A stretch of DNA of 64,000 nucleotides, from assembly GCF_017352195.1 (NCBI RefSeq), contig NZ_CP071445.1, positions 2,666,001-2,730,000 of the forward strand, read 5' to 3'. Positions 1 to 64,000 of the stretch are shown piece after piece. A program made the translations under genes and the position numbers. Source of the stretch: Sedimentibacter sp. zth1 (lineage in GTDB: Bacteria; Bacillota; Clostridia; Tissierellales; Sedimentibacteraceae). A model generated the notes under the pieces. The model made no database searches and had not been told where the DNA came from. It saw only the letters and a program-made list of their open reading frames with translations. Every line of letters begins with the position of its first letter. The stretch's first letter is position 1.

Positions 1-155
1 CGTATATTGCAAAAGATGATGATGTTGAAAATGCTGTTTATCGAGGCACCAATATTCCAACATCTAATTTTACTGTTTCAATTACAGAGAGTGGTACATA
101 TACAATCAGAGTTGATGCGGTAAATCATAAAGGTAGTTATTCGTTCAAATGGTAA
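1..155 (+). CDS. C-terminal end of a truncated protein
   Basis: An open frame runs in from the window edge and stops at TAA 153-155, giving about 50 residues ending in GSYSFKW. The alternating pattern (FTVSITESGTYTIRVDA) resembles the last beta-sandwich strands of an extracellular or Ig-like domain, but the family cannot be named from this tail. A strong hairpin terminator follows about 65 bases downstream. The gene continues to the left outside the window. Confidence 0.6.
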   Translation, partial: YIAKDDDVENAVYRGTNIPTSNFTVSITESGTYTIRVDAVNHKGSYSFKW

Positions 156-220
156 AATTACTAGTTATTTCGCAATTAGATTATGTTTCAATATTAACCA
201 AATAATCTGTATCATTGCAT

Positions 221-262
221 AAAATCCCCATAGCACTTTCAAAGTTGCTATGGGGATTTTTT
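221..262. terminator. Bidirectional stem-loop terminator
   Basis: AAAATCCCCATAGCA (221-235) pairs perfectly with TGCTATGGGGATTTT (246-260), followed by a T-run on the plus strand and preceded by A's for the minus strand. It sits between the left-edge gene and the convergent clpE gene and can serve both. Confidence 0.9.
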
Positions 263-267
263 ATTAA

Positions 268-2616
268 TTATTTTATATCTAAAATTGTTTTTTCATCTTT
301 AACTGTTATATCAACTGTTGAACCTTCTCTAAGTTCACCTTTAAGGAAACTTTCTGAAATTTCGTCTTCAACATATTTTTGAATAGTTCTTCTAAGAGGT
401 CTTGCCCCGTACTTAGGATCATATCCCTTTTCAAGTATGAAATCCTTCATTTCTTCTGAAACATTAATTGTAATGCTTTTTTCGTTTGCTTCTTCTATAA
501 CTTCTTCAAGCATTAAGTCTACTATTTTTCTAAGTTCTTCTTTTGTAAGCTCATTGAATACTACAATTTCATCAACTCTGTTTAAAAACTCAGGTTTGAA
601 TGTTTCTTTTAGAGCTGCTTGAATTTTAGCTTCTAGTAAATTGTATTCTTTGTTTGAACCATATCCAAAACCAATTAAGTTTGAAGAACCTGTATTTCCA
701 ATATTTGATGTCATAATAATTATTGTGTTTTCAAAATTTACGGTTCTTCCCTGGTTATCTGTAAGTCTACCATCCTCAAGAATTTGAAGTAGTATATTAA
801 ATACATCAGAGTGAGCTTTTTCTATTTCATCAAGTAAAATAACTGAATAAGGCTTACGTCTAATTTTTTCAGTTAAAAAACCAGCTTGATCAAATCCAAC
901 ATATCCTGGAGGTGCTCCAATCAATTTAGATACAGTATGTTTTTCCATATACTCAGACATATCTATTCTAATCATAGCTTCTTCATTTTCAAACATTTCA
1001 TAAGCAAGTGTTCTTGCAAGTTCAGTTTTACCTACTCCAGTAGGACCCACAAAAATAAATGATGCAGGTTTTCTTTTCTTTCTGAAGCCAGAACGACTTC
1101 TTCTTATTGCACGAGACAATCCTTCAACAGCTTTTTGCTGACCAATGACTCTTTTATGAAGCCTATCTTCTAGGTGAATAAGTTTTTCAGCTTCTACTTC
1201 AGTTATTTTTTGAACAGGAACTTTTGTCCAAGATTCTATAACGTACGCTATATCTTCTTCAGTTAATTGAATATTTTCGCATTCATTAGATAATTTTGCA
1301 ATATTACCCTCAAGTCTTAATTCATTTACCTTACATTCTGCGGCTTTCTCATAATTATCATTAGTAGCAGCTTCTTCTTTTTGAAATTTAACTTGATTCA
1401 ACTCACTTCTTAAAGCTTCGAGATCTATAAGACCTTTGTTCTTAAGGTTTACTCTTGATCCTGCTTCATCTATAACGTCAATTGCTTTATCTGGTAAAAA
1501 TCTATCTGTTATATATCTTTCTGACATTTTAACTGCAGTTTCCACAATTTTTTGGCTGATTTTTACTTTATGATAATTTTCATAATAATCTTTAATTCCC
1601 ATCAATATTTCAATTGAATCACTAATTGAAGGTTCATCAACTATAACAGGTTGAAATCTTCTTTCAAGTGCAGTGTCTTTTTCAATATGCTTTCTATACT
1701 CATTGAGTGTAGTAGCACCAATAACTTGAATTTCTCCCTTTGCTAGCGCAGGTTTTAAGATGTTAGCGGCATTCATTGCTCCGCTTTCAGCATCTCCAGC
1801 ACCAACAATGTTATGGATTTCATCTATAATTAATATGATATTACCAGCTTTTCGAGCTTCATCTATCAATGCTTTCATTCGAGATTCAAATTGACCTCTA
1901 AATTGTGTACCAGCAACAAGAGCAGTTAAATCCAATAAATAAATTTCAGTATTATATAATTTAACAGGAACTTGTTTATCAGCAATTTTAACAGCTAAAC
2001 CTTCTGCAATTGCAGTTTTACCAACACCAGGTTCTCCTATAAGAACAGGATTGTTTTTAGAACGTCTATTTAGTATTTGAATAACTCTATCAATTTCTTT
2101 TTCTCTTCCTACAATTCTATCAATTCCACCTTCTAAGGCTTTGGTTGTTAAATTGATACCATATGTGTCAAGATATTTTCTTTTCTTTCTTTTTGACTTT
2201 TCTTTAACTTTAGTTCCACCTTTTGAGGTGTCATTATTTAAATTTTCTATATTAGCTAAATTTTGATCTTCTTCATTGTTTTTATTGGTTAAGTTACCTG
2301 AAAAAGCAGTGTTCATAAAATTCATTAAATTTCCTAAATCCTTTTTGTCAAAACTTTCTACATCTCCATTTTCAATTGATCCCATATTATCAGCAAGCTG
2401 ATCTAAATCTAAATCACCCATAACTTCTGTCAATTGATTATTTATATTGTCAAAATCTTCAGGCATAAAACCACTTTGTTGCATTATTTGATCCATTGGG
2501 GCTAGACCTTGTTTTTTAGCACATGGTATACATAAACCTGTAGATTGCATTTTGCCATCAACAATTTTATTTACAAATATAACGGCAACATTTTTTTTAC
2601 ATACAGAACATAACAT
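268..2616 (-). CDS. clpE: ClpE-type Clp ATPase (Hsp100 unfoldase)
   Basis: AAA+ unfoldase of the ClpC/ClpE group, which feeds substrates to ClpP. The start is at 2616, where ATG follows AGGAG; an upstream in-frame ATG at 2649 lacks a ribosome binding site. The N-terminus is not a Clp_N repeat domain but a four-cysteine zinc finger (C3-x2-C6, C29-x2-C32), the hallmark of ClpE. Then come a basic linker, AAA domain 1 (Walker A GEPGVGKT near residue 194; Walker B LIIDE), a UVR-like coiled coil near 400-440, AAA domain 2 ([15 protein letters not shown]) and a C-terminal D2-small domain. The loop NLIGFGYG has the hydrophobic-Gly-Phe tripeptide used to dock on ClpP. At 782 residues it is longer than Bacillus ClpE because of the linker. 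No CtsR direct repeat (GGTCAAA-type) was seen upstream. Confidence 0.9.
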
Positions 2617-2944
2617 TTTATCATCTCCTAAACTATTGTAATATATCATTTATTCGTATAATTTTCAACTATTCTTTTGTTTCTCTACTAATTTCGCTAA
2701 TACTTCAAATAAATCCTTTATATTTGTTGTAATTTATGTAATGTATGAAAAATTAACAAAATACTTTATCATACATATATGTATGTATATATAACCAAAT
2801 TGTTAGTTGCGAAATAGTTATTAATAATTTTTTTCATTTATATATTAACACAAACATGAACTAAGGAATATTATAATATAAAATTCTTAAAAAATCATTA
2901 ATAATTTAATCATTAGCTAAGCAAAAATATTAAGGGGGATTAAA
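2617..2944. other. Divergent intergenic region clpE/lysC
   Basis: A 328-bp AT-rich gap between two divergent genes. It contains a perfect 16-bp palindrome, CATACATATATGTATG (2770-2785), and a TATAAT (2872-2877) without a convincing -35, which may be the aspartate kinase promoter. No riboswitch was recognised; in particular it is too short for, and lacks, the lysine riboswitch core. Confidence 0.5.
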
Positions 2945-4255
2945 GTGATTAAAGTAGCTAAATTTGGAGGAACCTCTTTAGCAGATGCAAATCAATTTAA
3001 AAAGGTATATGATATAATTAAACACGATACTTTAATAAAATATGTTATAGCGTCTGCCCCTGGTAGTATAAACAATAAAAATAATAAAATTACTGATTTA
3101 CTATATTTATGCTATGAAAACAAAAAGAATAATACTTCATATAAAGAAATATTTGCACAAATATCAGAAATATTTAACAATATTGTCGATACACTTAAAA
3201 TTGATATAAAAATACAAAATGAATTAGAGCAAATATTATTGGAATTACAAGATGGTTGTAGTAAAGATTATTTTGTGAGTAGAGGAGAGTATCTTAATAG
3301 TATAATTTTATCTAAATATTTAGATTTTAAATATATTGATGCTAAGGATATTATTTTTTTTGATGATAATGGTGTATTAGATGCAAATAAAACTAATACA
3401 CAGATATGCAATGCATTGAAAGGTATAGAAAATGTAGTAGTACCGGGATTTTATGGTTCAATGTTTAATGGAAGAATAAAGACTTTTACAAGAGGTGGTT
3501 CTGATATCACTGGAGCAATAGTTGCAAAGGCTGTAAATGCTGATGTGTATGAGAATTGGACTGATGTTTCAGGATTTCTAATGGCGGACCCAAGAATAAT
3601 AAAAAAACCAAAAAAAATAGAAGTAATTACTTATAGAGAACTAAGAGAACTTGCATATATGGGTGCAACTGTGTTGCATGATGAGGCTGTTTTTCCTGCG
3701 AGACAATCAAATATACCAATAAATATTAGAAATACTAACTTTCCTTTAGATTGTGGTACTTTAATAGTAGATCAAATTAATGATAAAGAAGATCCAAAAA
3801 TAATAACAGGAATAGCTGGTAAAAAAGAGTACACTATTTTTTCTATATGCAAGGAAAACATGGCTGCATCTGTTGGAATTATTAAAAGGGCTCTAGAAGT
3901 TTTTGAAGCAAGAAAGATAATTATAGAACATGTGCCAACGGGCATAGATAAATTTTCAGTTGTTGTTGCAAGCAAAAATGTAAATCAAATTGAGAATCAA
4001 ATTTCTGATGAACTTAAGTTAAGGTGTAAAGCAGAAAATATAGAGGTGTCTAACAACATTGCGCTAATTGCATCTGTAGGAAGACATATAAAAAATAAGT
4101 CGTCAATTTTCAAGAGACTTTTTGGAGCATTGGAAAAAGAAAACATAGATATAAAATTAATTAGTCAAGGATTAAGTGAAATAAATGTAATTATAGGTGT
4201 GGATAATAAAAACTTTGAAAAAAGTATAACTGCAATTTACAATGAATTCGTGTAA
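2945..4255 (+). CDS. lysC: Aspartate kinase, monofunctional
   Basis: Phosphorylates aspartate in the first step of the lysine, threonine and methionine pathway. The start is GTG at 2945 behind GGGGGAT. The amino-acid kinase domain has KFGGTS at residues 6-11, FTRGGSD for nucleotide and aspartate binding, and DVYENWTDVSGFLMADPR. The last ~130 residues carry ACT-type regulatory repeats (SVGIIKRALEVFE; IASVGRHI...INVIIGV). The 436-residue length fits a monofunctional kinase. It stands alone with a strong terminator 11 bases downstream, so it is not in a biosynthetic operon here. Confidence 0.92.
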   Translation: MIKVAKFGGTSLADANQFKKVYDIIKHDTLIKYVIASAPGSINNKNNKITDLLYLCYENKKNNTSYKEIFAQISEIFNNIVDTLKIDIKIQNELEQILLELQDGCSKDYFVSRGEYLNSIILSKYLDFKYIDAKDIIFFDDNGVLDANKTNTQICNALKGIENVVVPGFYGSMFNGRIKTFTRGGSDITGAIVAKAVNADVYENWTDVSGFLMADPRIIKKPKKIEVITYRELRELAYMGATVLHDEAVFPARQSNIPINIRNTNFPLDCGTLIVDQINDKEDPKIITGIAGKKEYTIFSICKENMAASVGIIKRALEVFEARKIIIEHVPTGIDKFSVVVASKNVNQIENQISDELKLRCKAENIEVSNNIALIASVGRHIKNKSSIFKRLFGALEKENIDIKLISQGLSEINVIIGVDNKNFEKSITAIYNEFV

Positions 4256-4265
4256 TTATATTAAA

Positions 4266-4306
4266 AAAGAAGTGTAATAAATAAATTTAGTTTATTACAC
4301 TTCTTT
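4266..4306. terminator. Bidirectional terminator lysC / UPF0316
   Basis: A 16-bp perfect stem (AAAGAAGTGTAATAAA, 4266-4281, with 4291-4306) and a 9-base loop, A-rich on the left and T-rich on the right, between two convergent genes. Confidence 0.92.
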
Positions 4307-4310
4307 AGTT

Positions 4311-4847
4311 TTATTTTTTTATATATCCACCATGTAGATTTTTAACATCATTTATAGTAATTAGTGCATTTGGTAATTCTTCGTTGATTATAACTTTAGC
4401 TTCTTTTATTCTTTTCCTCTTTAGCATAACAATTAGGATATCTTTTTTTACATCATCTATACCTTTACCATCAATTATAGTAACACCGTAATGGTTGTTT
4501 CTAAGTGTAGTAGCTATTTTAAAGCCTACATCTTCTGGAACAATAACTTGCATAGAAGAAAGACCAACAGCTAATTTATTTTCAATAATTACACCAAGAT
4601 AGTTACCTATTGCAAATGCAGAACAGTATACTAGTATTTTTATTGGATCTTCAGCTAAATTGTTAAGTACAGAGCTCACTACTATAATCCAAATAAAAAC
4701 TTCAAAAAATGCTATAATAGCACCTATTAACTTTTCACCTTTATTGATATAAACAACTCTAAGGGTCATAAGTGTTACTTCAACAATTTTAGCTAAGAAT
4801 ATAATAATATATAGAAGTGGACCACTTAATGATTGTATATAGCTCAT
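4311..4847 (-). CDS. UPF0316 / DUF2179 membrane protein
   Basis: A 178-residue protein with three N-terminal membrane segments (about residues 10-30, 40-62, 68-90) followed by a soluble DUF2179-like domain (VIVPEDVGFKIATTLRNNHYGVTIIDGKGI), which in this family resembles the cytosolic tail of YitT-type proteins. The function is not established. ATG at 4847 follows AGGAGG with 7-base spacing. Single gene, convergent with lysC. Confidence 0.82.
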   Translation of the reverse strand: MSYIQSLSGPLLYIIIFLAKIVEVTLMTLRVVYINKGEKLIGAIIAFFEVFIWIIVVSSVLNNLAEDPIKILVYCSAFAIGNYLGVIIENKLAVGLSSMQVIVPEDVGFKIATTLRNNHYGVTIIDGKGIDDVKKDILIVMLKRKRIKEAKVIINEELPNALITINDVKNLHGGYIKK

Positions 4848-4926
4848 ATATAAACCTCCTAATTATATGTATTTTAGTTATAGTACAATATTAAATATAA
4901 AATTACAAGGTTTATTAAAAAATATT

Positions 4927-4955
4927 TTGTTTAATTTAGTTTTGTAGTGTATAAT
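4927..4955 (+). promoter_or_regulatory. Promoter of trmB
   Basis: TTGTTT (4927-4932), a 17-base spacer and TATAAT (4950-4955), about 30 bases upstream of the trmB start codon. Confidence 0.6.
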
Positions 4956-4984
4956 TGTATTTAATTAAATAAGGAGAAGTTTTA

Positions 4985-5623
4985 ATGAGATTAAGATATG
5001 TTGAAGGTCAATATGACTTTGTAAAAAATCATCCCAAAGGAATAGTTGAGCCTACAGACTACAAATATACAATAAAGGATAAATTCAATAATGATAATCC
5101 AATACATGTTGAACTTGGTTGTGGCAAAGGACAGTTTATTAGAGGAATTGCGTTGAAAAATCCAGATGTAAATTTTTTAGGCTTTGAAAAAAGCATAAAA
5201 GTTGCATATAGATGTGTAAAATGTTCAAGTGAAGATGATGCGGAAAATTACTATATAGTTTATTCGAATGGTGATATTTTAACCGAGCTTTTTCCTGAAA
5301 AATCAGTTGGAAGAATATACTTAAATTTTTCTGACCCGTGGCCAAAGCCATCGCATTATAAGAGAAGACTTACACATAAAGGATTTCTTGATATTTACAG
5401 AAAAGTATTAGTAGATAATGGTGAAGTTCATATGAAAACTGATAATAATGATTTGTTTGAGTATTCTATTGAACAATTTACATTGGATAATTGGGATTTA
5501 ATTATGGTAACAAGAGATTTACACAATAGTGAGTACAATCAATGTAATATTATGACCGAATATGAGGAAAAATTCTCAATGAGTGGTAAAAAAATAAATA
5601 AACTAATAGCAAGGAAGAGATAA
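4985..5623 (+). CDS. trmB: tRNA (guanine-N7-)-methyltransferase
   Basis: SAM-dependent methyltransferase that makes m7G46 in the variable loop of tRNAs. Motif I, VELGCGKGQFIRG, lies near residues 38-50. The family signature LNFSDPWPKPSHYKRRLTHKGFL lies near 116-138, and the C-terminal MTEYEEKFSMSGKKINKL substrate motif is present. The 212-residue length is typical. It ends one base before the next gene, so the two are co-transcribed. Confidence 0.96.
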   Translation: MRLRYVEGQYDFVKNHPKGIVEPTDYKYTIKDKFNNDNPIHVELGCGKGQFIRGIALKNPDVNFLGFEKSIKVAYRCVKCSSEDDAENYYIVYSNGDILTELFPEKSVGRIYLNFSDPWPKPSHYKRRLTHKGFLDIYRKVLVDNGEVHMKTDNNDLFEYSIEQFTLDNWDLIMVTRDLHNSEYNQCNIMTEYEEKFSMSGKKINKLIARKR

Positions 5624-5624
5624 T

Positions 5625-5897
5625 ATGTGGTATTTGTTGTTATATTTATTAATAATTAATCTTGTGGCATTTATAATGTTTTATGTAGACAAAAGAAAAG
5701 CTATAAAGGATAAATGGAGAATTAGAGAAAGCTCATTATATTTAGTTTCATTCACTGGTGGAGTGTATGGAAGTATACTTGCTATGTATTTATTTCATCA
5801 TAAAACTAGGAAAGTTAAATTTTGCATAATAACTGCCTTAGCTTTGATAATAAACATTGCAATTATGGTATTGATTATTAAGTATGTGTACTTTTAA
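5625..5897 (+). CDS. DUF1294 small membrane protein
   Basis: A 90-residue protein with a membrane helix at 3-20, the family motif YVDKRKAIKDKWRIRESSLY, a central helix (FTGGVYGSILAMYLF), HHKTRKVKF and a final helix. These features define DUF1294, whose role is unknown. It starts immediately after trmB (TAATATG junction) and the pair ends at a strong terminator. Confidence 0.85.
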   Translation: MWYLLLYLLIINLVAFIMFYVDKRKAIKDKWRIRESSLYLVSFTGGVYGSILAMYLFHHKTRKVKFCIITALALIINIAIMVLIIKYVYF

Positions 5898-5919
5898 ATA
5901 AAAAACATCTAACGGACGA

Positions 5920-5956
5920 ATCACCATCGCACAATAAAGTGCGATGGTGATTTCTT
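5920..5956 (+). terminator. Terminator after trmB-DUF1294
   Basis: ATCACCATCGCAC (5920-5932) pairs with GTGCGATGGTGAT (5939-5951), 13 bp with a 6-base loop, then TTCTTT. The next gene is convergent, so it may be shared. Confidence 0.9.
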
Positions 5957-6001
5957 TGTGCATATGTAGATTATTTAATCTTTAGTAGTGATATTTTTTA
6001 T

Positions 6002-6892
6002 TTAGTAATTACTTATATTAGAAGATTTTTCTTTTGTTGCTACGAAAACCGATAAGATTACAAGTGATGTTCCTAATATTTGAATTAACGAAACTTTTTC
6101 ATGTAAAATTATTACACTCGCAGTAACTGTTATAATAGGCATTAAATTAATGAAAATACTGCAAATTACAACATCTATATGATTTAATGAATAATTGTAA
6201 AGCAAATAACAAACTGCTGAACATAGTACTCCTAAGAAAAGAAGATTTAAAAGGCCAACAGAGCTGAAATTAGCAAAATTTGTTCTGCTAAATGGCAAAC
6301 AAATTAAAAAAAATAGAGTACCAAATACCGTTTGATAAAATGTAATCTTTATGGTTGAATACTTTTTTTGTAATGGTATCGATAAATAATTATATGCAAG
6401 CCAAGATACCAAAGATACCATGATTAATATAATTCCTAGTACTAAGTTCTTAGAATTTTCTTCCGAATTGAAACCTGCTACTAAGCATGCACCTACAATT
6501 GAAATTAAAACACTAATTATTTTAACTTTAGAAATAGGTTTTTTTAGAATAAAAAAATCTCCTAAAACAGCAAAGGCTGGCATAAGTGCAATTAAAACTG
6601 AAGCTAGAGAAGCTGACATTAAGCTTAAAGCTAAGTTTTCAAATGTAAAGTATAAAAACATTCCGGTAAATCCCATCAAAACTATTTTAAAGATATCAGT
6701 TTTATCAATTTTTAAATTTTTTTCAGTTAAAATCAGGATTATAAACAAAACTATTGTTGCTATTAAGAATCTATAAAAAGCAAGTGAAATTGGTGTGAAC
6801 CATTTCAAACATATTTTTGTACTTATAAAAGACAATCCCCAAAAAAAAGTTACGAGAGTAATAGATATATACGATTTAATTTTATTATTCAT
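6002..6892 (-). CDS. EamA-family drug/metabolite transporter
   Basis: A 296-residue inner-membrane carrier with ten predicted helices arranged as two EamA repeats. The first repeat carries FWGLSFISTKICLKWFTPISLAFYRFLIA at residues 18-46, and the second begins near 155 (LVSWLAYNYLS). The family exports amino acids, nucleosides or drugs, but the substrate cannot be read from sequence. AGGAAGG lies 8 bases before ATG at 6892. Single gene. Confidence 0.85.
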   Translation of the reverse strand: MNNKIKSYISITLVTFFWGLSFISTKICLKWFTPISLAFYRFLIATIVLFIILILTEKNLKIDKTDIFKIVLMGFTGMFLYFTFENLALSLMSASLASVLIALMPAFAVLGDFFILKKPISKVKIISVLISIVGACLVAGFNSEENSKNLVLGIILIMVSLVSWLAYNYLSIPLQKKYSTIKITFYQTVFGTLFFLICLPFSRTNFANFSSVGLLNLLFLGVLCSAVCYLLYNYSLNHIDVVICSIFINLMPIITVTASVIILHEKVSLIQILGTSLVILSVFVATKEKSSNISNY

Positions 6893-7018
6893 AAGTTAGT
6901 CCTTCCTAAAATTATAATTATTGTGTCATTTAACAAGTATACACTAAATCTAACATAAATTCAAATTAATTATAACAAATATTTTGTTCGTAATTAATGC
7001 TTAATTATTAAAAAAGTA

Positions 7019-7047
7019 TTGATATATATGTATATATATTGTATTAT
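7019..7047 (+). promoter_or_regulatory. Promoter of the riboswitch leader
   Basis: TTGATA (7019-7024), a 17-base spacer and TATTAT (7042-7047). Transcription from about 7054 would give a ~137-base leader that contains the purine-type aptamer before the FAD oxidoreductase gene. Confidence 0.65.
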
Positions 7048-7093
7048 ATATATATAAACACGAACTAAAAAACAAAAAGAGATAAAAACATTC

Positions 7094-7163
7094 ACTTATA
7101 TAGATTTTGAAATATGGTCAAAATGTTTCTACCAAACTACCGTAAATAGTTTTTGCTATAAGT
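7094..7163 (+). promoter_or_regulatory. Divergent purine riboswitch aptamer
   Basis: The three-way junction can be laid out by eye. P1 is ACTTA/TAAGT (7094-7098/7159-7163). P2 is TTTTGA/TCAAAA, capped by the family loop AATATGG. J2/3 is TGTTTCTACC. P3 is AAACTA/TAGTTT, capped by CCGTAAA, which matches the conserved L3. J3/1 is TTGCTA. Both kissing loops and the TTTCTACC junction match the purine family (xpt/ade type). The C before UA in J3/1 points to guanine or hypoxanthine rather than adenine. J1/2 (TATAGA instead of TATAAT) and the longer J3/1 depart from consensus. No terminator hairpin follows before the ribosome binding site, so control could be translational. Confidence 0.78.
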
Positions 7164-7190
7164 AACTAATAAACTAAAAGGAGAATTATA

Positions 7191-8600
7191 ATGAAGTATG
7201 ATGTTGTTATTGCTGGAGCAGGCCCTTCAGGAATATTTACTGCTTTAGAATTAGTTAAAAATAATAGTCAAAAGAAAATATTACTAGTTGAAAAAGGAAA
7301 AAGTATTGAAAAAAGAAGTTGTCCGAAAGATAAAACAAAAGAATGCGTTCATTGCAAACCATATTGTAATATAACTACAGGATTTTCTGGAGCAGGTGCA
7401 TTTTCAGATGGAAAGTTATCATTAAGTAGCCATGTCGGTGGAGATTTGCCAGATTTGATTGGGTATGATGTAGTAGAGGAGTTAATCAAATATACTGATG
7501 AAATATACTTGAAATTTGGTGCAGATACTAAAGTCGAAGGTGTTGGAAATTCAGAAGATGTTAAAGGTATTAGAAGAAAAGCAATAGAGGCAGGACTAAA
7601 ACTTGTTGACTGTCCTATAAGACATTTAGGAACTGAAAAGGCACAGGAAATTTACTTAAAAATTGAACAGTATTTGATAAGTAACGGTGTTGAAATAAGA
7701 TTTAACACTTTAGCAAAAGATTTTATAGTTGAAGATAATAGCATAAAAGGTTTAGTTATTGCTAATTCTACAAACCATGATACTGAAAAAGAAGTATATG
7801 CGGAAAAAGTTATTGTTTGTGCTGGAAGAAAAGGCGCAGAATGGCTAAAAGAATTATGCGTTAAACATCATATAAATCATAGTGCTGGTACAGTAGATAT
7901 TGGAGTAAGAGTAGAAGTTAGAAATGAAGTTATGGAAGAGGTAAACAATATATTATATGAATCAAAATTGATTGGTTATCCTTTACCATTTAAAAATAAA
8001 GTAAGAACTTTTTGTCAAAACCCTGGTGGATTTGTTAGCCAAGAGAATTACGATAACGATTTAGCTGTTGTAAATGGTCATTCATATAAAAACTTAAAAT
8101 CTTCAAATACAAATCTTGCTATACTTTGTTCACACAATTTCAGTAAACCATTTAACGAGCCAATAAAATATGGTATTAAAGTTGCTGAATTGACAAATAT
8201 GTTGGGTAATGGACATATAATCGTACAAAGATATGGAGACATATTAGAAGGTAAAAGGACGTGGCAAAAGGAACTTAATCAATCAAATGTTATTCCTACA
8301 CTTAGTGATGCTGTAGCAGGAGATTTAACAAGTGCTATACCATATAGAACAATGGTAAATCTTTTAAATTTTATTGAGCAAATGAATAAAGTTGTTCCGG
8401 GTTTTGCTAGTGTTGAAACATTGCTATATGGACCTGAAATTAAATTTTATAGCAATAAAATTAATATCGATGATAAATTTGAGACTAACATAAAAGGATT
8501 ATACTGTTTAGGAGATTCAAGTGGTTGGACTAGAGGATTAATGATGGCTTCTCTTATGGGAGTTAGAATGGCTAAAAACATTTTAAATGAAAAAAAGTAG
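7191..8600 (+). CDS. FAD-dependent oxidoreductase (COG2509-like)
   Basis: A 469-residue flavoprotein with an N-terminal Rossmann motif (VVIAGAGPSGIFTALEL, residues 5-21) and a cysteine-containing segment (CPKDKTKECVHCKPYC, about 44-59). A second dinucleotide-binding stretch (VIVCAGRKGAEW) lies near 206, and a C-terminal FAD motif (YCLGDSSGWTRGLMMASLMG) near 438-457. This is the pattern of uncharacterised FAD-dependent dehydrogenases; the substrate is unknown. The gene sits alone behind a purine-type riboswitch, which suggests a link to purine or purine-cofactor levels, but that is inference. Confidence 0.8.
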   Translation: MKYDVVIAGAGPSGIFTALELVKNNSQKKILLVEKGKSIEKRSCPKDKTKECVHCKPYCNITTGFSGAGAFSDGKLSLSSHVGGDLPDLIGYDVVEELIKYTDEIYLKFGADTKVEGVGNSEDVKGIRRKAIEAGLKLVDCPIRHLGTEKAQEIYLKIEQYLISNGVEIRFNTLAKDFIVEDNSIKGLVIANSTNHDTEKEVYAEKVIVCAGRKGAEWLKELCVKHHINHSAGTVDIGVRVEVRNEVMEEVNNILYESKLIGYPLPFKNKVRTFCQNPGGFVSQENYDNDLAVVNGHSYKNLKSSNTNLAILCSHNFSKPFNEPIKYGIKVAELTNMLGNGHIIVQRYGDILEGKRTWQKELNQSNVIPTLSDAVAGDLTSAIPYRTMVNLLNFIEQMNKVVPGFASVETLLYGPEIKFYSNKINIDDKFETNIKGLYCLGDSSGWTRGLMMASLMGVRMAKNILNEKK

Positions 8601-8747
8601 AAAAAAATCCTTTAAATTTTAGTTTATTAATGCGTTTTTTGCAAATAATATATTTGTCAGCACAAAGTTGATAATATAAAAGAAAGGAATTAATTTATTA
8701 TTTAATGAATTGCAAAAACCAAAATAATTAATTAAAGGGATAAAACA

Positions 8748-8882
8748 ATGAATAAATATCAAAATGACAACAATAAAAAGAATAACAAAGTCAAAAAAAA
8801 GAACAATAAAATGAACAATAATCAAAATAACGAAAATAATAATGAAAATAACAACGAAGATTGCAAAAGAGACAAAATGTAG
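8748..8882 (+). CDS. Small asparagine-rich basic protein
   Basis: A 44-residue open frame beginning MNKYQNDNNKKNN and ending CKRDKM. About half the residues are Asn, followed by Lys and Glu, with a single Cys near the C-terminus. AAAGGGA lies 8 bases before the ATG and a strong terminator follows 18 bases after the stop, which supports a real transcribed gene. No family is recognised. The low complexity resembles small disordered proteins of spore-formers, but nothing in the sequence proves that. Confidence 0.5.
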   Translation: MNKYQNDNNKKNNKVKKKNNKMNNNQNNENNNENNNEDCKRDKM

Positions 8883-8900
8883 AATAAATTTATAAAGAAT

Positions 8901-8936
8901 AAAAGTCTAAATATCAACAAATATTTAGACTTTTAT
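8901..8936 (+). terminator. Terminator after Asn-rich gene
   Basis: AAAAGTCTAAATAT (8901-8914) pairs with 8921-8934 across a CAACAA loop, with T's following. Confidence 0.88.
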
Positions 8937-9004
8937 TTCTGTATGCATACGGTGAGTAAGTGTGTGTGATATAAGTACAAAACGATAAATTTGTTTTAAA
9001 TATC

Positions 9005-9033
9005 TTGACACGTTTTGCAAATAATAGTATCAT
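9005..9033 (+). promoter_or_regulatory. Promoter of tdh-kbl
   Basis: TTGACA (9005-9010), 17-base spacer, TATCAT (9028-9033), about 40 bases before the tdh start. Confidence 0.75.
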
Positions 9034-9073
9034 AATGTTAATGTAAATATTATATAAAAAGGTGGTAATTTTA

Positions 9074-10111
9074 ATGGCAAAAATGGATGCTTTAGTAAAA
9101 AAATATGCTGAGCCAGGACTTTGGTTAGAACAAGTTGAAATACCAAAAATTAAAGATGAAGAAGTTTTGATAAAAATTCATAAGACAGCTATTTGTGGTA
9201 CGGATGTACATATATATAATTGGGATGAATGGTCACAAAAAACTATTAAAACACCAATGACTATAGGTCATGAATATGTTGGCGAAATTGTAGAGATTGG
9301 TAAATTAGTTAAAGACTATAAAGTTGGTGACATAGTTACTGGCGAAGGACATATTGTTTGTGGTAAATGTAGAAACTGTCGTGGTGGAAAACAACATTTA
9401 TGTAAACATGCTATAGGTATAGGCGTAAATAGAGATGGTATATTTGCAGAATATGCAGCTATACCTGCATCAAACTTATTCAGAACATCTAAAGATGTTC
9501 CAGAAGAATTATATAGTATTTTTGACCCATTTGGTAATGCAACTCATACAGCTTTATCATATAACATGGTTGGAGAAGATGTTCTTATTACAGGTGCTGG
9601 TCCAATAGGAATTATGGCTGCAGCTATAGCTAAACATGTTGGAGCAAGAAATATTGTTATAACTGATATTAATGATTACAGACTTGACCTTGCTAGAAAA
9701 ATGGGAGCAACAAAAGCTGTAAATACAAAAAATGAAAACTTAAAAGAAGTTATGTCAAACTTAGGCATGGTAGAAGGCTTTGATATAGGACTTGAAATGT
9801 CAGGAAATGGTATGGCATTTAATCAAATGCTTGATAACATGATTAATGGTGGAAGAATTTCATTATTAGGAATTCAACAACCAGGAACAAAAGTTGATTG
9901 GGACAAAATTATATTTGGTGGATTATTCTTAAAAGGAATCTATGGTAGAGAAATGTTTGAAACATGGTATAAAATGAACTCTATGATTCAATCAGGACTT
10001 GATATAACACCAATAATTACACATAGATTTGACTATAAAGATTTCAAGGAAGGTTTTGAAATCATGAGAAGCGGACAATCAGGAAAGATTATATTAAACT
10101 GGGAAAAATAA
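9074..10111 (+). CDS. tdh: L-threonine 3-dehydrogenase
   Basis: Zinc-dependent medium-chain dehydrogenase oxidising L-threonine to 2-amino-3-ketobutyrate with NAD+. ATG at 9074 ([10 protein letters not shown]) follows GGTGG; an upstream in-frame GTG overlaps the ribosome binding site and is less likely. Visible features are the catalytic zinc site ([23 protein letters not shown]), the structural zinc cysteines ([15 protein letters not shown]) and the Rossmann motif [17 protein letters not shown]. At 345 residues it has normal length. It lies 25 bases before kbl, the classical threonine-to-glycine degradation operon. Confidence 0.95.
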
Positions 10112-10136
10112 ATAAATATTAAATGGAGGATATAAT

Positions 10137-11327
10137 ATGTACAAGAATTACCAAAAACATTTTCAATGTGTTTTAAATGACATCAAAGACTCAGGTCTTT
10201 GGAAAGACGAAAGAATAATAACAACTCCACAAAGCAACAAAATTGATACAACTAAGGTTGACGGTGTAATTAATATGTGTGCTAACAACTACTTAGGATT
10301 ATCAGACAATAAAGAAATAATAGAAGCTGCAAAAGGAAGTTACGACAAATGGGGATATGGATTGTCATCCGTTAGATTTATTTGTGGAACTCAAGATATT
10401 CACAAACAATTAGAAAGAAAAATTGCTGAATTTTTAGGTATGGATGATACAATTCTTTATTCATCATGTTTTGATGCAAATGGAGGATTGTTTGAAACTA
10501 TAACTACTGCTGATGATGCAATTATAAGTGATGAATTGAACCATGCTAGTATCATAGATGGAGTTAGACTTGCAAAAGCTAAAAAATACAGATACAAAAA
10601 CAATAATATGGAAGACTTAGAAGCTAAACTTATCCAAGCTGATAAAGATGGCGCTAAATTAAAAGTTATAGCTACTGATGGTGTATTTTCAATGGATGGT
10701 ATCATAGCTGACTTAAAAGGAATATGCGATTTAGCTGATAAATATAATGCTTTAGTTATGGTTGATGATTCTCATGCAGTAGGATTTGTTGGTAAAACTG
10801 GTAGAGGAACTCATGAATATAATGATGTAATGGATAGAGTTGATATAATAACTGGTACATTGGGTAAAGCATTAGGTGGAGCAAGCGGTGGATATACAAG
10901 TGCTAGGAAAGAAATCATAGACTTATTAAGACAACGTTCAAGACCATATCTATTTTCAAATACATTAGCACCAGCTATAGCTTCTGCTTCAATAAAAGTT
11001 TTAGATATGTTAATGTCTGATACAAAATACAGAGATAAAGTTGAAGAAAATACTAAATACTTTAGAGAAAAAATAAAAGAAATAGGACTTGAAACTATTG
11101 ATTCAGTACACCCAATCGTTCCAATTATGCTTGGTGATGCAGTATTATCACAAAAAATGGCTGAAATGATGCTAAAAAAAGGTATATATGTAGTTGGATT
11201 CTTTTTCCCAGTTGTTCCAAAAGGAAAAGCTAGAATAAGAACACAAATTTCTGCTGGTCATACAAAAGCAGATTTAGATAAAGCAATACAAGCATTCAAA
11301 GAATGTAAAGAGGAATTAGGAATATAA
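10137..11327 (+). CDS. kbl: Glycine C-acetyltransferase (KBL)
   Basis: PLP-dependent alpha-oxoamine synthase fold-type I enzyme. It cleaves 2-amino-3-ketobutyrate with CoA to glycine and acetyl-CoA, completing threonine breakdown started by tdh. Key features are the substrate-loop NNYLGL near residue 48, [19 protein letters not shown] near 208, the PLP lysine in [15 protein letters not shown] near 240, and a C-terminal [20 protein letters not shown]. At 396 residues it has the expected length. GGAGG precedes the ATG. The operon ends at a terminator near 11383. Confidence 0.95.
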
Positions 11328-11382
11328 TTCACAAAAATATAAGAGGCTAACGTTTAATAAATTTTAGTTATAAGAATAAATA

Positions 11383-11418
11383 AAAAAACACATTAAGTAA
11401 TTAATGTGTTTTTTGTTT
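11383..11418. terminator. Bidirectional terminator kbl / tetR
   Basis: AAAAAACACATTAA (11383-11396) pairs with 11401-11414 over a GTAA loop, with T's following on the plus strand and A's on the other side, between convergent genes. Confidence 0.88.
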
Positions 11419-11432
11419 TTAATTATTAAAGT

Positions 11433-12053
11433 TTATCTATATATATGCTTAAGACACTTGCTAAATTTTCTTATCATTTCTTCTACTTCTGAAACTGTAT
11501 ATTCTTTTTTTGTTAAAGTTTCTAACATTCCGCAATATGTATAAACAGTTAAATCACTTATAACAGAAATTTCTTCGTTGGTATATATTGAACTACCGTG
11601 TTTTATATAATCGTTATTTCTAAAGAAAAGTTCACCTAGTTGTAGCATTGTTTGCATAGTTTCACTAACATTAAATATTTCAGTATCAAATATGTAATAA
11701 TAATTCTTTATAATGTCATAAACTTGAGTTCTATATGAACCTAAAAACAAATGAGAAAATATTCTAGGATTATAGAATGAAGATGAAGCTAATACCTCCC
11801 ACATTTTAAGTGCTGTATCAAGTGAATTACTTGATTGAGTTTTAATAATTTTATATTCTTCAATATAACGTTCTAAAAAAGCAATACATGCATATGTCAT
11901 AAGGTGGTCTAGATTATCAAAATGTCGATATAAAGCAGCACTACTGCAATCTAACTTGGTTGCAATTTTGCGAATTGTAACATATTCAAATCCTTGTTCC
12001 CATATCATTTCATAGGCAGTCTTAATTAACAATTTTTTAGTTAATGGTTGCAT
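11433..12053 (-). CDS. TetR/AcrR-family regulator
   Basis: A 206-residue regulator. ATG at 12053 (MQPLTKKLLIKTAYEMIW) is preceded by GGAGG; the longer frame to 12095 has no ribosome binding site. The N-terminal HTH is typical: EQGFEYVTIRKIATKLDCSSAALYRHFDNLDHLMTYA at about residues 18-54. The C-terminal ligand domain is divergent and gives no substrate clue. It is divergent from the M20 amidohydrolase operon, so local control of that operon is the simplest expectation. Confidence 0.88.
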   Translation of the reverse strand: MQPLTKKLLIKTAYEMIWEQGFEYVTIRKIATKLDCSSAALYRHFDNLDHLMTYACIAFLERYIEEYKIIKTQSSNSLDTALKMWEVLASSSFYNPRIFSHLFLGSYRTQVYDIIKNYYYIFDTEIFNVSETMQTMLQLGELFFRNNDYIKHGSSIYTNEEISVISDLTVYTYCGMLETLTKKEYTVSEVEEMIRKFSKCLKHIYR

Positions 12054-12190
12054 ATTGTTCCTCCGATTAATGCGATAACATATTAAGAATAGCATAATAA
12101 TTTTTAAAGGTCAATAAATTAAAGATTTGAGTTTCCTATTTTTAGTTTTTTAATTGTTATGAAACTGCTATTTTAAAATATTTGATAATA

Positions 12191-12238
12191 TTAAACAGCT
12201 GCTTTTAATTTAAAGTACTCTTCAATACGCCATTTCAT
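12191..12238 (-). pseudogene. Possible transposase C-terminal relic
   Basis: On the minus strand a short frame reads MKWRIEEYFKLKAAV and stops. The string WRIEEYFK resembles the conserved segment near the catalytic Glu of IS4/IS1182-type transposases (xRWxIExxFK). Nothing else of an element remains nearby. The match is short, so chance cannot be excluded. Confidence 0.3.
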
Positions 12239-12367
12239 AAATAAACTTTGGTAATTTACATAAAAAAATAGAAAAAACATGTGAACTCGATAACTTACTA
12301 AATTAAATTGTATATACATTGTAAATTCAATATATTTAGTGTGATTTAGTAAATATAATAATTATAT

Positions 12368-12398
12368 TGTTGACAACATATAAATTGTATGCTATTCT
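12368..12398 (+). promoter_or_regulatory. Promoter with overlapping putative TetR operator
   Basis: TTGACA (12370-12375), 17-base spacer and TATTCT (12393-12398). The odd palindrome TGTTGaCAACA (12368-12378) covers the -35 element, a classical place for repression by the divergent TetR protein. The promoter is sequence-supported; the operator role is inferred. Confidence 0.55.
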
Positions 12399-12529
12399 TT
12401 TGTTATCATGATTACATAATTGTTTGATAATAACTTAAATATTATATATATATAATATTAGTTATATAAAACTTATAAATTAGATGAATTTTAATTGTAA
12501 TCGTATTAACAAAATATTAGGAGGCACTT

Positions 12530-13717
12530 ATGAATAGAAATGAATGTATTGATATGTACAAGGAAGAATTAGTTAAATGGAGAAGAGATTTTCATATGCA
12601 TCCAGAAACTGGGTTCGAAGAATTGAGAACTTCAAGAAGGATTGTGGAAATTTTACAAACGTTTGATGTGGAAATCATAAGTAATTTTTGCAAAACAGCT
12701 GTAATTGCTGTAGTAAAAGGGGACAAGCCTGGACCTGTAATTGGAATTAGAGCTGATATGGACGCATTGCCATTAGTAGATCAAAAGCAAGTGGAATACA
12801 AATCACAAAATCCTGGTGCATGTCATGCTTGTGGACATGATGTGCATGTCACAGTTGCTCTTGGGTTGATTAAGTATTATGCAAGTCATAAAGATGAGTT
12901 ATGCGGAACATTAAAAGTTGTGTTTCAACCTGCTGAGGAAGGACCAGCTCCTGGAGGAGCAAAACTTATTGTTGATTCTGGTAAAGTAGATGATATTGAT
13001 ATAATGCTTGGTTATCATACTAATCCTGATCATCCTGTAGGAACATTGCTATTAAGAAGAAATGAAATGTTAGCAAGTGCTGATAATTTTAATATAATTA
13101 TTAAAGGGACTGGAGGACATGGAGCTTATCCACATCAAATAAAAGATGCTTTAATGGTTGGTGTTGAAGCATATAATGCTTTTCAAAATCTTTTAACAAG
13201 AGAAGTAGATCCTGTTAAACCTGCAGTTTTGTCAATATGCTCGTTTAATGCTGGTACTCCTAAAGGTACCAATGTTATACCTCCTTCTATTAGTATGAGT
13301 GGGACAGTTCGTACTTTTGATAATGATATTAGAGATTATATTATTAAAAGAATGAAAGAAATATTAGATGCTATTTGTGAAATGAATGGTTGTACCAATG
13401 AATTAAGTATGGCAACAGTAAGTATTGCATTATCGAATAATGATGATTTAGTAGATGTTTTTGAAGATGCTGGAATTGAAGTTTTAGGAGAAGAAAATGT
13501 TTCGTATATGAAAGTACCTGAAATGGGATATGATGACTTTGCATACTTTGGATTAAAGTCAAAAGCTGCATATTTTTATTTTGGGACTACAAATCCAGAT
13601 GATTTGGGGAAATTTACATTCCATCAACCTACATTTGATGTTGATGAAAATTGTTTATGTACTGGTATTAAAATCCTAGTTAGAATACTAGATAAAATAA
13701 CAAACATGGAGGATTAA
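12530..13717 (+). CDS. M20-family amidohydrolase
   Basis: A 395-residue zinc peptidase of the aminoacylase/hippurate hydrolase (M20D) group. Motifs in order are FHMHPETGFEE (22-32), IRADMDALPLVDQ (78-90), the metal cysteine-histidine CHACGHDVHV (99-108), FQPAEEGPAPGGAKL (136-150), a dimerisation domain near 190-300, and the C-terminal metal histidine FHQPTFDVDE. It probably hydrolyses N-acyl amino acids or small amide conjugates in the cytoplasm. GGAGG precedes ATG. The next gene starts 4 bases after its stop, so it forms an operon with two membrane proteins. Confidence 0.9.
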   Translation: MNRNECIDMYKEELVKWRRDFHMHPETGFEELRTSRRIVEILQTFDVEIISNFCKTAVIAVVKGDKPGPVIGIRADMDALPLVDQKQVEYKSQNPGACHACGHDVHVTVALGLIKYYASHKDELCGTLKVVFQPAEEGPAPGGAKLIVDSGKVDDIDIMLGYHTNPDHPVGTLLLRRNEMLASADNFNIIIKGTGGHGAYPHQIKDALMVGVEAYNAFQNLLTREVDPVKPAVLSICSFNAGTPKGTNVIPPSISMSGTVRTFDNDIRDYIIKRMKEILDAICEMNGCTNELSMATVSIALSNNDDLVDVFEDAGIEVLGEENVSYMKVPEMGYDDFAYFGLKSKAAYFYFGTTNPDDLGKFTFHQPTFDVDENCLCTGIKILVRILDKITNMED

Positions 13718-13721
13718 TATT

Positions 13722-14420
13722 ATGAAAAACTACTCAGAAATAGCTAATAGTCCAGTATTATGGTTTCTAACAGCATTGGCTGTAGGACTTGTATTACTTC
13801 AGACAATACGTTTTTTGAAGAAAAGTTTTCTAGCAGGTAAAGAAATGGGAATTAGTAATGAACGAATGAAAACAGCGTTTGTGACAGGTTCAATTTCTGC
13901 CATAGGACCATCTATAGTAATTGTAATTGGAATGGTGTCATTGTTAATAGTCGTTGGTGGACCAACTGCTTTGATGCGCTTGGCTTATATAGGTAATGTT
14001 GCATACGAATTGTTGGCTGCAGAATTTGCAGCAAATGCATATGGAGTTGCATTAACAGATGCTGTAATTCCTCGTGAAGTTTTTTCTACTACTTTGTGGA
14101 TAATGGCTTTTGGTTGCGTTGGTTGGATAGTAGTTACTGCTTTATTAACTGATAAAATGGATAAATTTAAAAATAAATTAGCAGGTGGAGCAGCAGCTAT
14201 GATTCCGGTTATTTCAAGCGCTGCTATGTTAGGTGCATATGGTTATTTAAATGCAGGGTATGCAATAAGTTTAGACAAAAATACGATTGCATTAGTAACA
14301 GGTTTTTTAATAATGTTAGCAGTTACTATAATTTATAAGAAGACAAAGAAAAAATGGCTTAACGAATGGGGATTAACATTTGCAATGGTTGGTGGCGTAA
14401 TAGTTGCTGCTTTAATATAA
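13722..14420 (+). CDS. DUF5058-like membrane protein
   Basis: A 232-residue polytopic membrane protein with about six helices. Recognisable segments include AVGLVLLQTIRFLKKSFLAGKEMG near 18-41 and GSISAIGPSIVIVIGMVSLLIVVGGP near 55-80. It resembles DUF5058 proteins, which have no established function. Its place between an M20 amidohydrolase and another membrane protein suggests a two-component importer for the amidohydrolase substrate; this is inference from context. Confidence 0.7.
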   Translation: MKNYSEIANSPVLWFLTALAVGLVLLQTIRFLKKSFLAGKEMGISNERMKTAFVTGSISAIGPSIVIVIGMVSLLIVVGGPTALMRLAYIGNVAYELLAAEFAANAYGVALTDAVIPREVFSTTLWIMAFGCVGWIVVTALLTDKMDKFKNKLAGGAAAMIPVISSAAMLGAYGYLNAGYAISLDKNTIALVTGFLIMLAVTIIYKKTKKKWLNEWGLTFAMVGGVIVAALI

Positions 14421-14432
14421 GGAGGTAATATT

Positions 14433-15140
14433 ATGAATAATAATTATTATAATCAAAAATATATTCCACAAATAATAAGAACAGGAAAAATAACTTGCTG
14501 GGTAGGAACGTTATTAGTGTTTTTACCTGCGATAATAGTTACATTTGTGTTTGGAATTGTTCCATCTAAAGGACCTTTAATGGTAGCGTTAGTAGCGCAG
14601 CTTTCTATTAATGCAGTTTGGTGGTTTGTTGAACCAATATCATTTTTCCCAATATTAGGAATACCCGGAACGTATATTTCTTTTTTATCAGGTAATATAA
14701 GTAATTTAAGAATACCTTGTGCTGCAGCTGCATTAAAAGCTACAGAAACTGAAGTTGGATCTGAAGAAGGTTCTGTAATATCTACAATAGGAGTTGGTGC
14801 ATCAGTTTTTGTGAACATTCTACTATTGGTTGTTGGTGTTATTGTCGGTACAAAATTAATATCAATGCTTCCCGAATCAGTTACAAAATCATTTTCTTTG
14901 TTGCTACCAGCTTTGTTTGGTGCAGTATTTGCACAGTTTGCTGTAGATGACATAAAAAATGCAATATGCGGTATGTCTTTAGGTATAGGTTCATTATTGT
15001 TGTATAAAATGGGACTGTTTAACTGGATTCCTTTTGATCCTTTCATTGTAAATATTCTTGTTCCTATATTTGGAACAATGTTATTCGCAAAATTAACTTA
15101 CAAAAAAAATAATGCAGACGAGAAGACTGCAGAAAATTAA
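14433..15140 (+). CDS. Membrane protein, partner of DUF5058 gene
   Basis: A 235-residue membrane protein with about six hydrophobic helices and conserved-looking polar turns (GIPGTYISFLSGNISNLRIP; SEEGSVISTIGVGASV). The family is not recognised. GGAGG precedes the ATG, 12 bases after the previous stop. The two membrane genes have almost equal length, so they may form a heteromeric transporter, but there is no nucleotide-binding or binding-protein gene beside them. Confidence 0.7.
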   Translation: MNNNYYNQKYIPQIIRTGKITCWVGTLLVFLPAIIVTFVFGIVPSKGPLMVALVAQLSINAVWWFVEPISFFPILGIPGTYISFLSGNISNLRIPCAAAALKATETEVGSEEGSVISTIGVGASVFVNILLLVVGVIVGTKLISMLPESVTKSFSLLLPALFGAVFAQFAVDDIKNAICGMSLGIGSLLLYKMGLFNWIPFDPFIVNILVPIFGTMLFAKLTYKKNNADEKTAEN

Positions 15141-15364
15141 TTAGTATTTTAACTATTGTAGTAAGTTGTTTTTATGTAGTGTTTCTGTTAATATGAAAAA
15201 CAACTTTATGATAGAAAATCATTTGATTTAAATATATATAATATAATAAACATTTAATGTTACACTAAGGTACTTATTATTTTGTTTAAATAGGAGTATT
15301 TAATAACTATATATTAAAAAATAGTTTTAAATACTCTATTTTTAATGTTAATTCTACGGTATCA

Positions 15365-15608
15365 TCTATAGAAAAATTAGAAATATTTTGTAATACGTTT
15401 TAATACTATTGTTTACAGCATCTGATGAAAAACCACCTAAGAAAGTTAACTGATATACCTTAAGGTCTTTTACATTTTCTATATATTTGTGTAATTAATG
15501 TACTCGCGTCTCAAAACTATGTGTAAATTAATACCTGTTGTTTCGACAGTTAATTGTTCCAATTATTTTATTACCATGTCCATTAGGAAATTTTAATACA
15601 ATAGAAGG
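15365..15608 (-). pseudogene. Possible decayed reading frame
   Basis: Two minus-strand stretches read like protein: PSIVLKFPNGHGNKIIGTIN (from about 15608) and, in another frame, KDLKVYQLTFLGGFSSDAVN (toward 15365). They are separated by stops and frame changes and have no start codon or ribosome binding site. They may be remains of one gene. The family is not recognised. Confidence 0.25.
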
Positions 15609-15610
15609 GT

Positions 15611-15643
15611 AAAAGCGAGTTGCTACTATAGCAACTCGCTTTT
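15611..15643. terminator. Stem-loop, likely ade terminator
   Basis: AAAAGCGAGTTGCTA (15611-15625) pairs with 15629-15643 over a CTA loop. The pairing is perfect and T/A tails are within the stem. It could end transcripts from either side. Confidence 0.7.
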
Positions 15644-15767
15644 GAGGGATTGTTTAAGTTTTTTTAAATTTAATACCTAAATTAATAGGTTACAAATAAA
15701 TCTGCTAAGATCTATTATATATACATAATACAGTTTTTAACACTAAATGTCAATACAATTTTAGAAA

Positions 15768-17546
15768 TTATTTGAAGATACTTACAGATTTAAAATTAAC
15801 AGTATCAATATAACCTTTGTTTGTAAGTCTAAGTTCTGGTATAACAGCAAGTGCTAATAATGCACTAGTCATAAATGGTGAAATTAAATTACAACCTAGC
15901 TTTTTCCAACCCAATTCAATTTCATGGACTCTTTTTGCTACAATTTCAACATTATCTTCACTCATTAGGCCTGCTATAGGAAGAGGATTAATAGCAATTA
16001 CTTTGCCATTTTCTACAACAATCATGCCACCGCCACACTCAGCTAGCTTATTGCCTGCAAGTGCCATATCGTCGTCATTAGTTCCAATTATCATTAAATT
16101 ATGAGCATCGTGAGCAACGGTAGATGCAACAGCTCCTGATTTAAACCCAAAGCCTTTTACAAAGCCTTTGCCTATTAAGCCTGTTTTTTTATGGCGTTCA
16201 ACAACCGCAATTTTGATTAAATCTCTTTCAATGTCGGATTTAATTTCATTATCAATAACTTGCATATCAAAAAATCTTTGAATTGTAGGTACTTTAGCTT
16301 CTATGATTTCCATAATACGCACATTTTTTGACATACCATCAGCACATATTTTGAAATCATTTGGTTTTAAAGGGTTTTTTATATTCATAGTGTTTTTGCT
16401 AAAGTCAGGATATTTTATATTTTCTACATTTACCAATAATTCTTTATTATCAACAACAAGTTCACCATTGAAAATAACCTTATCAACATTTACAGTTTTT
16501 AAATTGCTTATTAAGTTTATATCTGCCCATTTTCCAGGAGAAATACTACCTAAATCATTTTGCATACCAAAGCATGTGGCAGCATTTAGGGTAGCCATTT
16601 GTATAGCAGTTAATTCATCTACACCTTCTTCTATGGCACGCTTTATTATATGGTCTAAATGGCCATCGTTAATTAAGGTATAAGGGTGGGTATCATCGCT
16701 TACAAGAACTGCAAACCTAGAATCTATATTATTTTCAGTTATACTTCTAACAGTTTCTTTAACATCGTGCCATGCAGAGCCTTCTCTCATTTGTACATAC
16801 ATGCCAAGTCTAAGCTTGTTTATTGCATCTTCTTTTGATACTGATTCGTGACAACAGTTGATGCCAGTAGAAATGTAGGCATTTAATCCTTTTACTTCAG
16901 AGTTAGAATAGTGCCCAGTTGCAATTTTTTTGTCTTTAAGAGTGGAGGCAATGGATTTATGTACTTCAGTGTCGCCATAGATTACACCTGGATAATTCAT
17001 CATTTCACCAAGTCCTTTGACATTTCTAAACTTAAGAGCTTTTTTTATATCCTTTGAGCTTAACGTTGCTCCAGTATCTTCAAAACCTGGGCAAGCTGGA
17101 ACACAAGAAGGAACAGTCGAATAAACTCTCAATGGAATATCATAGCCGTCTTCTATCATAAGCTTTATTCCTTCTAAACCTAAGACATTAGCAATTTCAT
17201 GTGGATCCATATAGATAGTTGTAGTTCCGTGCTTGATAACGCATTTAGCATATTCTTTAACAGTAATCATACTACTTTCCACATGTATATGAGTATCTAT
17301 AAATCCTGGAGTCGCAAAATATGGTGTTCCATCAATGATTTTAGTATTCTTTCCAATTGTATGAGAAGCATCACCGACAAGAGCAATTCTACCTTTTTTT
17401 ATAGCAATGTCAACATGTTCTATAATTTCCTTTGTATTAACATTTATAAGTTTTACATTTTTTATGACCATATCTGCTTTTGTGATTCCCATAGCAGTTT
17501 TAGCTAAATCTATAGTTATTTGATGCAGTTCATATCTTTTTTTCAA
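15768..17546 (-). CDS. ade: Adenine deaminase
   Basis: Metal-dependent amidohydrolase converting adenine to hypoxanthine for purine salvage. It starts with TTG at 17546, 6 bases after GGAGG. Motifs are the metal site PGFIDTHIHVESSM near residue 75-88, TTTIYMDPHEIANVLG near 107-122, GHYSNSEVKGLNAYI near 212, VSDDTHPYTLINDGHLD near 283 and the C-terminal VAHDAHNLMIIGTND near 455. The 592-residue length is typical. Despite the purine role, no purine riboswitch is present upstream. Confidence 0.95.
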   Translation of the reverse strand: MKKRYELHQITIDLAKTAMGITKADMVIKNVKLINVNTKEIIEHVDIAIKKGRIALVGDASHTIGKNTKIIDGTPYFATPGFIDTHIHVESSMITVKEYAKCVIKHGTTTIYMDPHEIANVLGLEGIKLMIEDGYDIPLRVYSTVPSCVPACPGFEDTGATLSSKDIKKALKFRNVKGLGEMMNYPGVIYGDTEVHKSIASTLKDKKIATGHYSNSEVKGLNAYISTGINCCHESVSKEDAINKLRLGMYVQMREGSAWHDVKETVRSITENNIDSRFAVLVSDDTHPYTLINDGHLDHIIKRAIEEGVDELTAIQMATLNAATCFGMQNDLGSISPGKWADINLISNLKTVNVDKVIFNGELVVDNKELLVNVENIKYPDFSKNTMNIKNPLKPNDFKICADGMSKNVRIMEIIEAKVPTIQRFFDMQVIDNEIKSDIERDLIKIAVVERHKKTGLIGKGFVKGFGFKSGAVASTVAHDAHNLMIIGTNDDDMALAGNKLAECGGGMIVVENGKVIAINPLPIAGLMSEDNVEIVAKRVHEIELGWKKLGCNLISPFMTSALLALAVIPELRLTNKGYIDTVNFKSVSIFK

Positions 17547-17628
17547 AACAATCCTCCATAAATATTTTTAACATACATATTAACATAATATATGTAAAGT
17601 TACAATAATTATAATTTATTTATAATAC

Positions 17629-17641
17629 TTTGACATTCAAA
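17629..17641. promoter_or_regulatory. Degenerate FabT-like box
   Basis: TTTGACATTCAAA keeps the TTTGA/TCAAA arms of the FabT palindrome but not its centre. It lies exactly 60 bases before the perfect box and, like it, 22 bases before a TTGACA. Confidence 0.5.
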
Positions 17642-17650
17642 ATATTTTAG

Positions 17651-17679
17651 TTGACAAAACTGAAAAAATATAGTAACAT
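17651..17679 (+). promoter_or_regulatory. fab operon promoter, upstream copy
   Basis: TTGACA (17651-17656), 17-base spacer, TAACAT (17674-17679). The weaker -10 suggests lower activity than the downstream copy. A transcript from here would run through the perfect FabT box just downstream. Confidence 0.55.
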
Positions 17680-17685
17680 AAAAAA

Positions 17686-17704
17686 TATTTTGATAATCAA
17701 AATA
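17686..17704. promoter_or_regulatory. Perfect FabT-type operator
   Basis: The odd palindrome TATTTTGATAATCAAAATA has the TTTGATNATCAAA core known for the MarR-family repressor FabT of Firmicutes. It lies immediately upstream of the second promoter and downstream of the first. The same core precedes fabT and the DegV gene near 53.3-53.8 kb. Confidence 0.8.
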
Positions 17705-17710
17705 ATATAT

Positions 17711-17739
17711 TTGACAAAGCTAGTAAAATATAGTATTAT
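17711..17739 (+). promoter_or_regulatory. fab operon promoter, downstream copy
   Basis: TTGACA (17711-17716), 17-base spacer, TATTAT (17734-17739). Confidence 0.75.
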
Positions 17740-17911
17740 GTTACATAGTTATTAAAACTACGTATCACGGTATTGATTAATTCGCCAATATAAATAGATA
17801 TATAAATTTTTATAGTATATTAAATATTAAATATAGTATATTAAATATTACATTATGTTTAGCTTTGGTAAATTAATTAATATAAATATTAAAAGAAGTT
17901 GGAGATAAAAA

Positions 17912-18865
17912 ATGAGTTTTAGAGTATTAGGTACAGGTAAATATGTCCCCTCTAAAGTAGTAACTAATGATGAACTTTCTACATTGATTGATACTTCAGA
18001 TGAGTGGATAGTTAAGCGAGTAGGCGTAAAAGAAAGACGTATTTGCACTACGGAATCTGCATCAGATTTAGCGTATCAAGCAGCACTTAATGCACTTGAA
18101 AATGCTAATGTTAAGCCTGAAGAGCTTGATATGATATTGTGTACAACTGTTAGTGGAGAAACAGTTTCACCATCAATGTCTAGTATGGTTCAAAAGTACT
18201 TAGGTGCAACTTGTCCTGCTATGGATATCAATGCAGCTTGTAGTGCTTTTATCTTCATGTTAGAAACAGCAGCAGGATATTTCGCAAGAAAAAAAGTCAA
18301 GAAAATGCTAGTCATTGGTACCGAACAAATGAGTAGAATAGTTGACTGGGATGATAGAGCTACTTGTGTTATATTCGGAGATGGTGCAGGTGCGTTAGTT
18401 CTCGGAGAAGGAGATAACTTTTTAAACTCTAAGTTGAATTCCTTTGGTGGTAATGAAGTAATTAACATACCGAATTTTGTTGGCAAGTCACCATTCTATA
18501 AAAAAGAGGCTCAAGATCCTTATATTTTTATGAATGGGCAAGAAACATTTAAGTTTGCAGTTAATGCAATGTGTAAGGATTTACAGTATGTTGTTGATGA
18601 TTTAGGTTTAACATTTGATGATATTTCAATGATTGTACCGCATCAAGCAAATACACGAATTATTGATTTTGCTGTAAAAAGGTTAAAGGTTGAAAGAGAA
18701 AGAATCTATGTAAACATAGATAAATATGGAAATACTTCATCAGCAAGTATTCCAATAGCTCTGGATGAGCTAAATCGAGCAGGTAAATTAAAGCATGATG
18801 ATCTTATTGCAATGACTGCTTTCGGTGGTGGATTGTCAAGCGCAGCTTGTATATTAAGATGGTAA
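17912..18865 (+). CDS. fabH: 3-oxoacyl-ACP synthase III
   Basis: Initiates fatty-acid synthesis by condensing an acyl-CoA primer with malonyl-ACP. At 317 residues it has the typical length. The Cys-His-Asn triad is visible: C110 in DINAACSAF, His in VPHQANTRI near residue 244, and Asn in YGNTSSAS near 274. GGAG lies upstream of ATG. It is the first gene of the fab operon and therefore first under the FabT-type control region. It is followed by acpP after 40 bases. Confidence 0.95.
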   Translation: MSFRVLGTGKYVPSKVVTNDELSTLIDTSDEWIVKRVGVKERRICTTESASDLAYQAALNALENANVKPEELDMILCTTVSGETVSPSMSSMVQKYLGATCPAMDINAACSAFIFMLETAAGYFARKKVKKMLVIGTEQMSRIVDWDDRATCVIFGDGAGALVLGEGDNFLNSKLNSFGGNEVINIPNFVGKSPFYKKEAQDPYIFMNGQETFKFAVNAMCKDLQYVVDDLGLTFDDISMIVPHQANTRIIDFAVKRLKVERERIYVNIDKYGNTSSASIPIALDELNRAGKLKHDDLIAMTAFGGGLSSAACILRW

Positions 18866-18905
18866 AATAATAAAAAATATAAAATTAAAATCATGGAGGA
18901 TTAAA

Positions 18906-19127
18906 ATGAATTTTGGAAAATTAGCAAAGATTATAGCAGAACATATTGAATGTGATGTAGAGGAAATTAAAGTAGATTCAAAATTTGAAGATTTAGGTAT
19001 TGATTCACTAGATACTGTTGAAATGGTTATGGAGTTAGAAGAAGAATTAGGTACTGAACTAGAATTAAATGAAAAACTTGCTACTGTTGGAGACTTACTA
19101 GCTTTCATTCAAAAAAAGGTAGGATAG
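18906..19127 (+). CDS. acpP: Acyl carrier protein
   Basis: A 73-residue acidic carrier that holds growing acyl chains on phosphopantetheine. The attachment serine is S34 in GIDSLDTVEM. GGAGG precedes ATG, and the next gene starts 4 bases after the stop. The position within the fab operon supports a fatty-acid rather than polyketide role. Confidence 0.96.
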   Translation: MNFGKLAKIIAEHIECDVEEIKVDSKFEDLGIDSLDTVEMVMELEEELGTELELNEKLATVGDLLAFIQKKVG

Positions 19128-19131
19128 TATT

Positions 19132-20076
19132 ATGATTAAGACACCAATTTGTGAACTTTTAGGCATAAAATATCCTATATTTCAGGGTGGAATGGCTTGG
19201 ATAGCTGATGGAAAACTTGCAGCAGCAGTATCAAATGCTGGCGGACTAGGAATTATATCTGCCATGAATGCTGGTACTGATTATTTAAAAGAACAAATTG
19301 ACATTGCAAGGAATTTAACTGACAAACCTTTTGGTGTAAATATAATGCTTATGAGTCCACACGTAGAAGAAATAGCGCAAATAGTAGTTGATGAAAAAAT
19401 ACCCGTGGTAGTAACAGGAGCCGGTAATCCAGGTAAGTATATAAAACAGTGGTTAGATGCAGATATAAAGGTTATTCCAGTAGTAGCTTCAGTAGCTATG
19501 GCCAAATTAATGACTCGTGCTGGGGCAAGTGCTATAATAGCGGAAGGTGGAGAAAGTGGAGGACATGTAGGAGATGTAACTACTATGTGTTTGATTCCGC
19601 AAGTTTGTGATTCTACAACACTTCCAGTTATTGCAGCTGGAGGAATTGCAGATGGTAGAGGAGTAAGCGCAGTATTTATGTTAGGTGCTCAGGGAGTTCA
19701 ATTAGGAACTAAATTTTTAGTTGCTAAAGAGTGCTCAGTACACCAAAATTATAAAGAAAAAGTATTAAAAGCTACGGATATTTCCACAATAACTACTGGA
19801 AAAAGATTAGGGCATCCAGTTAGAAGTATAAAAAATCCATTTTCTAGGGACTATTTCAAAGCTGAATACTCAAGCATCTCTGAGGAAGAATTGGAGGCTA
19901 TGGGTGTTGGTTCGCTGAGATTAGCAGCTATAGAGGGTGACGAAAAAAAAGGATGCTTCTTATCAGGACAAATTGCTGGAATGATTACTAAGGAGCAAAC
20001 TGCAAAGGAAATTATAGAAGAAATATTTGAAGAAACTGAAAAAATATTGAAGGGGGCTAATAAATGGGTAAAATAG
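19132..20076 (+). CDS. fabK: Enoyl-ACP reductase II (FMN-dependent)
   Basis: A 314-residue TIM-barrel flavoprotein of the nitronate monooxygenase-like FabK family, performing the last reduction of each elongation cycle. Typical segments are YPIFQGGMAWIADGKLAAAVSNAGGLG near residue 14-40, EGGESGGHVG near 139-148, VIAAGGIADGRG near 165 and MLGAQGVQLGTKFL near 182. No fabI is in the window, so FabK is probably the operative reductase. Its 3' end overlaps fabD by 13 bases. Confidence 0.94.
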   Translation: MIKTPICELLGIKYPIFQGGMAWIADGKLAAAVSNAGGLGIISAMNAGTDYLKEQIDIARNLTDKPFGVNIMLMSPHVEEIAQIVVDEKIPVVVTGAGNPGKYIKQWLDADIKVIPVVASVAMAKLMTRAGASAIIAEGGESGGHVGDVTTMCLIPQVCDSTTLPVIAAGGIADGRGVSAVFMLGAQGVQLGTKFLVAKECSVHQNYKEKVLKATDISTITTGKRLGHPVRSIKNPFSRDYFKAEYSSISEEELEAMGVGSLRLAAIEGDEKKGCFLSGQIAGMITKEQTAKEIIEEIFEETEKILKGANKWVK

Positions 20077-20981
20077 CTTTTGTGTTTTCAGGTCAAGGCG
20101 CACAACATGATGGTATGGGTTCTGATCTTTATAATAATATAGACCTTGCTAAAAATTTATTTGAGCAATTTGAAGAAATAAAACCTGGAACTAAAAATTT
20201 GTGTTTTAACGGTACAAAAGAGGACCTTTCTCAAACTGAAAATACGCAACCTTGCCTGTATGCTGTGGATTTGATAGCAGCGCTATGCCTAAAAGAAAAA
20301 GGAATTATACCAGATGTATTAGCAGGATTTTCATTAGGAGAATTAGCTGCATTAAGCTTTGCTGGAAGCATGAGCTATAAAGAAGGCTTTGAAATTGTAT
20401 GCAAGCGTGGACAGTACATGCAGTTATCTGGTGAAGAAAATGATAGCGTTATGATGGCAGTAGTTAAACTGGATAATGAAACAGTGGAAAATTTATGTAA
20501 AAAATATAATCAGGTTTATCCTGTTAATTATAACTGCAATGGGCAATTGGTTGTTTCTGGACTTAGAGAAGAGATGGATTTATTTAAAGTTGATGTCAAA
20601 GAAGCTGGTGGTAGAGCATTGCCACTAAGTGTAAGTGGTGGCTTTCATTCACCTTTTATGTCATCGGCAGAAAAAAAATTCAAATCATATTTGGATACTA
20701 TGAAATTTAACAAACCAGAAATCCCTGTGTATGCTAATTATACAGCTGAAGTTTATACAGAAGATGTTGGTAACTTGTTAGCAAAACAATTACTAAATCC
20801 TGTATTATGGCAAAAAACAATTGAACACATGATTGAATGTGGTGTTGATACATTTATAGAAGTTGGTGTTGGTAAAACATTGTGTAAGCTAATACAAAAA
20901 ATATCTGATAAAGTTAAGGTATACAATGTTGAGGATATGGCAAGCTTAGAAAAAACCTTATCGGAGGTAAAAAATGCTTAA
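20064..20981 (+). CDS. fabD: Malonyl-CoA:ACP transacylase
   Basis: Transfers malonyl from CoA to ACP. It has 305 residues. The N-terminus is IAFVFSGQGAQHDGMG, and the nucleophile is S90 in GFSLGE, where the family more often has His or Leu before the serine. The second catalytic motif GGFHSPFM lies near 192-199. It overlaps fabK upstream and fabG downstream (8 bases), consistent with translational coupling. Confidence 0.94.
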   Translation: MGKIAFVFSGQGAQHDGMGSDLYNNIDLAKNLFEQFEEIKPGTKNLCFNGTKEDLSQTENTQPCLYAVDLIAALCLKEKGIIPDVLAGFSLGELAALSFAGSMSYKEGFEIVCKRGQYMQLSGEENDSVMMAVVKLDNETVENLCKKYNQVYPVNYNCNGQLVVSGLREEMDLFKVDVKEAGGRALPLSVSGGFHSPFMSSAEKKFKSYLDTMKFNKPEIPVYANYTAEVYTEDVGNLLAKQLLNPVLWQKTIEHMIECGVDTFIEVGVGKTLCKLIQKISDKVKVYNVEDMASLEKTLSEVKNA

Positions 20982-21708
20982 TGGTAAAGTTGCAGTAATT
21001 ACTGGTGGTTCAAGAGGAATTGGTAAGGCAATTGCAATGAAATTAGCAAGCTGTGGAGCAAAAATAGCATTAATTTATGCAGGAAATAGCGAAAAGGCAG
21101 AAGAAGCTTGCACAGAAATTCAAGCATTAGGTGCAGAAGTTTTTTGCTTTAAGTGCGACGTAAAAGATTTCAATGCTACAAAACAAACAGTAAAAGACAT
21201 CAAAGAAAAATTCGGTAATATTGATATATTAATTAACAATGCTGGAATTACAAAAGACGGACTTATATTATCTATGAAAGAGGATAATTTCGATTCAGTC
21301 ATAGATACAAACTTAAAAGGTGCATTTAATATGATAAAACATACTTCAAACATTATGCTTAAAAAAAGAAGTGGCAAAATTATCAATATTAGTTCTATTG
21401 CGGGAATAATAGGAAATGCAGGTCAAGCTAATTATTCTGCTTCAAAAGCAGGTCTAATAGGTTTGACAAAATCAGTAGCTAGAGAGTTTGCGTCTAGAAA
21501 TATTTGTTGTAATGCAGTTGCACCAGGTTTTATAGAAACGGATATGACCAAATTAATTGATGACCAAAATCCTTTGCTAAAACAAATACCCCTTGGTCAT
21601 ATGGGAAAACCTGAGGATGTTGCTGAACTAGTAGCATTTTTATCAAGTGATAGTGCAAGATATATCACGGGAGAGGTAATAAAAGTAGACGGTGGTTTAG
21701 CTATATAA
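20974..21708 (+). CDS. fabG: 3-oxoacyl-ACP reductase
   Basis: NADPH-dependent short-chain dehydrogenase, 244 residues. It has the cofactor motif ITGGSRGIGKAIA near 9-21, the NNAGI motif near 88, the catalytic Ser in NISSIAG, and Tyr-Lys in YSASKAG near 151. It reduces beta-ketoacyl-ACP. It overlaps fabD and lies 28 bases before fabF. Confidence 0.95.
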   Translation: MLNGKVAVITGGSRGIGKAIAMKLASCGAKIALIYAGNSEKAEEACTEIQALGAEVFCFKCDVKDFNATKQTVKDIKEKFGNIDILINNAGITKDGLILSMKEDNFDSVIDTNLKGAFNMIKHTSNIMLKKRSGKIINISSIAGIIGNAGQANYSASKAGLIGLTKSVAREFASRNICCNAVAPGFIETDMTKLIDDQNPLLKQIPLGHMGKPEDVAELVAFLSSDSARYITGEVIKVDGGLAI

Positions 21709-21736
21709 GCCCAATCAAAGTCAATTAGGAGGAAAA

Positions 21737-22963
21737 ATGAAAAGAGTTGTTATAACAGGGATTGGAGCAATAACACCTGTTGGAAATGATATAGATACAC
21801 TTTGGAGTAGTTTGATAACTGGAAAGTGCGGTATTGGACCTATAACACGATTTGATGTGACAGAACATAAAGTTAAAATAGCAGCTGAAGTGAAAGATTT
21901 TGATGCTACGCAATACATAGAAAAAAGCCAAATTAAGAAAAATGATTTGTATTGCCAATACGCTATAGCAGCTGCAACTCAAGCAATGAATGACAGCGGA
22001 ATAGAAAATCATGTTGAGCCTGAGAGATTAGGAGTATATTTTGGTTCTGGTATAGGTGGTATAATGACCTTTTCTACAGAAACTGAGAAGCTTTTAACAA
22101 AAGGTCCAAGAAAGGTTTCTCCACATTTTATTCCAAAGCTTATTGCAAATATTGGAGCAGGAACGATTGCTATAAAATATAATGCGAAAGGTCCTTGCAT
22201 ACCAATAGTTACAGCTTGTGCAACTAGCACAAATACATTAGGAGAGGCATTTAGAGCAATAAAACATGGCTATGCTGATGCTATTATAGCAGGAGGAGCA
22301 GAAGCAGCGATAACACCTGTTGGTCTTGCCGGTTTTTCTAATATGCTAGCACTTGCTACAACTGAAGATGTTACGACTGCATCAATTCCATTTGACAAAA
22401 GACGTAGTGGTTTTGTTATGGGAGAAGGAGCTGGAGCACTAATATTAGAAGAATATGAGCATGCGAAAAATAGAGGTGCAAAAATATACGGAGAAATATG
22501 TGGATACGGTTGTACGTGTGATGCACATCATATCACAGCACCAGATCCAGACGCAGCAGGTGCTACAAGAGCAATAGCTGACGCAATAAAGGAAGCTAAT
22601 TTTGATAATTTAGACAATATTTATATAAATGCACATGGAACAAGTACTCCACTTAATGATGTATCAGAAACAAGAGCGATAAAACAGGCTTTGAATGAAA
22701 ATGCAAAGACTGCAATAGTAAGCTCTACAAAATCTATGACAGGACATATGCTTGGTGCCGCTGGTGCTGTAGAAGCAATAGTTTCTTTATTGGCACTTAG
22801 GGAAGGAATTATACCGCCTACAATAGGATTATATGAGCCTGATCCTGAATGTGATTTAGATTATGTTCCTAACCAAGCAAGAAAAGCAGATGTAAAATAT
22901 GCTTTATCTACATCATTGGGTTTTGGTGGACACAATGCTTGCATTGCATTTAAAAGAGTATAG
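21737..22963 (+). CDS. fabF: 3-oxoacyl-ACP synthase II
   Basis: Elongating condensing enzyme, 408 residues. The Cys-His-His triad is visible: C161 in VTACATSTNT, His in NAHGTSTPLND near 301, and His in KSMTGHMLGAAG near 338. The C-terminal glycine-rich SLGFGGHNACI is present. GGAGG precedes ATG. There is no separate fabB. Confidence 0.96.
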   Translation: MKRVVITGIGAITPVGNDIDTLWSSLITGKCGIGPITRFDVTEHKVKIAAEVKDFDATQYIEKSQIKKNDLYCQYAIAAATQAMNDSGIENHVEPERLGVYFGSGIGGIMTFSTETEKLLTKGPRKVSPHFIPKLIANIGAGTIAIKYNAKGPCIPIVTACATSTNTLGEAFRAIKHGYADAIIAGGAEAAITPVGLAGFSNMLALATTEDVTTASIPFDKRRSGFVMGEGAGALILEEYEHAKNRGAKIYGEICGYGCTCDAHHITAPDPDAAGATRAIADAIKEANFDNLDNIYINAHGTSTPLNDVSETRAIKQALNENAKTAIVSSTKSMTGHMLGAAGAVEAIVSLLALREGIIPPTIGLYEPDPECDLDYVPNQARKADVKYALSTSLGFGGHNACIAFKRV

Positions 22964-22992
22964 ATATTATATATTATAGCTAGGAGAGAAAT

Positions 22993-23409
22993 ATGAACAA
23001 AAAAGAAATCGAAAATATTTTACCTCATAGGAATTCTATGCTTCTTCTAGATGAAGTGATAGTAGATGATAATAATATTGCACATGGTATCATCAATATT
23101 AGAGGCGATGAATGGTTCTTAGATGGACACTTTCCGGAAAATCCGGTAGTTCCAGGTGTTGTGCAATGCGAAATGTTAGCGCAATCTGTATGCGTACTTA
23201 TGCCTAAGGAAAAAATAAATGGTTGCACACCATATTTTACAGGACTTAATAATGTAAAATTCAAAAACCCTGTTAAACCCGGAGATAAGTTTGAAACTGA
23301 ATGTGAGATAGTTAAAGAAAAGGTACCTTTTGTATTTGCAAAGGGTAAAGGATATGTAAATGGAAAGTTATGTGTTGTAGCAGAGTTTTCGTTTGCACTT
23401 ATAAAATAG
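22993..23409 (+). CDS. fabZ: 3-hydroxyacyl-ACP dehydratase
   Basis: Hot-dog fold dehydratase, 138 residues. The catalytic pair is H46 in GHFPENPVVPG and E60 in QCEMLAQ, with the family's 14-residue spacing; PHRNSMLLLD is the usual N-terminal motif. It is the last gene of the operon, followed by a stem-loop terminator. No acetyl-CoA carboxylase (acc) genes follow, so malonyl-CoA supply is encoded elsewhere. Confidence 0.93.
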   Translation: MNKKEIENILPHRNSMLLLDEVIVDDNNIAHGIINIRGDEWFLDGHFPENPVVPGVVQCEMLAQSVCVLMPKEKINGCTPYFTGLNNVKFKNPVKPGDKFETECEIVKEKVPFVFAKGKGYVNGKLCVVAEFSFALIK

Positions 23410-23436
23410 CAATTATAATTTTATTCATACTATAAT

Positions 23437-23480
23437 AAAAGCAGTAAATTAGTTTAATACTAACTAAATTTACTGCTTTT
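23437..23480. terminator. Terminator fab operon / htpX
   Basis: AAAAGCAGTAAATT (23437-23450) pairs with 23467-23480, extended by AGTT/AACT with one bulged A. It lies between convergent operons. Confidence 0.88.
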
Positions 23481-23493
23481 GATATTCAATATC

Positions 23494-24432
23494 TTAATAC
23501 ATATTTCTTAAAATTTCTATTCTTTTTTCAATTGGAGGGTGTGTAGAAAATAATCCAATCTTGTGTTTTGGATTGAAAATATACATACATAACATTTCAT
23601 CTCCACCTAATGAATCAATTTGATCTCTAGAATATTTAGGTGAATAATTTGATATTTTAGTTAAAGCATTCGCAATTCCTTCTGAATATCCACAAATTCT
23701 TACAGCGTTGGCATCAGCCATATATTCTCTTTTCCTCGATATAGCTAAATTTACTAGGTTTGCTATGACTTTTATAAACACTGATAATATTAGTCCTGCT
23801 ATAGCTAAAGCAGCAAATATTGCCGCTGTATTGTCTTTAGAATTGCTTCTTCTACTTCTATGACCAAGTCCATATCTACTCATTCTTAAAAGAATTGTTC
23901 CCAGTAAAATAACTGCACTCATCAAATATATTGAAACAGTTGACACTAGAACATCTCTGTGTGTTATATGTGAAATTTCATGTGCAATTACACCCTCGGT
24001 TTCTGGTTTATCAAGAAGTTCTAATAGTCCTCTTGTAATACCGACATATGAGTTTTTTAAAGATAATCCACCAGCAAATGCATTTGGGACATCGGTAGGA
24101 ATGATATAAACTCTTGGCGTATCCCTTAGTCCAGCTGATATTGCTAACCCTTCTACCAAATGAAAAGCTTCTCTTTCTTCTGCATCATCCATGTTTGCTT
24201 CATGCCATCTAGTGTTTGCTCCTATAGTGTTTTTACCTGTAAAAATCTGTATAGGCAATAACACAAAAACTATAAAACATCCTATTGCTGCACCCATAGC
24301 AATATTATCGTAGAAGTAACCAATGGTAAATGATAATAGAAAAATTAATACTATATATAATATTATTAAAATTACTGTTCGTATTTGATTTTTTCTTACC
24401 TGTTCATAGGTAATTACAGTATCACTTGACAT
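23494..24432 (-). CDS. htpX: HtpX-like M48 membrane metallopeptidase
   Basis: A 312-residue zinc endopeptidase of the membrane quality-control type. There are two N-terminal helices (about 18-38 and 42-62). The zinc site HEISHITHRD lies near residue 150, followed by two further hydrophobic helices (VSIYLMSAVILLG; AAIFAALAIAGLILSVFI) and the third-ligand motif REYMADANAV near 232. It is the last gene of a four-gene operon with pspA, an unknown gene and lemA. The lemA-htpX pair is a common conserved neighbourhood. Confidence 0.9.
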   Translation of the reverse strand: MSSDTVITYEQVRKNQIRTVILIILYIVLIFLLSFTIGYFYDNIAMGAAIGCFIVFVLLPIQIFTGKNTIGANTRWHEANMDDAEEREAFHLVEGLAISAGLRDTPRVYIIPTDVPNAFAGGLSLKNSYVGITRGLLELLDKPETEGVIAHEISHITHRDVLVSTVSIYLMSAVILLGTILLRMSRYGLGHRSRRSNSKDNTAAIFAALAIAGLILSVFIKVIANLVNLAISRKREYMADANAVRICGYSEGIANALTKISNYSPKYSRDQIDSLGGDEMLCMYIFNPKHKIGLFSTHPPIEKRIEILRNMY

Positions 24433-24444
24433 AATTAACTCCTA

Positions 24445-24999
24445 TTAAAGTTGATTTATTCTTAAATTATCAGAATAATCTCTTTCTACATCACTAATCT
24501 CATAAGTTTCTTCAGCTTTAAAATTAAAAATTCCAGCAAATAATGATGCAGGGAAAGTTTGAATAGATGTGTTGTACTCTGTAACAGTTTTATTATATCT
24601 TGTTCTTGCATATGCAATTTTATCTTCTACATTTTTTATATCTTCCATCAATTTCAAAAAAGACTGATTAGACTTTAATTCAGGATAACTCTCTGACATA
24701 GCGAAAAGTGAAGGTATCATCTTAGATACACTATCATTTGCCTTCATAGCTTCACCCTTGTTACCTGATAAAAGCATTGAACGCATACTTATGATTTTTT
24801 CCAAAGTTTCACTTTCATATTTTGTTTGCATTTTTATAGTATCAACTAAATTAGTCAATACATTTGATTTCAATTTAAGCTGTACATCTATTGATGACCA
24901 AGCCTCTTTTATGTAGTTTTTCTTTCTGATAATGCCATTATACATGCCTATAAGAGCTAAAACCAAAATAACTACAATAGCTAAAATAACATAACCCAT
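24445..24999 (-). CDS. lemA: LemA-family protein
   Basis: A 184-residue protein with one N-terminal membrane helix (residues 3-20) and a helical extracytoplasmic or cytoplasmic domain carrying the family motifs NYIKEAWSSIDVQLKLKSNVLTNLVDTIK and YNTSIQTFPASLFAGIF. LemA proteins have no fixed biochemical role but associate with HtpX-type proteases and envelope stress. Here it is 12 bases upstream of htpX. Confidence 0.93.
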   Translation of the reverse strand: MGYVILAIVVILVLALIGMYNGIIRKKNYIKEAWSSIDVQLKLKSNVLTNLVDTIKMQTKYESETLEKIISMRSMLLSGNKGEAMKANDSVSKMIPSLFAMSESYPELKSNQSFLKLMEDIKNVEDKIAYARTRYNKTVTEYNTSIQTFPASLFAGIFNFKAEETYEISDVERDYSDNLRINQL

Positions 25000-25009
25000 A
25001 ATAATTCTC

Positions 25010-25339
25010 CTATTCCATAATAAAATTTTCTACTTCTTTTTCATTGCTAAGTATAAATGCAGTAATTTCATTGCTTATGCATTCTTCATAATGATTTAAT
25101 TTTGAGTGAATATATTTTGCCATGTAATATTCACCATCAATTTCTATATAAAAATTAGCTTCTTTTTTTAACTTAGTTTTATTATAATTTAATTTTACGT
25201 TTTTACTCTCAATACTTCCTACTTTTTCATCTTTTTTTATAGGCAATGCGCTCAAAAGCATATTGATAAACTCATAAGCTTTATCTCTGTCAATACTTGA
25301 AATATATTCTGCAACATAAACCTGTGACAATTTAATCAA
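25010..25339 (-). CDS. Hypothetical protein in psp operon
   Basis: A 109-residue soluble protein of mixed alpha/beta character with a lysine-rich centre (KKDEKVGSIESKNVKLNYNK) and IDGEYYMAKYIHSKLNHYEEC. No family is recognised. It appears to start with TTG directly after the pspA stop (TAGTTG); another TTG three codons later is possible. Tight packing between pspA and lemA makes it a probable member of the envelope-stress operon. Confidence 0.6.
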   Translation of the reverse strand: MIKLSQVYVAEYISSIDRDKAYEFINMLLSALPIKKDEKVGSIESKNVKLNYNKTKLKKEANFYIEIDGEYYMAKYIHSKLNHYEECISNEITAFILSNEKEVENFIME

Positions 25340-26050
25340 CTACCCTTCGATTTCTTTTTTTAATGCATCTAAATCAGATTCAACATTTGTACCAAATACT
25401 TCTGCTTTAAGTGAAGCTAAATCATCATTGGTTACGCTATTATTATCATATTTTGCAAAATCAGCATCTTTACTTGAATCTTTTTCTAATTCTCTTAATG
25501 ATTCTATTTTGAATTTTTTAGAATTAACCTTTTCTTCCATTCTATCTAATTCTTCAAACACATTATTTTTAGCTGTTTTAGTTAATACCTTATTTACATT
25601 TTCGTTTGCTTGGTTAACTCTATCTTGGGCAACAATATTTTCTTTTCTTCTTTTTGCTTCTTCTATTCTGTCATTTATTTCATCTAGGCTGTTTCTTAGT
25701 AAAGTAACTTGTTGACTTTGTTCATCCAAATTTGCTTTTAATTTTTCAGATTGTGCTTTAAAATTATTTCTTTCTTCCAATGCTTGTTTAGCATCATCTT
25801 CATTGTTAGCCTTTAAAGCATTTGCAGCTCTATTGTGCCATAAAGTAACCTTTTTATTAGCTTCTTCGCATAAAGCTTCAAGTTTTTTTTCTTCAGCCAT
25901 ACATTTTGCAACAGCTTCAGTTGTTTCTTTCTTCACATTTTCTAAATCTCTAATTGCTTGTTCTACTACAATTTTAGGATCCTCTATTGAATCCAATGCA
26001 TTATTTGCATAACCCTTTAACAAATTACTAATTCTATTGAATACACCCAT
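25340..26050 (-). CDS. pspA: PspA/IM30-family protein
   Basis: A 236-residue coiled-coil protein that binds and stabilises membranes. The start is ATG at 26050 (MGVFNRISNLLKGYANN) behind AGGAAGG; the upstream GTG at 26062 overlaps that site. The motif DPKIVVEQAIRDLENVKKETTEAVAKCMA lies near 22-50, followed by long coiled coils to about 175. First gene of the operon pspA-unknown-lemA-htpX. A 15-bp palindrome GTAAATTAAATTTAC (26130-26144) lies upstream as a candidate operator. Confidence 0.9.
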   Translation of the reverse strand: MGVFNRISNLLKGYANNALDSIEDPKIVVEQAIRDLENVKKETTEAVAKCMAEEKKLEALCEEANKKVTLWHNRAANALKANNEDDAKQALEERNNFKAQSEKLKANLDEQSQQVTLLRNSLDEINDRIEEAKRRKENIVAQDRVNQANENVNKVLTKTAKNNVFEELDRMEEKVNSKKFKIESLRELEKDSSKDADFAKYDNNSVTNDDLASLKAEVFGTNVESDLDALKKEIEG

Positions 26051-26255
26051 TAAAATTACCAACCTTCCTAATATATATTATTTATATTAATAATTGTACA
26101 ATAAAATAATAATAAATGCAATATGTAAAGTAAATTAAATTTACCACTGTGATATGTTTTTATAAATAATATAAATGTAGGGATAAAATCAACTTACTGT
26201 TTACTACAATCATGTTGTGGTATATAATATAATGATATTATGCGTGGAGGTAACT

Positions 26256-26879
26256 ATGATAACAATATATATAACCAGACATGGACAAACATATTGGAAT
26301 ATTGAAAAAAGGCTTCAGGGGCAGGGTAATTCTGAACTAACTGAAAAAGGAATTTTAGGAGCAAAATTGCTTTGTGAAAGATTCAAAGACACAGATATAG
26401 ATTGTATAATATCAAGTCCTCTAAAAAGAACGATGGACACCTCTGAAATTGTAAAAGGAGACAAAAACATACCCATATATACACTCGATAGTTTAATGGA
26501 AATAGATATAGGAACTTTTAGTGGACATACTGTTGATGAAATGAAACTAATTGATAAAAAACTTGTTGAAAATATTTTATCCAATCCATATGAGGTTTGT
26601 TATCCAGAAGGTGAAAATTTATTACAGTTTTATGATAGATGCGTCAAATCAATTAAAGAAATTATTGATAACTATGATGGAAAAACAGTTTTAGTTGTTG
26701 CTCATGGAGGAGTGCTAAATTGCATTGAGCATTATATGCGACAAGAAATAGTTCCACCTAACTGGGAAGATCAAATTGTTGAAAATTGTAGTTTGACTAA
26801 ATATGAAATAGATGGTGAAAATATAAAAGAAATACTTTTTAATGATATAGAGCATTTGAGAGTATCATTTGCGCAATAA
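26256..26879 (+). CDS. Histidine phosphatase family protein (copy 1)
   Basis: A 207-residue phosphoglycerate-mutase-like phosphatase. ATG at 26256 is chosen because GGAGG precedes it. Catalytic motif YITRHGQTYWN (5-15) with the phospho-His, ISSPLKRTMDT near 55, acidic loop MEIDIGTFSG near 80, and second His in VVAHGGVLNC near 148. Substrate unknown; possibilities include phosphosugars or alpha-ribazole phosphate. It is paralogous to the gene at 27930 and is separated from it by mnmH, all three probably one operon. Confidence 0.85.
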   Translation: MITIYITRHGQTYWNIEKRLQGQGNSELTEKGILGAKLLCERFKDTDIDCIISSPLKRTMDTSEIVKGDKNIPIYTLDSLMEIDIGTFSGHTVDEMKLIDKKLVENILSNPYEVCYPEGENLLQFYDRCVKSIKEIIDNYDGKTVLVVAHGGVLNCIEHYMRQEIVPPNWEDQIVENCSLTKYEIDGENIKEILFNDIEHLRVSFAQ

Positions 26880-26893
26880 TTTTGGGAGAAAAG

Positions 26894-27928
26894 ATGATTA
26901 ATGAATTAGAATTTAAAGATTTAAAAAAAGATTGTATTTTAATAGATGTTAGAAGTCCAGGCGAGTACAAAGATGGAACAATAGCAGGAGCTATAAATAT
27001 ACCAATACTTGATGATGAAGAAAGAAAAATTGTTGGAACAACATATACTCAATCAAGTAAAAATGAAGCAAGAAGACAAGGTGTTAAATTTGTTTCACCA
27101 AAGTTACCAGAGATATTTGATAAAGTTCTTGAGCTAAAGAAAAAAAATACATTAGTAGTAGTGTTTTGTGCAAGGGGAGGATATAGAAGCACGGCATTTG
27201 CATCTATATTTAGTGCAATAGGTGTTAATTTGTTCAAGTTAAAAGACGGTTACAAAGGTTATAGAAAATATGTATTGAACAATATGCCTAATTTAAGTAA
27301 AGATATAACATACATTGTTATGCATGGAAACACAGGTGTAGGCAAGACAAATATACTTTATGAACTTAAAAATTCAGAATTTGATATATTGGATTTAGAA
27401 GGATGTGCTAATCACAGAGGTTCACTTCTTGGAAGTGTTTGTATAGGAAATTGTAATACACAAAAAACGTTCGAAGCAAATTTATATCAAGAGTTAAGTG
27501 ATATAAAATCCAAATATGTATTTGTAGAGGCTGAAAGCAAAAAGATAGGAAAATGTGTAGTGCCTGAATATATATTTAGCAGTATGAAAAATGGCATACA
27601 TATAAATGTTGATGCATCAATACCTTATAGGATTGAAAGCCTTAAAAAGGATTACGTACTAAATGAAAACTGGATTGAGGAATCTATAGCTGCAATTGAT
27701 AAGCTAAGAAGATATATATCTAATGAAAAAGTAGATGATCTTCAAAACAAGTTAAGAGAAAATAATTTTGATGATGTTGCAGCGTTTTTGATGACAAATT
27801 ATTATGACCCAATGTATATGCATAAAGCAAATGAATATGATTATGCAGGAAAGTTTATTGCTGAAAAATCAGCCTATAATACTGCATTTGAAATAAAAAA
27901 ATGGTTTAACGAATATTTTGGAGGATAA
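26894..27928 (+). CDS. mnmH: tRNA 2-selenouridine synthase
   Basis: A 344-residue protein (SelU/YbbB) that replaces sulfur by selenium in wobble 2-thiouridines of tRNA using selenophosphate. The rhodanese domain has LIDVRSPGEYKDGTIAGAIN near 15-34 and catalytic Cys in VVFCARGGYRS near 95. The P-loop GNTGVGKT lies near 142-149, followed by LEGCANHRGSLLG. The start ATG at 26894 follows GGGAGA. It ends one base before the start of the second phosphatase gene. selD is not in this window. Confidence 0.93.
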   Translation: MINELEFKDLKKDCILIDVRSPGEYKDGTIAGAINIPILDDEERKIVGTTYTQSSKNEARRQGVKFVSPKLPEIFDKVLELKKKNTLVVVFCARGGYRSTAFASIFSAIGVNLFKLKDGYKGYRKYVLNNMPNLSKDITYIVMHGNTGVGKTNILYELKNSEFDILDLEGCANHRGSLLGSVCIGNCNTQKTFEANLYQELSDIKSKYVFVEAESKKIGKCVVPEYIFSSMKNGIHINVDASIPYRIESLKKDYVLNENWIEESIAAIDKLRRYISNEKVDDLQNKLRENNFDDVAAFLMTNYYDPMYMHKANEYDYAGKFIAEKSAYNTAFEIKKWFNEYFGG

Positions 27929-27929
27929 T

Positions 27930-28544
27930 ATGATTTTATATATTACAAGACATGGTGAAACAGAATGGAATGTACAGAAAAGATTTCAAGGACAAACTAA
28001 TTCTGAACTTACTTCAAATGGTATAGAAGGTGCTAGAAAACTTGGTGAATTTTTAGTTGGCGAAGATATTGATTTGATTATAGCGAGTCCTTTAAAAAGA
28101 ACAGTAGAAACAGCAGATATAATAAAGAAAAATATTGATATACCAGTTGTTTATGATAAGAGATTAATGGAAATATGTGCAGGAGATTTAGAGGGACAAC
28201 AATTTGACATTGCTAGGAAAAAATATGGGACAGTTATGAAGGAGATAAGAAGCTATCCGTTTGTTACACCGTATCCTAGTGGTGAAAGTATCATGGATGT
28301 GTATAATAGAATATCACAATTTATAGAAGATATAAAAAAGAAGTATAAGGATAAAAATATTTTGATAGTAACTCATGGTGTGGTTGTTAAATGCATGTAT
28401 TATTATTTAAATTTTGGACAAATTACAAAATGGGATAAACCATCTATAGAAAATTGCAGTTTAACTAAATTCAAAATAGAAGACAATTGTAACGAAAAAA
28501 TAATTTTCAATGATGTAAGTCATTTAAGTTTAGTAACAAATTAA
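27930..28544 (+). CDS. Histidine phosphatase family protein (copy 2)
   Basis: A 204-residue phosphoglycerate-mutase-like phosphatase, with ATG at 27930 immediately after the mnmH stop and behind GGAGG. Motifs: YITRHGETEWN (4-14), IASPLKRTVET, MEICAGDLEG and IVTHGVVVKC. It shares the same gene layout and many residues with the copy at 26256 (RHGxTxWN, NSELT, SPLKRT, ENCSLTKF), so the pair arose by duplication around mnmH. Substrate unknown. Confidence 0.85.
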   Translation: MILYITRHGETEWNVQKRFQGQTNSELTSNGIEGARKLGEFLVGEDIDLIIASPLKRTVETADIIKKNIDIPVVYDKRLMEICAGDLEGQQFDIARKKYGTVMKEIRSYPFVTPYPSGESIMDVYNRISQFIEDIKKKYKDKNILIVTHGVVVKCMYYYLNFGQITKWDKPSIENCSLTKFKIEDNCNEKIIFNDVSHLSLVTN

Positions 28545-28545
28545 A

Positions 28546-28612
28546 AGCTGTGCAAATTTTAGTGCACAGCTCAGCTTGTCGAAAAAGTCTGCTTTAAAAA
28601 GCAGACTTTTTT
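28546..28612 (+). terminator. Two consecutive stem-loops ending mnmH operon
   Basis: Stem 1 is AGCTGTGCA (28546-28554) with 28563-28571. Stem 2 is AAAAAGTCTGCTTT (28582-28595) with 28598-28611 and a T tail. Stem 1 resembles the terminator at 43429-43460. Confidence 0.88.
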
Positions 28613-28659
28613 GATTTCAATAACTAAAGCTAGCCTATGAAGCAAAAAGAAAACTACAT

Positions 28660-28818
28660 TAATTTTGTAATCACATTGCGTGTAGGAAATTGTAACTTCA
28701 GTACACTCTATAATGGTCAAATACGCGGGACGGGGTACAGGTCAGTCTACCTTGACCAAAGGGCATTACGTTTAACTTCGTACAATTTCAGCTACACTAC
28801 ATGAATGTTACAAAATTA
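28660..28818. repeat. 159-bp inverted-repeat element (MITE-like)
   Basis: Arms beginning TAATTTTGTAA (28660-28670) and ending TTACAAAATTA (28808-28818) continue inward with CATT, GTGTAG/CTACAC and GAAATTGTA/TACAATTTC, then GGTCAA/TTGACC. The loop region is G-rich (CGCGGGACGGGGTA), unlike the surroundings. A 23-base segment (28750-28772) recurs exactly at 41453-41475. It may be a non-autonomous mobile element or a structured RNA; no gene lies inside. Confidence 0.6.
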
Positions 28819-28923
28819 AATCCGTTTTCTTTTCTAAGTAGATATATTGAAAGCATTGAAAAATCAGTAAAATTTTGTAGCCAATTCAGCTAATATATAG
28901 TAAAATATAATAAGGTGATAAAA

Positions 28924-29037
28924 TTGTTAAATAAAGAAAAACAAGCGATAGGATAAATGGTTTTGTTTGCATATAGTTTATTAAAATTTTTGGAGACTTT
29001 TTGCCATGTTAATTTGAATTTTGGTCAAATATTTTAG
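28924..29037 (+). other. Two tiny open frames opposite the regulator 3' end
   Basis: After TATAAT (28906-28911) and AAGGTGAT, a TTG starts a 10-residue frame (MLNKEKQAIG). Its stop is followed directly by ATG for a 26-residue hydrophobic peptide (MVLFAYSLLKFLETFCHVNL...), which overlaps the end of the convergent regulator gene. Short hydrophobic peptides beside Rgg-type regulators can be pheromones, but this one lacks a basic N-terminus and may be chance. Confidence 0.2.
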
Positions 29038-29956
29038 GAAATTCTTTTTTTGCTTTTTCTTCCATCTCGATTGCTATTTTTTCTTTATTGGAGTTTTTAT
29101 ATAGAGTTATGGAACATTGATATGCTTCTCTAGCACCATTATAATCACCTAATTTATATAATGTAAGATATTTTAATTGAAATAAACTTGCAATAAGTCT
29201 AGACATATTATTATCAAAAGAATAAGATAGACACTTTTCTATATTTTTTAAAGCTTCATTATAGTGGCCTAAATTGTAGTTAGTATTTACTATTTGGCAT
29301 AATATTGTTTGATATAATTTTGTAATAAATGAAATAGAGTAATAACTTTGATAAGATTGAGAGAAATAAAATTTTTCAATAGAGTTTAATATAAATTGTG
29401 CAATAGTTTTGCTTTCTTCAAATTTATCTAGTTTTCTATAACAACCACAAATAAGATTTAACATTGAATATCCTATATCTGAATATATATTGTTTGCTAC
29501 TTTTTGCAATGTAAAATTAGGTGATTCCTCTTGTATTCCTTCGATACATATTTCAATAGTTTTATAGTATTCTTCATTAATGTAAAATTCATAAGCAGCT
29601 TTTCCATAACACAGATGTGCAAAATTAGTACCTTTTTTAAAATTAGGTTTTTTTTCAAGTTCTTTACAAATAGCATATAGAGTAGTAAAATCTAATTTTT
29701 TTATACAACTGATTATATTGTTACAATATTCATGGTCTTCAAAACATTCATAATGATAAAAATTTTTGTAAAATTTGTTTAAATCTATATTAAATTTTGC
29801 AGACAAATGATGTAATATATATACCGATGGTTCGTTGATGTTTTTTTCTATTCTTTCTAGCTGCTTTTCAGAGCATATACCTGAACATAGTTTTTTTCTA
29901 GTAAGTTTATAAGAATTTCTTAAATTTTTCAGAAAATCTCCAAAAGTATTTTCCAT
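29009..29956 (-). CDS. XRE-HTH/TPR regulator (RNPP/Rgg-like)
   Basis: A 315-residue protein with an N-terminal XRE-type HTH: FGDFLKNLRNSYKLTRKKLCSGICSEKQLERIEKN at about residues 5-39, matching the layout of Rgg/PlcR regulators. It is followed by roughly 250 residues of TPR-like helical repeats (AHLCYGKAAYEFYINEEYYKTIEICIEGI; LNLICGCYRKLDKFEESKTIAQFILN; NTNYNLGHYNEALKNIEKCL). That architecture is typical of cytoplasmic receptors for imported oligopeptide signals. It is divergent from the peptide island and a perfect 26-bp palindrome lies 41 bases before its start, so it is the likely regulator of the island. Its ligand is unknown. Confidence 0.8.
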   Translation of the reverse strand: MENTFGDFLKNLRNSYKLTRKKLCSGICSEKQLERIEKNINEPSVYILHHLSAKFNIDLNKFYKNFYHYECFEDHEYCNNIISCIKKLDFTTLYAICKELEKKPNFKKGTNFAHLCYGKAAYEFYINEEYYKTIEICIEGIQEESPNFTLQKVANNIYSDIGYSMLNLICGCYRKLDKFEESKTIAQFILNSIEKFYFSQSYQSYYSISFITKLYQTILCQIVNTNYNLGHYNEALKNIEKCLSYSFDNNMSRLIASLFQLKYLTLYKLGDYNGAREAYQCSITLYKNSNKEKIAIEMEEKAKKEFPKIFDQNSN

Positions 29957-29996
29957 AATTATCCCCTATTAATAACAAAAATAAATATAAATTGAT

Positions 29997-30022
29997 GTCA
30001 ATAGACACATGTGTCTATTGAC
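29997..30022. promoter_or_regulatory. Perfect 26-bp palindrome, putative operator
   Basis: GTCAATAGACACA followed by its exact reverse complement (29997-30022). It lies between the divergent RNPP-type regulator and the first gene of the peptide island, just upstream of a plus-strand promoter. It is too A/T-poor at the tips and too central to be a terminator of either gene. Confidence 0.7.
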
Positions 30023-30027
30023 TATAA

Positions 30028-30056
30028 TCGACAATATTATACAATAATATTATAAA
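30028..30056 (+). promoter_or_regulatory. Candidate promoter of peptide island
   Basis: TCGACA (30028-30033), 17-base spacer and TATAAA (30051-30056), directly downstream of the 26-bp palindrome. Confidence 0.45.
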
Positions 30057-30115
30057 AGTGTCAAATTAATACAAGATTTGGAGAATATATGAAAAAAATG
30101 TAGAATAAAAATGTA

Positions 30116-30134
30116 TTTTGGAAATTTTCCAAAA
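30116..30134. promoter_or_regulatory. Palindrome in lipoprotein-gene leader
   Basis: TTTTGGAAATTTTCCAAAA is a perfect odd palindrome about 70 bases before the first lipoprotein gene. The following ~85 bases, including a TATAAT-like box, are duplicated with few changes before the third lipoprotein gene (about 41510-41597), where only half of the palindrome is kept. Confidence 0.4.
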
Positions 30135-30206
30135 ATGTCATGATAAAATGTAAAAAATTAAAATATAATAAATAACAAAATATCAATATGTATTAGGGGA
30201 AAAAAT

Positions 30207-31826
30207 ATGAAAAAACTATTACTATTACTATTAATAATATCAACATTAGTGTTTAGTGCTTGTGGCAAAGAGGATTTACCATACACTACTGAAAAAATAG
30301 AGGCACCAGAAGAATCTGCATCAAAATATGTCATGTATGATCCAATTGATAAGATTGAAGATACAAAATGGAGAGATATGACTTTTGAATCATTTAAAAC
30401 TAAGAATATAACATATTGGTTTGACAACTCTGTTGAAATGGATAAAAGAGTAAAATATGTATCTGATACATATATGGCTATAAATTATTTAGTAGAAAAA
30501 TATAACTTAACTGATATACCTGAGTACTACATAAGTTCTGATTTCTATAACCATATTGAAAAGGATGCTGTATACCTTAAATTAGACGAAGAAAGTAGTT
30601 GCATAGAAGAATTTATAATTCAGACTATGTTTAAATTAACTGATACAAAGTGCAATTATGGCTTAATATATGGAATTTCAAAGTCTATTGAAGATGAATT
30701 AAATACAATTGCAAGTAAGCAGGAGATTATAGAAAATTCAGATATATCAACATTTATAGAAAAAAATACAGAGGTTATGGATTTAACATTACCTGTATTT
30801 ATAACAGAATATTACAAAGAAGAAGATATAGAAAAGACAAAATATATAGCAAAAGAATTAGTAAAATATATGTCTGAAAAGCATGGAGAGGACAAGCTTG
30901 AAGAGCTTCTATTAAGCTCATCGAAGTTAACACTTGACTTTGATAAGGAATACAAAAAATATTGCGATGAATGGCTAAAAAGTATAGGTTGCAATGTAGC
31001 ATTACAGGACGAAACATTGCCTGTCAGATATGAGATATATGGAGATGAGCATTATCCAATTGCAATAGTAACAGAATGGATGACATACTGCTTTCATAGA
31101 GAATTTAAGGATAGAGATTCAGAAATGACAGGGTATAACGGAACATATCAGGATATTAAGGAATGCATACATACACTTGAAAAAGATATGAAAGATGTAA
31201 GAGACTATATTCCGGTTGAATTTACAAAAGAAGATGCTGATGGATATAAAACCTTTTTTAATAATTTTGTTGAACTTAATAATTATGAATCTTTAAGCTG
31301 TTACGATAAAATAGATTGTCTTACTTTATTGGATTATATTCATGAATATGCACATACAGTATCATTGGTAAATCATAGATTCTATTCAACTGATGAACTA
31401 TTGATAGAAGGAATAGCTGAATATTGTTTAAATAAATTTAGCAATTATAGTAAAGAAATAGATAAAAGTTGTTTAAATGAGTTTAGTAAAAGCCAAGATG
31501 CTAATAATCAATTAATATATAAAATTTATAGTCAATTTGCTAATGAGAATAAGGGTAAAGTGGATGATTTTACTTTATGTGAGATATTTTTTTATCAAAA
31601 TTACAAAAATTCTAATATAAACGTAATGGAGGATGATTATTTTTATCTATATTATTTTGGACCTATATTTACTAATTATTTAATATCAAACTATGGTATC
31701 AATAAATATATGGGAGTGTTTAATGATTTTGCTGAATTTTCTACGTGTTACAAAAAATCATTTCCCAACATGAAACAGGAAGTCTTAAATTATTTAATTG
31801 ACAAATATGATATATATGCAAAATAA
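30207..31826 (+). CDS. Lipoprotein with gluzincin-like domain (copy 1)
   Basis: A 539-residue predicted lipoprotein. The signal peptide is MKKLLLLLLIISTLVFSAC, with lipobox Cys19. Residues 20-350 are almost identical in the three copies of the island. The C-terminal part contains LLDYIHEYAHTVS (HExxH at 379-383) and LLIEGIAEYC, whose Glu401 lies 18 residues after the second His, as in gluzincin zinc peptidases (M1-like spacing). An anchored surface metallopeptidase is therefore likely; the family is not recognised. GGGG-type ribosome binding site at -10. It is the first gene after the operator, directly upstream of a small peptide gene, so a role in precursor processing, immunity or uptake is plausible but unproved. 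Confidence 0.72.
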   Translation: MKKLLLLLLIISTLVFSACGKEDLPYTTEKIEAPEESASKYVMYDPIDKIEDTKWRDMTFESFKTKNITYWFDNSVEMDKRVKYVSDTYMAINYLVEKYNLTDIPEYYISSDFYNHIEKDAVYLKLDEESSCIEEFIIQTMFKLTDTKCNYGLIYGISKSIEDELNTIASKQEIIENSDISTFIEKNTEVMDLTLPVFITEYYKEEDIEKTKYIAKELVKYMSEKHGEDKLEELLLSSSKLTLDFDKEYKKYCDEWLKSIGCNVALQDETLPVRYEIYGDEHYPIAIVTEWMTYCFHREFKDRDSEMTGYNGTYQDIKECIHTLEKDMKDVRDYIPVEFTKEDADGYKTFFNNFVELNNYESLSCYDKIDCLTLLDYIHEYAHTVSLVNHRFYSTDELLIEGIAEYCLNKFSNYSKEIDKSCLNEFSKSQDANNQLIYKIYSQFANENKGKVDDFTLCEIFFYQNYKNSNINVMEDDYFYLYYFGPIFTNYLISNYGINKYMGVFNDFAEFSTCYKKSFPNMKQEVLNYLIDKYDIYAK

Positions 31827-31868
31827 AACATATTTTGATTTATATATAATTTGATAAAGGAGGAATAT

Positions 31869-32027
31869 ATGGAAAATTTAACTGATGTAATATGGAATAG
31901 TGAAGAAGAAACAGAAGATTCTATTAATCGAATGGCTGAACCTGTTGATCCTGTGTTAATATTGGATTGTATGATAGTTACAACACCTGGTAGAATATAC
32001 AAATGTAAATTTTCATGTAGATTGTAA
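31869..32027 (+). CDS. Putative RiPP precursor peptide A
   Basis: A 52-residue peptide behind a strong AAAGGAGG. The acidic N-terminus MENLTDVIWNSEEETED parallels METLTSLIW-x-DEE of the two other small genes, and PVLILDC corresponds to their VIVLDC/EIVLNC. The C-terminal half has three Cys and ends KCKFSCRL, without the CTWWS found in B and C. It sits between lipoprotein copies 1 and 2 and is followed by a 17-bp stem-loop. A leader-core layout with Cys residues supports a ribosomally made, modified peptide. The modification and activity are unknown. Confidence 0.65.
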   Translation: MENLTDVIWNSEEETEDSINRMAEPVDPVLILDCMIVTTPGRIYKCKFSCRL

Positions 32028-32050
32028 GCTAATTCTTCATTATAAAGGAA

Positions 32051-32090
32051 TTCAATAAAACTATATATTATTTTATATAGTTTTATTGAA
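32051..32090 (+). terminator. Stem-loop after precursor A
   Basis: TTCAATAAAACTATATA (32051-32067) pairs perfectly with 32074-32090. U-rich right arm. It probably acts as terminator or attenuator between precursor A and lipoprotein copy 2. Confidence 0.7.
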
Positions 32091-32152
32091 ATAGTCATAG
32101 TATTTCAAGTAAAACTCAAACGTATATATTAAGTGTGAAGGATAGGATAAAT

Positions 32153-33784
32153 ATGAAAAAACTAATACTTTTAATAATAATAATATCAACATTAGTGTTT
32201 AGTGCTTGTGGCAAAGAAGATTTACCATACACTACTGAAAAAATTGAAGCACCAGAAGAATCTGCATCAAAATATGTCATGTATGATCCAATTGATAATA
32301 TTGAAGACACAAAATGGTGTGATATGACTTTTGAATCATTCAAAACTGATAATATAACATATTGGTTTGACAGCACAGTTGAAATGGATAAAAGAGTAAA
32401 ATATGTATCTGATACATATATGGTTATAAATTATTTAGTAGAAAAATATAACTTAACTGAAATTCCAGAGTATTATATAAGCCCTGAATTCTATAACCAT
32501 ATTGAAAAAGATACTGTATACCTTAAATTAGACGAAGAAAGCAGTTGCATAGAAGAATTTATAATTCAGACTATGTTTAAATTAACTGACACAAAGTGCA
32601 ATTATGGATTAATATATGGAATTTCAAAGTCTATTGAAGATGAATTAAATATAGTTGCAAGTAAGCAGGAGATTATAGAAAATTCAGATATATCAACATT
32701 TATAGAGAAAAATACAGAGGTTATGGATTTAACACTACCTGTATTTATAACAGAATATTATAAAGAAGAAGATATAGAGAAGACAAAATATATAGCAAAA
32801 AAATTTGTAAAACATATATCTGAAAAGCATGGAGAGGACAAGCTTAAAGAGCTTCTATTAAGTTCATCAGAGTTAACACTTGACTTTGATAAGGAATACA
32901 AAAAATATTGCGATGAATGGCTAAAAAGTATAGGTTGCAATATAGCATTACAGGACGAAACATTGCCTGTCAGATATGAGATATATGGTGATGAGCATTA
33001 TCCGATTGCAATAGTAACAGAATGGATGACATATTGTTTTCATAGAGAATTTAAGGATGAATGTGCAGAAATAACAGGATATAACGGAACATATCAGAAT
33101 GTGAAAGAATGTATACATACCTTTGAAAAAGAGATGAAGAATGTAAGAGACTTCTGGCCCGGTAAGTATACAAAAAAATATGTAGAAGGTTATGTGAGCT
33201 ATTTTAATAATTTTAATAGTTTTAATGAAATACACACACAATCAACTAGCCATTTAGATAAAATTATATGTCTTAGATTAATAGATTATTTACATGAATA
33301 TACTCACACAGTATCACTTTCTGAATTTGGTTATAGTGGAGTTACTGATAAATTTATTTATGAAGGATTGGCACAATATTGCTTATATGAACTAAGTAAT
33401 TATTATCGTGAAGTAGAATTAGGGCATTTAGTAGAAACTAAAAATGCAAATGACGGTCTACTTAAAAAAGCTTATTATATATATAGCAAATGCTATGGAG
33501 AAGATATTTCTGATTTTAACACATTAAATTTTTGGGAAATTGTTTTTTATGTAAATTACAGGCAAAAAGGTAAAATGCTATTAGAAAAGAAAAATTATTA
33601 TTATTTCTATAGAATTGGTCCATTATTCACCAACTATTTAATATCTAATTATGGCATTGACAAATACGTATCAGTGTTTAAAGATTTTGCAGATTTTTAT
33701 ATATGTTATCAAAAATCCTTTCCAGATATGAAACAGGAGTATATTGATTATTTATTTGAAAAATATGAGCCATATTATGAATAA
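32153..33784 (+). CDS. Lipoprotein with gluzincin-like domain (copy 2)
   Basis: A 543-residue lipoprotein. The start ATG at 32153 (MKKLILLIIIISTLVFSAC) fits AGGATAGG; an upstream GTG is in frame but would precede the signal peptide. The N-terminal ~345 residues closely match copies 1 and 3. The C-terminal third diverges but keeps YLHEYTHTVS (HExxH at 381-385) and FIYEGLAQYC, with Glu404 exactly 18 residues away in the M1-like spacing. FTNYLISNYGIDKY near the end is shared by all copies. Surface-anchored zinc peptidase is inferred. It lies between precursors A and B. Confidence 0.72.
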   Translation: MKKLILLIIIISTLVFSACGKEDLPYTTEKIEAPEESASKYVMYDPIDNIEDTKWCDMTFESFKTDNITYWFDSTVEMDKRVKYVSDTYMVINYLVEKYNLTEIPEYYISPEFYNHIEKDTVYLKLDEESSCIEEFIIQTMFKLTDTKCNYGLIYGISKSIEDELNIVASKQEIIENSDISTFIEKNTEVMDLTLPVFITEYYKEEDIEKTKYIAKKFVKHISEKHGEDKLKELLLSSSELTLDFDKEYKKYCDEWLKSIGCNIALQDETLPVRYEIYGDEHYPIAIVTEWMTYCFHREFKDECAEITGYNGTYQNVKECIHTFEKEMKNVRDFWPGKYTKKYVEGYVSYFNNFNSFNEIHTQSTSHLDKIICLRLIDYLHEYTHTVSLSEFGYSGVTDKFIYEGLAQYCLYELSNYYREVELGHLVETKNANDGLLKKAYYIYSKCYGEDISDFNTLNFWEIVFYVNYRQKGKMLLEKKNYYYFYRIGPLFTNYLISNYGIDKYVSVFKDFADFYICYQKSFPDMKQEYIDYLFEKYEPYYE

Positions 33785-33995
33785 TTGTAAATAGTTTTAT
33801 ATTGTGTGTGCTTACTTGTTGTTAGTTAATAATTAGCATTTTAGGTTGTATTTATTTAACATCTAAATTGTATGGCTTTGTGTTGATTATTTTCTATATA
33901 TTGATTTTGAATTTGCCATGATCATAAATTGCAATAATGCAATATTTTTGGAATATAAATTATGGCTGTATTAAACAATGATAGGAGGTGAAAAC

Positions 33996-34151
33996 ATGGA
34001 AACGTTAACATCGTTAATTTGGAGTGATGAAGAACAAGGACAAGAGATTGTACCTAATATTTCAACTACACCAGAAATTGTGCTTAACTGTTCAAAAGTT
34101 GTCCACCCTGGTGGTGTAGTAGCTTTGTGTACTTGGTGGAGTGCTCAATAG
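33996..34151 (+). CDS. Putative RiPP precursor peptide B
   Basis: A 51-residue peptide behind AGGAGGTG. The leader METLTSLIWSDEE is nearly identical to that of precursor C. The candidate core has LNCSKVVHPGGVVALCTWWS, that is Cys-x12-Cys with a central Gly-Gly and an aromatic end. It lies 94 bases before a radical SAM/SPASM gene, with a hairpin between them. This organisation is typical for Cys-containing radical-SAM peptides (sactipeptide or ranthipeptide-like thioether products), but the linkage cannot be read from sequence. Confidence 0.75.
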   Translation: METLTSLIWSDEEQGQEIVPNISTTPEIVLNCSKVVHPGGVVALCTWWSAQ

Positions 34152-34162
34152 GAATCGCAATA

Positions 34163-34203
34163 AATATAAAAGCTTTTATATTAAATATAAAAGCTTTTAT
34201 ATT
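34163..34203 (+). terminator. Hairpin between precursor B and maturase
   Basis: Two tandem copies of the palindrome AATATAAAAGCTTTTATATT (34163-34182 and 34184-34203). They can fold as one long hairpin. A near-identical motif follows precursor C. Partial termination here would raise precursor over enzyme. Confidence 0.7.
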
Positions 34204-34245
34204 TATTTGAAATAATACTTACTATTATACCAGGGAGATATAAAA

Positions 34246-35604
34246 ATGGTTATATTAAAAAATATAATAATTAAATTTGAAGATAAAGTTCTAATAATGA
34301 ATTTAATATCATTTAGAAGAAAATTTATTTCATATGATGAATTGGATTTACTCATTTCTATAGATACAAAATTAAAAAACAATGAAACAAGTTTTAGTAA
34401 TGAAGAAAAAACTTTATATAATAATTTGATTAATGAGAAACAAATATTAAATGAGGAAATAATAGAATCATTTGATAAGCAAATGAATGAAATTAGAAAG
34501 CAAAAAATAAAAGATATTGATTATAATATTGGTGAATCTATACAAATAAATATTACAGAAGAATGTAATTTTAATTGTGACTATTGTTACCAAAAAAAAT
34601 ATTCTTTAAATAATAGAAAATTAAAAATTGTTGATATTAAAAATATTAGAAAAGTTTGTGAAGAATATGTTAAAAATAATAATTATAAATATCAAATAAG
34701 CAAAGTGATAATTAGTGGTGGAGAATCCATTTTAGAGAGTAATATACCAATAATTTGGGAAATAGCAAATACATTTAAGGAAGCTAAGCTTGAGCTATTA
34801 ACAAATGGTTTCAATTTATCAAAATTCTTTTTTGATTTACCATTATCAAGAATAGAAAAAATGCAAGTAAGCCTTGATGGTGATAATAATATAATATCAA
34901 ATTTATCATTAAATGGGAAAAACGTAAATGTTTATGACAGAATAATAAATGGAATTAAACTAGCATTAGAAAATAATATAAATATTACAATAAATTCTAT
35001 GATTAATTTAGAAAATGCAAATAATATTGAAAATTTTATAAAAAATTTGGAGAAAAACAATATATTAAGTAAAGTAAGACTTGTTTTTACTCCTATATTT
35101 AGCTTTTGTAGTGAAATAGAAATAGATACTAATTTCTATGATGAAAATGAATTTATTACTTGTTATAAAAAAATAGGTGAAATTACAAAGAAATATAATA
35201 ATATTATTATGCAGAACTTTAAGTGTTTATCACCTTTAGAGAATCTACTTCTAAGGGAACTTAACCTAAAGCCTACTTACGGTTTTTGTCGTTGTAACTG
35301 GGACACAGGCTTAGTGTTAGTATTTGGTGCTGATAGAAGAATATATTGGTGTGCTAAGACAGATGATACAGTTGGTGTCGTTGGTGAATTTGGAGATAGT
35401 ATATATATTGATTCTGATAAAGTGAAAACAATACTTAATAGGGGAATATATAACATAGAAGAATGTAAAAAATGTGACTTTAGATATGTATGCAATGGAG
35501 GATGTATTTTATATAGTTATAGTAAATCAAAAAATATTAATACTCCATATTGTGGCTGCTTTAAAAATGAAAAAATTTTAAATAATCTGCCAAAATTACT
35601 ATAA
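34246..35604 (+). CDS. Radical SAM/SPASM peptide maturase 1
   Basis: A 452-residue enzyme. An N-terminal ~95-residue region (leader recognition, probably) precedes the radical SAM cluster motif CNFNCDYC (C107-C111-C114). Then come VIISGGES (SAM-binding GGE) near 158 and LLTNG near 185. The C-terminal SPASM-type domain has Cys-rich segments RCNWDTG, YWCAKTDD, CKKCDFRYVCNGGC and YCGC, enough to hold auxiliary Fe-S clusters. The start is supported by its conservation with the paralogue at 39934. It presumably modifies precursor B just upstream. Clearly more than two-thirds of residues are shared with maturase 3. Confidence 0.88.
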   Translation: MVILKNIIIKFEDKVLIMNLISFRRKFISYDELDLLISIDTKLKNNETSFSNEEKTLYNNLINEKQILNEEIIESFDKQMNEIRKQKIKDIDYNIGESIQINITEECNFNCDYCYQKKYSLNNRKLKIVDIKNIRKVCEEYVKNNNYKYQISKVIISGGESILESNIPIIWEIANTFKEAKLELLTNGFNLSKFFFDLPLSRIEKMQVSLDGDNNIISNLSLNGKNVNVYDRIINGIKLALENNINITINSMINLENANNIENFIKNLEKNNILSKVRLVFTPIFSFCSEIEIDTNFYDENEFITCYKKIGEITKKYNNIIMQNFKCLSPLENLLLRELNLKPTYGFCRCNWDTGLVLVFGADRRIYWCAKTDDTVGVVGEFGDSIYIDSDKVKTILNRGIYNIEECKKCDFRYVCNGGCILYSYSKSKNINTPYCGCFKNEKILNNLPKLL

Positions 35605-35646
35605 TAGAAACACTTTTTATAAGTTATATAAAGGGAAGGCAATAAA

Positions 35647-36573
35647 ATGAAGGAAAATATACTTATATTAGCAGACATGGAAGGAATAATAGGTATTTAC
35701 GATATGTCTGACAAGGATAAATGCAAAAGTTATATGGAAACAGAAATAAAATTATTACTTGATGAGTTAATTAGTAATGATGAATTTGAAATATATTTTT
35801 GTGATATACATGACAATGGAGAAACAACTTCTGAACTATATTCATTGTATCCAACAGTAAATTTTATAAAATGTTATTGGAATATTGATTTTAAAATAAA
35901 ATATGACTATGCAATGTTAACAGGATTACATGCGAAAAGTGGTATTGGTGTTTTGGCACATTCATTTAGAGATGAGATAAAAAATGTGTTTTTAGGAGAA
36001 AGAATTGTTGGAGAAATAGAAGTATTTATTAATTTATTAGCCTATTATAAAATACCAACAATTTTTGTAAGTGCTGATGAGCAAGCAATGAATGAAATAC
36101 CTAGCTATGTTGTTTCTACAAACATTAGCAAAAGTAGCCTTGATAAAGAAAAAGTAAAAAATAATTTGACTAAAAAGTATAAAGCATATGTAAAGAATTT
36201 AAGATATGGGTTATCACATAGAGATAGAGCTAAATATAAATATAACTCAGATAGTGTGCAAATAGAGTTACAAGATAATAATTTACTACAATATTTAGAA
36301 GATAGTGGAATTTATACTAAGTCAAATATGATATATATAAATGATAATGTTAAAATAATGGATAATTTATTGAAAGTAGCAAATTTAATGAATACTTATT
36401 ATAAAAATGAATATGTGAAACTATTGAAAAAATTAAGAGAAAAGTTTAGAAATTGTGATTTTAATAATATAAAAAGTAAAAAGATGAAAAGGATATTATC
36501 TATTCCTTTACAAAACTTAAGTCTTGATGATCTGAAAATTGTAAACGCAGAATTAGAAAAAATATTTTATTAG
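35647..36573 (+). CDS. M55 D-aminopeptidase (DppA-like)
   Basis: A 308-residue protein whose first ~170 residues match the zinc D-aminopeptidase DppA. ADMEG gives D10 and E12; CDIHDNG gives H55; TGLHAKSG gives H95; VLAHSF gives H105 (the catalytic-His position); and ERIVGEIEV gives E123. These correspond to the DppA ligands Asp8, Glu10, His60, His104, Glu133 and His115. The C-terminal ~120 residues are divergent, basic and helical. Members of the family cleave peptides with N-terminal D-residues in the cytoplasm. Its place between a radical SAM gene and the exporter suggests trimming or detoxifying a D-residue-containing product; this is inference. Confidence 0.8.
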   Translation: MKENILILADMEGIIGIYDMSDKDKCKSYMETEIKLLLDELISNDEFEIYFCDIHDNGETTSELYSLYPTVNFIKCYWNIDFKIKYDYAMLTGLHAKSGIGVLAHSFRDEIKNVFLGERIVGEIEVFINLLAYYKIPTIFVSADEQAMNEIPSYVVSTNISKSSLDKEKVKNNLTKKYKAYVKNLRYGLSHRDRAKYKYNSDSVQIELQDNNLLQYLEDSGIYTKSNMIYINDNVKIMDNLLKVANLMNTYYKNEYVKLLKKLREKFRNCDFNNIKSKKMKRILSIPLQNLSLDDLKIVNAELEKIFY

Positions 36574-36586
36574 AATTAGAGGTTAT

Positions 36587-38284
36587 ATGATAAAAATAAT
36601 TAAGGTGTTTAGATGTTGCTTACAGCATTTTGTTATGTATAAATGGCAGTTTATATTCTCAAATTTATGCATTTTATTGAGATTGGCTATTTCTATAATA
36701 CAACCAATAATTTATGCAAAATTTGTTACATCTTTATATGCGATGGACAAAAATGGTATGATATTAAATTTACTATATATTATAGGGTTTTATTTAATAG
36801 GTATGTTTTTCATGTATATTGGCAGTAAAGTAGATATAAAAATTAAAAAAAATGTTGCAATTGATATCAAACGTAAATTAATGAAATGTACTTTAACATC
36901 CAGACAAACAATTTTAAATGACTATGCAATGGACAAGCTAATGTCTATAATGTACAATGATTCTCTAACTGCTAGAGATTATGTATATACAATATGTAGT
37001 TATATTAAAGATGTTCTTAACGTAATAGTTGTAGGTTTTATAATAATGAAAATTAATTTTGTATTATCAGTAATTGTAGTATTAGCTTTTCCATTAATTA
37101 TATTTATTAATAAAAAGTATGCTGCAAAAATAAATAAAATTAGTAAAGAAATATATAAAGATACAGACAACTTAGTTGGCATAATTAATAAAAATGTAAT
37201 GAATATGAATGATATAAAATATAGCAATTCAATAAGAACAATACTCAAACAGTTTGAAGAGAAAACAAAAATATTCAATATAAAATCAATATATTGTGAT
37301 AATTTAAAATTAAATAATTCAATTTTATCTAGTTTAATAAGTTTTATTGGTAATATGGTATTTCTTTTTTTAGGGGTATATTTTATTACAAATGATAAAA
37401 TACAAGTTGGCATGTTTATAGCATATTTGTCATATTCCAAAATATTTACAAGTTCATTGTTTTCGATAACGACAATGAATGCAAATCTGCAACAACAAGT
37501 AGTTTCAGCTGAAAGAGTAAACTGTTTTTTAGACAAATGTAAAATAGGTATAAGTAAAAATGAATTAGAATTAATAGATGTTGATAATGTTGAAAATATA
37601 AAAATAGATGATGTGGTATTAGTAAAAAAAGGTAACACAATATTCAATAAACAGTCATTGAATATTAATTCAAATAACATAGTAAAATTAATAGGTCAAA
37701 ATGGGTGTGGAAAAACATCTCTGCTAAATTTAATTGCTAATATTTATGACGCAAATGGTGGAAAAATTAAATTTAATGATGTAAATGTTAATCAAATCAA
37801 ATTCACAAGTATAGTTAAGAATATAACATATGTAAGCCAGATACCTATAATGTATGAAATGACAATTAAACAGAATCTTTTAATGTCAAAGGAAACTGAA
37901 AATATAGACGATAAAAAATTGATGGAAATATGTTCTGAATTTTCAATACTTGATGATATTTTAAATATGCCAAATCAGTTTGAAACGTATATAACTGAGG
38001 ATTTTAATTTATCAGCAGGACAGAAGAAAAAAATACAATTAATAAGGTGCATATTAAGAAATACATCAGTTATCCTCTTTGACGAACCTCTTGCAAATAC
38101 AGATAATGAATTCAAAATTCATTTTAATGATTTAATAAATAAATATTGCAAAAATAAAATAGTAATAGTGGCAACACATAATAGTGAATATTTAAATGAT
38201 TATGATACTTTAGTAAATATAAATAATAAAAATATAATTGTTAACTATGGGGGTAAAAATGAAACTAACAAAATATATGGTTAA
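36587..38284 (+). CDS. ABC exporter (fused membrane and ATPase domains)
   Basis: A 565-residue half-transporter. About six helices occupy residues 20-330. The ATPase domain has Walker A GQNGCGKT near 370, signature LSAGQKKK near 475, Walker B SVILFDEP near 495 and H-loop VATHNS near 525. There is no N-terminal C39 peptidase, so leader removal must use another protease. Context points to export of the modified peptide(s). Its 3' end overlaps the following radical SAM gene by 26 bases, indicating translational coupling. Confidence 0.88.
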   Translation: MIKIIKVFRCCLQHFVMYKWQFIFSNLCILLRLAISIIQPIIYAKFVTSLYAMDKNGMILNLLYIIGFYLIGMFFMYIGSKVDIKIKKNVAIDIKRKLMKCTLTSRQTILNDYAMDKLMSIMYNDSLTARDYVYTICSYIKDVLNVIVVGFIIMKINFVLSVIVVLAFPLIIFINKKYAAKINKISKEIYKDTDNLVGIINKNVMNMNDIKYSNSIRTILKQFEEKTKIFNIKSIYCDNLKLNNSILSSLISFIGNMVFLFLGVYFITNDKIQVGMFIAYLSYSKIFTSSLFSITTMNANLQQQVVSAERVNCFLDKCKIGISKNELELIDVDNVENIKIDDVVLVKKGNTIFNKQSLNINSNNIVKLIGQNGCGKTSLLNLIANIYDANGGKIKFNDVNVNQIKFTSIVKNITYVSQIPIMYEMTIKQNLLMSKETENIDDKKLMEICSEFSILDDILNMPNQFETYITEDFNLSAGQKKKIQLIRCILRNTSVILFDEPLANTDNEFKIHFNDLINKYCKNKIVIVATHNSEYLNDYDTLVNINNKNIIVNYGGKNETNKIYG

Positions 38285-39593
38285 AATAGACTTGAAAACA
38301 AAGGATAATAAATATTTAATAATTAATACAATATATGGTGCCGTAAATGTTGTAGAAAATAAATATTCAAATATAATAGATAAATGGATTGAAGAAGATA
38401 ATATTGTTCCAAAATCTGATGATGAAATAAAATTGTATGAATTTTTATCCAAGTCAAAATATTTAGCAAGTGAAGAGGAAGAAGAACAGCAAAAAAATGC
38501 GCTGTTAACAAAGTTGCGATCAAAACACATAGAAAATATGAAAAACATAAATTCAGTTACATTTATATTAACATATAATTGTAATTTTAAATGTCCATAT
38601 TGTTATGAAGGTGATAATAAAAATCGTATTAAAGTTATTACAAAAGAAATGGTAGATAGAGTATTTGAAATGCATAAAAATATAGAAAAAATAAACTTTT
38701 TTGGCGGAGAGCCATTACTGCTTAGTAATATAGATATTATCAAATACATTATTTCAAAGGCTCCTAATGCAACATATTATGCATTTACAAATGGGTATTA
38801 TTTAAAAGAATATATGGATGTTTTAATAAATATCAAAGTTGAATTTATACAAGTCACATTAGACGGAGATTCAAATATACATAATAAGACAAGAATATTG
38901 AAAAATGGTGGTCAAACATTTGATAAAATAATGGAAGGTATTGATTTATGCCTAAAAAATAACATTTCAATTAAAATAAGAATGAATATCTCTAATGACA
39001 ATGTAGACAGTTGCTTAAAATTAAGAGAAGAAATGTTAAATAAATATAAATGGACAGACTTATTAAAGTTTGAATTGCAGCCTATTTATCAACTTGAAGA
39101 AAAAGAAAGGATAGAGGTTGAAGATAAAATTTATTGGAATAAGAAAGATTTAGAAAGTGGTAATGATAAGTCTTTAAATATAAATAAAAATATTATATTA
39201 AACACAGCATCGCCTTTAATTAAAGCATTGTTATTGAAATCAGGGAAAATATATCCCAAATATTGTAATTGTGGTGCAGAAGAGAATAATAGGTATTATG
39301 ATGCAGAAGGAAATATATATACATGTTTAATTGCAGTAGGTGATACTAAAAAGGCTGTGGGAACATATTACCCTGAATATAAACTAAAAGAAAATAGCTT
39401 TCTAAATCGAAATATTGAAACTATAAAAGAGTGTAAAGACTGTAAACTTGCTTTTTTGTGTGGTGGAGGTTGTGGGAATGTATTAAAAGAAGATGATAAT
39501 TGCTTAAGACCTAATTGCAGTCAAATTATGAAAGAGTTGTATGTAAATATTCCTAAAATCTATAATAACTTTTATGAGGTAGAGAAAAAGTAG
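38259..39593 (+). CDS. Radical SAM/SPASM enzyme 2
   Basis: A 444-residue enzyme. ATG at 38259 follows ATGGGGGT; the longer frame from 38238 is less likely. Cluster motif CNFKCPYC (C108-C112-C115), FFGGEPLL near 145, FTNG near 172. The SPASM domain has YCNCGAEENNRYYD, IYTCL, CKDCKLAFLCGGGC and a final C-x4-C. It is only distantly similar to maturases 1 and 3, with a different N-terminal region, so it probably performs another step or acts on another precursor (A is the candidate). It overlaps the ABC gene and precedes precursor C. Confidence 0.87.
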   Translation: MKLTKYMVKIDLKTKDNKYLIINTIYGAVNVVENKYSNIIDKWIEEDNIVPKSDDEIKLYEFLSKSKYLASEEEEEQQKNALLTKLRSKHIENMKNINSVTFILTYNCNFKCPYCYEGDNKNRIKVITKEMVDRVFEMHKNIEKINFFGGEPLLLSNIDIIKYIISKAPNATYYAFTNGYYLKEYMDVLINIKVEFIQVTLDGDSNIHNKTRILKNGGQTFDKIMEGIDLCLKNNISIKIRMNISNDNVDSCLKLREEMLNKYKWTDLLKFELQPIYQLEEKERIEVEDKIYWNKKDLESGNDKSLNINKNIILNTASPLIKALLLKSGKIYPKYCNCGAEENNRYYDAEGNIYTCLIAVGDTKKAVGTYYPEYKLKENSFLNRNIETIKECKDCKLAFLCGGGCGNVLKEDDNCLRPNCSQIMKELYVNIPKIYNNFYEVEKK

Positions 39594-39699
39594 TCAAAAA
39601 ATATTAATATTTAAATAGTAGATTTATAATATATTATCTGAAATATATTATTTTGAAATATATTATTTTCTAAATCAAAATTGTTAAGGAGGTATAAGA

Positions 39700-39846
39700 A
39701 TGGAGACATTAACTAGTTTAATTTGGAAAGATGAAGAAATCGAGACAGATGGTATTGATGATCCTGTAATAGTTCTAGATTGTACTCATCATAATGGTGG
39801 AACAATTGGCACCAATCCCGTTTGTACGTGGTGGTCAAAAAACTAA
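39700..39846 (+). CDS. Putative RiPP precursor peptide C
   Basis: A 48-residue peptide behind AAGGAGG. Leader METLTSLIWKDEE matches precursor B. Candidate core: VLDCTHHNGGTIGTNPVCTWWS, here cited as VLDC, a Gly-Gly and CTWWS; the two Cys are 13 residues apart. The C-terminal CTWWS is identical to precursor B. It is followed by a hairpin and then maturase 3, repeating the B arrangement, so the pair is a duplicated precursor-maturase cassette. Confidence 0.75.
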   Translation: METLTSLIWKDEEIETDGIDDPVIVLDCTHHNGGTIGTNPVCTWWSKN

Positions 39847-39853
39847 TTAATTG

Positions 39854-39890
39854 TACAAAAGCTTTTATATTCAATATAAAAGCTTTTGTA
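39854..39890 (+). terminator. Hairpin between precursor C and maturase 3
   Basis: TACAAAAGCTTTTATAT (39854-39870) pairs perfectly with 39874-39890 over a TCA loop. The sequence is close to the hairpin after precursor B. Confidence 0.72.
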
Positions 39891-39933
39891 TTGTAATAAG
39901 GTTAATAGATAAAAAAATTATGGAGAATGAAAA

Positions 39934-41295
39934 ATGGTTATTTTAAAAAATATTATTATCAAATATAAAGAAAAAGTTTTAATAATGAACTTAATAACAT
40001 TCAGAAGAAAATTTATTTCATATGGTGAGTTAGATTTGCTAATTTCTATATATACAAAATTAAAAAATAATGAATCACATTTTAGCTATAAAGAAAAAAC
40101 TCTGTATGATAATTTGATTAATGAAAGACAGATATTAAGTGACGAAATTATAGAGTTATTTGATAAAAAAATGAATGAAATAAGAAAACAAAAAATTAAA
40201 GATATTAATTATAACATTTCTGAATCTATACAGATAGATATAACAGATGAATGTAATTTTAATTGTGTATACTGTTATCAAAAAAAATATTCTTCAAAAA
40301 ATCGTAGATTGGAAATTAAAGATATAAAAAATATTAGGAAAGTCTGTGAGGAATATGTTAAAAAAAATAATTATAAATATAAAATCAATAGAGTAGTAAT
40401 TGCTGGTGGAGAATCTATATTAGAGAACAACATACCAATAATATGGGAAATAGCAAATACATTTAAAGATGCAAAGCTGGTTTTGTTAACAAATGGTTTT
40501 AACTTATCTAAACTTTTTTATGATTTGCCATATACTAGAATAGCAGAAATACAGGTAAGTCTTGATGGTAATAACAACATAATATCAAATTTATCACTAA
40601 ATGGACAAAATATAAATGCATATGAAAGAATAGTAGATGGAATAAAATTAGCGATAGAAAATAATATAAATATTATAATTCATTCTTTAATTAATATAGA
40701 AAATGTAAATAATATAGAAAACTTTATTAATGATTTGGAACAAAATAATATATTGAATAAAATAAAACTTGTTTTTTCTCCTATATCTAATTTTTGTAGT
40801 GACGTGGATATAGATACTAGTTTCTATAGTATAGATAAGTTTATTGATTGTTATAGAAAGTTGGGAAAAATACAAAAAATGTATAATAATATTATTTTAG
40901 AGGATTTCAAGAGCTTGGTTTTATTAGAGAATAACATTATTAGAAAAATAAATGAAAAACCTAATTATAGGTTTTGTCGTTGTATCTGGGAAAAAGGTTT
41001 AGTGCTAGTCTTTTCAACTGATAAAAATATATATTGGTGTACAAAGACAGATGATAATGTTGGAGTAGTTGGAGATTTTATAAATAATATGTCTATTGAT
41101 ATTGATGCAGTTAAAGCAATACTTAATAGGGGGATATATACTATAGAAGAATGTAAAAAATGTGATTTTAGATACGTATGTAACGGAGGATGTATTTTAT
41201 ATAGTTATAATAAATTAAAAAATATTAATACTCCATATTGTGGTTGTTTAAAAAATGAAAGAGTACTAAATAACCTTCAAAAGCTTTTGATTTAA
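39934..41295 (+). CDS. Radical SAM/SPASM peptide maturase 3
   Basis: A 453-residue paralogue of maturase 1 with the same start MVILKNIIIK, cluster motif CNFNCVYC at C107-C111-C114, VVIAGGES, LLTNG and the SPASM segments RCIWEKG, YWCTKTDD, CKKCDFRYVCNGGC and YCGC. All cluster cysteines are kept, so it is expected to be active. It lies 87 bases after precursor C and is presumably paired with it. The next gene is the third lipoprotein copy, beyond a 302-bp spacer. Confidence 0.87.
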   Translation: MVILKNIIIKYKEKVLIMNLITFRRKFISYGELDLLISIYTKLKNNESHFSYKEKTLYDNLINERQILSDEIIELFDKKMNEIRKQKIKDINYNISESIQIDITDECNFNCVYCYQKKYSSKNRRLEIKDIKNIRKVCEEYVKKNNYKYKINRVVIAGGESILENNIPIIWEIANTFKDAKLVLLTNGFNLSKLFYDLPYTRIAEIQVSLDGNNNIISNLSLNGQNINAYERIVDGIKLAIENNINIIIHSLINIENVNNIENFINDLEQNNILNKIKLVFSPISNFCSDVDIDTSFYSIDKFIDCYRKLGKIQKMYNNIILEDFKSLVLLENNIIRKINEKPNYRFCRCIWEKGLVLVFSTDKNIYWCTKTDDNVGVVGDFINNMSIDIDAVKAILNRGIYTIEECKKCDFRYVCNGGCILYSYNKLKNINTPYCGCLKNERVLNNLQKLLI

Positions 41296-41597
41296 ACATG
41301 TATTATTATGATTTAGTTAATATTGATGTAAATGTTAATTTCAAAAGGAAATCAAAATGTATAAATTTTACGAAATGCTATAAAAATAAACAATCTATTA
41401 AATTACGGGATAATTAATATGATTATAATAATTTTATATAATAATTAAAAAACCTTGACCAAAGGGCATTACGTTAATTCGTAGAAAACATAGAATAGAA
41501 ATTTGTTGTTAAAATTTTCCAAAAACATCATGGTAAAATGTAAAAAAATTAAAATATAATAAAAGACAAAATATCAATATGTAATAGGAGAAAAAAT
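41296..41597. other. 302-bp spacer before lipoprotein copy 3
   Basis: Holds a 23-base exact copy (41453-41475) of part of the inverted-repeat element at 28660-28818, then a duplicate of the leader and promoter region of lipoprotein copy 1 (from about 41510). This suggests that lipoprotein copy 3 was inserted here together with its upstream DNA. No gene seen. Confidence 0.65.
41453..41475 (+). repeat. Fragment of the 28.7-kb inverted-repeat element
   Basis: Begins CCTTGACCAAAGGGCATTAC and is identical over 23 bases to 28750-28772; neither arm of the larger element is present here. Confidence 0.7.
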
Positions 41598-43217
41598 ATG
41601 AAAAAACTAATACTTTTAATATTAATTATATCAACATTAGTGTTTAGTGCTTGTGGCAAAGAAGATTTACCATACACTGCTGAAAAGATTGAAGTACAAG
41701 AAGAATCTGAATCAAAATATGTTATGTATGACCCAATTGATAAGATTGAAGACACAAAATGGAGAGATATGACTTTTGAATCATTTAATACTGATAATAT
41801 AACATACTGGTTTGACAGTACAGTTGAAATGGATAAAAGAATAAAATATGTATCTGATACGTATATGGTTATAAATTATTTAGTAGAAAAATATAACTTA
41901 ACTGAAATTCCAGAGTATTATATAAGCCTTGATTTCTATAACCATATTGAAAAAGGTAATGTATACCTTAAATTAGATGAAGAAAGCAGTTGTATAGAAG
42001 ACTTTATAATTCAGACTATGTTTAAATTAACCGATACAAAGTGCAATTATGGCTTAATATATGGAATTTCAAAGTCTATTGAAGATGAATTAAATACAAT
42101 TGCAAGTAAGCAGGAGATTATAGAAAATTCAGATATATCAACATTTATAGAAAAAAATACAGAGGTTATGGATTTAACATTACCTGTATTTATAACAGAA
42201 TATTACAAAGAAGAAGATATAGAAAAGACAAAATATATAGCAAAAGAATTTGTAAAATATATATCTGAAAAGCATGGAGAGGACAAGCTTAAAGAGCTTT
42301 TATTAAGTTCATCGGAGTTAACACTTGACTTTGATAAGGAATACAAAAAATATTGCGATGAATGGTTAAAAAACATAGATTGCAATATAGCATTACAGGA
42401 TGAAACATTGCCTGTCAGATATGAGATATATGGTGATAAGCATTATCCAGTGGCAATAGTAACAGAGTGGATGACATACTGCTTTCATAGAGAATTTAAG
42501 GATGAAAATACAGGTATAACAGGATATAAAGGAACATATCAAAATGTGAAAGAATGTATACGTACCTTTGAGAAAGAGATGAAGGATGTAAGAGACTTCT
42601 GGCCCGGAGAGTATACTAAAATGGATGCCAAAGAGAATATAACTTTTTTTAACAACTTCAAATTACCTAATAATCATAGGTCAGAATATAAATTTACAAG
42701 AATAGACTGTACAAACTTAATGGACTATATACATGAGTATACTCATGCAGTTACATTTAAAATAGACAGAATAAAGACAGATGAAATTATAACGGATGGA
42801 ATAGCGCAATATTGTGCTTATAAATATAGTAACTATCGAAGAATAGAGGATTTGAAACATTTGACAGAAAGTATAAATTCTAAAGAGTATCCATTTAAAG
42901 ACTTATATCAAATATATAGTCAGTACTACGGTAAAGATGTTTCTAATATTGATGTTATTAGTTTTTGGGAAATTGTTTTTTATGTAAATTACAGACAAGA
43001 TGGTAAAATTATATTAGAAAACGAGTATATTTATAATTATAGTTTCGGACCACTATTTACCAACTATTTAATATCTAATTATGGCATTGACAAATATGTA
43101 TCAGTGTTTAATGATTTTGCAGATTTTTACATATATTATCAAAAATCCTTTGAAGATATGAAACAGGAGTATATTGATTATGTATTTGAAAAATATGATA
43201 TGTATTATGAAAATTAA
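41598..43217 (+). CDS. Lipoprotein with gluzincin-like domain (copy 3)
   Basis: A 539-residue lipoprotein with lipobox LVFSAC at the same place and an N-terminal ~345 residues nearly identical to copies 1 and 2. The C-terminal third diverges: it keeps YIHEYTHAV (HExxH at 379-383), but the motif that carries the third ligand reads ITDGIAQYC, with Asp400 instead of Glu and the spacing one to two residues shorter. It may have reduced or altered zinc binding, or serve a non-enzymatic role such as immunity. It ends the island before a terminator. Confidence 0.7.
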   Translation: MKKLILLILIISTLVFSACGKEDLPYTAEKIEVQEESESKYVMYDPIDKIEDTKWRDMTFESFNTDNITYWFDSTVEMDKRIKYVSDTYMVINYLVEKYNLTEIPEYYISLDFYNHIEKGNVYLKLDEESSCIEDFIIQTMFKLTDTKCNYGLIYGISKSIEDELNTIASKQEIIENSDISTFIEKNTEVMDLTLPVFITEYYKEEDIEKTKYIAKEFVKYISEKHGEDKLKELLLSSSELTLDFDKEYKKYCDEWLKNIDCNIALQDETLPVRYEIYGDKHYPVAIVTEWMTYCFHREFKDENTGITGYKGTYQNVKECIRTFEKEMKDVRDFWPGEYTKMDAKENITFFNNFKLPNNHRSEYKFTRIDCTNLMDYIHEYTHAVTFKIDRIKTDEIITDGIAQYCAYKYSNYRRIEDLKHLTESINSKEYPFKDLYQIYSQYYGKDVSNIDVISFWEIVFYVNYRQDGKIILENEYIYNYSFGPLFTNYLISNYGIDKYVSVFNDFADFYIYYQKSFEDMKQEYIDYVFEKYDMYYEN

Positions 43218-43428
43218 TTTAAATATATTTAGTTTTGTAAAGATTTAGATTGTGATGTGGACAAGTTTATTTCTTGTATAATTTTTAAAACTTAATGGAG
43301 ATTTTAAAGATAATATGTGTTACTCTAATAGTTAATATTGAATCGTAAGTGACTTTTATGTAAATAAAAAAATGCAGAGAAGATGAAATTATTTTTCATA
43401 ACCTCACATTTATTATAGAACCCAAATT

Positions 43429-43460
43429 AAAAGCTGTGCAAATTTTATTGCACAGCTTTT
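43429..43460. terminator. Bidirectional terminator island / activase
   Basis: AAAAGCTGTGCA (43429-43440) pairs with 43449-43460, 12 bp with an 8-base loop, between convergent genes. The stem resembles the one at 28546. Confidence 0.9.
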
Positions 43461-43480
43461 AATATATATTTATGTTTTCT

Positions 43481-46400
43481 TTAAGCTTCTTCGGTAGCTT
43501 TTTTCTTTAGAGTCCTTCTTGCTGTAGTAAGCATAAGTTTAATTCTATTAATTTGATTAACTTCACTTGAACCAGCATCATAGTCGATTGCAACTATGTT
43601 TGATTTTGAATAATTATCTTTTAGCTTTTTAATCATACCTTTTCCTGTTATATGATTAGGTAAACAAGCAAATGGTTGTAAGCAAAGTATGTTATCAACA
43701 CCACTATCAAGTAGCTCTAACATCTCTCCAGTTAATAGCCAACCTTCACCACATTGGTTACACAATGATAAAAAGTTTTTAGCTTTACCTGCTATCTCTT
43801 CTATAGAAGAAGGAGTAGTAAATCTATCTGATTTGGAAAGCTCCTTGACAAGTGGACGTTTGTACATTTCAATTGCTTTTAAAGCCAAATTGTTTTTAGT
43901 ACGAGCTTTTTTTGTTCCATATATATTATTATCATATTTTATAACACCATTAAGTGCACTGTATAAAGCAAAATCAATTAAATCTGGAACTATAACTTCA
44001 GCACCTTCATCTTCCAATAGTCCATAAACATTATTGTTTGCGGTAGGATGGAACTTAACAAGAATTTCTCCTACAACTCCTACACGAGGTTTTACTATAT
44101 TTTCGTTGATTGCTATTTCACTAAAATCTTTAACAATTCCACTTACGGCTTTTTTATAAGCAGCAAATGAACCACTTTCTACAACCTTATTACATTTTAT
44201 TACCCATGAGTCATATAACTTATTTACAGAGCCTTTAACAACTTCGTATGGTCTTGTTCTGTATGTAACTCTCATAAGTAAATCACCAATTACAATACCT
44301 AAAATCATTCTGTTAATAAATGGTATAGTAAACTTAAAACCAGGTTGTTTGTCAAGTCCAACCAAATTTGCAGAAATAACAGGTATATAATCTAATCCCA
44401 TGTCAGAAAGTGCTTTTCTGATAAATGCAATGTAATTTGTTGCTCTACAACCACCACCGGTTTGAGAAATCAATAATGATGTATTATGCAAATCATATTT
44501 GCCTGATTTAATGGCATTAATCATTTGACCAGTAACTATTATTGATGGATAGCATGCATCATTATTTACATATTTCAATCCTTCATTTATAGCATCTCTA
44601 TCAACTGATGGAAGAACTTCAAAATTATAACCTGATTTTTTCGCAGCTGTATTTACAAATTGAAAATGTATTGGTGACATTTGAGGAACCAATATAGTAT
44701 GAGTTTTTCTCATTTCTTTTGTAAAAATAGCTTTAGGTTTAACTTGTTTTTTGTCAATATTTTCAATATGTTTATTTTTTCTATCTGCAATAGATGCAAT
44801 AAGTGACCTAATTCTAATACGGATAGCACCTAAGTTATTTATTTCATCAATTTTTATTAGTGTGTATATTTTATTGTTTTCTTCAAGTATTTCATTTACT
44901 TGGTCTGTAGTAACAGCATCTAATCCACAACCAAATGAGTTGAGTTGGATTAATTCTAGATTCTGCGATTTAGTAACAAATGAAGCAGCAGCATAAAGTC
45001 TAGTATGATATGTCCATTGGTCAATTACTCTAAGTGGTCTTTGAATATGTGCTTTTTCTCTAATACTATCTTCGCTTAAAACTACCAATCCATAGCTTTC
45101 AATCATTTCAGGTATTCCATGATTAATTTCAGGATCAATGTGATATGGTCTTCCGCACAATACAATACCTTTACAGTTGTTTTTTTCTATATATTCCAGT
45201 GCTTTGTTACCTTCATTAACAACATCTTGTTTATAATTATTAAGCTCATCATAAGCTTTATTAACTGCATTAGTTATTTCATCTTCAGAGATATTTTCAT
45301 TTTTAAATGTTTTAGTTAGGTTAATTATAACTCTATCTTTTTCATTTAAATTTAAAAATGGCTTATAAAATGTTATATCACTCATATCAACATTAGCACT
45401 AATTGTTTCTGGATATGATGTTACAACTGGACAATTGTAATGATTTCCTGCTTCCTTATCTTCTTGAATAGCATAAGAAATACATGGGTAAAAAATTTTA
45501 GTGATTTTCTTATTTATTAAGTCCATAACGTGTCCGTGTGATATTTTTCCTGGATAGCAAACTGATTCAGATGGTATGCTTTCCATTCCTAATTCATATA
45601 TTTTTCTTGTAGATTTACCTGATAAAACAACTCTATAACCTAAATTGGTAAAGAAAGTAAACCAAAATGGATAATCCTCATAAATATTTAAAACTCTAGG
45701 GATTCCAATAATTCCTCTTGGGGCATTATTCATTGATAAAGGAGTATAATCAAATAATCTTTTATATTTATATTTATAAAGATTAGGTATTTCTTTTTTC
45801 TTTTCAATATGTATGTATTTTTCCGCACCACGTTCACATCTATTTCCAGAAATGTAGTAACTTTGATCAGGAAATTTGTTAACTGTTAGTAAACAGTTGT
45901 TTCCGCATTTTCCGCACCTTTCCATAGTTGTTTCGAATGTAAATGATTCCAACTCTGACAAGTTAATAAGTGTAGAAGTAAAATTATCTCTATATTTTTC
46001 TTTTGCAACAATAGCAGCACCAAAAGCACCCATGAGTCCTGCAATATCAGGTCTTATAGCTTGTTTACCAGTTATTATTTCGAAAGCTCTTAAAACAGTA
46101 TTATTGTAGAATGTACCACCTTGAACAACTACTTTTTCTCCTAATGAATCAGAGTTTTTAAGTCTAATTACTTTGAATAAAGCATTCTTTATAACTGAAA
46201 AAGAAATACCAGCAGATATGTCTTTTAATGTAGCACCTTCTCTTTGTGCTTGTTTAACCTTTGAGTTCATAAAAACAGTACATCTTGTTCCTAAGTCTAC
46301 TGGGTTTTTAGAAAGAGTTCCTTCTTGAGCAAAGTCTTTTACACTCATATTAAGTGATTTCGCAAATGTTTCAATAAATGAACCGCAACCAGATGAACAT

Positions 46401-47731
46401 GCTTCATTAAGCATGATAGAATCAATGACACCATTCTTTACACGCATGCATTTCATATCTTGTCCACCAATATCAAGAATAAAATTAACATCATTTAGAA
46501 AGAAATTAGCTGCTTTATAGTGTGCAATAGTTTCAATTTCACCTAAATCAACCTTTAAAGCTGCTTTAATTAAGTGTTCACCATATCCTGTAACTGTAGA
46601 GTAACAAACTTTGATACCATCATGCAATTTAGTATGCATATCTTTTAGGGCATTTATGGTAGATTTCAACGGATTTCCTTCGTTGCTTCCATAATATGTA
46701 TATAAAATTTCTCCATGCTCAGTTATCAATACGATTTTTGTTGTAGTGCTACCTGCATCAATTCCTAAATATGCTTTACCATTATAGGAATTGATTGACT
46801 TAGTTTTAGCCTTGTTTTTATTATGTCTATTAATAAATTCATCATAGTCCTTTTTATCACTGAACAAAGGATTTAATGTTTGCTTATCTAAATTATTAGA
46901 ATTTGTAGCATTAGCTTTTGTTTTTTCGTAAAAATCGTTGAAGCTTGTTTCTTCAACTTCTTCTGCACATAAAGCTGCTCCGAATGCTACATAATAGTTT
47001 GCATATTCTGGACAAATAATTTCATTGTCCTTTAGATTTAGTGTTTCTATAAATCTTTTTCTTAGTTCTGGTAAAAAGTATAGTGGTCCGCCTAGAAAAG
47101 CGATATTGCCTTTTATAGGTCTTCCTTGAGCTAATCCGCTTATTGTTTGGTTCACAACAGCTTGAAATATAGAAGCTGCAATATCTTCTTGCCTTGCACC
47201 TTCGTTTAATAGTGGCTGTATGTCGGTTTTTGCAAACACTCCACATCTAGATGCTATAGGATAAATAACTTTATGAGATTTAGATAACTCATTTAATCCA
47301 TTTGCGTCAGTTTTTAAAAGTATAGCCATTTGATCAATGAAAGCACCAGTGCCACCGGCACATGAACCATTCATTCTTTGCTCTAGGTTACCTTTAAAGT
47401 ATGTTATTTTAGCGTCTTCACCACCAAGTTCAATAGCTACATCAGTTTCAGGTATATACTCTTCAACTGCTCTAGTACATGCAACAACTTCTTGAACAAA
47501 TGTTATATCAAAAAATTTTGCAACATCAACTGCCCCTGACCCGGTAAGGGTAATTCTTATTTCTTTATTTTTTAAATGTACTTTAGAATTATTAATTATT
47601 TCTAAAACAGTACTTTTAATATCCGAATAATGTCTTTTATATTCTTTATGAACAATATTATTATTTCCATCAAGAATAGCAATTTTAACAGTTGTCGAAC
47701 CTATGTCAAGTCCGATTTTAAATGAAGCCAT
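43481..47731 (-). CDS. Acyl-CoA dehydratase activase, giant form
   Basis: A 1416-residue protein. Two BcrA/BadF/HgdC-type ATPase domains are visible. The first (about 1-270) has GLDIGSTTVKIAILDG and NGSCAGGTGAFIDQM. The second (about 320-590) has LGIDAGSTTTKIVLI, DIGGQDMKCMR and NEACSSGCGSFIETF, the Cys pair region that binds the bridging [4Fe-4S] cluster. They are followed by a DUF2229 region (GIIGIPRVLNIYEDYPFW near 680) and an HgdB-like C-terminal part (CLQPFACLPNHITGKGM near 1355). This two-activase plus DUF2229 form is common in Clostridia, with no fixed substrate. No 2-hydroxyacyl-CoA dehydratase subunits lie beside it. Start ATG at 47731 behind GAGGAAGG. Confidence 0.88.
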   Translation of the reverse strand: MASFKIGLDIGSTTVKIAILDGNNNIVHKEYKRHYSDIKSTVLEIINNSKVHLKNKEIRITLTGSGAVDVAKFFDITFVQEVVACTRAVEEYIPETDVAIELGGEDAKITYFKGNLEQRMNGSCAGGTGAFIDQMAILLKTDANGLNELSKSHKVIYPIASRCGVFAKTDIQPLLNEGARQEDIAASIFQAVVNQTISGLAQGRPIKGNIAFLGGPLYFLPELRKRFIETLNLKDNEIICPEYANYYVAFGAALCAEEVEETSFNDFYEKTKANATNSNNLDKQTLNPLFSDKKDYDEFINRHNKNKAKTKSINSYNGKAYLGIDAGSTTTKIVLITEHGEILYTYYGSNEGNPLKSTINALKDMHTKLHDGIKVCYSTVTGYGEHLIKAALKVDLGEIETIAHYKAANFFLNDVNFILDIGGQDMKCMRVKNGVIDSIMLNEACSSGCGSFIETFAKSLNMSVKDFAQEGTLSKNPVDLGTRCTVFMNSKVKQAQREGATLKDISAGISFSVIKNALFKVIRLKNSDSLGEKVVVQGGTFYNNTVLRAFEIITGKQAIRPDIAGLMGAFGAAIVAKEKYRDNFTSTLINLSELESFTFETTMERCGKCGNNCLLTVNKFPDQSYYISGNRCERGAEKYIHIEKKKEIPNLYKYKYKRLFDYTPLSMNNAPRGIIGIPRVLNIYEDYPFWFTFFTNLGYRVVLSGKSTRKIYELGMESIPSESVCYPGKISHGHVMDLINKKITKIFYPCISYAIQEDKEAGNHYNCPVVTSYPETISANVDMSDITFYKPFLNLNEKDRVIINLTKTFKNENISEDEITNAVNKAYDELNNYKQDVVNEGNKALEYIEKNNCKGIVLCGRPYHIDPEINHGIPEMIESYGLVVLSEDSIREKAHIQRPLRVIDQWTYHTRLYAAASFVTKSQNLELIQLNSFGCGLDAVTTDQVNEILEENNKIYTLIKIDEINNLGAIRIRIRSLIASIADRKNKHIENIDKKQVKPKAIFTKEMRKTHTILVPQMSPIHFQFVNTAAKKSGYNFEVLPSVDRDAINEGLKYVNNDACYPSIIVTGQMINAIKSGKYDLHNTSLLISQTGGGCRATNYIAFIRKALSDMGLDYIPVISANLVGLDKQPGFKFTIPFINRMILGIVIGDLLMRVTYRTRPYEVVKGSVNKLYDSWVIKCNKVVESGSFAAYKKAVSGIVKDFSEIAINENIVKPRVGVVGEILVKFHPTANNNVYGLLEDEGAEVIVPDLIDFALYSALNGVIKYDNNIYGTKKARTKNNLALKAIEMYKRPLVKELSKSDRFTTPSSIEEIAGKAKNFLSLCNQCGEGWLLTGEMLELLDSGVDNILCLQPFACLPNHITGKGMIKKLKDNYSKSNIVAIDYDAGSSEVNQINRIKLMLTTARRTLKKKATEEA

Positions 47732-47951
47732 AATATTACCTTCCTCAAATTTAGTTTGCGTTTATACTTTACACTATATTATAACAAACTTATAGTATAT
47801 TTCAATAGAATTTATTTTTGAAAATTTTCAAGTTATTTATTACAATATGTAACAATTATTGACATTACACTTTTACAATGATATTATATAATAGAAATAA
47901 ATATAAATAATAAATTTTTTTACATTGTATCTAATTTTGAGGAGTGATGAT

Positions 47952-49754
47952 ATGGCGAACAATATTTTTAAAAATAACAAAGAAAAAAAAGTTAAAATTA
48001 AAGAGTTCAAAGTAAAAGAAGTTAAATCTATGAGTGACAAATCTAATAAAAGTACAAAATCTTTTGCACAGGGTTTCAGAAATTTAAATGTTGGTAAAAA
48101 ATTATTTGTTGGATTTACATTAGTGCTATTATTTTTTGCAATTACTGTAGGAGCTTCATTGGTTAATATTAGAAGTATAACTAATTCATTAAGTGATTTT
48201 TATGATGGGTTATATTCTGTATCAAATTCGTGTATTGAAGCTAGAAATGCTCTTTCAGGTATAGAGAGTAACATGCTTAGAATGATAAGTACTAGAGATA
48301 AACCAGAACAGTACATAACAAATGTAAATGATAATTCAGATACTTTGAATGATGCTGTAAGTACAATACAAACTAAGTTTGATGGGGATGAAAATTTGAT
48401 AACTGAGTTTATAGCTGTATTGGATAAGTCTGAATCATCTAAAAAAACTATAATGACATTAGCAAAAAGCAACGGAAAGAGCGCAGCTAATATACTTAAT
48501 GCAGATTATTTACCGCAAATTGATGAAGCATCATTAGCACTAGAAAAAATTGAAAATGCCGTAGATGACAAAATTAACACTACAATAAATGAAAGTAAGT
48601 CATTATTTATAAAATCGATACTACTTATAGGAGCATTCTTTGTAGGTGGATTTATAATTGCTATATTTGCAATTTTAGTAATTACCAGAAATATAGTTAA
48701 ACCTGTTAAGCAAATTCAAAAAGTTGCAGCAGATATGGCTGTAGGTAAGTTGGATACTAAAATAGATTATAATAGCAAAGATGAATTAGGAAAATTATCA
48801 AATAACTTAAATAAAACAACTGAAACATTGTCAAATTATATTAATAGCATTTCTAATGTGTTAGAACAAATTGCAACAGGAGATATGCAAGTCGAATTTT
48901 ATATTGATTATGCAGGCGATTTTGCACCTATACAAGAATCAGTCAAAAAAATAGCTCAAGAATTAAGTGATTCGTTATATATGATAAATGAATCATCAGA
49001 ACAAGTTTCAAGTGGAGCAGAGCAAGTAGCAAGTGGATCTCAAGTATTGTCGACAGGTTCAATTCAACAAGCAGGTGCTATTGAAACATTATCTTCTTCA
49101 ATAAATATTATTTCAAAAGAAGTTAAAAACAATACTGAAAATGCGGAAAATGCAAGCAAATTTAGTAGTGAAGTACAACAAGAGGTTGAAAGAGGATATG
49201 AGTTAATGCAAAAAATGCTGGAATCAATGGATGAAATATCAGATGTTTCTAGTCAAATTAGTAAAATAGTTAAAAATATTGATGATATTGCTTTCCAAAC
49301 AAATATACTTGCTTTAAATGCTGCCGTTGAAGCTGCAAGAGCAGGAAGCGCCGGAAGAGGTTTTGCAGTAGTAGCAAATGAAGTTGGTGTGTTAGCAGGT
49401 AAAAGTGCTGAATCAGCTGAAAATACAACAACGTTGATTAGCAATACTATAAAAGCAATTGACAAAGGTACAAAATTAGCAGATGAAACTGCAAAAGCTT
49501 TAAATGCAATAGTTAAAGGAACTAAACAGTCAACAGAATATATTAATCAAATAGTGGTAGCATCAAATGAACAAATGAAATCTGTTGAAAATGTTGTAGA
49601 CGGAGTTGAGCAAATTTCTGCTGTTGTACAAACAAACTCAGCAACTGCGGAAGAAAGTGCTGCTGCAAGCGAAGAATTGGCAAGTCAAGCAAGTACTTTG
49701 AAAGATGAAGTTGGTAAGTTTAAATTAGTTGATCAAGCAACATCTGAGGCATAG
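47952..49754 (+). CDS. Methyl-accepting chemotaxis protein
   Basis: A 600-residue chemoreceptor. ATG at 47952 follows GAGGAG with 7-8 base spacing. It has an unusual lysine-rich cytosolic N-terminus of about 50 residues, TM1 (51-71), a four-helix-bundle sensor of ~145 residues, and TM2 (about 217-243). A HAMP domain ([22 protein letters not shown]) follows, then a long signalling coiled coil whose hairpin tip reads [21 protein letters not shown]. Ligand unknown. Monocistronic; other chemotaxis genes are absent. Confidence 0.92.
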
Positions 49755-49780
49755 TATAAATTTTGATTTAGAAAAAATAG

Positions 49781-49824
49781 AGTACATTTGATATTATTTA
49801 TTCTTAATATCGAATGTACTTTTT
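49781..49824 (+). terminator. Terminator after MCP gene
   Basis: AGTACATTTGATATT (49781-49795) pairs with 49806-49820 (one G-U), followed by TTTT. Confidence 0.85.
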
Positions 49825-49904
49825 GTTTGTAAATTAGTTATGGAGTACTTGTATTTTATTACTTTAAATTATATAATTATAAAAAGGGAAGAGAGGAAAA
49901 CCAT

Positions 49905-50582
49905 ATGAAAATACAATATTTAGGACATTCTGTATTCATTATTAAAAACGACAGTTTCAAATGTATTATAGATCCATATATAACTAACAACCCGTTTTAT
50001 ACTGGACTTTTGGATGATATTAAAGGATTAACACATATATTTATAACACATGGGCATGGAGATCACATTGGGGATTGTGTAGAATTAGCAAAGAAAAACA
50101 ATGCTTTAGTTATAACAAATGCAGAAATATCAAGTTATTTAAATAATAAAGGAGTTCATACACATGCTATGCATATAGGTGGAAGATATAAATTTGATTT
50201 TGGTACTGTCAAACTTACAGTAGCATTGCATGGTTCAAGTATAAATGATAACGGTAATATCATAGATGGTGGTAATCCATGTGGCTTTTTATTGAAAATA
50301 GATGGAAAAACTATTTATCATGCAGGAGATACAGGACTAACAATGGATATGCAACTTTTGAAAGATGAAAAAATCGATGTAGCGATGTTGCCAATAGGGG
50401 GTAATTATACAATGGATATTAGAGATGCTGTCAAGGCGGTTGAATTTATAAAGCCTAAAAACGTAATTCCAATGCATTATGATACATTTGATGTTATTAA
50501 TGCTAACCCAAATGAATTTAAAAATCTTAATAAATCATGTACTACTACAATTTTGAATTATGGTGAAAATATTGAAATATAG
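49905..50582 (+). CDS. Metal-dependent hydrolase, UPF0173 type
   Basis: A 225-residue metallo-beta-lactamase-fold protein. It has [10 protein letters not shown] at the N-terminus, the metal motif [10 protein letters not shown] near 48-57, [24 protein letters not shown] near 125-148 and the C-terminal [10 protein letters not shown] near 190. This is the YtkL-type UPF0173 arrangement; the natural substrate is unknown. It lies 21 bases before yibE/F-like gene. Confidence 0.88.
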
Positions 50583-50603
50583 AAATAAATAGTAGAGGTA
50601 AAT

Positions 50604-51758
50604 ATGAAAAAAGTAATAATAATTGTTATAATGTTACAAATGATGTTTGCATTAGGTACTTTTGCTTTTGCAGAAATGGTTGAAAGCATGAATTCTGATA
50701 ATATATATAGTGAAAAGGCATTAGTTTTAGAGGTGGAGTCTCAAGATATTCTATCTAATGACAATGAGTTTGATGATAATTTTATATATGATGAGATTCA
50801 AATAGTAACACTCAAAGTACTGACAGGTGAATATAAAGGACAAATAGTAACGGTAGAAAACTATTTGGGAGGAAATAAAGTAAGCGATATAAGAGTTGAA
50901 AAAGGTCAACGTGTTATTTTGTCATTTGATGAATTTGAGGATGGAAGTAAAAAAGCATATATAAATAGTTACGAAAGAGACAGATCAATTTATATACTTT
51001 TAGTAATATTTATATTGGCAATACTTGTAGTTGGAAAGATGCAGGGCTTGAAAACATTGATAACATTAGCAATAACAGTATTAATAGTATTTATGTTTAC
51101 AATACCTATGATATTAAAAGCATACAATCCCATAATTATTTCGGTAGTTAGTTGTGTTTTTATAACAATTATAACATTATTTATTATATCGGGAATTAAT
51201 GAAAAGTCGTTTTCAGCTATTATAAGCACTGCTATAAGTGTTGTCATATCAGGAGTTTTAGCATATGTTATAGGGCATTTTGCAAGACTTACTGGTATGG
51301 ATATGACTGAAGGTACAATGCTTATACATTTGCCTCAAAACATTGATTTTGACTTTAGGGGATTATTGTTTGCGGGTATTATTATAGGAACACTTGGAGC
51401 TGCTATGGATATGTGCATGTCTGTAACGTCATCTATGCATGAGATTATGAGGCATAATGAAGGTATTTCCTTAAAACAACTATTTAACTCTGGCTTAAAG
51501 GTAGGGAAGGATGTTATGGGAACAATGACAAATACATTGATACTTGCTTACACAGGCTCAGCTTTGCCAATATTATTGGTGTTTATGGCATATCAAACTC
51601 CTTACTTAGATATTATCAATTTGGATAATATAGCTACAGAAATTGTGAGAAGTATTGCGGGTAGTACAGGTGTTGTATTAAGTGTTCCAATTACTGCTTA
51701 TGTTGTAATTGCTGCTGAAAAAATAAAAAGAAAAAAGACGAAATTTGAAAAAAATTAG
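50604..51758 (+). CDS. YibE/F-like membrane protein
   Basis: A 384-residue protein with an N-terminal signal anchor (residues 4-24) and an extracytoplasmic domain of ~100 residues with a GEYKGQIVTVENYLGGN motif. Seven to eight membrane helices follow from about 132, including GLLFAGIIIGTLGAAMDMCMSVTSSMHE, a YibE/F family hallmark. The function of the family is not established; a transport role is often assumed. Probably co-transcribed with the upstream hydrolase. Confidence 0.85.
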   Translation: MKKVIIIVIMLQMMFALGTFAFAEMVESMNSDNIYSEKALVLEVESQDILSNDNEFDDNFIYDEIQIVTLKVLTGEYKGQIVTVENYLGGNKVSDIRVEKGQRVILSFDEFEDGSKKAYINSYERDRSIYILLVIFILAILVVGKMQGLKTLITLAITVLIVFMFTIPMILKAYNPIIISVVSCVFITIITLFIISGINEKSFSAIISTAISVVISGVLAYVIGHFARLTGMDMTEGTMLIHLPQNIDFDFRGLLFAGIIIGTLGAAMDMCMSVTSSMHEIMRHNEGISLKQLFNSGLKVGKDVMGTMTNTLILAYTGSALPILLVFMAYQTPYLDIINLDNIATEIVRSIAGSTGVVLSVPITAYVVIAAEKIKRKKTKFEKN

Positions 51759-51858
51759 AAATTAGTATGTTGAAAAGGTTAAAAAATTTAAAAATTAAAA
51801 ATAAATATTAAATAAATATTAAATAAGTTAATATAATTAATATAGGAGGACAAATTAA

Positions 51859-52707
51859 ATGTACGAAGAATTGATGCTCAAAACAGATGATAATGTAGAC
51901 ATCTTTTATCGCAAAGATATTCCAGACAATGCAAAGGGTATAGTTGTTATTGTACATGGATTTGCAGAACATTTAAAAAGATATGATTATGTAGCGGAAG
52001 TTTTAAATAAGAATGGGTATGGATGTTATAGATTTGATATTAGAGGTCATGGCAAGAGTGGTGGAAAAATTTTAGATATAGAAAATTATAATGTTTATTT
52101 AGAAGATGCAGATATTATAGTTAATAAAGCAAAACAAGAATATGATAAACTTCCAATTTATATGTTAGGTCACAGTATGGGAGGCTTTATTACAGCACTA
52201 TACGGAGAAAAATATCCAAATAAGCTTAACGGTCAAATATTATCAGGTGCAGCGACAGACCAACCATTACAGGTAAATCCTTTTTTGATTAAAATTATAA
52301 AAATTGCAAATAAAATATGTCCTCAATTAAGAATTAAAAACGATATGTCAGATTTAATATCTAGGGATAAGACTGTGGTGCAAAAATATAAAAATGACCC
52401 ATTAATTCATTCTAAGGCAACAATGAGGTTTTTTAATCAATTTGTTGTTACAGGAATGGAAGATTTAAAGTCTAACACAAACAAATACAAATACAATTGT
52501 CTAATATTGCACGGAAGAGATGATAAAATAATTAGTTATAAAAGTTCACATAATTTTTACAATAATATTGCATCAATTGACAAATCTATAATAGTATACG
52601 ATAATTTATATCACGAGATATTTAATGAAAAAGAAAAAAATACTGTAATAAATGATATGTTGAATTGGTTAAATGAAAAGAGTGTTGCTGTATCTTTTAC
52701 TAACTAA
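51859..52707 (+). CDS. Alpha/beta hydrolase, monoglyceride lipase-like
   Basis: A 282-residue serine hydrolase of the lysophospholipase/monoacylglycerol lipase group. Visible motifs: oxyanion region VIVHGFAEHLKRYDYVA near 30-46, FDIRGHGKSGG near 63-73, nucleophile elbow LGHSMGGF near 103-110, catalytic Asp in HGRDDKII near 220 and catalytic His in YHEIFNE near 250. No signal peptide, so cytoplasmic. AGGAGG precedes ATG. Gene stands alone. Confidence 0.88.
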   Translation: MYEELMLKTDDNVDIFYRKDIPDNAKGIVVIVHGFAEHLKRYDYVAEVLNKNGYGCYRFDIRGHGKSGGKILDIENYNVYLEDADIIVNKAKQEYDKLPIYMLGHSMGGFITALYGEKYPNKLNGQILSGAATDQPLQVNPFLIKIIKIANKICPQLRIKNDMSDLISRDKTVVQKYKNDPLIHSKATMRFFNQFVVTGMEDLKSNTNKYKYNCLILHGRDDKIISYKSSHNFYNNIASIDKSIIVYDNLYHEIFNEKEKNTVINDMLNWLNEKSVAVSFTN

Positions 52708-52722
52708 TTAGTGAAAAAGATA
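52691..52722 (+). terminator. Possible terminator overlapping hydrolase stop
   Basis: TATCTTTTACTAA (52691-52703) can pair with TTAGTGAAAAAGATA (52708-52722) with one or two unpaired bases. No T tail, so weak support. Confidence 0.35.
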
Positions 52723-52859
52723 TATTATGCTAATATAATAATATACAAAATTAGAATATATTGAAAAACAAGTTGACATTATTAAAAAAAGTAATTAGAA
52801 TATGTATAAGCAGATAATTTTTAAATTAACAAACAAAATCTAAAGATAGGAGAAATGCC

Positions 52860-53213
52860 ATGTACGCTATATTTTTAGTTTTAAATGATGTATACAAATT
52901 GGATGAAGTTCATGAATTGTTTTATGAAGAAGAAATAGGTGCTACAACTATAGATAGTCAAGGTATGGGTAATGTTTTATTAAATCACCATGTGAATGTT
53001 CCTATGTTAGCTAACGTTAGAAAGCTAATTGAAGGAAGAAAACCATATAATAAAACTATTTTTACTGTAGTGGACAGTGAAGAAAAAAAGAGAAGTATAG
53101 TTGATAAAATAAAGGGCTTATTAGACAACTTTGAAGAGCCGGGTTTAGGATTTATGTTTGTTGTCCCAGTCGTTGAATGTTATGGAACTAAAAAAGATAT
53201 AGAAAAATATTAG
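52860..53213 (+). CDS. Small P-II-like protein, function unknown
   Basis: A 117-residue alpha/beta protein (MYAIFLVLNDVYKLDEVHELFYEEEIGATTIDSQGMG...LGFMFVVPVVECYG). The beta-alpha-beta order, the glycine turn TIDSQGMG and the terminal VVPVVECYG recall the ferredoxin-like fold of P-II/CutA-type proteins. No GlnB signature (e.g. the uridylylated Tyr T-loop) is recognisable, so this is a fold guess only. AGGAG precedes ATG; a terminator follows. Confidence 0.6.
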   Translation: MYAIFLVLNDVYKLDEVHELFYEEEIGATTIDSQGMGNVLLNHHVNVPMLANVRKLIEGRKPYNKTIFTVVDSEEKKRSIVDKIKGLLDNFEEPGLGFMFVVPVVECYGTKKDIEKY

Positions 53214-53220
53214 TTACTAA

Positions 53221-53250
53221 AAGAAGCCTTTAATGGCTTTTTTTTATTTT
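53221..53250 (+). terminator. Terminator before fabT
   Basis: AAGAAGCC (53221-53228) pairs with GGCTTTTT from 53235 (one G-U), with a long T-run. Confidence 0.8.
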
Positions 53251-53268
53251 ACAGAAAACATTTTTTTT

Positions 53269-53310
53269 GTTGACATAGTCAACTTGTTAATATATAATTT
53301 GATTATCAAA
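53269..53310 (+). promoter_or_regulatory. fabT promoter with overlapping operators
   Basis: Perfect consensus promoter: TTGACA (53270-53275), 17-base spacer, TATAAT (53293-53298). The FabT-type box TTTGATTATCAAA (53298-53310) overlaps the -10 end and start point, the expected place for autorepression. A second palindrome, GTTGAC-ATA-GTCAAC (53269-53283), covers the -35. Confidence 0.82.
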
Positions 53311-53327
53311 GTATTTGAGGTGAGAGA

Positions 53328-53768
53328 TTGGAGAATCATGAATCTATAAATAATATATTGGTTAGATTGTTTCGTAATATATTAGATAGCGAAGAAAAAT
53401 GTGTTTGTAGTGGCGATTTTAAGGATTTATCAATAACTGAGATTCACATTATAGAAAATATTGGTATTGGTTCTGAAAGAAATATGTCTGATACAGCTAA
53501 AAATGTAAAAGTAACATCGGGAACGTTGACAATAGCAATCAACAACTTAATTAGAAAAGGATATGTTGAGAGAAGAAGATCTGAAACGGATAGAAGAGTA
53601 GTTAAAATTAAACTAACTGAAAAAGGTGATGAAGCATTTCGATTACATGATAGCTTTCATGTAGATATGGTTTATACTGTAATAGAAGGATTAAATGATG
53701 AGGAACAGCTTTTATTAGTTGATGTATTAAGAAATATTGAAAGACATTTTAATAAAAAATATATGTAG
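53328..53768 (+). CDS. fabT: MarR-family repressor, FabT-like
   Basis: A 146-residue winged-helix regulator starting with TTG at 53328 behind GAGGTG. Winged helix: DLSITEIHIIENIG (about 29-42), recognition region MSDTAKNVKVTSGTLTIAINNLIRKGYVERRRSETDRRVVKIKLTEKG (50-97), dimer helices at both ends. Length, the SITEIHIIE motif and the TTTGATNATCAAA boxes at its own promoter, at fakB and at the fab operon together identify it as FabT, which represses fatty-acid synthesis with acyl-ACP as corepressor. It is 30 kb from the fab operon rather than inside it. Confidence 0.85.
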   Translation: MENHESINNILVRLFRNILDSEEKCVCSGDFKDLSITEIHIIENIGIGSERNMSDTAKNVKVTSGTLTIAINNLIRKGYVERRRSETDRRVVKIKLTEKGDEAFRLHDSFHVDMVYTVIEGLNDEEQLLLVDVLRNIERHFNKKYM

Positions 53769-53799
53769 GAAAGTCGATAATATTTTTTTAAATATATAC

Positions 53800-53812
53800 T
53801 TTGATAATCAAA
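53800..53812. promoter_or_regulatory. FabT box upstream of degV/fakB
   Basis: TTTGATAATCAAA, the same 13-bp core as at the fab operon, 31 bases before the DegV gene start and 31 bases after the fabT stop. Confidence 0.78.
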
Positions 53813-53843
53813 TAATTTAATTATAAAAGTAAAGGAGATTTCT

Positions 53844-54683
53844 ATGTCAATTAAAATAGTAGTGGATTCAACATCGGATATATCAAATGAAATTATCAAG
53901 AAATATGATATTGAGGTAGTTCCATTAACAGTAAATTTTGAAAACGAGAGCTTTTTAGATAAAATAGAAATAAGCAATGCTGATTTCTTTGAAAAACTAC
54001 AAGCGTGCGATAAACTTCCAACAACATCACAAGTTTCTCCCGGTGCGTTTATTAAAGTGTTTGAAAATATTTTGGAATCACATGATGAAATAATAGGAAT
54101 ATTTTTAAGTAGTAAATTTAGCGGTACCTGTGAGTCTGCAAAAATAGCTAAAAATATGATTGGATCTGATAAAATACATATTATTGATTCAGGAACTGCA
54201 AGCTTAGGAACTTGTTTATTGGTTGAAGAAGCACATAAAATGTTGCAACAAAAACACACTTGTAAAGAAATAGTAAATAGAATAGAAGAAATTAAAAATA
54301 AAGTGATTATTGTAGCAGGAGTTGGTACACTTAAATATTTAGAAAAAGGTGGACGTATGTCGAAAGGAACTGCAACGATTGGTACTATATTAAATATAAA
54401 ACCAATTATAAAGGTTAAAGACGGCGTAATTAAAGCTATAGCAAAGGTAAGAGGTAAAAATAAAGTTAAGGCGTGGATAAATGAGTGGATAGATGAAAAT
54501 GCAAATATTGAAAATAAAACTATTACAATATATCATTCTACTGATTATGAAACATGCAAAGAATTAACAGAAATGGTAAAAAACAAATATAAACCTGCTA
54601 AAATAATAACAGGAGATATAGGTAGTGTAATTGGAACACATACAGGTCCAAATTGTTTGGCAATTGCTTATTTTGAAGATTAG
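53844..54683 (+). CDS. fakB: DegV-family fatty-acid-binding protein (FakB-like)
   Basis: A 279-residue DegV protein. DegV/FakB proteins hold a fatty acid for phosphorylation by FakA, the route for exogenous fatty acids. Visible: IKIVVDSTSDIS (N-terminal Ser/Asp site), the TTSQVSPGAF motif near 52-61 whose Thr-Ser pair contacts the carboxylate, FLSSKFSGTCESA near 88-100, and LEKGGRMSKG near 168. A FabT box precedes it and fabT is next door, which supports the lipid role over an unrelated DegV function. fakA is not in the window. Confidence 0.85.
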   Translation: MSIKIVVDSTSDISNEIIKKYDIEVVPLTVNFENESFLDKIEISNADFFEKLQACDKLPTTSQVSPGAFIKVFENILESHDEIIGIFLSSKFSGTCESAKIAKNMIGSDKIHIIDSGTASLGTCLLVEEAHKMLQQKHTCKEIVNRIEEIKNKVIIVAGVGTLKYLEKGGRMSKGTATIGTILNIKPIIKVKDGVIKAIAKVRGKNKVKAWINEWIDENANIENKTITIYHSTDYETCKELTEMVKNKYKPAKIITGDIGSVIGTHTGPNCLAIAYFED

Positions 54684-54691
54684 GTTCTAAA

Positions 54692-55471
54692 TTAACTAAT
54701 GATTTTTTTTATGATATTATTTGCTTTATTTAAAAATTCTATTGGTGACAAACTTTTTTCATTTAGATAAGGATAAACTTCCATAGAGAAACTTTCTACG
54801 GAAGTTTCTTTTATTATATTAATAATATTTTTAAAATCAATACTACCCTTTGTCGGTAACCAATGTCTATCTTTCAATCCATCATTGTCAGATAAATGAA
54901 CACACATTAATCTATTTTTGTATTGATTTAATATTAATCCTTTGCTTTGTCCATTGACAAAATCATGAGATGAATCATAGCAAAATCCAAGCTTTGGTGA
55001 TTTGAATTCGTCAAGTATAAATTTTGAATATTCAAAATGTTTAGTATTCTCTATTGCAACATTTAAATCAATATCTTCAGCAAGCTTTACAATCTCATTA
55101 AAAGATTCAAATCCCATTTTATAATTTAAGCTTATATTTTCTAAATCATTAGTATGCATAACCACTTTTTGAACGTTTGACTTTTTGCAATCACATAACC
55201 ATGTTAGAACGGTAGTAAGTTTTTTATTCCTTTCGTTCTTTTTATCTGACCATAATAAATTAGTATCCTCAAACGGTAAATGAACGTTATCAACTGCAAG
55301 TCCAATACTATTTGCGAGACTAATAAAATTCATTTTATCTACAAAATAAGGAATTGTCTCATCTTCCCACCATAACATAACAGAATCAAAATTAGCTTCT
55401 TTAATCAGTTCTAAACGCTCTTGAATAGGAAGAATATATCCGAACCAATTAAAAATACCTGTTTTATACAT
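54692..55471 (-). CDS. Sugar phosphate isomerase/epimerase-like protein
   Basis: A 259-residue TIM-barrel protein of the xylose isomerase-like/AP endonuclease 2 superfamily. ATG at 55471 (MYKTGIFNWFGY) follows GAGGCG; the longer frame to 55531 lacks a ribosome binding site. Motifs: DSVMLWWEDE near 30, VHLPFED near 63, VAIENTKH near 140, GFCYDSSHDF near 165, VHLSDNDGLKDRHWLPTKGSIDF near 193, the metal-ligand Glu/Asp/His pattern of this superfamily. Substrate unknown. Convergent with fakB, with only 8 bases between. Confidence 0.8.
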   Translation of the reverse strand: MYKTGIFNWFGYILPIQERLELIKEANFDSVMLWWEDETIPYFVDKMNFISLANSIGLAVDNVHLPFEDTNLLWSDKKNERNKKLTTVLTWLCDCKKSNVQKVVMHTNDLENISLNYKMGFESFNEIVKLAEDIDLNVAIENTKHFEYSKFILDEFKSPKLGFCYDSSHDFVNGQSKGLILNQYKNRLMCVHLSDNDGLKDRHWLPTKGSIDFKNIINIIKETSVESFSMEVYPYLNEKSLSPIEFLNKANNIIKKIIS

Positions 55472-55673
55472 ATTAGCGCCTCGTTTCAAAATGTAATAAT
55501 TTATTATAACAGTAATAAATTTTGTATGCAATATATCTTGTTAGATACAGAAAAAATATTATTGAATATAAATTTTTTGATACCTTAAAGAGTTAAGTAA
55601 AATTACATAATTTGTAATTACTTATAAACCATGATACTATTAATTATACTAAATTAACTATGGAGGAAAGTAT

Positions 55674-56939
55674 ATGAATATTTGTGCTGAAAGGGAATTC
55701 AAGTTATTAAAAAAGATTGGATTTGTTAGAACAAGTGGTAGTAAAGAAGAAAAAATGGCAGCAGATATATTAGTGGAAGAAGTAAAATCTATAGGGGTAG
55801 AAGCTAAATTAGAACCTTTTAAGGTTGAATATTATAATATATCAAAAGTAAAATTAGAAGTGTTAGAACCATTTTACAAGGAATACACAGTAACAGGTTA
55901 TGGTATGAGTGGGAGTACAATAGAAGATGGCTTGGAATGTGAATTTGAATATGTAGAGGATGCAAGCAAAGTTAATCTAATCAATGCTAAAGATAAAATA
56001 GTACTAGTAAATGAAAGAGTTACTGTAAAAGCATATGAAAATCTTGTTAAAGCTGGAGTTAAAGGATTTATATCATTTAGCGGTAGTGTTTTTGATGATG
56101 AAGATAAAACAGATTTAGAAACAAGAATGCTTAGAGCAAAACATTTAAAGCATGGTAAAATTCCGGGAGTAACAATTAGGGCAAATGATGCATTAGATAT
56201 GCTTAAACAATCTCCTGCAAAAGTTAAGATGACACTCATTCAGGAAGAAGGAGAATGTGATTCACATAATGTTATAGCATCGATAGAAGGAAGTACATAT
56301 AAAGATGAAGAAATACATTTTGTAGCGCATTATGATAGTGTACCATTTAGCAGAGGAGTATATGATAATGGTGCTGGTTCTGTTATAATAATGGAGTTGC
56401 TTAGATATTTCAAAGAAAATCAACCTAAAAGAAATTTAAAATTTATATGGTTTGGTTCTGAGGAAAGAGGCTTGCTAGGAAGTAAATACTATACAAGTAT
56501 ACATGAAGATGAATTAAAAAATGTAGTTATGACAGTAAATGTTGATATGGCTGGACCAATTCTTGGTCAAAATAGAGCATTTGTTACAGCAGATAACAGC
56601 TTATGCAACATGGTAGAGTATTTATCAAAAGAAATAGGTTTTCCTATGAAAGTTGTACAAGATGTATATTCTAGTGATTCAACTCCATATGCAGATAAAA
56701 AAGTTCCAGCTATAAGTTTTGCACGTTTTGCTGCAAAAGGCGGAGCTGGATTACACAACAGGAATGATGTATTAAATACATTGTCAATGAATAATCTTAA
56801 AAATCTAACAGATTTTATAAAAGTATTTAGTGAAAGAACAGTTAATGCATGTTTATTTCCAGTGCCAAGAGAAATACCAACCAACATGGTTAAAGCAGTA
56901 GATAAATACCTTATGAAAGAACCTAAAAAAGAAAAATAG
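55674..56939 (+). CDS. M28-family aminopeptidase
   Basis: A 421-residue zinc peptidase without signal peptide. A PA-like insertion (about 60-195) sits between the N-terminal part and the catalytic core. Metal and catalytic motifs: FVAHYDSVPFSRGVYDNGAGS near 222-242, WFGSEERGLLGSKYY near 263-277, VNVDMAG near 292, and the C-terminal His in AGLHNRNDVLN near 361. These fit M28. GGAGG precedes ATG. Single gene ended by a strong terminator. Confidence 0.88.
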   Translation: MNICAEREFKLLKKIGFVRTSGSKEEKMAADILVEEVKSIGVEAKLEPFKVEYYNISKVKLEVLEPFYKEYTVTGYGMSGSTIEDGLECEFEYVEDASKVNLINAKDKIVLVNERVTVKAYENLVKAGVKGFISFSGSVFDDEDKTDLETRMLRAKHLKHGKIPGVTIRANDALDMLKQSPAKVKMTLIQEEGECDSHNVIASIEGSTYKDEEIHFVAHYDSVPFSRGVYDNGAGSVIIMELLRYFKENQPKRNLKFIWFGSEERGLLGSKYYTSIHEDELKNVVMTVNVDMAGPILGQNRAFVTADNSLCNMVEYLSKEIGFPMKVVQDVYSSDSTPYADKKVPAISFARFAAKGGAGLHNRNDVLNTLSMNNLKNLTDFIKVFSERTVNACLFPVPREIPTNMVKAVDKYLMKEPKKEK

Positions 56940-56985
56940 AAATATTTAAATACACAAAATTATTTGCACGGCCTATTTACACAAT

Positions 56986-57024
56986 AAAAAATCCACAAAT
57001 ATTTATAATTTGTGGATTTTTTTA
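56986..57024. terminator. Bidirectional terminator M28 / CAP gene
   Basis: AAAAAATCCACAAAT (56986-57000) pairs with 57008-57022, 15 bp perfect, with A's and T's on both sides. Confidence 0.92.
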
Positions 57025-57063
57025 TAGCAATTATATTTTGTATGTGAATAAATTATTAACAAT

Positions 57064-58011
57064 TTATCTAGTAAACATTTGTGTCCAGTATGCCTTTCCG
57101 CTAGAGTTAGTAGCGTATCCAACACCTATTTTTGTAAATGTAGATGATAATATATTTGCTCTATGTCCAGAAGAGTTCATCCATGCATTTACTACCTCTT
57201 CGGGAGTTCTTTGTCCTGCTGCAATGTTTTCGCCCCATGCTGTGTATGAAATATTGTATTTTGTTAGCATATTACCAGCACTACCGTAAGTTGGCGATGT
57301 ATGACTAAAATAATTGTTAGTAGCCATATCTTTTGATTTTATTCTTGCTACATTTGAAATTGAAGTATCAAGTTTTAATGGTGTTAAACCGTTTTTTGTT
57401 CTCTCAACATTTACAAGCTCAACAACTTTTTTTTCAAAGCTTGAAACAGATGTATTTGTATTTTCAGTGCTAGGCTTGTCTTTTTCCGGAACAGTTATGC
57501 TAGGCTTGTCTTTTTCCGGAACAGTTATGCTAGGCTTGTCTTTTTCCGGAACAGTTATGCTAGGCTTGTTTTTTTCCGGAATAGTTATGCTAGGCTTGTC
57601 TTTTTCCGGAACAGTTACACTAGGTTTATTATTATTTGGAACAGTTACGTTAGGTTTATTATTGTTTGGAACAGTTATGTTAGGTTTATTATTGTTTGGA
57701 GTAGTTACGCTAGGCTTGTCATTTTTTTGACCAAATCTAGATTTTAAAGAGTTTAAAATAGATATATATTTGTTGTTGCAAGATTTGTCAGTCATATATT
57801 TATTTATAAAACTAAAAATGTCTATATTACAATTAGATTGAGAAAAATTTTCACAGTTTTTATTACTTTCTACTCCTTTCGTCAGAATGTAGCAGTTTGA
57901 ATTAAAGTTATTCAATACATTGCTATTGCAGTTGTCATTAGTATTTCCGAAAGCTGGAAAAATTGACATTGCTGTAATTAGTAAAGATAAAGTTATCACT
58001 TTATTCTTCAT
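57064..58011 (-). CDS. Secreted CAP/SCP-domain protein with Pro repeats
   Basis: A 315-residue secreted protein. Signal peptide MKNKVITLSLLITAMSIFPAFG; a Cys/Asn-rich stretch; eight or so decapeptide repeats of the type KPSITVPEKD (57474-57716, 30-bp DNA periodicity) forming a wall-spanning linker; and a C-terminal CAP domain (about 190-315) with LVNVERTKNGLTPL, SHTSPTYGSAGNML, GENIAAGQRTPEEVVNAWMNSSGHRANIL and GVGYATNSSGKAYWTQMF. Such proteins are common surface or spore-associated factors in Clostridia; activity unknown. The nearly identical DNA repeats imply recent expansion. Confidence 0.9.
   Translation of the reverse strand: MKNKVITLSLLITAMSIFPAFGNTNDNCNSNVLNNFNSNCYILTKGVESNKNCENFSQSNCNIDIFSFINKYMTDKSCNNKYISILNSLKSRFGQKNDKPSVTTPNNNKPNITVPNNNKPNVTVPNNNKPSVTVPEKDKPSITIPEKNKPSITVPEKDKPSITVPEKDKPSITVPEKDKPSTENTNTSVSSFEKKVVELVNVERTKNGLTPLKLDTSISNVARIKSKDMATNNYFSHTSPTYGSAGNMLTKYNISYTAWGENIAAGQRTPEEVVNAWMNSSGHRANILSSTFTKIGVGYATNSSGKAYWTQMFTR
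57474..57716 (-). repeat. 30-bp coding tandem repeats
   Basis: About eight units encoding x-KPS-I/V-TVPE/N-K/N-D/N. The three units nearest 57480-57570 are identical at DNA level; outer ones vary (NNNKPNVTVP). Confidence 0.9.
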
Positions 58012-58113
58012 ATAATCACGCTCCTTCTTATGAAATTTTGTATTTTAGGGAACTTGATTTGCGTTTCCCCCGATAAATAAAGTATACAGGGGATACCATA
58101 AAAGATAAACCCT

Positions 58114-58152
58114 CAATAATATGAACAAATGTTAAATATGTTCATATTATTG
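58114..58152. promoter_or_regulatory. 14-bp inverted repeat upstream of CAP gene
   Basis: CAATAATATGAACA (58114-58127) and its exact complement (58139-58152) with an 11-base spacer, about 100 bases before the CAP start. Between them and the gene, the minus strand has GGGGGAAACGCAAATC and TTCCC able to form a hairpin. It may be an operator or part of a structured leader. Confidence 0.4.
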
Positions 58153-58298
58153 TTTATACAGTAATATTTATAAATATTTACAAAAATAAATTGAACATTT
58201 TACTTATAATTATAATATATGTAATAGAAAAAGCTTAAAATATACAATAAATAACAACTTATACATATAAAAATAAATAAAAAAAGTAAAATGTTTTC

Positions 58299-58327
58299 TT
58301 GACATTTAAAAAATTGTGTAATAATAT
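58299..58327 (+). promoter_or_regulatory. Promoter of tyrS T-box leader
   Basis: TTGACA (58299-58304), 17-base spacer, TAATAT (58322-58327). Confidence 0.75.
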
Positions 58328-58334
58328 AATACAT

Positions 58335-58578
58335 AATAATTAATTAATGAAGACAAAGTATACTTTGAAGGAAATAAGTAATATTGTTAATGCTTTTCAG
58401 AGAGTAAGTCGGTTGGTGCGAGGCTTATAGTATAATAATATGAAATACGATTCTGGAGTATCTATAGGAAACTATAGCGGGTAACTGAACGTTATTCAGT
58501 CTGAGGCACTTGATAGAGTGTAAAATAAGGTGGTACCACGGTTATTTCGTCCTTTAGGATGAGATAGCCGTTTTTTTA
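58335..58578 (+). promoter_or_regulatory. T-box riboswitch, tRNA-Tyr
   Basis: T-box leader of tyrS. AGAGAG-type stem I region near 58401; specifier codon TAC (Tyr, 58446-58448) in the stem I internal loop; T-box sequence AAGGTGGTACCACGG with the bulge TGGT (58531-58534), whose last base can pair with an A discriminator. Terminator stem ACGGTTATTTCGTCC (58538-58552) pairs with 58557-58571 and is followed by T's. Uncharged tRNA-Tyr binding would favour the antiterminator and tyrS transcription. Confidence 0.93.
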
Positions 58579-58607
58579 TTTTTGTAAATTAATAATAGGA
58601 GGTATTT

Positions 58608-59840
58608 ATGGAAAAGCAAAATGTTTTTGACGTATTAAAAGAAAGAGGATTTATTGAGCAATGCACTCATGAAGATGAGATTCGTGAAGCTCTAGGCAAA
58701 GAGAGAGTGACATTTTATATAGGGTTTGACGCTACAGCAGATAGCTTGACAGCAGGACACTTTTTAACAATTATGGCTATGATGCATATGCAAAGAGCAG
58801 GGCATAGACCTATAGCTTTACTTGGTGGAGGAACTACAATGATAGGTGATCCATCAGGAAAATCAGACATGAGAAATATTATGACTAGAGAAAAAATAGA
58901 TTATAATGCGAAAAGATTTCAAGAACAATTATCTAGATTTATTAGTTTTGACAATGATAATGCAATAATCGCAAACAACGCAGACTGGTTATTAAATTTA
59001 AATTATGTAGATTTTTTAAGAAATGTAGGAGTTCATTTTTCTGTAAACAGAATGCTTACAGCTGAATGTTACAAACAAAGGATGGAAAAAGGACTAACAT
59101 TCTTTGAATTCAACTACATGTTGATGCAATCATATGATTTCTGGAAATTAAATAAATTATATGACTGTACTATGGAACTAGGTGGAAATGACCAATGGTC
59201 AAACATCATAGGTGGTGTTGAACTTATAAGAAGAAAAGAACAAAAGCCAGCATTTGGGTTAACATTTAAATTGTTAACTACAAGTGAAGGAGTTAAAATG
59301 GGTAAAACTATGCGTGGTGCTTTGTGGTTAGATCCTGAAAAGACTTCACCATACGAATTCTATCAATACTGGAGAAACATAGAGGATGTAAAAGTAGAAG
59401 AATGTTTAGGATTATTAACATTCTTACCAATGGATGAAGTTAGAAGTTTAGGCGCATTAGAGGGTTCTGAAATCAACCGTGCTAAAGAGGTTTTGGCTTA
59501 CGAAATAACTAAAATTGTTCATGGAGAAGAAGAAGCTACAAAAGCACAAGCAGCAGCAAGAGCATTATTCGCTGGTGGAGTTGATATGGAACATGTTCCT
59601 ACAACAGAAATTACTAAATCAGAAATAGGTGAAGGAATTAATGTGATTGACCTACTAATAAAATTAAACCTAATTAAATCAAAAAGCGAAGGAAGAAGAC
59701 TTATAACACAAAAAGGTGTAAGAGTAGATGATGTAGTAGTAGAAGACATAACTAAAGTAATCACTTTTGCAGACTTTAAAGAAAATAGTATTATGATTAA
59801 AAAAGGTAAAAAAGTTTTCCATAGAGTTATTGTAAAATAA
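58608..59840 (+). CDS. tyrS: Tyrosyl-tRNA synthetase
   Basis: Class I aminoacyl-tRNA synthetase, 410 residues. [20 protein letters not shown] near 35-54 includes the HIGH-equivalent (GHFLT), GGNDQWSNI near 195-203 binds tyrosine, and VKMGKTMRG near 230 is the KMSKS loop. An S4 RNA-binding domain closes the protein ([25 protein letters not shown]). GGAGG precedes ATG 30 bases after the T-box terminator. Confidence 0.96.
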
Positions 59841-59856
59841 AATAGTAAAATAAATC

Positions 59857-59902
59857 AAGCTTCAATGCTAATTTATGATATAGCATTGAGGCTTCTATTT
59901 TG
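59857..59902 (+). terminator. Terminator after tyrS
   Basis: AAGCTTCAATGCTA (59857-59870) pairs with TAGCATTGAGGCTT (59881-59894), one G-U, followed by a T-rich stretch. Confidence 0.85.
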
Positions 59903-59995
59903 TTTTATAGTTCTTATATATGCATTTTGTTTTATTGAACTTTTTTATATATTATGTTATGCTTTTTAGATATTATAATTAAACACGGGGTAACT

Positions 59996-60706
59996 ATGAA
60001 ATTATTAAATAGCTATCATTCTTCATGGAATGAGTTTTTAACAGAAGAAAGAATAAATGAGATAAATCAAATAGAAAAAGAAATAGGGGATAATATAAAT
60101 CCTGAAAAAGAGAATGTACTTAGATTTTTAAATCTAAATTTAGATGAAATAAAAGTAGTAATATTAGGGCAAGATCCTTATCCTGAAAAAGGCAGAGCAA
60201 CTGGTAGAGCCTTTGAGGTTGGAGATTTAAATGATTGGAATCAAAAATTCAGACAAGTATCTCTCAAAAATATCGTTAGATTAATACATAAAAATTATAA
60301 TAATATAGAAAATTATGAAGATATATTTAAATTTTCCAATATTCAAAAGCAAATAAGGGATAACAAATTCAATATTAGGCAACCTAATGTACTGTTTAAA
60401 TGTTGGGAAAATCAAGGCGTTATGCTACTTAATACTTATTTTAGCGTAGAGGCAGGCAAACCCGGTAGTCATATAAAAATATGGCAGAGTTTTAGTCAAG
60501 AGCTACTAAGGTATATATCAAGCAAAAATCCAAGTATTAATTGGTTTTTATGGGGCAAGCAAGCAGAAGAAAAATCTCAGTATATTATTAGTGGTACAAA
60601 ATATATCAGCAGGCATCCAATGATGTGTTCATCAAAGTACGATGACGATTTTCTAAAATCAAGCTGTTTTAAAAAAACAATGCAAACTATAAATTGGCTA
60701 GGATAA
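59996..60706 (+). CDS. Uracil-DNA glycosylase family protein
   Basis: A 236-residue UDG-fold protein. ATG at 59996 follows GGGG; the longer frame to 59954 lacks a ribosome binding site. The water-activating motif is VVILGQDPYPEKG near 57-69, and the substrate region is VMLLNTYFSVEAGKPGSH near 142. The Leu-loop motif reads ISRHPMMC near 204 instead of the usual HPSPLS, so it belongs to a divergent branch. Family 1-like base-excision repair of uracil is expected, not proved. Confidence 0.85.
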   Translation: MKLLNSYHSSWNEFLTEERINEINQIEKEIGDNINPEKENVLRFLNLNLDEIKVVILGQDPYPEKGRATGRAFEVGDLNDWNQKFRQVSLKNIVRLIHKNYNNIENYEDIFKFSNIQKQIRDNKFNIRQPNVLFKCWENQGVMLLNTYFSVEAGKPGSHIKIWQSFSQELLRYISSKNPSINWFLWGKQAEEKSQYIISGTKYISRHPMMCSSKYDDDFLKSSCFKKTMQTINWLG

Positions 60707-60933
60707 TATAAAAATATTAAATATATTTAATATTTTATGTAGAAAAAGTTTACAATGAAAAAAACGTGTAAAATTGACTATTTTAAGTTAATATTATCGA
60801 AGAACTAAAAAAAATAACATTGAAATATCAATGCTATCCCTATATGTAGTGTATATTTGACTAAAAAGCCAAACGATGATACAATATATAGTATAATAAA
60901 AAAACAAGCTTTTATAAAGGGTTGAGGTGGGTA

Positions 60934-63288
60934 ATGATAAAAATACTAAAGAGAACTGGTAGTTCAGCTGATTTTGATATTAACAAAATTGAAAATGCCA
61001 TTAATAAAGCAATGAAGGAAACAAAAAAGGGTGTAGATTTAAGTATCGTTAAAGAGATATCAGAATCTATAGAAAAAGAATTAGAGTTAAAAAAATATCC
61101 TGTTCCTGTTGAACTTATACAAGATATGGTAGAAGATAAGCTTATGGATAGTAGCAGAAAAGATGTAGCAAAAAGATACATACTGTATAGATATGAAAGA
61201 GATAAATCAAGAGATTCTAGGAAAAGAAAAGATACAAAGCTTTTAAGTGAAGAATTTTTGAGCAAATACAAACATAAAGAATCTCCAATGAACCAGTTGG
61301 GTAACTTTGTATATTATCGAACATATTCGAGATGGTTAAATGAAGAAAGAAGAAGAGAGTATTGGTGGGAAACAGTAAGAAGAGCAGTTGAATATAACTG
61401 TAGCTTAGTACCAACAACCAAGGAAGAAGCAGAAATATTGTATGACAATATATTTAACCTAAGACAATTCCTTTCAGGAAGAACTTTTTGGGTTGGTGGA
61501 ACACCAGTAGCATATAATTATCCTATGGCAAACTATAACTGTGCATTTGAGGTTATAGATAACTATCATGCATTCAGAGATTTATTTTACTTATTGATGA
61601 TTGGTTCAGGTGTTGGAGTAAGAATATTAAAAGAAGATGTAAATAAGCTTCCAAAAATCAGAAGTAACTACATGATAATACATGAAGCATATACTCCTAT
61701 AGACAAAGAACATAGAGAAGATAATACTAGTCTTGAATTCTATAAAAATAATTCAGCGATGATTGTTATTGGGGATAGTAAAGAAGGTTGGGTTCAAGCA
61801 CTTGATTTCTTTTTAAAACTAATTTGCAATACAGAGTACAAAAATATTACATCTATAGTTATTAATTATGACAATGTAAGACCAAAAGGAGAGACATTAA
61901 AAACTTTTGGTGGTACAGCTAGTGGACATGAAAGCTTAAAAGGTATGTTTGCTAAAATAGACAAAGTAATTCAAAAACGTTCTAGTATCGAAGGAAAAGA
62001 TAGATTTAAATTATTATCTATTGATTGTCTTGATATAGCAAATATCATAGGCGAAAATGTTGTGGTTGGTGGAGTAAGAAGAACTGCTGAAATTATGCTT
62101 ATTGATTATAATGATAAGGAATGTGTAGAAGCAAAATCTAAATTATATAAACAAATTGACGGTCAATGGATAGTTGACAAAGATATAATTCATAGACAAA
62201 TGAGCAATAATTCAATATATTATAAAGAAAAACCTACAAGATCTCAATTACATTGGCAAATAGAACAAATGAGATACTCAGGTGAGCCAGGTTGGGTTAA
62301 TGAAATAGCTGGAGCAAAACGTAGAAAGAATATGAATGGTGTTAATCCTTGTGGTGAAATATTATTAGATTCAAAAGGACTTTGTAATTTAACTACACTA
62401 AATGCATTTGCATTTGTAAATCCTGATAATACATTAGATGAAGAGGGTATATTGCAAGCACAAAAATTGTCTGTTAGAGCTGCATATAGAATGACTTGTG
62501 TTGAATTAGAATTACCAGATTGGGATACAATTCAACAAAGAGACAAATTAACAGGTTGTTCATTGACAGGATGGCAGGATATGGTGAATGCCGTTAATCT
62601 TGATATTGACGGTCAGGCAAAGCTATTAAGAAAATTAAGAAGTATTGCTGAAGAAGAAGCAAAAAAATATTCGATTCAAATTGGTGAAAAAGCACCAATA
62701 TTAGTAACTACAGTAAAACCAGAAGGAACATTATCACAATTACCAACAGTTTCAAGCGGGGTGCATTATTCACATTCCCCTTATTATATTAGAAGGGTAA
62801 GAATAAATGCGCATGATCCGTTATTAAAGGTTTGCAAAGAATTAGGATATCCAATTTTCCCTGAGGTAGGACAAGATGAAAAAACTTGTACAACAAAAGT
62901 AGTTGAATTCCCTTGCAAATCACCTGAAGGTAAAACAAAATATGATGTAAGTGCGATAGAACAGCTTGAAAATTATAAGCTATTTATGGAAAACTATGTT
63001 GACCATAACTGTTCAATAACAGTACATGTTAGATCAAATGAGTGGGAAGAAGTTGAAGAATGGGTATGGAATAACTGGGAAGATGTTGTTGCACTATCAT
63101 TCTTATCATTAGATGATAGCTTCTATCAATTGATGCCTTATGAATCAATAACAGAAGAAGAATATAATAAACGAATAAAAGAAATGAAACCATTTGTTCC
63201 TTCTTTATTGGGAAGATATGAAATTAAAGAAGAAGAGCTAGATATAGGAAATGAAGGCTGTGAAAGCGGAGTTTGTCCTATAAGATAA
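60934..63288 (+). CDS. nrdJ: Adenosylcobalamin-dependent ribonucleotide reductase
   Basis: Class II ribonucleoside-triphosphate reductase, 784 residues, making deoxynucleotides with coenzyme B12. ATG at 60934 follows GAGGTGG; the upstream in-frame start at 60922 overlaps it. An ATP-cone-like domain covers about residues 1-90 (KILKRTGSSADFDINKIENAIN). In the catalytic barrel, YNCAFEVID near 210 and NPCGEILLD near 470 hold redox and thiyl cysteines, and PEGTLSQLPTVSSG is also present. The C-terminus CESGVC is the C-x4-C pair reduced by thioredoxin, as in the monomeric Lactobacillus-type enzyme. Monocistronic. Confidence 0.93.
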   Translation: MIKILKRTGSSADFDINKIENAINKAMKETKKGVDLSIVKEISESIEKELELKKYPVPVELIQDMVEDKLMDSSRKDVAKRYILYRYERDKSRDSRKRKDTKLLSEEFLSKYKHKESPMNQLGNFVYYRTYSRWLNEERRREYWWETVRRAVEYNCSLVPTTKEEAEILYDNIFNLRQFLSGRTFWVGGTPVAYNYPMANYNCAFEVIDNYHAFRDLFYLLMIGSGVGVRILKEDVNKLPKIRSNYMIIHEAYTPIDKEHREDNTSLEFYKNNSAMIVIGDSKEGWVQALDFFLKLICNTEYKNITSIVINYDNVRPKGETLKTFGGTASGHESLKGMFAKIDKVIQKRSSIEGKDRFKLLSIDCLDIANIIGENVVVGGVRRTAEIMLIDYNDKECVEAKSKLYKQIDGQWIVDKDIIHRQMSNNSIYYKEKPTRSQLHWQIEQMRYSGEPGWVNEIAGAKRRKNMNGVNPCGEILLDSKGLCNLTTLNAFAFVNPDNTLDEEGILQAQKLSVRAAYRMTCVELELPDWDTIQQRDKLTGCSLTGWQDMVNAVNLDIDGQAKLLRKLRSIAEEEAKKYSIQIGEKAPILVTTVKPEGTLSQLPTVSSGVHYSHSPYYIRRVRINAHDPLLKVCKELGYPIFPEVGQDEKTCTTKVVEFPCKSPEGKTKYDVSAIEQLENYKLFMENYVDHNCSITVHVRSNEWEEVEEWVWNNWEDVVALSFLSLDDSFYQLMPYESITEEEYNKRIKEMKPFVPSLLGRYEIKEEELDIGNEGCESGVCPIR

Positions 63289-63316
63289 AATGAAATTAAG
63301 ATAAAATTTTATAATA

Positions 63317-63366
63317 AAATATTCTAACGTTGTGTACAATATATACGATGTTTAGAATATTTTTTT
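63317..63366 (+). terminator. Terminator after nrdJ
   Basis: AAAATATTCTAA (63317-63328) pairs with TTAGAATATTTT (63352-63363), extended inward by imperfect pairs, with T's following. Confidence 0.82.
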
Positions 63367-63452
63367 ATTAATACACAATTCTATAAAATTATTGCAAAAC
63401 CTTTGAAAAAAGAATATAATTGTTCTTAGAATAATCATTATGGAGGAAAATC

Positions 63453-63674
63453 ATGATGCACAATTTCTTATGTTATTTGTGTAAAAAGCAACATGATATC
63501 AACGATAAATCCATAATAAAAGCAAAGAATTTAAACTCTCATAATATGTATTCAAACTATAAAAATTCGCTTTTATCATGTTTTATTAATATGATAAAAG
63601 CTGTAATCGCTTTCCTGAACAAACTATTTTGTTATCTAATTTATCTTCAAAGATTTAAAACTTGTCGGATATAA
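63453..63674 (+). CDS. Small hypothetical protein with hydrophobic helix
   Basis: A 73-residue frame starting MMHNFLCYLCKKQHD behind GGAGG with ideal spacing. It has four or more Cys, a basic middle, and a hydrophobic helix near 42-63 (LSCFINMIKAVIAFLNKLFCYLIYL), so a small membrane-associated protein is possible. No family recognised. It lies 40 bases before ptsI. Reality rests mainly on the ribosome binding site. Confidence 0.4.
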   Translation: MMHNFLCYLCKKQHDINDKSIIKAKNLNSHNMYSNYKNSLLSCFINMIKAVIAFLNKLFCYLIYLQRFKTCRI

Positions 63675-63714
63675 AAACATAATTAACTAAAATTTAAATC
63701 AAGAAAGGTATAAA

Positions 63715-64000
63715 ATGAAAGGTATAGGTGTATCTCAAGGCATTGGAATTGGAAGAGTTTTCAAGGCTGAAAAAAATGACGTAAATATAGAAAAAAGAAA
63801 TGTTGAAAATACATTAGAAGAAGTTAAAAAATTAGAAGACGCATTAGTAGAATGCAAAAATCAACTTGATGAAATATATGAAATAACGTTAAAAAATGTT
63901 GGAAAAAAAGAGGCTGAAATATTTATGGCACATCAAATGATTTTAGATGATGATGCTGTATTTAATGAAGTTACTTTAAAAATTGAAAAAGAAAAAGTAA
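63715..64000 (+). CDS. ptsI: PTS enzyme I, N-terminal part
   Basis: Phosphoenolpyruvate-protein phosphotransferase, cut off by the window end after 95 residues. The N-terminus KGIGVSQGIGIGRVF and the following helical HPr-binding region (VEEVKKLEDAL-type coils, EIFMAHQMILDDDAV) match enzyme I. ATG follows AAGAAAGG. The phospho-His domain and PEP barrel lie beyond the window; ptsH is not seen upstream. Confidence 0.88.
   Translation, partial: MKGIGVSQGIGIGRVFKAEKNDVNIEKRNVENTLEEVKKLEDALVECKNQLDEIYEITLKNVGKKEAEIFMAHQMILDDDAVFNEVTLKIEKEKV

Follow-up and report, generated by a model that had tools for sequence, protein, structure and literature searches.

A conserved radical SAM RiPP cassette with an M55 peptidase and a core-linked array of predicted surface peptidases in Sedimentibacter sp. 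zth1: an apparently undescribed variant

The described systems closest to the locus analyzed here are the ranthipeptide/SCIFF system of CteB and those of PapB, CefB, Clo7bot and TIGR04463. The likeness extends to the radical SAM core, the SPASM cysteines and short Cys-containing precursors, and may include an RRE domain; these systems supply the best NCBIfam and PDB matches. Unlike them, the present locus has maturases that score far below the equivalog cut-offs, two maturase types per locus, a different leader, and M55 and lipoprotein partners. In thuricin CD, as would be the case here, two radical SAM enzymes (TrnC/TrnD) serve more than one precursor (PMC12093266). Thuricin CD differs in being a sactipeptide. 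To our knowledge, neither an M55 enzyme nor a paired surface peptidase occurs there.

For the peptidases of the locus, the comparison is with AplP/SflL (M1), the class III lanthipeptide leader proteases, and other metalloproteases (PMC10885120), which likewise place a gluzincin-type zinc peptidase in a RiPP context. Unlike AplP/SflL, however, the peptidases of the island are lipid-anchored, are apparently built as a dead/live tandem, number about one per core, and are hypervariable in their catalytic half. Bacteriocin immunity families with orphan copies, and CAAX proteases, are alike in having variable protector genes beside variable peptides, some of them orphaned. The island differs from these in encoding a predicted lipid-anchored extracellular zinc peptidase, and protection here is putative, being suggested by genetic pairing.

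The island, its precursors and its maturases

The window, i.e., the whole stretch of DNA analyzed, comprises 64,000 nt of Sedimentibacter sp. zth1 (GCF_017352195.1; NZ_CP071445.1, positions 2,666,001-2,730,000, forward strand); the coordinates of island features refer to it. The island (30207-43217) has a G+C content of 24.5%, against 29.5% elsewhere in the window. It is flanked by a histidine-phosphatase-like gene that ends at 28544 on one side and by a 1416-aa gene that starts at 43481 on the other, and an intrinsic terminator (43426..43463, plus strand) marks its end. The upstream neighborhood includes a probable tRNA 2-selenouridine synthase-like gene with a rhodanese domain, between two histidine-phosphatase-like genes (26256-28544). 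Elsewhere in the window, Rfam identifies a purine riboswitch (7076-7178) and a T-box leader (58356-58557).

All the genes named in an earlier note, which was made from the sequence alone, are present where it had placed them. Apart from the regulator discussed below, they read on the plus strand, with short intergenic gaps and one gene overlap. The lipoprotein gene lipo1 (30207..31826) is followed by the precursor gene pepA (52 aa; 31869..32027) and, directly downstream of the latter, by lipo2 (32153..33784), which, given this position, is the probable partner of pepA. Next are pepB (51 aa; 33996..34151), the maturase gene rSAM1 (34246..35604), a gene for an M55-family zinc peptidase (35647..36573), that for an ABC exporter (36587..38284), and rSAM2 (38259..39593), whose start codon is most likely at 38259. 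The order ends with pepC (48 aa; 39700..39846), rSAM3 (39934..41295) and lipo3 (41598..43217).

Strong ribosome-binding sites (AGGAGG/GGAGG) precede all three precursor frames, and each frame is followed, ahead of the next gene, by a perfect plus-strand stem-loop: 17 bp after pepA (32051..32090), 24 bp after pepB (34159..34207) and 18 bp after pepC (39854..39890). With this layout, precursor output could exceed enzyme output. The three peptides are homologous to one another. The earlier note had staked its reading on the small frames being conserved beside homologous maturases; homologous small frames are indeed kept there in six other genomes, and this conservation rules out chance small ORFs. 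The precursors, 48-65 aa long, have no meaningful match in NCBIfam or Pfam. The leader pattern M-x-x-[LI]-x-x-[LIV]-I-W (LxxLIW/IIW) is found in 17 of 17 precursors, and in the same 17 of 17 some 30 residues lead to an invariant Cys. The core, short and hypervariable, starts at this Cys and always includes at least one further Cys, giving at least two in every precursor. Leaders of one locus resemble one another, often to near identity, and it is in the cores that its precursors differ. Two features by which a RiPP cluster is recognized are found: a short precursor kept beside modifying enzymes, at seven loci, and a conserved leader joined to a variable core.

The locus had been credited with three maturases. 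Three enzymes are present, though they are really two type A paralogues, rSAM1 and rSAM3 (74% identity), plus a distant type B enzyme, rSAM2 (about 30%). The CxxxCxxC motif and the SPASM cysteines are in place, and PF04055 scores over its cut-off. The maturases match many radical SAM peptide maturases in NCBIfam, all far under the equivalog cut-offs. CefB, PapB, Clo7bot and TIGR04463 are the best matches of rSAM2, which is nearest CefB/PapB, and of its relatives, with at best about 121 bits against 600 for CefB and 118 against 340 for PapB; no maturase reaches the equivalog cut-off of the curated ranthipeptide maturase families CefB, PapB, SCIFF and Clo7bot. In a PDB profile search, CteB (5wgg) came top for both maturase types. 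At the N terminus of the rSAM1 model (pLDDT 64) is a bbb-aaa domain that is RRE-like, and the model matches CteB over the full length, but with an rmsd of 10. A PADLOC match of rSAM1 to viperin (pVip) spans only the common radical SAM core, and an anti-phage identity was rejected.

Conservation of the cassette

Precursor(s), rSAM-A, rSAM-B, M55 and ABC genes are all present, in varying order, at seven loci in six genera, i.e., in the window and at L038, L039, L040, L007, L057 and L075. The chance expectation of an M55 gene lying within 10 kb of rSAM-A is 0.3-0.7% per genome. This is the co-occurrence that the earlier note had proposed to look for, and it strongly supports the claim of a multi-product radical SAM RiPP locus. 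Lipoprotein arrays alternating with the precursors are held by five of the seven loci; L039 and L040 have precursors and no lipoprotein of this kind.

In the order (249 genomes), a search with rSAM1 matched four genomes, three beyond that of the window, and a precursor profile matched the same four plus G235. The G238 cassette was reached via a lipoprotein profile; G235 and G238 are of the same genus, so they are not independent. L007 (G621, Lachnospiraceae), whose contig ends within the rSAM-A gene, came from a profile scan of genome contigs. It was the sole useful match of a mixed rSAM alignment, which was diluted by rSAM2 and otherwise returned mostly unrelated radical SAM genes. Since each profile search missed members (G235 and G238 with rSAM-A, G238 with the precursors), the prevalence obtained is a lower bound. 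Rarity and a scattered distribution are indicated, since no further cassette was found with rSAM-A or precursor queries in a class sample of 391 genomes, and 397 genomes of the family of L007 gave only its own cassette. rSAM1 has no match among plasmids. G499 was rejected as a carrier, its radical SAM gene being without the cassette.

Some loci have features of their own. L039 (the G162 cassette) has on its flanks one more radical SAM gene (2859-3950) and the gene of a large exported protease that is M16-like (12574-15582). L040 has, between precursor and rSAM-A, a small M50-like membrane protein with the motif HEMGH (8709-9224), a protease type used by epipeptides. In L007, precursors at 4629-4808 and 6709-6906 are on the strand opposite to the maturases and lipoproteins.

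Surface lipoproteins and their pairing with cores

The three paralogous HExxH lipoproteins that had been reported are present and are 73-79% identical. A lipobox-like signal occurs in all lipoproteins, and in every copy examined, whether of the window, of the other cassettes or solo, HExxH is followed by a motif of the type [DE]G-x-A-x-Y: HEYAH...EGIAEY in lipo1, HEYTH...EGLAQY in lipo2 and HEYTH...DGIAQY in lipo3. These are the elements of a gluzincin, namely HExxH and a downstream E/D helix. Against NCBIfam and Pfam the lipoproteins match essentially signal-peptide models alone, with no Pfam match over cut-off that would place them in M1, M30, M61 or M9, and their best PDB sequence match, to an aminopeptidase, is weak (E 0.013). 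The N-half aligns to the C-half by profile, a weak match (P 2e-4), and the HExxH position is lost in it; in the model, this half is similar in structure to gluzincins (collagenases, M30 lugdulysin and M1), with best Z of 8-10. The model of the whole protein is poor (pLDDT 52), with no confident model of the C-half, and because of this the evidence that the lipoproteins may be gluzincins in tandem, dead in the N-half and live in the C-half, is moderate. A defence-system identity was rejected, as neither the M55 protein nor the lipoprotein has a PADLOC match.

The first 300 residues of the three window paralogues are 85-98% identical and show low synonymous divergence. In their C-halves identity is mostly 25-67% (one pair reaches 83% at one end), and synonymous divergence is often near or above 1. 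The same trend of a conserved N-half and a variable C-half is seen in the L038, L007 and G235/G238 arrays. Such an identity pattern would result if gene conversion acted on the N-half while the catalytic half beside it had diversified. The fourth array lipoprotein of L057 (G235; 11960-13597) has two in-frame TAA codons, and its downstream part is still in frame.

The sister species G235 and G238 both have the core INxNCGCGSYNPxTLCN. The lipoproteins directly downstream of it (l3) are 97% identical between the two species in the C-half and 98% in the variable region, yet 80% in the N-half; the other cross-species C-half pairs of these arrays are at most 75% identical, save one pair at 89%. Since the C-half is so much better conserved than the N-half beside the same core, the precursor core and the downstream peptidase domain were inherited as a unit in this one clear two-species case. 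There is a counter-example: downstream of two G238 cores that are nearly identical, the lipoproteins are just 61% identical in the variable region. The genome of the window also has two stand-alone lipoproteins far from the island (L073 8578-10197 and L074 9100-10716), again with a conserved N-half and a diverged C-half, and further stand-alone copies are found in G156, G235 and G238. Precursor remnants were looked for near the solo lipoproteins, and none were found. The apparent tandem build, the variation of catalytic halves with cores, and the orphan copies elsewhere in the genome had escaped the earlier note.

Judging from these sequence comparisons, we consider it on balance probable that the island is a multi-product RiPP cassette of the ranthipeptide type with core-matched surface peptidases. 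The leader would dock on the N-terminal RRE-like domains of the maturases, and the type B enzyme, probably with type A too, would crosslink the Cys-containing core through thioethers of the ranthipeptide kind (or through other radical links). Present in one copy, the M55 enzyme would probably act on all products in the cytosol, in leader trimming or clean-up, and the ABC protein would export them. Each lipoprotein would work at the surface as a zinc peptidase matched to a single core and would most likely shield the producer from its own exported peptide by cutting it, and the stand-alone lipoproteins would be orphan immunity genes. Because the precursors share their leaders but not their cores, and because the M55 enzyme is single and the lipoproteins are many, the former most likely acts on the shared part and the latter on the part that differs. 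The imperfect pairing in G238 and the lack of lipoproteins in L039 and L040 speak against core matching. As to self-protection, the fourth L057 lipoprotein has its in-frame stops though it lies downstream of an intact precursor, which is odd for an essential immunity gene.

It is tempting to go further, though only tentatively, and to regard the cassette as a polymorphic peptide/peptidase conflict system. Hypervariable cores modified by the radical SAM enzymes would each be inherited together with a lipid-anchored tandem dead/live gluzincin, core-matched in its catalytic half and giving specific immunity by hydrolysis, the shared M55 enzyme would act on the products, and the orphan lipoproteins would be directed against rivals.

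Alternatively, the lipoproteins could be dedicated maturation proteases, each exported, leader-bearing peptide having a gluzincin of its own that cuts it at the cell surface. The only real domains of the ABC protein are ABC_membrane and ABC_tran, in agreement with the exporter without a peptidase domain described earlier; lacking a C39 domain, it leaves the leader to come off by other means. Leader removal must be taken as a serious rival because metalloproteases of types M1, M16, M61 and M50 are known to remove the leaders of other RiPPs (PMC10885120) and because protease neighbors of bacteriocin genes can be maturation enzymes, as is the case of SilX, a bacteriocin-region CAAX protease needed for production and not for immunity (PMC9298176). 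The HExxH motif, kept in every lipoprotein copy, also agrees with it. The leaders, however, are nearly identical within a locus, so that one protease would suffice, and it is the core that varies; moreover, stand-alone lipoproteins have no precursor nearby, and at L039 and L040 precursors are made although no lipoprotein of this kind is present. Dedicated maturation thus appears somewhat unlikely. Since the lipoproteins are many, the cores differ and orphan copies exist, self-protection would be the more likely role.

M55 peptidase, regulation and the nature of the products

The M55 protein of the window scores 69 bits against a PF04951 cut-off of 25, and there is no other M55 gene in its genome. 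Like the D-aminopeptidase DppA, the cassette enzymes belong to the M55 family, and at the six positions that align with the active site of B. subtilis DppA, the residues D, E, H, H, H and E are kept in six of the six cassette enzymes examined. They differ from DppA in sitting in a RiPP operon, in their much lower PF04951 scores (62-132 bits, against 272-327 for other M55 genes of the same genomes) and in forming a clade split from the DppA-type genes with a support of 1.00. The DppA equivalog NF058634 is not reached (46 bits against a cut-off of 430). The metalloproteases that a recent review of RiPP leader proteases names (PMC10885120) do not include M55, and in the open-licence literature we found no paper joining M55 or D-aminopeptidases with radical SAM RiPPs.

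Given a D-aminopeptidase family with intact active-site residues, one radical SAM enzyme might epimerize the core and the M55 enzyme act on D-residues, in trimming or self-protection, the product being a D-amino-acid thioether RiPP. The M50-like protein of L040, as in epipeptides (PMC10885120), and the presence of EpeE among the structure matches of the rSAM1 model (Z 14.7) would fit, but many other radical SAM enzymes rank as high as EpeE and the fold alone is not diagnostic. Since the cassette M55 is also so far from DppA that its specificity may differ, we regard epimerization as unlikely.

The regulator gene (29009..29956, minus strand) encodes an HTH-TPR protein that matches PlcR (phmmer E 2.4e-6), with TPR_1/TPR_2 over cut-off; it therefore has the HTH plus TPR build, homologous to PlcR, of an RNPP protein. 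A sigma-70-like promoter (12/12; 30064-30036, minus strand) is directed at it, and just downstream of this promoter is a perfect 26-bp palindrome, GTCAATAGACACATGTGTCTATTGAC (29997..30022, no strand), a candidate operator that differs from the PlcR box. The regulator probably controls the island in this genome. It differs from PlcR in that no adjacent PapR-type gene is seen, and no convincing small ORF of the pheromone type adjoins it. The locus had been called quorum-responsive. The PlcR-like regulator and the palindrome make this plausible here, but with no pheromone gene and no conservation of the regulator the claim is weakened; because the regulator is not seen at the other six loci, and because a histidine kinase/response regulator pair stands beside the array in L057 and L075, quorum control is best taken as local and plausible only.

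Radical SAM products under RNPP/Rgg control are known. The products could, then, be signaling peptides and not antimicrobials, with the PlcR-like regulator, whose promoter region holds the palindrome, sensing re-imported product and the lipoproteins degrading or processing the signals. We consider this quite unlikely: an importer gene, like the pheromone-type ORF, is not seen, the other loci lack such a regulator (L057 and L075 having the two-component pair), and hypervariable cores with paired peptidases resemble conflict genes. That the lipoproteins are general nutritional surface peptidases merely duplicated beside RiPP genes, as their stand-alone occurrence in the genome of the window, G156, G235 and G238 might suggest, is very unlikely, since neither their alternation with precursors at five of seven loci nor the co-inheritance of core and C-half in G235/G238 is expected of a chance neighborhood.

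The impression that the island is undescribed holds up: the precursors and lipoproteins have no NCBIfam or Pfam family, the maturases are far below equivalog cut-offs, and no paper with the combination was found in the open-licence literature. The cassette is real and conserved, and it is apparently an undescribed variant among radical SAM RiPP systems, its core-linked peptidases forming an unusual array. With it, RiPP cassettes gain a family that includes an M55 peptidase, and in this family variable peptide cores are paired, repeatedly and by genetic linkage, with variable surface peptidases. Should this pairing reflect specificity, the arrays would give ready peptide/peptidase pairs with which to study the recognition and destruction of modified peptides.
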